Assembly: GCA_905479515.1 (NCBI GenBank)
Contig: CAJQMX010000074.1
Location: forward strand, 1-22,969
DNA from: an uncultured Parasphingopyxis sp.
GTDB lineage: Bacteria > Pseudomonadota > Alphaproteobacteria > Sphingomonadales > Sphingomonadaceae
Length of the DNA stretch: 22,969 nt
Direction of reading: 5' to 3'
Every line of letters begins with the position of its first letter. Positions within the stretch are counted from its first letter, which is position 1. This document shows positions 1 to 22,969 of the stretch, piece by piece. The translations under genes were made by a program, and so were the position numbers. Below the pieces are notes generated by a model. The model was not told the DNA's origin, did not search any database, and saw only the letters and a list, made by a program, of their open reading frames with translations.

Positions 1-264
1 CTTCACCAGCAGTTCGAGCGCGCGGAAGCGGCGGCCACCGGCGGGGACCTCGAACATGCCGGTCTCGTTGCCATCCTCGTCGGTCACCGCCCGGACGGCC
101 AGGCTCTGCAAGAGCGTACGCCGGGCGATGTCCTCGGCGAGTTCCTCGATCGCGACGCCGGCCTTGACGCGCCGGACGTTCGCTTGGCTGAGAATGAGTT
201 TGTTGAAGGGAATATCGCGCGACACACTTAGCGCGATCTTGGACTTGGACTTGACGTTGGTCAT
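1..264 (-). CDS. ParB/RepB/Spo0J-family partition-like protein, N-terminal part (runs off the window)
   Basis: The first 88 codons are present and the gene continues past the left edge. The product begins MTNVKSKSKIALSV and reaches the ParB N-terminal (ParB/sulfiredoxin-like) domain. Visible are the box with SQANVRR, then a helix with IEELAEDIA, and the box-II-like GGRRFRALELL near residues 76-86, which corresponds to the CTP-binding GERRxRA motif of ParB proteins. Proteins of this type bind centromere-like sites or act as plasmid/ICE regulators; which applies here is unknown because the HTH and C-terminal parts are missing. The ATG at 264 is preceded by a GGAGAA Shine-Dalgarno. Its leader is strikingly similar to the leader of the neighbouring ardC-like gene. 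Confidence 0.85.
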   Translation of the reverse strand, partial: MTNVKSKSKIALSVSRDIPFNKLILSQANVRRVKAGVAIEELAEDIARRTLLQSLAVRAVTDEDGNETGMFEVPAGGRRFRALELLVK

Positions 265-269
265 CGGTT

Positions 270-320
270 TTCTCCGCGACGGGCGGCCGGGAGACTCTCT
301 CTCGACCTCCAACCCGTCAC
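270..320 (-). promoter_or_regulatory. Structured 5' leader of the parB-like gene (copy 1 of a repeated leader)
   Basis: On the minus strand GTGACGGG (320-313) can pair with CCCGTCGC (283-276), giving an 8-bp stem with one G-T wobble. Its 3' arm touches the GGAGAA Shine-Dalgarno (275-270). The same arrangement, including the outer sequence GTGACGGGTTG and the inner GCCCGTCGCGGAGAA, occurs before the ardC-like gene at 1374-1422. This suggests common translational or post-transcriptional control; the function is inferred. Confidence 0.55.
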
Positions 321-387
321 TAAAACCCCTCCCTCCTCTCCCTCTCAGTGAAGCCTGCCGCAGAACCGGAAGGGCGTGTTTCGGGCG

Positions 388-1368
388 CTACGATTCCGCG
401 GGTACGAGACCCTCCACGTTCCGATCTGGATCGGACGCCGCCCCATGCACCGACTTGCGTTCCGGGAGAAACCCGAGCAGATAATCGGCTGCCTTGCTGG
501 CTTTGGAAGCGGCGCGGACGATGGCGCGATTGTCCTCGCGCAAGACGTCTAGCCAAGAGCCGATATAGTCGGCGTGCCGCACGGTCGGCACGATGCCGAG
601 CGAGGCGCAGCAGAAGGCGGCGTTCATCTCGGCGATTAGTTCCTCGAAGGCGTATGTCTTCGATCCGAACGAGCCTGACATGTCGCGGTCGAGCCGGGAT
701 GGATGCCCTGAGGCGTGGCCAAGCTCATGTAGCGCCGTGCGGTGCCAGTTGATCGGTTCGAAATAGGCTTGAGGTGGTGGTACCTGCACATAGTCATGAA
801 CTGGCGCGTAGAAGGCGCGGTTGCCGCCGATGCGGAAATCGACGCCGGTGGCTTCGATGAGGGCTTCCACCTTGGGTTCGATCAGACCGGGCGGGGTAGG
901 CGGCGCGGCAACGGCGACCTCTTCGGGTAGGTTCTCGCATTGCGCGGCATTGAAGACCGTGAACCGCTTTAGGAACGGGATCGCCTGCGGATCGTCGCCG
1001 ATCTCGCGGGCGCGTTTCTTCTCGTCGTAGGGCACGAAACGGTCGGCATAGACGACGGTGGTGCCGCGTTCGCCCTTGCGGACATTGCCGCCGAGCGACA
1101 GAGCTTGGCGGAAAGTCAGCCAGCTCTGGCCGGAAAAGCCATGTTCGATGACCGCACCCCAAAGGATGAGAATGTTGATGCCGGAATAGCCGCGACCGGT
1201 CGCGGCATTGTTCGGCATGGCGAGCGGCGCCTTGGCCGCCGCCGTCCCCCAGGGCTGGACCCATGGCACGCGCCCGGCCTCCAACTCGCCGATGATCTTG
1301 GTTGTAATTTCGTCATAAAGGTTGGTCCGGTCGCGCTTGGCGCCGGCATTGCGCTTGTATCTGGACAT
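388..1368 (-). CDS. ardC: ArdC-like antirestriction protein (ssDNA-binding N-terminus plus zincin metallopeptidase)
   Basis: The 326-aa product has the two-part layout of the ArdC family. The N-terminal domain (about residues 14-145) contains LYDEITTKIIGELE, then a W-x-Q-P-W stretch, GRGYSGIN and NVRKGERGTTVVYA. The C-terminal zincin-like domain has HELGH at 214-218, followed by GHPSRLDR and a downstream EELIAEM helix that probably supplies the third metal ligand. In conjugative plasmids ArdC protects incoming single-stranded DNA and inhibits restriction. Its presence beside parB marks the mobile-element backbone. The ATG at 1368 has a GGAGAA Shine-Dalgarno and lies 1.1 kb behind the parB-like start in the same orientation; separate leaders suggest separate transcription. 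The stop is TAG. Family assignment is strong; activity is inferred from the family. Confidence 0.9.
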   Translation of the reverse strand: MSRYKRNAGAKRDRTNLYDEITTKIIGELEAGRVPWVQPWGTAAAKAPLAMPNNAATGRGYSGINILILWGAVIEHGFSGQSWLTFRQALSLGGNVRKGERGTTVVYADRFVPYDEKKRAREIGDDPQAIPFLKRFTVFNAAQCENLPEEVAVAAPPTPPGLIEPKVEALIEATGVDFRIGGNRAFYAPVHDYVQVPPPQAYFEPINWHRTALHELGHASGHPSRLDRDMSGSFGSKTYAFEELIAEMNAAFCCASLGIVPTVRHADYIGSWLDVLREDNRAIVRAASKASKAADYLLGFLPERKSVHGAASDPDRNVEGLVPAES

Positions 1369-1373
1369 CGCGG

Positions 1374-1422
1374 TTCTCCGCGACGGGCACCGGAAGCTTT
1401 CTCCCGGCTCTCAACCCGTCAC
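1374..1422 (-). promoter_or_regulatory. Structured 5' leader of the ardC-like gene (copy 2 of the repeated leader)
   Basis: GTGACGGG (1422-1415) pairs with CCCGTCGC (1387-1380) on the minus strand, and GGAGAA (1379-1374) follows directly as Shine-Dalgarno. A smaller inner stem with CCGG arms lies inside the loop. The sequence closely matches the leader of the parB-like gene. Confidence 0.55.
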
Positions 1423-1460
1423 GAAAAACCCGTCCGCACTCTTACTCTCAAAAGGGGCGT

Positions 1461-1532
1461 TGCGGGGGAAACTCCCCCGCAGATGGGGTCGAACGAGACT
1501 ACAGGCTCGACCGCAGGGGAAGGCCTTCCCCT
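1461..1532. repeat. Cluster of three inverted repeats
   Basis: Three potential hairpins follow one another. TGCGGGGG (1461-1468) and CCCCCGCA (1474-1481) are perfect 8-bp arms around AAACT. GGTCGA (1487-1492) pairs with TCGACC (1507-1512). AGGGGAAGG/CCTTCCCCT (1515-1532) is an 18-bp perfect palindrome. They lie immediately upstream of the ardC leader. They could be a terminator or attenuator of an element backbone transcript or protein-binding sites. No T-tract follows on either strand. Confidence 0.6.
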
Positions 1533-1643
1533 CATGGATTTCGGAAGTTCCAGTCCCGATCATCAGGACGCTCCCTTCCAATTATCATGCTTATGCAGAG
1601 CCGATTGTTCGGTCGGTTAGCACCGTCACTTTGTCTCTGGTTG

Positions 1644-1670
1644 ATTTTGTCGCCCCACAGGCGACAAAAT
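1644..1670. repeat. Inverted repeat with 11-bp arms
   Basis: ATTTTGTCGCC (1644-1654) is exactly complementary to GGCGACAAAAT (1660-1670), with a CCACA centre. With T-rich and A-rich outer parts it could act as a bidirectional terminator or as an operator; the sequence alone does not decide. Confidence 0.6.
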
Positions 1671-1998
1671 TCATTCTCACCAAAGTGGATAGGCACCGAT
1701 CTTTGAAACTATGTCATGAAGTCGCGATGACGATGCAAGAGAAACCAAGCTGAAGTGAGTTCTCGACCAATTGCTGCAGCATCGGCATAACATCGAGTAA
1801 AGCCTCAATGACCGCTGCAGTTGCAGTCGCTGTTTGACGACATCGACGAAGAACGGGGCAGCGATCTGCTCCTCGTCCGCGCCTGCCTCGCACATAGCCT
1901 GGAAGTGGGGTCGTATGAAGTCTCGAAGATAGTTGCGCTCACACGTTTTTTCGACTAACAGTCATATTTGACGGCTAATGAGGAAAAGAGCGTCAGAT

Positions 1999-2385
1999 AT
2001 GGCAGTTAAGGTAAGCTCATTGAACGCACGGAGGGCACTTGAGACTCTCGGCGCGAACATCAAGACGGCGCGCTTGAAGCGGCGCATCTCCGTAAAGGGG
2101 TTCGCCGAGCGGGTCGGTGTGTCCGAAAGCACCATCACGCGCCTAGAGAAAGGCGACGACGGTGTCAGCATCGGCACGCTGGCGATGGCCTGCCTCGTCC
2201 TCGGCGAGATCGAGCGCATTTTCGACTTTCTTGATGCCGGGTCCGACGATACCGGGCTGCTTCTCGATCGGGAAGCGCTCCCCAAGCGGATCGACAAAAA
2301 ACGAAAGCCCGCATCGCCGCCATCCCGCAAAGGCCAATCAGCCCCCTTGTCCGATGCGGATGATGAAGAAGGGGTCGGTTTCTGA
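1999..2385 (+). CDS. hipB: HipB-like antitoxin, XRE-family HTH regulator
   Basis: The 128-aa product has a lambda-repressor-type HTH at about residues 14-70, with LGANIKTARLKRRIS, GFAERVGVSESTITRLEKG and the LAMACLVLGEIERIFDFL helix. A charged linker and tail follow (KKRKPASPPSRKG). HipB proteins bind operators in their own promoter and hold the kinase HipA inactive. I chose the ATG at 1999 because AGGAAAAGAG lies just upstream; an in-frame ATG at 1978 would add seven residues but has no Shine-Dalgarno. Its TGA shares one base with the ATG of the downstream toxin gene (TGATG at 2383-2387), which points to translational coupling. Confidence 0.85.
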   Translation: MAVKVSSLNARRALETLGANIKTARLKRRISVKGFAERVGVSESTITRLEKGDDGVSIGTLAMACLVLGEIERIFDFLDAGSDDTGLLLDREALPKRIDKKRKPASPPSRKGQSAPLSDADDEEGVGF

Positions 2386-3620
2386 TGCCGGAAGCGATCG
2401 TCGCCCTTGGAGAAGGCAAGCGTATCGTCGGCCGTCTGCGCTTTGAGAGTGACGGTCGGCGTCAGCATTCGCAGTTTGAGTACGCCGACGAATGGCTGGC
2501 AGCATCCGACCATTTCGCGCTGTCGCCCGGATTGCCCTTGCGCGAGGGCAGCCATTTCAGTACCGGCAAGGAAGACAAGCGTTCGGCACTGTCCGGATGC
2601 TTTGCCGACGCCGCACCGGATGCCTGGGGGCGGGCCTTGATGACCAAGGCGCTTGGCGGCGGTCTCAGCGAGTTCGACTATCTCGTGCTGTCCGATGACC
2701 GCACACGGCAGGGCGCGTTACGGTTTCTTGGCGAAGACATGGAGTCGCTGTCCGACCTGACGCCGCCGATCCCGCGTCTGGTCGAACTTGAACGGTTGCG
2801 CGGGCTTGCCCAGCGGTTCGAGCGCGATCCCAATGGCGCGGAGGAGGAGGCCCGTGACTTGGCCGGTATTGCTGGCTCGCTTGGCGGCGCCCGCCCAAAG
2901 GCTAATGTCGAGGGCGATGGTCACCTCTGGATCGCCAAGTTCACGTCGGCGCAGGACACCAAGCCGGTCGAACGCGCAGAGGTCGCCACCTTGAAACTCG
3001 CGGCCATGTGCGGGCTGCGCGTAGCCGAAGCGAAGCTGGAATTGCGGGACAGCGACAGTCCGATTGCGCTCATCCGGCGATTCGACCGCCGCGGCGAGAC
3101 GCGCATCCCCTATATTTCAGCCAGAACCGCACTGGACTGGCAGGGTGACGAAGGCGGCTTCTACACGGATATCGCCGATGTGATCCGGCAGATTTCCAGC
3201 AAGCCCGTGGATGACCTGCATGAGCTCTGGCGGCGGATCGTTTTCACGATCCTCGTGTCGAACAAGGACGATCATCTGAAGAACCATGGCTTCATCTATG
3301 CGGGTGGGGATCGATGGCGGCTCTCTCCGGCCTTCGACATCAACCCTTCGCCTTCACGGCACAGGGTACTGGAGACCGGTATCGTCCAAGGCGGATCGTT
3401 CAACGCCTCCCTTGATATCGCGCTGGACGCCTGTGAGTTTTTCGATCTGGCGCTAGCCGACGCCAAGCAGCAGGCATTTGTGATGGCCACAACGATCGCA
3501 AACAAATGGAAACAGGCGCTTCGCGACGAAGGAGCATCACCTGGAGAAGTGCGGACATATGATAATGCATTCGAACACGCAGAAAGCGAGAAGGCTCTGA
3601 AGTTGACTGACTATACGTAA
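2385..3620 (+). CDS. hipA: HipA-like serine/threonine kinase toxin
   Basis: The 411-aa product matches the HipA family in length and motifs. It has the N-terminal HipA subdomain with the SALSGCFADAAPDAWGR region, a glycine-rich segment GGARPK near 167-172, the catalytic SNKDDHLKNHGF (about 292-303, with the SNxDxHxKN signature) and the metal-binding SPAFDINP (D318). HipA kinases phosphorylate aminoacyl-tRNA synthetases such as GltX and halt translation, and the partner HTH antitoxin neutralises them. All key kinase residues are present, so the toxin looks active. The gene starts by overlapping the hipB stop by one base. On this element the pair may act in maintenance or in phage-triggered growth arrest; this is inference. 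Confidence 0.9.
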   Translation: MPEAIVALGEGKRIVGRLRFESDGRRQHSQFEYADEWLAASDHFALSPGLPLREGSHFSTGKEDKRSALSGCFADAAPDAWGRALMTKALGGGLSEFDYLVLSDDRTRQGALRFLGEDMESLSDLTPPIPRLVELERLRGLAQRFERDPNGAEEEARDLAGIAGSLGGARPKANVEGDGHLWIAKFTSAQDTKPVERAEVATLKLAAMCGLRVAEAKLELRDSDSPIALIRRFDRRGETRIPYISARTALDWQGDEGGFYTDIADVIRQISSKPVDDLHELWRRIVFTILVSNKDDHLKNHGFIYAGGDRWRLSPAFDINPSPSRHRVLETGIVQGGSFNASLDIALDACEFFDLALADAKQQAFVMATTIANKWKQALRDEGASPGEVRTYDNAFEHAESEKALKLTDYT

Positions 3621-3692
3621 GATCTGAGTAGTCGAGCTTGGGGTAAGGGTCGCTTTGTAGCTATCGTTCAGATGAGTAAAAGGAACAAAAAA

Positions 3693-5900
3693 ATGCACAT
3701 CGATACTTTGCGAATTCGGAACTTTCGACGTCTTAAAGATGTGCAAATTAACTTGGCGTCTGATCTCTCTATTTTCGTTGGAGCAAACAATAGCGGAAAG
3801 ACCTCGGCTTCGGCCGCTCTCCAACTTTTTATGGCTGCCTCTCGTGAACGGTTCTCGGTACATGACTTCAACGCTGAATCATGGGCAGAGATGAACGCCT
3901 TCGGAGAGGGTGTGGGCGGTGCAAATCTCCCTACCATATCGCTCGACCTTTGGTTTCATGTTCAAGCTTACGATCTTCATCGCGTTGTCAATCTGTTGCC
4001 AAGTCTCGCCTGGGAAGGAAACCTTGTCGGCATCCGCGTCGAGTTCGCGCCAATTGATGCGGCCTCACTTCTTGCCAATTTCAACGAGGCCCGAGAAAGA
4101 GCGCGCGCCAACATTCGCCCGGGTGCGAACGGCGAGGCCGACTATCATCCAGAACCGAGAACGCTACATGACTATTTGGCGGCCAATCTGAAACTGGAAT
4201 ATGAGCTGAGATACTATGTCTTGGATCATGCGCAATTTGATGCTGAATTCAATGAAGCCGCCGGTTACACGCCGCTCCTGTTGACTCCTGACAAGGGGCG
4301 AAGCGGGAAGGACATTTTGAGTTCGCTACTGCGTGTCGATTTTTTGCATGCACAACGCCATCTTGCAGATGCCGCGGCAGGCAGTCGCGTGGAAGAACTC
4401 TCGCGATGCTTGAGCCGGTTTTACGACAGAAATCTGGAGAAGCGCGGCGACGACTTTGATGCGATTCGTGCACTGGCGGATTCTGAGGCGATGCTCAATG
4501 ACCATCTTCAACGCGTGTTCGAACCAACATTGAGCCGACTCAGTACCCTTGGATATCCTGGACTTTCCAACCCACGGCTGTTGATTAAGTCGGCGCTTAA
4601 CCCAGCGACGATTATGAGCAGTCACGATGGTGCGCGCGTTCACTACGCACTCGGCGATCCCGAAGAAGGCATTGATCCTCCGACACTTCCAGACCGCTAC
4701 AACGGGCTGGGTTTCAAGAATCTTATCTACATGGTGGTCGAACTCCTCGATCTTCATGCACAATGGATGGACATCGAAGAAAATAGGCCTCCGCTTCATC
4801 TCGTTTTCGTGGAAGAACCGGAAGCGCATCTTCATGCGCAACTTCAGCAGGTGTTTATCCGTAAGGTCTTCGATATTCTTGCCGTGGAAGGCGAGGAGCG
4901 CGAAAACCATTCAAGCCAGCTCGTAGTCACCACACATTCGCCGCACATCCTTTATGAGCGCGGATTTCGACCGATCCGTTATTTTCGGCGAAGCACAACG
5001 GCGGCGGGTCAATCTTCAGATGTACTCAATTTGTCAGCGTTTTATGATCAGACAGCCAATCCAACTCGAGACTTTCTAGAGAGATATCTAAAGCTTACGC
5101 ACTGTGATTTGTTCTTCGCAGATGCCGCAGTGTTGGTGGAAGGCAATGTCGAGCGGCTGTTGTTGCCACAGATGATCGAAATGGCTGAGCCCCGTCTCCA
5201 GTCCGCTTATCTGAGCATACTAGAAATTGGCGGAGCCTTCGGTCATCGGTTTCGCACGTTGATCGAGTTTCTGGGAATAACCGCGCTCATCGTCACGGAT
5301 ATCGACAGTGTAAGAGCTGGCATCGATGATGCGGCGGTTGAAGAGGAAGGGCCGCATGATGATCAGGAAGAAGGTGGTCCGGGAAGCACCTGTATGGTGC
5401 ATGTTGCGGATGCTGTAACGTCCAACCAGACACTTATCCAATGGTTGCCCGCGCGCACAACAATTGCAGAATTATTGGGTGCCACAGACGATCAAAGGAC
5501 TCAGACTAGTGCGGAGAACGATAATGCTTTGGTACGCATAACGTATCAGACCGTTGTTGACGTGAACTGGTCCGCCGAACACCAGTTGATGGCGGGTCGC
5601 ACACTTGAAGAGGCGTTCGCGCTTGAAAATTTGGTTTGGTGTCAGGATGTAGCGCGCGCCGACCTCAAGTTGCGCATACGTGGGGGTGACGGTCTAACGA
5701 TCGACCAACTCGCTGAGCGCTTGCACAAGCGGATCAAGGGATCCGGCTTCAACAAGACTGACTTCGCGCTGGCGCTGCTCGCGCAGGACCCTCAAACGTG
5801 GATTGTGCCACGTTATATAGCCGAAGGGCTTCATTGGCTTGCGGACGAAATCACGCCAACTTTGCCGCAAGTTGAGGGCGAAGAAGGAGTGGCTGCATGA
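3693..5900 (+). CDS. gajA: GajA-like OLD-family ATPase-nuclease (ABC ATPase plus TOPRIM)
   Basis: The 735-aa product opens with IDTLRIRNFRRLKD, typical of RecF/OLD ATPases, followed by the Walker A GANNSGKT (about 30-37). The Walker B region LVFVEEPEAHLHAQLQQ lies near 370-385 and is followed by the TTHSPHIL switch. A TOPRIM nuclease domain follows: VLVEGNVE near 480-487 supplies the acidic residue, and VTDID near 533-537 supplies the DxD. With the UvrD-like helicase gene overlapping by ATGA, this is the arrangement of Gabija, in which GajA cuts DNA once nucleotide levels fall. The protein is longer than the usual GajA (about 580 aa). ATG 3693 has AGGAA at good spacing; ATG 3672 is an alternative without a Shine-Dalgarno. 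It could also be called a generic class 2 OLD nuclease. Confidence 0.85.
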   Translation: MHIDTLRIRNFRRLKDVQINLASDLSIFVGANNSGKTSASAALQLFMAASRERFSVHDFNAESWAEMNAFGEGVGGANLPTISLDLWFHVQAYDLHRVVNLLPSLAWEGNLVGIRVEFAPIDAASLLANFNEARERARANIRPGANGEADYHPEPRTLHDYLAANLKLEYELRYYVLDHAQFDAEFNEAAGYTPLLLTPDKGRSGKDILSSLLRVDFLHAQRHLADAAAGSRVEELSRCLSRFYDRNLEKRGDDFDAIRALADSEAMLNDHLQRVFEPTLSRLSTLGYPGLSNPRLLIKSALNPATIMSSHDGARVHYALGDPEEGIDPPTLPDRYNGLGFKNLIYMVVELLDLHAQWMDIEENRPPLHLVFVEEPEAHLHAQLQQVFIRKVFDILAVEGEERENHSSQLVVTTHSPHILYERGFRPIRYFRRSTTAAGQSSDVLNLSAFYDQTANPTRDFLERYLKLTHCDLFFADAAVLVEGNVERLLLPQMIEMAEPRLQSAYLSILEIGGAFGHRFRTLIEFLGITALIVTDIDSVRAGIDDAAVEEEGPHDDQEEGGPGSTCMVHVADAVTSNQTLIQWLPARTTIAELLGATDDQRTQTSAENDNALVRITYQTVVDVNWSAEHQLMAGRTLEEAFALENLVWCQDVARADLKLRIRGGDGLTIDQLAERLHKRIKGSGFNKTDFALALLAQDPQTWIVPRYIAEGLHWLADEITPTLPQVEGEEGVAA

Positions 5901-7825
5901 CCAATCGTATCGGGCAGCCGGATACGGATGCCGACCGGGAGCTGCGCGAATGCCTCGATCAGCAACCGTTGACGAACTTCGTGATGGTGGCAGGAGCGGG
6001 TTCTGGGAAGACGACGTCTCTCGTGAAGGCGCTTGCTCACCTTTCTACGACCCGCGCAGCCGAATTGCGAAGACGAGGCCAACAGATCGCTTGCATAACT
6101 TATACGGATATTGCGGTTGGTGAAATATGGGGTGACGTGGGCAATGACAGCCTGTTCCACGTCTCGACAATTCACAGCTTTCTCTGGACGATTGTAAGTC
6201 CGTTTCAGCAAGATCTGAAGCTTTGGGTGGAAGGGCGTATTGAAGAAAAGATTGCCAAGGCACAGGAGCGCTTGGACAATCCGAGGACGCGCGCCAACAC
6301 TCGCGAAAACTTGGCTCGGGATATGGAACGCTATCAACGTCAGAGTCAGGCGCTCGCGGACGTAAGCCGGTTTAAGTACGGCACCGGCAGCGATTATGCC
6401 AATGGCGTATTGGGTCATGACGATATCCTGAAGATTGGCCCGGCATTGATCGAGGAACGGCCTCTACTGCGAACACTCATTGCCAATCGGTTTCCGTTCA
6501 TTTTCGTTGACGAGAGCCAGGATACTAATCCGATCTTCGTCGCTGCCCTAAGGCAGGTAGCTGAAACTGTGGGTGCGCGCTTTTGCTTGGGTTTCTTCGG
6601 AGATCCTATGCAGAAAATCTATACAACTGGTGCTGGACCAATTGAGTTGGCTTGTGGCTGGAACGAGATAACAAAGCCAGAAAATTTCCGGTGTCCTACA
6701 AGTGTCCTTACTTTGATTAACAAAATTCGTGCTGAAGACGATGGACTTCAGCAAACTCGCGGCCGAATGATTGAACGAAATGGGAATCTTGAAGCGGTCG
6801 CAGGCTCAGCTCGCCTGTTCATTCTTCCATCCGATGATCACAGAACCGAGCGTCTAGCGCAGGTGCGGCAATGGCTTGCGACGGCAAACGACGATCCGCT
6901 TTGGCAAAGTGACGATGTTGATGCCGATGTGCGGGTACTTGTACTTGTTCACCGCATGGCTGCAAAACGTCTCGGTTTCCCCAATCTTTACTCGGCACTC
7001 AATGATCAGGCACCAGCCAATCTGAAAGATGGGCTACTGGATGGTACCGCATGGGTTTTGAGGCCCTTCATGACGTTCATGCTCCCATTAGTCAGCGCTG
7101 CGGAAGAAAAAACGGATTTTGAGGTCATCTCCTTGTTGCGCAAGTACTGCCCGCTACTCGGCAAGGACCGTATTGCGGACCAGGACATCCCAGAGCTGGT
7201 CAATAGATTACGTCAAGACGTGCCGCGCTTAGTCGAAATGCTTCAGCCGGGAGGTGACGTCACCATCCGGCAGGTACTTGCATTCTTGAGTGAGCATAGT
7301 TTGTTAAACCTCGATGATCGGTTTGCTGCTTATCTCGAAGATGGGGAAGTTGGCATGGATGGCGAGGAAGCGAGCAAAGAAGAAGTATCGGTGAACGCAT
7401 TTCTCGATTGTGCAGCTTCAGAGCTCTGGGGCTATCGCCAATACATCGAAGATCAATCTCCGTTTGCCACGCAGCAGGGGATCAAGGGTGCGGAGTTCGA
7501 ACGTGTATTGGTAATCCTTGATGACGAAGAGGGTGACTACAACCTGTTTTCTTACGGAAAATATTTCGATATCACGCCACTTTCCGACACCGACAGCAAG
7601 CACCTACAAGATGGAACTGACTCTGTGTTGGGAAGAACGCGACGATTGTTTTATGTGTGTTGTTCACGTGCAGTGAACGATTTGGCAGTTGTGCTGTTCG
7701 TTCCCGATGTCGCTGCGGCCAAAGAGGCCATTGAGGCTAGAGAAATATTTCCAGCCGCTGAAATTTATGAACTTGCTGTATTGGCAGATCAAAGGGTCGC
7801 GGCTGAGATGAATGTCCGATGTTAA
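5897..7825 (+). CDS. gajB: GajB-like UvrD/PcrA-type superfamily 1 helicase
   Basis: The 642-aa product shows the SF1A helicase motifs in order. These are Walker A VAGAGSGKTT (31-40), motif Ia ACITYTDIAVGEI (about 65-77), motif II FVDESQDT (203-210), motif III LGFFGDPMQKIY (231-242), a motif-IV-like NFRCPTSVL, a motif-V-like QGIKGAEFERVLVI and motif VI RRLFYVCCSRA near the C-terminus. Its start overlaps the stop of the OLD nuclease gene by four bases (ATGA 5897-5900), so the two are co-translated. In Gabija the helicase-like GajB partners GajA and is stimulated by DNA termini. It is longer than the typical GajB (about 490 aa). Its stop overlaps the convergent GIY-YIG gene by four bases, leaving no intergenic space. 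Confidence 0.85.
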   Translation: MTNRIGQPDTDADRELRECLDQQPLTNFVMVAGAGSGKTTSLVKALAHLSTTRAAELRRRGQQIACITYTDIAVGEIWGDVGNDSLFHVSTIHSFLWTIVSPFQQDLKLWVEGRIEEKIAKAQERLDNPRTRANTRENLARDMERYQRQSQALADVSRFKYGTGSDYANGVLGHDDILKIGPALIEERPLLRTLIANRFPFIFVDESQDTNPIFVAALRQVAETVGARFCLGFFGDPMQKIYTTGAGPIELACGWNEITKPENFRCPTSVLTLINKIRAEDDGLQQTRGRMIERNGNLEAVAGSARLFILPSDDHRTERLAQVRQWLATANDDPLWQSDDVDADVRVLVLVHRMAAKRLGFPNLYSALNDQAPANLKDGLLDGTAWVLRPFMTFMLPLVSAAEEKTDFEVISLLRKYCPLLGKDRIADQDIPELVNRLRQDVPRLVEMLQPGGDVTIRQVLAFLSEHSLLNLDDRFAAYLEDGEVGMDGEEASKEEVSVNAFLDCAASELWGYRQYIEDQSPFATQQGIKGAEFERVLVILDDEEGDYNLFSYGKYFDITPLSDTDSKHLQDGTDSVLGRTRRLFYVCCSRAVNDLAVVLFVPDVAAAKEAIEAREIFPAAEIYELAVLADQRVAAEMNVRC

Positions 7826-8319
7826 CGGCAAGCACTTTGATGATGAGTCGCGGACCTGTTCTGCCTTGGCAGCGGCCTGGAAGTCTGAATGGGAAACAAA
7901 AAACAACCTTTCGCTGTCGGTGCAGCGTCCATGTCGGCGTTACTGAATTGGTCCATTTCTAGATCGGCCCATTCCCACAAACCGAGATACTCTGGAATGG
8001 CATCGCGATCATATCCGACAATTTGGAAGGCATCGGCGTTCTTTGCAACGAAGCCATCGCGGCCAGTACTTATGAGAATAGGCAGGATGTCGGCCGGTTT
8101 GATCGCAAACCACTCACCGCGCACATGGATCGCTTCGAAGTGTTGGTGTAGATGACGTTCGAGCCGAAAGGCGTCGGCAACTTCGATCCACCCAAGCAGT
8201 CGAAGATCGGAGAGGTTGCCTGTTTGTAGGTTACGCTTGCGCACAGAGATGTTCTTTGCGACCCCGATCTTGATTGGGGAGCATGCTTTTTCCTCTTGGC
8301 CAATGAAATATACGGGCAT
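7822..8319 (-). CDS. GIY-YIG (T5orf172/Mug113-type) nuclease-domain protein
   Basis: The 165-aa product begins MPVYFIGQ and carries the abbreviated GIY-YIG fold of the T5orf172/Mug113 group. Y4-F5-I6-G7 stands for GIY, K17-I18-G19 for the second strand, then come the R27/R29 region, the LERHLHQHF helix with Glu54, and GEWF at 69-71. This group is often found in phages and mobile elements. The C-terminal half (after about 85) is not recognised. The ATG at 8319 has a GGAG Shine-Dalgarno eight bases upstream. It lies 18 bp after the end of the Lit-like gene and is probably the last gene of the leftward operon. Nuclease activity is likely from the motifs but unproven. Confidence 0.75.
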   Translation of the reverse strand: MPVYFIGQEEKACSPIKIGVAKNISVRKRNLQTGNLSDLRLLGWIEVADAFRLERHLHQHFEAIHVRGEWFAIKPADILPILISTGRDGFVAKNADAFQIVGYDRDAIPEYLGLWEWADLEMDQFSNADMDAAPTAKGCFLFPIQTSRPLPRQNRSATHHQSACR

Positions 8320-8337
8320 CTCGCGCTCCCTACACCG

Positions 8338-9261
8338 TCAACGGATCCGATCGAGAAGCATTTCGACCATCTCTTTGTCCGAGCGCGCGACGATGTCGAG
8401 CGGCCGGTTTTCCTTCCGCATGAGAGCGATCAAGAGGCAGGCTGTGAAGGGCCAGAAAGATGAACCGGCCGGTAGTGTATACCCGCCAATCATCGCGGTT
8501 AGCCGTTCGGCGATCGGTGGGTATTGGCGATTGCCCCAATGCGCGTGACTTGGGGTCATTATATGGATAATCACCGCAGCGATCACTATACCCATTGCGC
8601 GCTTCTGCTGAACTAGGGCGAAGTCGTATTTGTGCTTCTTTGCATAGGCGGCAAGACCGCTCGTCATGAAGTCGCGGGCATACGTGTCGCAGGCGATTTC
8701 CTATTCTGGTAGCGTAGAGGGGGCACTGTTGTCGGCACAAAACATAACGTGCTGAAATTCATGCAGTAGCGCGAAGGCCAACGCGAGCGAGATGAGATCG
8801 AACGCCGCCATATGCTGGACGTCATCCAAGCTTTCACGATCAGCGGTCGGCTTAGGTACGTCCGCTGGCCAAGAGATGTCAGTTGTCTGCTGCGCCACAA
8901 TGAGCGACTGGGCAGAGCCGATGCGCTGCTTGAAATCAAATTCATACTGGCCAAGTTCAGCGTCGATGTTGAGGGCTTGGTCGAGGGGTATCCCGTTCGA
9001 AGTCGCAATAACCAACGCCGGCGCGTACACTTCGATGGCTCGCCATACGCTGAAGCCCAGCAGCCAGAAGAAATCTATCGTCTTCATATCGAATTGGATA
9101 CGCTTAGCGTCTGCGTTCATTGTGACGCCTTCGGCATTTGGCGCAACTTCGATAGTATGTCCGTATTTTGTCCAAAGACGGCTCATCTCATCGGCGCGCT
9201 CGGGGACAGCACCGCGCAAGAGGTAAAGGATGATCGTTCGATCAGATGATTGAGTTGTCAT
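8338..9261 (-). pseudogene. Lit-like (U49) zinc metallopeptidase interrupted by one in-frame TAG
   Basis: Read through the TAG at 8701-8703, the frame encodes 307 codons, close to the length of E. coli Lit (297 aa). A zincin motif HEFQH lies at 167-171 in a hydrophobic helix, and the expected downstream acidic cluster EIACD at 188-192 comes right after the amber codon 187, so metal ligands sit on both sides of the break. The second half (AYAKKHKYDF... AMGIVIAA... YPPIAERL) is fully open and protein-like. Lit cleaves EF-Tu after phage T4 infection; the same role here is inference. ATG 9261 has GAGGA upstream and overlaps the previous stop (ATGA). One base change (CAG or GAG to TAG) explains the break; a sequencing error or suppression is also possible. 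The first fragment alone lacks the second metal-binding motif. Confidence 0.7.
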
Positions 9262-10637
9262 GTTTTTTGTTCCTCGGTTCTCAAATGCGTTATTGAGGAC
9301 AAGACAGAATTTTCCCAAATAGTGCTACATTCAATATCGCCATCGCGCTCAAACCATTGTGTTGCGCCCGGGATAAGATCGAACGGAATTGGGTTTGTCG
9401 CTAGCGGATTGTGATACACTTCGAGTTCTTGGCACCATGCTTCGCCCCACGGCCAGAGCGATTCATACTCGGCACTGCCGACTGAAAGCTCGAAGTCGAT
9501 GGGCTCAAGTGCCCCAGGCGTTCGGTCAAAAAGGATGCCGCGCCGAACCATTTCCAATCCGTAGGGCCGCCATCCTGCGAGAAAGCCCATACGATTGAAC
9601 TTGGCCATCGTTCCGGCATTGCTGAAAATCACAGCTGAAAGATGTGTGAATTCGGGATTGCGAAACAGGCCAGCTGGGATGCTGTGTTCTCCCGTAAGAT
9701 TGCTGATAGGTGTATTAATGGCGCGGCGGCTGGATCCTTCCCCTTCAACATCGGCGCGCAAGCCGTAAAGATATGTTGGTAGTGCCTCACGGCTCCATAC
9801 CATCGAACCCGACTCGTGGAAGTCGGCGATTGCGAGGGCAAAGGCGTGACCCTTTACATGATCCAGTTCATGATAATTGCGCTGTAGCTTGCCGCGCAAG
9901 GTCTTTGCGAAGCGCTCCGCGGGCGCGCCGGTTAGGCGCTCGGTTCGGTCGTCGGGAGCATGCACCCATTCGCCAATGCCGCCTGATCGCGGAGTCGCTG
10001 AGTTTGCTGTCACCGCCTCGATCCAACAGCTGGCACCATCCTTTTCGATCCAGAAGTCCGGCGAAACATGATCCTGCCGCACCCCCAAGCCCTGCTCGCG
10101 GAAGCAGGCGAGCAGGTAAAGTTCGAAGAGCCTTGCTGAAAAATTGTTGGTTTGCAGATCGGTGACGAAATTTGCGTCGGGTTTGGGAAGCGCCAGATAG
10201 CATTCGCCGACCGCCATGAGGGCTGGCACATGACTGATCGTGCTGGTCAAAAGCCGAAACTCCGGCGAGATGCCGCGGGGGCCGACTTTCATCAGTGGCG
10301 CTCGTTTCCGCGCACCGGGCGGAACTGGTTCTGGAGGGTCGCCTCCACGCATGTTGACGCTGAGCCGGTCGAGCGCTGCTTCCGGACTGAATATTGGTCC
10401 GCTCTCGTCCACCAAAACCCAGCGGTAATCGGTACGGCGGCGCAGAACCAATGTCGAAAACGTTCTTTGTTCAGGGTCGAGGAGAATGCAACCGCATGCG
10501 GTGCCGTACCCGACCTGGTACGCGCTGAAGATGTGCGACGGCTCGAAGTTTGGTCCACGCTCGAGCGAGAGAGCATGTAACTCGAATTGCCGCTGGCAAA
10601 TGGGTTTGATCAGCCGTTGTTCATCGCCGGTAGCCAT
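9258..10637 (-). CDS. Protein with PD-(D/E)xK-like motifs, larger of two paralogues
   Basis: The 459-aa product is not a family I can name. In the middle, LFELYL (E172), VSPDF (D194) and CWIEAVTAN (E207) follow the order and spacing of a PD-(D/E)xK nuclease core, but the usual Lys is replaced in the E-A-V version. The C-terminal part has FTHLSAVIFSNAG and YHNPLATNPIPFD. The smaller neighbour (10692-11630) shares the E..., PD, WIEA, S-x-VI-x-S and HNPLAxxPxP elements in the same order, so the two look like divergent paralogues. I chose ATG 10637 because GAGG lies five bases upstream; a GTG at 10643 is also in frame. It lies 54 bp after the paralogue, and its stop overlaps the Lit-like start by ATGA. 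Confidence 0.6.
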   Translation of the reverse strand: MATGDEQRLIKPICQRQFELHALSLERGPNFEPSHIFSAYQVGYGTACGCILLDPEQRTFSTLVLRRRTDYRWVLVDESGPIFSPEAALDRLSVNMRGGDPPEPVPPGARKRAPLMKVGPRGISPEFRLLTSTISHVPALMAVGECYLALPKPDANFVTDLQTNNFSARLFELYLLACFREQGLGVRQDHVSPDFWIEKDGASCWIEAVTANSATPRSGGIGEWVHAPDDRTERLTGAPAERFAKTLRGKLQRNYHELDHVKGHAFALAIADFHESGSMVWSREALPTYLYGLRADVEGEGSSRRAINTPISNLTGEHSIPAGLFRNPEFTHLSAVIFSNAGTMAKFNRMGFLAGWRPYGLEMVRRGILFDRTPGALEPIDFELSVGSAEYESLWPWGEAWCQELEVYHNPLATNPIPFDLIPGATQWFERDGDIECSTIWENSVLSSITHLRTEEQKT

Positions 10638-10691
10638 AGCCACCTCGATGGATAGCGGCGACCCGACGTCGACTATGTGGCCGCAAGCATG

Positions 10692-11630
10692 TCATTGGGC
10701 TTCCGTGGTCCGTGTTGGAACCAGAATGTCGTTTGTTTCCCATCCGTCGTCGCTACGTACGGTGACGAATTCCCGATCCCAAACGCCCCAGTTCATCGGC
10801 AATGGGACCTCAGCAAGGGGATTGTGGACATATGTGAGTGGCCGGGTCCGGCGCGACAGATTTCCAAGGCCGACACGCGACCAGATCACGCCCGAGATGT
10901 TGGCAAAACGCTCGTCGAGAAATGCCGTGCGCGGGATCGGATTGCCTTCGCGCTGGATGACGGGCGCCGCATGAAATCCTTCATCGAGAACATTTCCTGT
11001 CTCTCGGTCGACGGTGATGTACGCATCTCCAACCGGAAACAGAGTTGACATGATGAGCGGCAAAGGTTGTTCAGCGACATAGACGCCGAACCGGCTGGCG
11101 CTGATGGCGATAATCCGTGTGTCGTCGGGTGTAACCACACCTTGCTCGATATAATGTGCAATTCTTTGCGCTTTGGTCCAAAATGCCCCCGATGTCCGCA
11201 ACTGCGCTTGACGGATCGGCGCGGCAATTAGCCCGCCTCCTTCGTTCATGGGAATGGGCCGTACAATCTGGTCGGGACCAGGCGCACCTTCTTCGGGTGC
11301 TATCGCCTCGATCCAGATACGGTGATCATCTTCGAGAACGCATAAATCCGGTTGGCCACCGTCGCGCTGACGGTCGACCACGGGTAGCAATGTTCGCCCA
11401 GCGTCGAGCAGCGTACAGCCTAGATACATTTCCCAGAAACGACCGTCGACATCGCGCGCGAAACCCTGAGGGAAGTCCGGATCGGCATAGGGTTCATAGA
11501 TAGCCCACATCGATTCAATTAGATCGTGTAACTCCTGCTCGATCGGAGATTGCGCGACTTTCAGGTTTTGAAATCCGCGGTCGAGATTTGGGCCTTCAAC
11601 GTCGAAAAGTTTACTCATGTTACGGTTCAT
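10692..11630 (-). CDS. Protein with PD-(D/E)xK-like motifs, smaller of two paralogues
   Basis: The 312-aa product shows FWEMYL (E67), QPDLCVLED (D95) and WIEAIAP (E108), spaced like a PD-(D/E)xK core with Ile where Lys is usual. Further on come ISGVIWSRVG and VHNPLAEVPLP, matching the larger neighbour (ISxVIxS, HNPLAxxPxP). No family name is offered. ATG 11630 lies three bases after the stop of the upstream gene (ATGATGAATG) with no clear Shine-Dalgarno, so translation is probably coupled. An internal ATG four codons on is possible. Its role is presumably shared with the larger paralogue: DNA cleavage, or a catalytically changed DNA-binding relative. Confidence 0.6.
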   Translation of the reverse strand: MNRNMSKLFDVEGPNLDRGFQNLKVAQSPIEQELHDLIESMWAIYEPYADPDFPQGFARDVDGRFWEMYLGCTLLDAGRTLLPVVDRQRDGGQPDLCVLEDDHRIWIEAIAPEEGAPGPDQIVRPIPMNEGGGLIAAPIRQAQLRTSGAFWTKAQRIAHYIEQGVVTPDDTRIIAISASRFGVYVAEQPLPLIMSTLFPVGDAYITVDRETGNVLDEGFHAAPVIQREGNPIPRTAFLDERFANISGVIWSRVGLGNLSRRTRPLTYVHNPLAEVPLPMNWGVWDREFVTVRSDDGWETNDILVPTRTTEAQ

Positions 11631-11633
11631 TCA

Positions 11634-12188
11634 TCATGCGCGGCGCAACATCCGTTCGACACTCACGCGATGGTAGCCGTGCGTGTGCACTTGCCGCCGG
11701 AGCTGGTTCATGTCGTTCACACCGAATGCCACCGCGGCTTTCAGAGGGCTGGCGAAGGTCGCGTAAAACGACCAACGGACGCCGGTAGGCAATGGCGGGT
11801 TCTGTCGGCGGTCGGTAATGACAACGTCGCTCGGATCGCTAGTATTGCGGAAGGCATGGAAGGTGAACCAGTCAGGCCGTCGATATCGCGTGGCCTTGAT
11901 GAACGGCACGGATAGCACTTTCACATCGCTCTGATCGAGGATCCAATCGCGCTGCTCTAGGATCTGCCGCACCATATGCCCGACCATCTGCTTCACGCGA
12001 TCGGCCAGGACCTCCTCCCTGAACTCCTCCAAAAGCTGCTCCGCGATGCCCTCGACTGCCGGCTTGCTCAACTCCGACGCAGTTTCCAGGCGGGCAACGT
12101 TCTCGGGCTGTGTGAGAAAGGCCCAGATGCGTTGGCCAATGTCCGAGGCATAAAGAGATGCGAATTTATCAGGGTTATAGGCAAACAT
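11634..12188 (-). CDS. Hypothetical protein, first gene of the leftward operon
   Basis: The 184-aa product begins MFAYNPDKFASLYASDIG. The first 90 residues are helical and charged (RLETASELSKPAVEGIAEQLLEEF and so on). The second half contains DWFTFHAFRNTSDPSDVVITDRR and resembles no domain I know. No signal peptide, membrane helix or metal motif is visible. ATG 12188 is favoured by an excellent AAAGGAGGG six bases upstream; a longer frame to 12239 would run through the predicted promoter. Its start is 16 nt from the predicted transcription start. As the leading gene it could be a sensor or specificity component; that is a guess. Confidence 0.7.
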   Translation of the reverse strand: MFAYNPDKFASLYASDIGQRIWAFLTQPENVARLETASELSKPAVEGIAEQLLEEFREEVLADRVKQMVGHMVRQILEQRDWILDQSDVKVLSVPFIKATRYRRPDWFTFHAFRNTSDPSDVVITDRRQNPPLPTGVRWSFYATFASPLKAAVAFGVNDMNQLRRQVHTHGYHRVSVERMLRRA

Positions 12189-12200
12189 GACCGGCCCTCC

Positions 12201-12239
12201 TTTACCGGGCAAATATGACCGGTTATACATCTGTGTCAA
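12201..12239. promoter_or_regulatory. Overlapping divergent sigma70-like promoters with an internal inverted repeat
   Basis: Plus strand: TTTACC (12201-12206), 17-bp spacer, TATACA (12224-12229), directed at the nuclease/TIR/HEPN operon. Minus strand: TTGACA (12239-12234), 17-bp spacer, ATATTT (12216-12211), directed at the leftward operon. The two promoters occupy the same 39 bp, so only one polymerase can bind at a time. ACCGG (12204-12208) and CCGGT (12219-12223) form an inverted repeat inside this region and could be an operator. Identified by eye. Confidence 0.55.
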
Positions 12240-12283
12240 TGGTGGCGGGATAGTCGGCGCGCCGCAGTGGTCAGGGAGGCTTG

Positions 12284-12919
12284 ATGGAATTCGAGGATCT
12301 TGTGACGGCTTTGAAACCGCCGCCGAACCGTGTTGGAAAATCGGATGACCTGCACGAGCATCATCTTTACGAAGGGGCCGTCATGGTCGCCTTTACTATG
12401 CATCTGCTTCGTGCAGCGGGTGCGCGGCACGTTCGCATCCATCCCGATGGTGAACATGGGAAACAGTTCGATTTCACGGGCTGGCTCGGGCGCCGGGAAT
12501 TCGCAAAGGTTTCGAGCCTCGGCAGCACGGCCTATGGCGGAGTCTATCAAAACCCGGTCGGCGAAACGATCACCGCCCACCCCAAATCAGGCCTTGGCGA
12601 TGTCGTTTCGGAGGTATGGGGTCTTCGGATAGTAGCCGAGTGCAAGGGCGGGATCATCAACACGCGGCACTTGGGTCAAGTGTCGCGCCTGTACCGGGGA
12701 CTTTGCGAAACCGTCGGGCTTTTGATGGCAACGCCATCGCCGGGGCGTCAGATCGCCGTGGTTCCATCGACCGATAGCACCTTGCGGCTGGCTGAGCGGC
12801 TCGCGCCGCGTTGCGCATTAGCCGGTATCGAGATTGCGCTTGTCGATAGCCATGGCAATGTCATGTACGTGAAGCCAGAGAGGACTATAGAAAAGGTGAC
12901 GGAAGGGAATAATGGATGA
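12284..12919 (+). CDS. PD-(D/E)xK nuclease-like protein, first gene of the TIR/HEPN operon
   Basis: The 211-aa product carries a readable PD-(D/E)xK signature. An N-terminal helix holds E30 (HHLYEGAVMVAF), and SGLGDVVSEVWGLRIVAECKGG provides D106 and the E119-C-K121 dyad, with the GD...ECK spacing of restriction-endonuclease-like folds. An alternating strand/helix region follows (GRQIAVVPSTDS, GIEIALVDSHGN). No DNA-recognition domain is visible. ATG 12284 is preceded by AGGGAGG five bases upstream; a TTG one codon earlier is less likely. The stop overlaps the TIR gene start by ATGA, so these genes form one translational unit. It may be an effector nuclease or a specificity component; this is inference. 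Confidence 0.7.
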   Translation: MEFEDLVTALKPPPNRVGKSDDLHEHHLYEGAVMVAFTMHLLRAAGARHVRIHPDGEHGKQFDFTGWLGRREFAKVSSLGSTAYGGVYQNPVGETITAHPKSGLGDVVSEVWGLRIVAECKGGIINTRHLGQVSRLYRGLCETVGLLMATPSPGRQIAVVPSTDSTLRLAERLAPRCALAGIEIALVDSHGNVMYVKPERTIEKVTEGNNG

Positions 12920-14028
12920 GGAGAGTACTGACGGTTGGGCTGAACTATACTGGCGATGCTATTGACGGTGTGGAAATCGACAACCTGGGGCTATGCCGCC
13001 CCGAGGTCGATCGAGAGAGGGCCGCATATCCGCTCTATGAGTATGACACGATCATCATCAACCCGGAGAGCTATACGCATTTCCTATTCGGAAGTGCGGG
13101 CGAGTTCTCCGACGAAGATAATGAATTGGGTAAGTTGAAGCGGCAGAAGGACAGCTATGACATCGACTCCGCTTTCGACGCCGAGGATCGGCAAAAGGAG
13201 ATGGAGGCCGCGATTGCGGATGGCGCAACTATCGTTTGGTGCCTGTCCGAACCGAAGCGGATGAACTTCTTCGGTTATCGCGAAACGCATTTGGGATACG
13301 TGGCCCCGAAAGTGGCAAAATTCGTGAAACGCTCGGACCTTCTCGTGAAGAAGGGACGCAGGATGGGTTTAGTTGATCCGGATAGTCCATTTACGCGCTA
13401 TTTTGAGGTGATATCGCAGACGGGCGGCTGGACATTGTGCCTGTCTGACCCCGGCGAGAACTACGTTTCGATCGCCGCGACGCCCGAAGGTTACAGCTTG
13501 GGCGGCTACATATCGTTTGGGGCAACGACTGGCTGGCTGCTCACTGCTCCAACATCGCAAGAGGCTGAGAACCAGCTCGTCCGCGATAGCCTGTTGCTGG
13601 AGAAAGCAAACCCGGCGCATGAGAAGTATCATGGCATATTCCTCAGCCACACTGGTGTCGACAAACCGTTCGTTCGCCAATTGCGCAAGGATCTCCTTGC
13701 CCATGGGGTGGAGCACGTTTGGCTGGACGAGGCCGAAATCGACATCGGGGACTCGCTGATCGCCAAAATCGAAGAGGGCATAAAGCTCAGCCGCTTCATC
13801 GCCGTGGTCTTGTCGAAAAAATCGATCGGCGCGCCTTGGGTCAAGAAGGAATTGGACGTGGCGATGAACCGAGAGATATCCAGCGGGGAGGTCGTCGTCC
13901 TGCCGCTGCTCTATGAAGAGTGCGAGCTTCCAGAGTTCCTGAAGGGGAAGCTCTACGCCGACTTCTCGAAGCCCGAAGACTATGAAACTGTCCTCGGTAA
14001 ACTCCTGCGTCGGCTCCGGATCGCCTGA
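12916..14028 (+). CDS. TIR-domain protein with a novel-looking N-terminal domain
   Basis: The C-terminal 130 residues of this 370-aa product are a TIR domain. It has GIFLSHTGVDKPFVRQL (240-256), VWLDEAEIDIGDSL (268-281), FIAVVLSKKSIGAPWVKKEL (294-313) and VVVLPLLYEECELPEFL. Glu312 in WVKKEL matches the catalytic Glu of TIR NAD+ hydrolases. The first 235 residues are not recognised; EYDTIIINPESY and ATIVWCLSEP look like strands of a Rossmann-like fold, and a later part (GWTLCLSDPGEN, GYSLGGYISFG) is beta-rich. TIR effectors in defence systems cleave NAD+ or make signal molecules after phage sensing. It overlaps the upstream gene by four bases (ATGA) and the downstream gene by one (TGATG), so stoichiometric co-expression is likely. 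Confidence 0.85.
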   Translation: MRRVLTVGLNYTGDAIDGVEIDNLGLCRPEVDRERAAYPLYEYDTIIINPESYTHFLFGSAGEFSDEDNELGKLKRQKDSYDIDSAFDAEDRQKEMEAAIADGATIVWCLSEPKRMNFFGYRETHLGYVAPKVAKFVKRSDLLVKKGRRMGLVDPDSPFTRYFEVISQTGGWTLCLSDPGENYVSIAATPEGYSLGGYISFGATTGWLLTAPTSQEAENQLVRDSLLLEKANPAHEKYHGIFLSHTGVDKPFVRQLRKDLLAHGVEHVWLDEAEIDIGDSLIAKIEEGIKLSRFIAVVLSKKSIGAPWVKKELDVAMNREISSGEVVVLPLLYEECELPEFLKGKLYADFSKPEDYETVLGKLLRRLRIA

Positions 14029-15365
14029 TGAGTAATGCTGGGACGGGTCCGAGCAATGCGATGATCTCCGCGATGTCGGATCTGTGGCAGCTACGCCCGC
14101 CGGGGCCGGATAATATCCTCGCGCATCCAGCGTTCGAGCGGCTACGCGAAGCCTGTCGTGACGGCTACCCGAATGCAGGCAAGAAGGGACCGGCCTTCGC
14201 ATTGTCGACCGCTTTGCGGTCTCTGGGTCTTCCCTGCGGCCTGCAAAAGCAGACGGCTCATCTGGCGTTGCCCGTTGAGGCCGCGGCGATGGGCCTGGAC
14301 GCGGCGATGCAGGCGACCCATGCCAAACGCGTCCATCTCCTGCCGCTCGATCTGGCTGCCGACCTTCCGTCAGTAGCTTTTGGCCCGGCGAAAGTGGGCC
14401 GGCTCACGGCGGATGAACTGCGGTCCTTGGTCGATGAAACCAGGATGAAGCGGACTCATCCGCGACAGGACTTCGACGCCGAGCGCTTCTCCGAGTTTCA
14501 CTGGCTGATTGTCGAGGAGGCCGTTGCGCTCGAACAGGAGCCGGAGGCCCGTGCCATCCCGGTGCTGTTCATGGACTTGAGCCGGGACCTAGGTCAGATA
14601 GAGCCGCACAAAGGCCGGTTTCCTGCCGCTGTTGAGGACGCGCTGTTCTTCCTGCTGTTGGCACCATGGGAAAGCTGGTCGACGATGGCGGAAGTCGATT
14701 GGCGCGGTTTTCGAGTCCCGTGGATCTACACCGTCGACAACGACATCTTCGTCCGTCTCAATTCGCCGCCGTCCCCAGATACACTGAGTTGGGAACCTCG
14801 AATCTACGACGACGGCTATGGCAGGACCATCGAGGAGGAGCGGCCCGTCGGTTTGCCCATGGAAGACAGCGTCGCAACGGAGTTACCGGTCTGGGATCAG
14901 AGCCGCTGGGCGATCGTCGAACAGGCGAAGCAATCGGTTCTGTTCGAAACGCCAATCACTCACTTCCTGGTCCGCGCGTTCTTGGTGGACGGCATCGACG
15001 AATTCTTAGCGCATATCACGACAATCGAAGCGGCGCTGGGCCTGCGTGCCGATTACCAAAAGGGCTTTCGGGTTGCGCCGGACCGCCACAAGCGGTTGAA
15101 CGCATCAAGAAAAATGCGTGGTCGCGTTGCTGGGCTGCTCGGAGATCGCTGTTATGCCGACCAGTATGAGCAGCTTTTCGATGTGAGAAGCGCGTTTCTC
15201 CACGGACGCACGATGTCGGCTATTTCAACCCAACAACGGGTGATGGCGCGTTCTCTAGCTCGTCAGGTTGTCGAGGCGCTGTTGTTCGCGACGCAGGCCG
15301 GGCCGATCGTTTCGCGAGAGCACTTCCTTGATGACCTGCTCGATAAAGGGGTGACCAAAATCTAG
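14028..15365 (+). CDS. HEPN-domain protein (R-x4-H) coupled to a TIR gene
   Basis: The C-terminal section of this 445-aa product reads as an all-helical HEPN domain, similar to the ApeA-type group. It has FLAHITTIEAALGL, then RLNASRKMRGRVAGLLGD, then YEQLFDVRSAFLHGR with R387 and H392 forming R-x4-H, the ribonuclease signature of HEPN proteins. The N-terminal 300 residues are not recognised; they contain a tryptophan-rich patch (WESWSTMAEVDWRGFRVPW, about 212-230). HEPN RNases usually cleave RNA or tRNA and cause abortive infection. The ATG shares one base with the TIR stop. An internal ATG at 14061 is possible, but the overlap favours 14028. It is the last gene of the rightward operon and ends in TAG. 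Confidence 0.75.
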   Translation: MSNAGTGPSNAMISAMSDLWQLRPPGPDNILAHPAFERLREACRDGYPNAGKKGPAFALSTALRSLGLPCGLQKQTAHLALPVEAAAMGLDAAMQATHAKRVHLLPLDLAADLPSVAFGPAKVGRLTADELRSLVDETRMKRTHPRQDFDAERFSEFHWLIVEEAVALEQEPEARAIPVLFMDLSRDLGQIEPHKGRFPAAVEDALFFLLLAPWESWSTMAEVDWRGFRVPWIYTVDNDIFVRLNSPPSPDTLSWEPRIYDDGYGRTIEEERPVGLPMEDSVATELPVWDQSRWAIVEQAKQSVLFETPITHFLVRAFLVDGIDEFLAHITTIEAALGLRADYQKGFRVAPDRHKRLNASRKMRGRVAGLLGDRCYADQYEQLFDVRSAFLHGRTMSAISTQQRVMARSLARQVVEALLFATQAGPIVSREHFLDDLLDKGVTKI

Positions 15366-15486
15366 TGTTGTAGCGGTTAGACCGCCGGCTCGGCAGTACA
15401 CCTACCAGCTGAGTTCGAGCTCACACGCCCTTGTAATTGCTTCGTATTGGCGGCCACTCAGTACCAGTTAAGTTTCTAGCTCAGCC

Positions 15487-15669
15487 TTACTTTTTTGGTT
15501 TCTGCGATGTCGTTGGGTAGACGTCACAACCAAGGATGTCATCATTTTCTGCTGGGTTGTAGCCTGGCCTCGGTGCCTTTTTCCAGATTGTTGCCTCATC
15601 GAGTTTGATCATTGGCCGGGTCAACGAAATAAGGGGTTTGCGCTTGCAATCACAAAACAAACAAGGCAT
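15487..15669 (-). CDS. Possible small protein with a CxxCxC motif
   Basis: A 60-codon frame starts at ATG 15669 and reads MPCLFCDCKRKPLISL, then KLDEATIWKKAPRPGYNP, ending in a lysine-rich QKPKK. The CLFCDC cluster could bind metal. The ATG lies inside the palindrome at 15667-15690, so this gene, if real, would be controlled from the same site as the divergent MerR-like gene. There is no convincing Shine-Dalgarno, and a longer version could start at 15720 inside the neighbouring gene. It may be spurious. Confidence 0.3.
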   Translation of the reverse strand: MPCLFCDCKRKPLISLTRPMIKLDEATIWKKAPRPGYNPAENDDILGCDVYPTTSQKPKK

Positions 15670-15690
15670 CTTGTTGTAAACAACAAGATG
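15667..15690. promoter_or_regulatory. 24-bp perfect palindrome, likely operator of the MerR-like regulator
   Basis: CATCTTGTTGT (15667-15677) is the exact complement of ACAACAAGATG (15680-15690) around AA. It ends 11 bp before the GTG start of the MerR-like gene. Regulators of this type bind dyads in their own promoters, so autoregulation is the simplest reading. It could also form an RNA hairpin just before the start. Confidence 0.6.
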
Positions 15691-15701
15691 GCGAGTTCCG
15701 C

Positions 15702-16181
15702 GTGACACTTCTTTATACACCTGGTCAACTTAGGAGTGCGGTTTCAATCAAACCGGAAACCTATCGCCATTGGAAGAAAACCCTGGATCCGCTGCAGCGA
15801 GCACGGGGTCACAGTCCGTGTTTCACATCGGGCGATTTGGTCGCCATCTCGGTCATCAGATGCCTAACTGTGGACACAGCAATAAGAGTGGGAGCGCTTG
15901 GGCCGATTGCAGAGTCACTATTTGAACTTTGCAACGCGTCACCTTGGCCCGTTCTTGAGCGCACTAAAGTCATCGTCGATGTTGCCGGGGCTGAATTGCA
16001 ACTTGTGTCGGAGCTTGCGCTGACGACCAGCGAGAAGCCGCTGGTCAGCATTCCACTTGGCCCGCTTATTTTTCGCTTACGAGACCAACTCCTTGCGGCG
16101 ACCGTAGAGGAAGACCAGCCATCGCTCCGCTTTCCACCCGTGTCATTGGCTCAGGCCGCTAATCAGGGAGCAAGGTCATGA
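15702..16181 (+). CDS. MerR-like HTH regulator, first gene of the methyltransferase/PIN operon
   Basis: The 159-aa product starts MTLLYTPGQLRSAVSIKPETYRHWKK, an HTH like that of the MerR family (YTPGQL...ETYRHWK). A second segment follows (HSPCFTSGDLVAISVIRCL) that fits the remaining helix and strand of the winged HTH. The C-terminal half lacks a recognisable ligand domain. The start is GTG at 15702, with only a weak Shine-Dalgarno. The stop overlaps the methyltransferase start by ATGA (16178-16181). A 24-bp palindrome directly upstream suggests autorepression, which would restrain the downstream methyltransferase and RNase. In restriction-modification systems a controller protein plays an analogous timing role; here that is inference. 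Confidence 0.7.
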   Translation: MTLLYTPGQLRSAVSIKPETYRHWKKTLDPLQRARGHSPCFTSGDLVAISVIRCLTVDTAIRVGALGPIAESLFELCNASPWPVLERTKVIVDVAGAELQLVSELALTTSEKPLVSIPLGPLIFRLRDQLLAATVEEDQPSLRFPPVSLAQAANQGARS

Positions 16182-18667
16182 ATGCTATCGAGACTATCGC
16201 TCAAGCTGTGCATGATACGGGTTATCGTCCCGAGGCTGTAGTTCGTGACTATGCCTTTGCGGATGTGTTGGTTGAAGGCAATACTACTCGATCCGTGCCT
16301 CTTGTAGCGTTTACTCGAACACCGCCATCTTATCGTTCCGCGGCGCTTGCGGTCGTCGAAAGCAATGGGCGGCAAGGTATCGACCTAGTGCGAGAGCATC
16401 GCGCTCTCGGTGCCCCACTTCTATTCGTTATTGAGAACGATGACGTCGTAGTTTGGCAGGTGCGGAGCGAGGATCCTCCCCGAGCCGTCGAGAGAATTAA
16501 AATCGACGAACTGACATCGCTCTTCGAACGGAAGCGGGAAACTTGGCATCCTGACGCCATTCATCGCGCAAAGGCAGTTGGATCCTCGTTAGGAAACTAC
16601 CAACTTGACTTTGTGGACATTGGCCTCATTCCAGCAATCGAAGGCGAAATCCATATCAAGTTGGATCGACTCCTCGTTGAAACTCTCAATCTTGTGCGTG
16701 ATTCACCAATTGGTGGTAAGGTTGATCCGCGAACTCTTTTTCGAGTTATATTTCGGCTTTTGGCAGCGAAGGTTCTGCAAGATCGCCGACATCCATTTTC
16801 GGAAGAGTGGGATTCCGAAGACCTCTCCACTGTGCTTGCCAAGATCGAGGATTATTACAATCTTGGGGAAATCAAAGGGCAGTCAGGTCGAGCCCTTCCG
16901 ATGCTTTTCAGCGCCGCTTGGCAGTATTTGCAAGCCGGTATCAGTTTCTCCAATATTTCTTCGGATGACTTGGCATTCGTGTATGAGAACACACTGGTCA
17001 CGCCTGAGACCCGAAAGTTGTTCGGCACACACAGTACGCCACGTCAGGTGGCAGAGTATGTCGTTCAAAGGCTCGAATTGCATCTCTACGATTCCGAAGA
17101 CCTTAAGATTTATGAGCCATTTGCAGGTGCGGGCGTATTTCTTGTTTCAGCTCTGCGGCACCTAAGAGACTTACTTCCTGTTGATTGGTCAGATCAGCGG
17201 CGCCACGACTTTTTGATTGATCATATTTCTGGCGACGAAATTGATCCATTTGCCTGTGAAGTAGCGACATTGTCGCTTATCCTCGCCGATTATCCCAATC
17301 ATAACGGCTGGCTCATCAATGAAACTGATCTTCTGCTTGATGGAGCCTTGGACAAAAGACTCGCTGATCACAATGTAATTGTATGTAATCCACCGTTTGA
17401 AGCCTTCAGCGCCGAGGAGAAAGCTCAGTATCCGGGAATGAGCCAAAAACCGACAAAAGCTTCTGCGGTATTGAACGCTGTCTTAGACGCCCGACCGCTC
17501 GCTCTCGGTTTTGTACTGCCGCGATCTTTCATTTTGGAAAAACAATTTTCTGAGCATCGCAAGCGTATCGAGGCGTTGTACGGCTCCGTAGAGATATTAG
17601 AGATGCCCGACCGAATTTTCGGAGCGTCGAGTGTAGAGTCAGCTGCGCTGATCGCACGAGATCTGCGTCCTGAAAGCGAACGTGAAATCTCCATTCGCTC
17701 ATCAGAGGTAGCTGATCGTAGTCGCGCAGCGTTTCTGAAAACTGGTGCGATCACTGTCAAACGTGATTTAACGCGCCAAGTTGAAGATGAGCCTTCCGGA
17801 CATCTCTGGATTCCGCCACTTCATGATCTATGGACTCATCTAAAAGACAGACCGACTTTAAACACCTTATTCAGGCCGCGATGGGGGTTGCGGTGGAACT
17901 ACGATCAAATGCTCGCTGCGAGCGACCACGAACAATCAGGATATCGAAGAGGTTATCTTAGTGCCCGCCGTTTTCAGCAGTTTTTCGGCACTGAGCAAAC
18001 CTGGCTGGACTTCAATCTCGAAAACCTCCGTGAAGGCTTTGATCAAGACTGGTCAAAGCCCAAAATTATTATGAATGCGGCGCGCCTTAGCCGTGGCCCA
18101 TGGCGTGCTGGTGCTATCGTCGACGGCGACGGTTGTCTATATTCCCAACAGTTCTTTGGTTTATGGCCACAGTATGAGGCTAAATTAGATGATCTCTTTG
18201 CTTATTCTGCAGTTCTAAACAGTCCCGTTGCAAATGCTTTTCTAGCAATTCGCTCACCGCAAAATCGGTTTCGGTCGTCGGTTGTGGGGGAAATGCCGAT
18301 TCCTGCAAGGCTGCCATCGCAGTTGGGGCCGCTAGTACAGGAATATGTGCACCTTTTGCGTGACGCTCCGCTCTTTAGCGACGCTGAAGAAAGAGTTGCT
18401 CAAATGCTCGTATCCATCGATGCAGCCGTGCTTTGCGCTTATGATCTCCCTCTAAGGCTGGAACGGCAGCTCTTGGAATATTTTAAGGATGCCGAACGCC
18501 CAGTTCCGCATCATTGGCAACATTGGGATACCCTGCACCATGTGCCAGGGCTGAGTTTGTCAGAAACAGTATCAGGGCAGTTCAATGCAACCGGTGATTG
18601 GGTAAAATCAGTATTCCAACCTCTTCCCGAGGACGAAATTTCACTACTCCGCGATTATGTGGCGTAG
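16178..18667 (+). CDS. N6-adenine DNA methyltransferase, large gamma-type
   Basis: The 829-aa product has AdoMet motif I PFAGAGVF at about 314-321 and the catalytic motif IV NPPF at 404-407. A GDEIDPFACEVATLSL segment between them supplies the acidic AdoMet-binding residues. This order (I then IV, then a long C-terminal target-recognition region) is that of gamma-class N6-adenine enzymes, in the size range of type I HsdM-like or type IIG proteins. The first 130 residues (SAALAVVESNGRQGIDLV, PLLFVIENDDVVVWQV) look like a nuclease-fold domain, but I see no intact catalytic triad. No HsdR or HsdS partner is nearby. It starts by ATGA overlap with the MerR-like gene and ends five bases before the PIN gene. 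It may protect or mark host DNA while the PIN protein acts as toxin. Confidence 0.85.
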   Translation: MNAIETIAQAVHDTGYRPEAVVRDYAFADVLVEGNTTRSVPLVAFTRTPPSYRSAALAVVESNGRQGIDLVREHRALGAPLLFVIENDDVVVWQVRSEDPPRAVERIKIDELTSLFERKRETWHPDAIHRAKAVGSSLGNYQLDFVDIGLIPAIEGEIHIKLDRLLVETLNLVRDSPIGGKVDPRTLFRVIFRLLAAKVLQDRRHPFSEEWDSEDLSTVLAKIEDYYNLGEIKGQSGRALPMLFSAAWQYLQAGISFSNISSDDLAFVYENTLVTPETRKLFGTHSTPRQVAEYVVQRLELHLYDSEDLKIYEPFAGAGVFLVSALRHLRDLLPVDWSDQRRHDFLIDHISGDEIDPFACEVATLSLILADYPNHNGWLINETDLLLDGALDKRLADHNVIVCNPPFEAFSAEEKAQYPGMSQKPTKASAVLNAVLDARPLALGFVLPRSFILEKQFSEHRKRIEALYGSVEILEMPDRIFGASSVESAALIARDLRPESEREISIRSSEVADRSRAAFLKTGAITVKRDLTRQVEDEPSGHLWIPPLHDLWTHLKDRPTLNTLFRPRWGLRWNYDQMLAASDHEQSGYRRGYLSARRFQQFFGTEQTWLDFNLENLREGFDQDWSKPKIIMNAARLSRGPWRAGAIVDGDGCLYSQQFFGLWPQYEAKLDDLFAYSAVLNSPVANAFLAIRSPQNRFRSSVVGEMPIPARLPSQLGPLVQEYVHLLRDAPLFSDAEERVAQMLVSIDAAVLCAYDLPLRLERQLLEYFKDAERPVPHHWQHWDTLHHVPGLSLSETVSGQFNATGDWVKSVFQPLPEDEISLLRDYVA

Positions 18668-18672
18668 TCAGA

Positions 18673-19176
18673 ATGGACGCCTATCTTCTCGATACGACCG
18701 CGTTGTCCATCTACCTTGATCCCACACATCCCCACCACCACGAGAAGAGCCAGTCTCTTCTTGCGCTCCCGACAGAAAGCCCTCGATTTGTATCGGCGAT
18801 CGCTTTGGCGGAGCTTGGTTTTGGCACAAAGCTTTCGGAGAGACTAGGTAGAGGTAATCTGCCGGCACTTGAGGCCATAATCACCAGAGCACGGAGCTAT
18901 GCAATAATTGATGTTACGCATCACACGGCTGCGGTCTATGCCGATATTAAGGCATCTGTCGCGCAAAAGTATCTCGCCAAAATACTTCGAAAAGATCGGC
19001 CGAAATACGTGGAGGAATGGATAGATAAAGCGACTGGGCAGAAATTGGCGATCGACGAAAACGATCTTTGGATGTGTGCACAAGCTAAGGAGCGCGATCT
19101 CATTTTCGTGACAGCGGATAAGCGGATGCAGCGCATTTCATATGCTGACCCTGCCGTGCGAATTTTAGTGGTATGA
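18673..19176 (+). CDS. PIN-domain ribonuclease (VapC-like), third gene of the methyltransferase operon
   Basis: The 167-aa product contains the PIN acidic residues: D7 in AYLLDTTALSIYLD, E47 in AIALAELGFGT, D131 in DENDLWMCAQA and D149 in FVTADKRM. VapC-type PIN proteins cleave tRNA or rRNA, but free toxins of this type normally have a small antitoxin gene next to them. Here none is seen; instead the gene follows the methyltransferase after five bases. ATG 18673 was chosen because it starts immediately before the conserved first strand. Its length is a little above a standard VapC (about 130 aa), owing to an insertion between E47 and D131. It probably acts as an effector under control of the MerR-like protein or the methyltransferase. 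Confidence 0.8.
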   Translation: MDAYLLDTTALSIYLDPTHPHHHEKSQSLLALPTESPRFVSAIALAELGFGTKLSERLGRGNLPALEAIITRARSYAIIDVTHHTAAVYADIKASVAQKYLAKILRKDRPKYVEEWIDKATGQKLAIDENDLWMCAQAKERDLIFVTADKRMQRISYADPAVRILVV

Positions 19177-19245
19177 CGAAAATGCGCCGTTGAACCAGCG
19201 TCTGTCAGTTAAGTCGCTATCTGGGTGTTTCATTACCTTCGTCAT

Positions 19246-20568
19246 CTATGCCGTTGGCCTCGATTCAATAAGCATTTGCTCAATCGCGCTCTGCCTTGAT
19301 TGCCGATCTAAGGTGTAGGTGTTGCGCCTGAACTCCGCGCCTTCCAGAAGGGCCTTCACATAACCCGCGACCGTATCCGCAGCCATGATCAGCGTGGAGT
19401 CGAGCGTATGGACATATTTGCTGGTGACCGACCCTTTCGCGTGGCCGATGAGCGCAGCGATCGTAATTTCGGTGAAACCAAGATCGTTGGCCATGCTGGC
19501 GAAGCTATGACGCAGCACGTGAGGCGTCACATCCCAGAGGGGCGTGTCCTTGAAGAGCTTCTTCCAGCTTTGGGGGAAATTGCCGACTGCATTGTCGATG
19601 TCCTGGCCGGGAAAAACATAGGTTCCTGTTCGGTGCGGGCGTTCCTTCTCCAGATATTCCACGACCGGCAATCCGACGGGACGAACTGTGGCACCTTCCT
19701 TGCTGTCGGCCAAACGCAAGCAGCTTCCTTCGAGATCGACAGCGCTCCATTTGAGGTTGACGATTTCACCGCGCCGACAGCCTGTCAGCGCAATAAGCCT
19801 GAGGATGTCAGCGTGTATCCGGAGTTGGTTGCTTCGGCATCCCTGCCGAAGAATGTCGCCAAGCGTCCGATACTCAGATTCGCTGAGCCGCCGGTCCCGA
19901 ACCTTGTACTTTGGCTTACGAAGTCCGTGCGTTGGGTTGTGTTCGATAATGCCGGCCTCGACGGCATAGGAGAAAACGCCGCCGAGAAGCCCCATCGTTC
20001 GGATCGCAGTGCCCGCGCCGCCGCGGACGATCGCCTTGCCGCGCAGCTTGTTGGTCTTGACGATTACGCGCGTTTTCCCTGCGATGATGTCCTTCATCAG
20101 ATTGTTCATGTCCGGCTTGGTGATGTCTCGCACGCGCCGGGTCCCGAGAAGGGGAACGATGTGCCGCCGGAGACGGCCCACATCGGTCGCAATAGTTGTT
20201 TCTTTTTTTGGGCGGCCGCCTTTGCCGAGAATGAGTCCCGCTTCCATATCCGCGATGTACTGCTCGCAAAGTTGCTTGATGGTCAGCGCTCTGCGCTCTT
20301 CTTCACGTTCTTCCGCAGGATCACCGCCATGTGCTGCCCGCCCGAGTAGGGCCTTCGCCTCGCGCCGCGCCGTTTCAGGCGTCCACAGGCCATGGAGACC
20401 AATAGTATAGCGGCGGGATCGTCCACGCGACCGGTACTGGACGATGTAGCTGCGCTTGCCAGAAGGATAGACACGCAGGCCGAAGCCAGGGAATTCATCA
20501 TCCCAGACAACGTGGCCTTTGCTCTGCGGCGCGACCGCTTCCACAAACCGTTTGGTGAGTTTCGCCAT
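19246..20568 (-). CDS. int: Tyrosine recombinase integrase of the element
   Basis: The 440-aa product has a DUF4102-like arm-binding N-terminus (KRFVEAVAPQSKGHVVWDDEFPGFGLRVYPSGKRSYIVQYR), a SAM-like core-binding domain (about 95-215) and the catalytic domain. The catalytic residues are R266 in LTGCRRGEI, K290 in ADSKEG, H350-x-x-R353 in HVLRHSF, H376 in LIGHAKG and the nucleophile Y385 in SKYVH. All are present. ATG 20568 begins MAKLTKRF, the usual start of this family; upstream in-frame codons are not conserved-looking. The gene lies 180 bp inside the tRNA-Arg fragment, with its start toward the attachment site, and converges with the PIN gene across 69 bp. Confidence 0.93.
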   Translation of the reverse strand: MAKLTKRFVEAVAPQSKGHVVWDDEFPGFGLRVYPSGKRSYIVQYRSRGRSRRYTIGLHGLWTPETARREAKALLGRAAHGGDPAEEREEERRALTIKQLCEQYIADMEAGLILGKGGRPKKETTIATDVGRLRRHIVPLLGTRRVRDITKPDMNNLMKDIIAGKTRVIVKTNKLRGKAIVRGGAGTAIRTMGLLGGVFSYAVEAGIIEHNPTHGLRKPKYKVRDRRLSESEYRTLGDILRQGCRSNQLRIHADILRLIALTGCRRGEIVNLKWSAVDLEGSCLRLADSKEGATVRPVGLPVVEYLEKERPHRTGTYVFPGQDIDNAVGNFPQSWKKLFKDTPLWDVTPHVLRHSFASMANDLGFTEITIAALIGHAKGSVTSKYVHTLDSTLIMAADTVAGYVKALLEGAEFRRNTYTLDRQSRQSAIEQMLIESRPTA

Positions 20569-20747
20569 GCTCCTGTTCCCTGCCGAGCCCTGATTTCGCG
20601 TAAGCACCACGCAAGCACGCGGACGGAAACCAAGGCGTATTCTCGGATAGAGGTTTCGGAGAGGCGATCAGAAAAGTCTAGTGATTACAAACTGATATCG
20701 TGCTCTGGCGTACCCTATCGTGCACTTCGGATAGGTCCTTAAACCAG
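20569..20747. other. Attachment-site arm region between integrase and tRNA fragment
   Basis: No gene is seen. The imperfect direct repeat GTAAGCACCAC / GCAAGCACGCG (about 20600-20621) and the small inverted repeat CCTATC/GATAGG (20714-20719 and 20730-20735) could be arm-type or accessory sites for the recombinase. The integrase promoter is probably here. Confidence 0.4.
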
Positions 20748-20792
20748 CTCCGAAGGCAGAGGTCACTGGTTCGAATCCAGTCGGGTGCACCA
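20748..20792 (+). tRNA. 3' fragment of tRNA-Arg(CCG), attachment site of the element
   Basis: From 20748 the sequence matches the tRNA consensus from position 32 on. It shows anticodon loop CTCCGAA (anticodon CCG), the 3' anticodon stem GGCAG, variable loop AGGTC, T-arm ACTGG-TTCGAAT-CCAGT, acceptor strand CGGGTGC, discriminator A and encoded CCA ending at 20792. Upstream sequence does not complete the anticodon, D or acceptor stems, so the 5' half is absent here. This is the 45-nt duplicate expected at one end of an element integrated in a tRNA gene; a functional tRNA should stand at the opposite end, left of this window. Confidence 0.85.
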
Positions 20793-20840
20793 TTTACGAA
20801 ACATTTGCGTGAAATTCACTCTGGTCAGAAGTTGCTGGAC

Positions 20841-20863
20841 AATATATCGATATTCGATATATT
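20841..20863. repeat. AT-rich inverted repeat before the CPBP gene
   Basis: AATATATCGA (20841-20850) and TCGATATATT (20854-20863) are perfect 10-bp arms around TAT, ending seven bases before the ATG of the CPBP protease. It may be an operator or an RNA hairpin covering the ribosome site. No Shine-Dalgarno is apparent there. Confidence 0.5.
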
Positions 20864-20870
20864 CTTGCAG

Positions 20871-21719
20871 ATGATATATTCTCAGATTGAACGACGTGAT
20901 GCCTGGATAACGATTTCCATATTCATGGCAATCCTGTGCGGCCTGAGCGCGATTGCGCATTTTGCACTCCTCGAACTCAACCCTACCAGCCTTTATGTTG
21001 GTGCGCTGATGCTGTGTCCGGCGATCGCGGCTCTTGTAACGCAGACACTCAGAGGCCGCAAAGTTTCTGGCTTGCCGTGGGCATGGGGTAACTGGCGCAA
21101 TAATATCGAAGCTTACTTTGTACCGGTTGTCTATATTGCGCTGGCTTATGGTCTGATCTGGGTGTTCGGACTGGGAACGCCGTTTAATCCTGAAACCGTT
21201 TCCGAATGGTCTGATGAACTCGGCATATCGGCGAATGCGCCTGCGATTTCGATGGTTGTCATGATCGGCCTGCTGTCCAGCGTCCAGTTGGTTAAATCCC
21301 TCGGATCCATAGCAGGCGAGGAGATCGGCTGGCGCGGCTTTCTGATCTGGGAACTACGCAAAGTCATGCCCTTCGGTGCCGTGTCGATTGTGAGCGGGCT
21401 GATCTGGGCCGCCTGGCATTATCCCATTGTCATCAGATATGGCGGCGGGGAACCTTTGCTTCAGGTCGCGTGTTTCACGTTCATGATAACGTCCATGTCT
21501 GTGATCATGACGTATTTTACGTTCAGATCGAAAAGTGTCTGGCCCGCTGTGATATTTCACGCTGCTCATAATATCTTTATCCAGAAGATTTTCACGCCCC
21601 TCACCGCAGAGACAGAAGGCACGCAAATGTGGATCGACGAATACGGACTGATGATCCCGTTGGTCGTGACCGGTTTCGCGATTTTCTACTGGCGCAAAGC
21701 CAAGGCCGAAGGGTTCTGA
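20871..21719 (+). CDS. CPBP-family intramembrane metalloprotease
   Basis: The 282-aa product has about seven hydrophobic segments, the first near residues 12-34. The three CPBP motifs are present: motif 1 GEEIGWRGFL (E150, E151, R155), motif 2 IWAAWHYP (H183) and motif 3 FHAAHN (H230, N234). Members include CAAX prenyl proteases and bacterial self-immunity proteins for bacteriocins; the substrate here is unknown. ATG 20871 is used because the first membrane segment follows it closely; upstream codons run through the tRNA fragment. This is the first gene outside the element and probably the old chromosomal neighbour of the tRNA gene, although its start may have been affected by the insertion. 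Confidence 0.85.
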   Translation: MIYSQIERRDAWITISIFMAILCGLSAIAHFALLELNPTSLYVGALMLCPAIAALVTQTLRGRKVSGLPWAWGNWRNNIEAYFVPVVYIALAYGLIWVFGLGTPFNPETVSEWSDELGISANAPAISMVVMIGLLSSVQLVKSLGSIAGEEIGWRGFLIWELRKVMPFGAVSIVSGLIWAAWHYPIVIRYGGGEPLLQVACFTFMITSMSVIMTYFTFRSKSVWPAVIFHAAHNIFIQKIFTPLTAETEGTQMWIDEYGLMIPLVVTGFAIFYWRKAKAEGF

Positions 21720-21758
21720 GCGAGCTGTCCTCTACAGCGCGCGGGGAGAGGGCTCGCT
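21719..21758 (+). terminator. Hairpin after the CPBP gene, weak terminator
   Basis: AGCGAGC (21719-21725) pairs with GCTCGCT (21752-21758), and CCTCT (21729-21733) with AGAGG (21747-21751). GTTTTC follows shortly after. The stem is long and GC-rich, but the T-tract is short. Confidence 0.5.
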
Positions 21759-21978
21759 AGCGTTTTCTGGGCCTACCAATGCATCTGCAAAATTTGGACT
21801 TTAGAGCCATATCTATTCATCCTCAATCTGATCCACCAGATGCAGGGGCTGAACAGCTAGTTTGATCGGCTTTGCGTTTTAAGTTTGGATGCCACATATG
21901 CGTCCTACATTCTTTCACATCCCATCTTTTGCAGAGCCTCGCCACTAAAGCGGAATGATTCCTCCCCCATCTAAGGGA
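21759..21978. other. Short non-coding stretch
   Basis: No gene, RNA or repeat was recognised between the CPBP hairpin and the end of the broken lipoprotein gene. Confidence 0.5.
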
Positions 21979-22650
21979 TCACCCCCCGAGACCATCAGAT
22001 TCTGCCGTCCAGATATTGTCGGCTCTTTCATCTTGGCTTCCGTGGAAACGGTTGATGCGGGCCAACTTTGGAATTTGCCGAAATTCCATCACAAGCACGG
22101 GGGTTTCTCCGCTCATCCAAGATTGTTCATCCGCGGCATTAATGAACTCATAGAATAAATCTTGATATTCGGAGCTTTGTAAACTTCGATCTTGCTCGCC
22201 TTGGCCCGAGATCATCACGTTGAGTGCAGGGATACCAGAAACCTGAAGCTTTCCAAAGAGACCTTCCCTTAGCTCGCCCCCATCTAACCAATTAGAAATT
22301 TGCTTTCCGCCTATGGCATTATGGATGATGAAAACAGGCTGTGCAGTTTCCTCATGAACGCGTATTCCGAACCAATGGCATATGTTGATTGTCGCCTCAC
22401 CAAGCGTTCCATAAGGGGCTTTATCAAGCTGTGATGTCTGCCATCCCGTGTTTGTCTAGACTTTTACGCCTTCGTTTGTCGAGGTCTCTCCACTCAAATC
22501 CTTGTTCCAGCCCGCAATGTTGTATTGGCCAGTGCACCCGATGTAAAAGGGTTTCTGTTTTTGTGTAGCGATTTTTTCAGTCTCAGCGCCACAACCAGCA
22601 AGGTGAGTAATGAGTGCAAATGCAAAAATTTGTGAATAGAGAGTCGACAT
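21979..22650 (-). pseudogene. SGNH/sialate O-acetylesterase-like lipoprotein gene with in-frame TAG
   Basis: A single frame reads from ATG 22650 to a stop at 21979 with one TAG at 22456-22458. The N-terminus is a lipoprotein signal (MSTLYSQIFAFALITHLAGC, lipobox LAGC). Next comes IGCTGQYNIAGW, resembling the GQSNM block of the SASA esterase group but with Tyr in place of the nucleophilic Ser. After the TAG the frame continues with FIIHNAIGGKQISNWLDGG and NVMISGQGEQDRS, like the GGTSL..W and QGEsD blocks. The product ends early, without a clear DxxH. The family assignment rests on these short motifs and is tentative. Lesion, Ser change and missing C-terminal block together suggest a decaying gene. 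Confidence 0.5.
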
Positions 22651-22828
22651 TAATAAATCGGAGCTCCCAAAGCATGAAATGATTAATTTGAAAACACGAT
22701 GAATTTATTCAGCAGAAAAAGATCGCAGTGTAAGTACACTTTCCAAAAATTTTTATGGTTCTGTCGTTGATCACAACTGTACGGTCTACCGCTATGAGGA
22801 CGAGTTGGTTAGCTGAAAACGCGATCAA
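22651..22828. other. AT-rich junction between the lipoprotein remnant and an IS fragment
   Basis: No gene is seen. The region contains the upstream sequence of the lipoprotein gene. From 22828 leftward the transposase homology stops abruptly, so this is a breakpoint. Confidence 0.45.
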
Positions 22829-22969
22829 ATAGCTGAACCTGGGGTCAATAATGGGCACATAGCGGGAATAGGTGTCGATCATCGTCAGAACCCTGATCTT
22901 ACGACCCGTGGCGAGCTGGTCCTGAACGAAATCCATAGTCCACACATCGTTGGGGCCTGCCGCCTCTGA
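22829..22969 (-). mobile_element. IS3-family transposase (OrfB, DDE core) fragment
   Basis: The 47 codons from the window edge read EAAGPNDVWTMDFVQDQL, then ATGRKIRVLTMIDTYSRY and VPIIDPRFSY, the start of the rve/DDE catalytic core of IS3-family (IS407-like) OrfB. The first catalytic Asp is in W-T-M-D-F. Homology ends at about 22829 and the frame continues with unrelated sequence, so the transposase is truncated at its C-terminal side. Whether the N-terminal side is intact cannot be seen. Confidence 0.8.

Follow-up and report, generated by a model that had tools for sequence, protein, structure and literature searches.

A conserved nuclease-TIR-HEPN operon, predicted to be an abortive-infection cassette, in an alphaproteobacterial defence island

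The DNA described here (hereafter the window) is a stretch of 22,969 nucleotides from an uncultured Parasphingopyxis sp. (contig CAJQMX010000074.1, assembly GCA_905479515.1). Three adjoining genes, coding for a small nuclease-like protein, a TIR protein and a HEPN protein (nuc, tir and hepn), sit in it within a defence island of the alphaproteobacterial type. The features of the window, in order of position, are the following:

388-1368, reverse strand: ArdC-like gene
1978-3620: HipB/HipA
3672-7825 (3672-5900 and 5897-7825): Gabija gajA/gajB, assigned by PADLOC
7822-8319, reverse strand: MUG113/T5orf172 protein
8701-9318, reverse strand: Peptidase_U49-like ORF (E 5e-4, below Pfam's cut-off)
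9258-10643, reverse strand: gene matching the PADLOC model PD-T7-1 (strong)
10692-11630, reverse strand: gene matching the PADLOC model PD-T7-5 (weak)
11634-12188, reverse strand: p201, 184 aa from a conserved start at 12188 (ORF listed to 12239)
12204-12239, reverse strand: promoter-like site of p201 (TTGACA, 16 nt, CATATT), overlapped by an ACCGG...CCGGT inverted repeat
12284-12919, forward strand: nuc, 211 aa from ATG, PD-(D/E)xK-like protein with motif D106, E119, K121
12916-14028, forward strand: tir, 370 aa, TIR domain 241-363 with W308-x3-E312
14028-15365, forward strand: hepn, 445 aa, C-terminal HEPN-like domain with R387-x4-H392
16178-18667: DNA methylase-like protein
18598-19176: PIN protein
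19246-20610, reverse strand: tyrosine integrase

The protein at 7822-8319 is one that we take to be of the GIY-YIG type. Gabija, which consists of gajA plus gajB, is represented by the neighbouring genes only, and the trio itself is not Gabija. The nearest relative of the window belongs to Erythrobacter sp. QSSC1-22B (L001), in which hipA, gajA and gajB are followed directly by what is left of a nuclease (about 47 codons), then by TIR and HEPN; its gajA, gajB, TIR and HEPN are 93-97% identical to those of the window.

The nuc stop and the tir start have ATGA in common (12916-12919), and the tir stop and the hepn start have TGATG in common (14026-14030), so that both junctions claimed in an earlier, sequence-only reading are present at the gene ends. 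The motifs listed in that reading (GD...ECK in the nuclease, the catalytic Glu of TIR, R-x4-H of HEPN) are likewise all found, and the predicted active sites are intact. In the nuclease, D106-x12-E119-C-K121 conforms to the D...ExK pattern of PD-(D/E)xK nucleases; D106, E119 and K121 are each kept in 120 of the 120 best listed homologues, and the D and the ECK occur also in a partial relative of 32% identity (L106). The TIR protein has the fold and the family match of a TIR domain together with the catalytic glutamate of TIR NADases, and NAD+ cleavage is predicted for it. Its W308 and E312 are each kept in 120/120 of the best listed homologues, and E312 is aligned with the W-x3-E of AbTIR and BtTIR. 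The active-site motif of the HEPN RNase superfamily is given, in a passage of its survey, as R-x4-6-H (PMC3710099), and R387-x4-H392 of the window protein agrees with it; R387 is kept in 118 and H392 in 119 of the 120 best listed homologues, and R-x4-H in 22 of the 23 rows of a divergent alignment.

Family libraries assign a domain to the TIR part of the trio alone. Pfam TIR_2 covers residues 241-363 of the TIR protein (E 1.1e-27), and its PADLOC and NCBIfam matches are restricted to the same domain, the best in PADLOC being PDC-S66, followed by ThsB. With an E-value cut-off of 0.1, these three libraries recognise neither the nuclease nor the HEPN protein nor residues 1-235 of the TIR protein; the N-terminal parts that had been called unrecognised (TIR 1-235 and HEPN 1-300) are indeed without a domain in them. 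Pfam searches with 21 and 23 members of the HEPN family gave stray single-member matches only, and profile searches of PDB sequences yielded no credible match for the HEPN family, the N-terminal part of the TIR protein or the nuclease. Nor did hhalign give support when the nuclease was compared with the PD-T7-5-like protein and two annotated restriction endonucleases, or the HEPN protein with the small partner of L071. The AlphaFold models of the HEPN and TIR proteins (mean pLDDT 55.8 and 50.6) were built from alignments of too little diversity, the sequences being 71-93% and 68-89% identical to the respective window protein, and both are poor except for the TIR domain and part of the HEPN domain; given these means, no statement is made on the N-terminal folds. 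In Foldseek, the HEPN model has no match in the PDB at E ≤ 0.001; for its predicted C-terminal fold, the ten best structural rows include AbiV and HEPN-MNT toxins. AbTIR and BtTIR are among the nearest solved TIR domains. Phage records contained no relatives of the HEPN protein and E. coli genomes no related DNA; IMG/VR contained a single distant relative of the nuclease and none of the TIR N-terminal part. Rfam and tRNA scans of the DNA gave no matches.

Comparison with known systems gives partial likenesses. As in ApeA, an N-terminal part of about 300 residues precedes a C-terminal HEPN with R-x4-H; ApeA-NTD1 is described as a region of about 300 aa fused to HEPN (PMC3710099). The trio HEPN family lacks, however, the Pfam ApeA N-terminal and Apea HEPN domains by which ApeA is defined: neither Apea nor any other Pfam HEPN matched at E ≤ 1 in the 21 and 23 family members, P0090 included. 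Moreover, ApeA is a single-gene defence protein, whereas the trio hepn gene shares its operon with tir and nuc. The homologue P0090 is named "Apea-like HEPN" in its UniRef entry. AbiV and the HEPN-MNT toxins, which rank among the ten structural rows named above, belong to a different sequence family, and AbiV is described in the survey as typically without the H of the motif (PMC3710099). Thoeris ThsB, AbTIR/BtTIR and Retron-TIR have in common with the trio TIR a TIR domain with a catalytic-type glutamate, but residues 1-235 match none of them, and the trio is without a ThsA, reverse transcriptase or Argonaute partner. For Thoeris in particular, no ThsA is among the matches listed for ten window proteins, the trio included, with the best 25 rows listed for each of the two Gabija proteins. 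PDC-S66 scores highest in PADLOC against the TIR protein (E 1.1e-24), over residues 227-333 only; as "PDC" stands for phage defence candidate, it is not a tested system. In the 2013 HEPN survey, DUF4145-type HEPN proteins are listed in fusion with a restriction endonuclease or with TIR and ATPase domains (PMC3710099). Those are fused domains of another HEPN family, whereas the trio consists of three separate adjoining genes. Searches of open-licence papers gave no description of the combination, and it matches no named system in the libraries searched, in line with the earlier reading, whose author knew of no described system of this kind. Since each part is of a known kind, the trio is regarded as a new variant of abortive-infection machinery, to which it adds two strongly conserved stretches without an assigned domain, TIR 1-235 and HEPN 1-300.

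The distribution of the genes was surveyed in 60 loci, obtained from a pattern-based scan of genome contigs in which HEPN was the query. Trio rows number 21/60, of which 17 are open over all three genes; these represent 12 distinct loci, because L018, L019, L020, L022 and L043 are identical to L017 over 13,308 bp. L003 and L028 are trio rows truncated by contig ends, the latter 99.9% identical to L017 over 4,751 bp; L021 displays only TIR and HEPN before the contig end and is identical to L017 over 7,877 bp, and in the trio row L027 the HEPN frame is broken. The 12 survey loci together with the window and L095 make 14 distinct intact nuclease-TIR-HEPN loci, spread over at least eight named families. 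The conserved synteny that had been proposed as the mark of a unit is thus borne out: the same order recurs in 14 distinct loci with differing surroundings, which is more than chance. The one-base overlap of TIR stop and HEPN start is present in all 14 intact trios. The nuc/TIR junction is more variable, with a four-base overlap in seven, a one-base overlap in three and a gap of 58-62 bases in four (L008, L011, L030 and L037). Protein distances are correlated for nuc/TIR (Mantel r 0.61, 14 rows), nuc/HEPN (r 0.81, 19 rows) and TIR/HEPN (r 0.85, 19 rows), with 0/5000 permutations as high in each case; such correlation shows joint inheritance, not joint function.

The remaining survey rows carry incomplete sets. 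HEPN is joined by the nuclease without TIR in four rows (L002, L005, L031, L033), by a nuclease fragment in one (L006), and by TIR without an intact nuclease in five (L001, L023, L025, L026, L044), among which L026 begins inside TIR, leaving the nuclease position unseen, and L044 has a broken TIR frame. Neither nuc nor TIR is found in the HEPN operon of the other 29/60 rows, a number that includes some fragments (partial HEPN matches in L052, L055, L058, L059 and L060, a broken one in L053), a locus with nuc on the opposite strand (L034) and a contig that begins 421 bases before HEPN, so that its upstream gene is unseen (L049). A relic of the first TIR codons, joined to the end of the locus, is retained in L013, and a relic of the nuclease tail in L009. 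The sequence RIA, seen in nuc-HEPN loci where the nuclease ends, was also considered as a TIR relic and dropped, as a similar nuclease tail occurs in the trio L003. In a HEPN tree of 51 rows, 20 changes of partner label are required, compared with 31.2 on average after shuffling, L001 being entered as a trio although its nuclease is a remnant. The nuc-HEPN loci L002, L005 and L033 group with trio loci in a supported set of nine rows, and TIR was therefore probably lost there; L031 and L069, also nuc-HEPN, branch outside that set.

Other partners of HEPN include STAND NTPases, which overlap or touch it in L029 and L032 (nSTAND3 in L029, E 3.2e-7), and the two small proteins c25 and c21 (L035, L038, L039, L042). 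In L056, c21 stands beside HEPN without c25, and in L071 and L103 c25 occurs with p201. The motif R-N-x3-H is present in c25 of L042 and L071, and in L035 Y replaces the H. A PIN-like protein lies beside HEPN in L051 (PIN, E 0.079) and PIN_12 upstream of it in L047, while HEPN is without a close partner on a Klebsiella plasmid (L066) and a Serratia plasmid (L067).

Searches led by the TIR N-terminal domain were made in families chosen round genomes already found with HEPN. The domain occurs in 1/385 genomes of the class of G004, in 4/397 of the family of G004 (two full-length, one partial, one weak) and in 7/391 of the family of G007 (six full-length, one fragment). The partial match comes from the genome that carries the decayed locus L044. 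Wherever the domain is full-length, nuc and HEPN are alongside (8/8 genomes), but these genomes represent three lineages: G004, G453 and six with an identical 3,702-base stretch contained in L017. G004 is the genome of L010 and G007 that of L017, and only G453, and perhaps G1505, are new; with three lineages only, and most of the eight genomes found already via HEPN, the 8/8 result is weak as independent evidence. Among 72,556 plasmid records, the domain is present in 12, of which 11 are from Agrobacterium, where HEPN follows TIR directly and nuc has no match; the other, from Pseudomonas veronii, carries TIR without HEPN or nuc within the 10.7 kb read. Among the Gamma- and Betaproteobacteria, Dyella, Frateuria and Comamonas have TIR homologues of 67-84% identity.

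The nuclease was found in 2/397 genomes of the family of G004, both with trios, and in 10/394 of the family of G009. The latter comprise two trios (L097 and L098, repeats of L024 and L004), one nuc-HEPN locus (L099, a repeat of L069), one nuclease fragment adjoining p201-c25-HEPN (L103) and six relatives (32-54% identity; three incomplete or broken) that have no trio HEPN in the 9-14 kb read. Nine of the 72,556 plasmid records contain the nuclease; HEPN is adjacent or within 1.3 kb in four of these (one HEPN partial) and not so placed in the rest. A plasmid of Mesorhizobium terrae has nuc in one-base overlap with a RiboL-PSP-type HEPN gene (E 5.7e-15), which is of a HEPN family other than that of the trio; the pairing of nuclease and HEPN therefore arose more than once, or the HEPN was replaced. 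The proposal that the three genes form one obligate sensor/effector complex is not supported by these distributions, as HEPN is often without the other two (29/60 rows, some fragments), distant nuclease relatives occur without the trio HEPN (6/10, one family) and TIR was once found alone. Whether the homologues mostly occur separately, which had been named as grounds for giving up the idea of a unit, has a divided answer: HEPN and the distant nuclease relatives are mostly apart, the TIR gene is not (in the trio in 8/8 sampled genomes with a full-length N-terminal domain).

The trio is likely an abortive-infection cassette built round the HEPN protein, with exchangeable partner effectors. A probability of about one half is given to the fuller reading, a conserved but separable operon, predicted to act by abortive infection, in which HEPN would sense infection and likely cuts RNA, TIR likely acts on NAD+ and the nuclease likely on DNA. 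Upon infection, the N-terminal part of HEPN (about 300 residues, a putative sensor) would free the HEPN domain for RNA cleavage, NAD+ would be depleted by TIR and DNA cut by the nuclease, and the combined attack would stop the cell before phage maturation. TIR and the nuclease would be optional effectors, whose translation the stop/start overlaps may keep coupled. HEPN is taken as the constant core on account of its many different partners and its solitary occurrences, a centrality that the HEPN-led design of the main survey inflates. It is proposed more tentatively that one HEPN family, with an N-terminal sensor not described before, forms the unchanging centre of a whole set of defence operons and is joined in them through stop/start overlaps to interchangeable killing enzymes. 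The list of such plugged-in enzymes (TIR, DNA nuclease, STAND NTPase, small HEPN-like pairs and PIN) is held with the same reserve.

A serious alternative, though a rather doubtful one, is that three independent single-gene defences, each with its own sensing and action, share a promoter and that the overlaps are ordinary operon packing in a defence island. HEPN operons without nuc or TIR (29/60 HEPN-led rows), the solitary HEPN of the Klebsiella and Serratia plasmids and the solitary TIR of the P. veronii plasmid are in its favour, as are the nuclease without trio HEPN in 6/10 matching genomes of the G009 family and the 58-62-base gap in 4/14 trios. It accounts less well for an order and a TIR/HEPN overlap that are constant in 14 distinct loci from eight or more families, for the correlated protein distances, for full-length TIR within the trio in 8/8 sampled genomes (three lineages) and for a nuclease that adjoins two different HEPN families.

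Since the TIR/HEPN overlap is the most constant junction (14/14), a Thoeris-like pair may also be considered, in which TIR would sense infection and make a cyclic ADP-ribose signal that activates HEPN via its N-terminal part. AbTIR and BtTIR are makers of cyclic ADP-ribose isomers and count among the nearest solved TIR domains, and TIR-HEPN without an intact nuclease exists (L001, L023, L025 and the Ti plasmid copy L065). The HEPN family persists, however, without TIR in L002, L005, L031, L033 and L069, as well as alone, and no ligand-binding domain was recognised; this pair is considered improbable. Still less credence is given to a toxin-antitoxin-like addiction module of mobile elements in which one small protein restrains a HEPN toxin. 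HEPN-MNT-type toxins are among the fold matches, and relatives lie on plasmids, one 13.3-kb copy being identical in records of several genera; yet HEPN has no constant partner gene such as an antitoxin would be, it is alone on two plasmid types, and both candidate partners carry enzyme-type motifs.

Many abortive-infection systems have been described with a single effector. The cassette reading predicts an operon that attacks NAD+, RNA and DNA together, with parts that can be dropped or exchanged. The natural series of HEPN alone, nuc-HEPN, TIR-HEPN and full trio bears on why bacteria stack effectors and on which part senses the phage, and TIR 1-235 and HEPN 1-300 are conserved stretches ready for study.

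Beyond the trio, the PD-T7-1-like gene, the PD-T7-5-like gene and p201 adjoin nuc divergently in nine distinct loci besides the window (L005, L007, L010, L012, L017, L024, L027, L033 and L095), p201 being counted from a tblastn table. It is missing from the trio loci L008, L011, L030 and L037 and is therefore not required. A consensus promoter scan recovered the promoter-like site before p201, with sites no more numerous than in shuffled sequence, and the weight of the site hence rests on its conservation. The TTGACA and CATATT boxes, oriented towards p201, are present in all 15 aligned p201-nuc gaps, the remainder of which is variable, and the inverted repeat spans the second box, with the ACCGG arm in 14/15 and the CCGGT arm in 11/15 (ACGGT in the other four).

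Different genes lie 3′ of the trio of nuclease, TIR and HEPN genes in two other trio loci: AbiEi/AbiEii followed by a GajA-like gene in one (L010:7360-10995) and a HerA-like gene in the other (L017:10314-12350). This region is probably a swapping hot spot. The surroundings of the trio in the window are as follows.

1978-3620: hipB/hipA, immediately upstream of gajA/gajB
3672-7825: complete Gabija gajA/gajB pair
7822-12188 (-): conserved MUG113/T5orf172, U49-like, PD-T7-1-like, PD-T7-5-like and p201 genes (p201 of no recognised family)
12204-12239: p201 promoter-like site, TTGACA-16-CATATT, kept in 15/15 aligned loci
15667-15690: inverted repeat of 10 pairs, CATCTTGTTG/CAACAAGATG, 3′ of the trio, shortly before the small 159-aa ORF that precedes the N6-methylase-like gene
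16178-19176: gene for a large N6-methylase-like protein (829 aa), then an overlapping PIN gene

The N6-methylase-like and PIN genes are possibly another defence unit. Inverted repeats like that at 15667-15690 were no more numerous in a scan than in shuffled sequence.

Upstream, PD-T7-1-like, PD-T7-5-like and p201 adjoin the nuclease gene divergently in nine distinct loci besides the window. The p201 promoter-like site is overlapped by an ACCGG...CCGGT inverted repeat, a candidate operator for both divergent operons. The genes that separate gajB from the nuclease gene in the window are missing in its closest relative, Erythrobacter sp. QSSC1-22B, where Gabija directly adjoins a nuclease remnant, followed by open TIR and HEPN genes (L001:2846-6001).

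Identity of 100% across 13,308 bp surrounding the trio is shared by L017, L018, L019, L020, L022 and L043, loci whose record titles name Bradyrhizobiaceae, Bradyrhizobium, Afipia and Sphingorhabdus; it represents either very recent transfer or cross-contamination. Agrobacterium Ti plasmids (L065, NC_002377) carry a TIR-HEPN pair; the cluster that holds it in L065 also includes genes of PIN, type I restriction and ABC-three-component kinds.

Relatives of the nuclease also occur in other settings. One overlaps a RiboL-PSP-type HEPN protein gene (L064:5468-6612), a second HEPN family found adjoining this nuclease. Another, 53% identical, is located 3′ of a different protein gene on an IMG/VR contig (L062:6919-8594); the upstream protein had no Pfam match, and its fold looks, by eye, TIR-like or like that of a deoxyribosyltransferase. 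In a third (L100:6075-7070), the open frame runs on into an additional C-terminal part, which likewise had no match in Pfam and resembles, by eye, an ADP-ribosyltransferase-like domain.

The HEPN gene has other partners as well. Two small uncharacterised genes without Pfam matches, c25 and c21, lie immediately 5′ of it in L035:2268-3580 and L042:4617-5983; c21 contains a GNACRHG stretch, and the c25 motif reads R-N-x3-H in L042 but R-N-x3-Y in L035.
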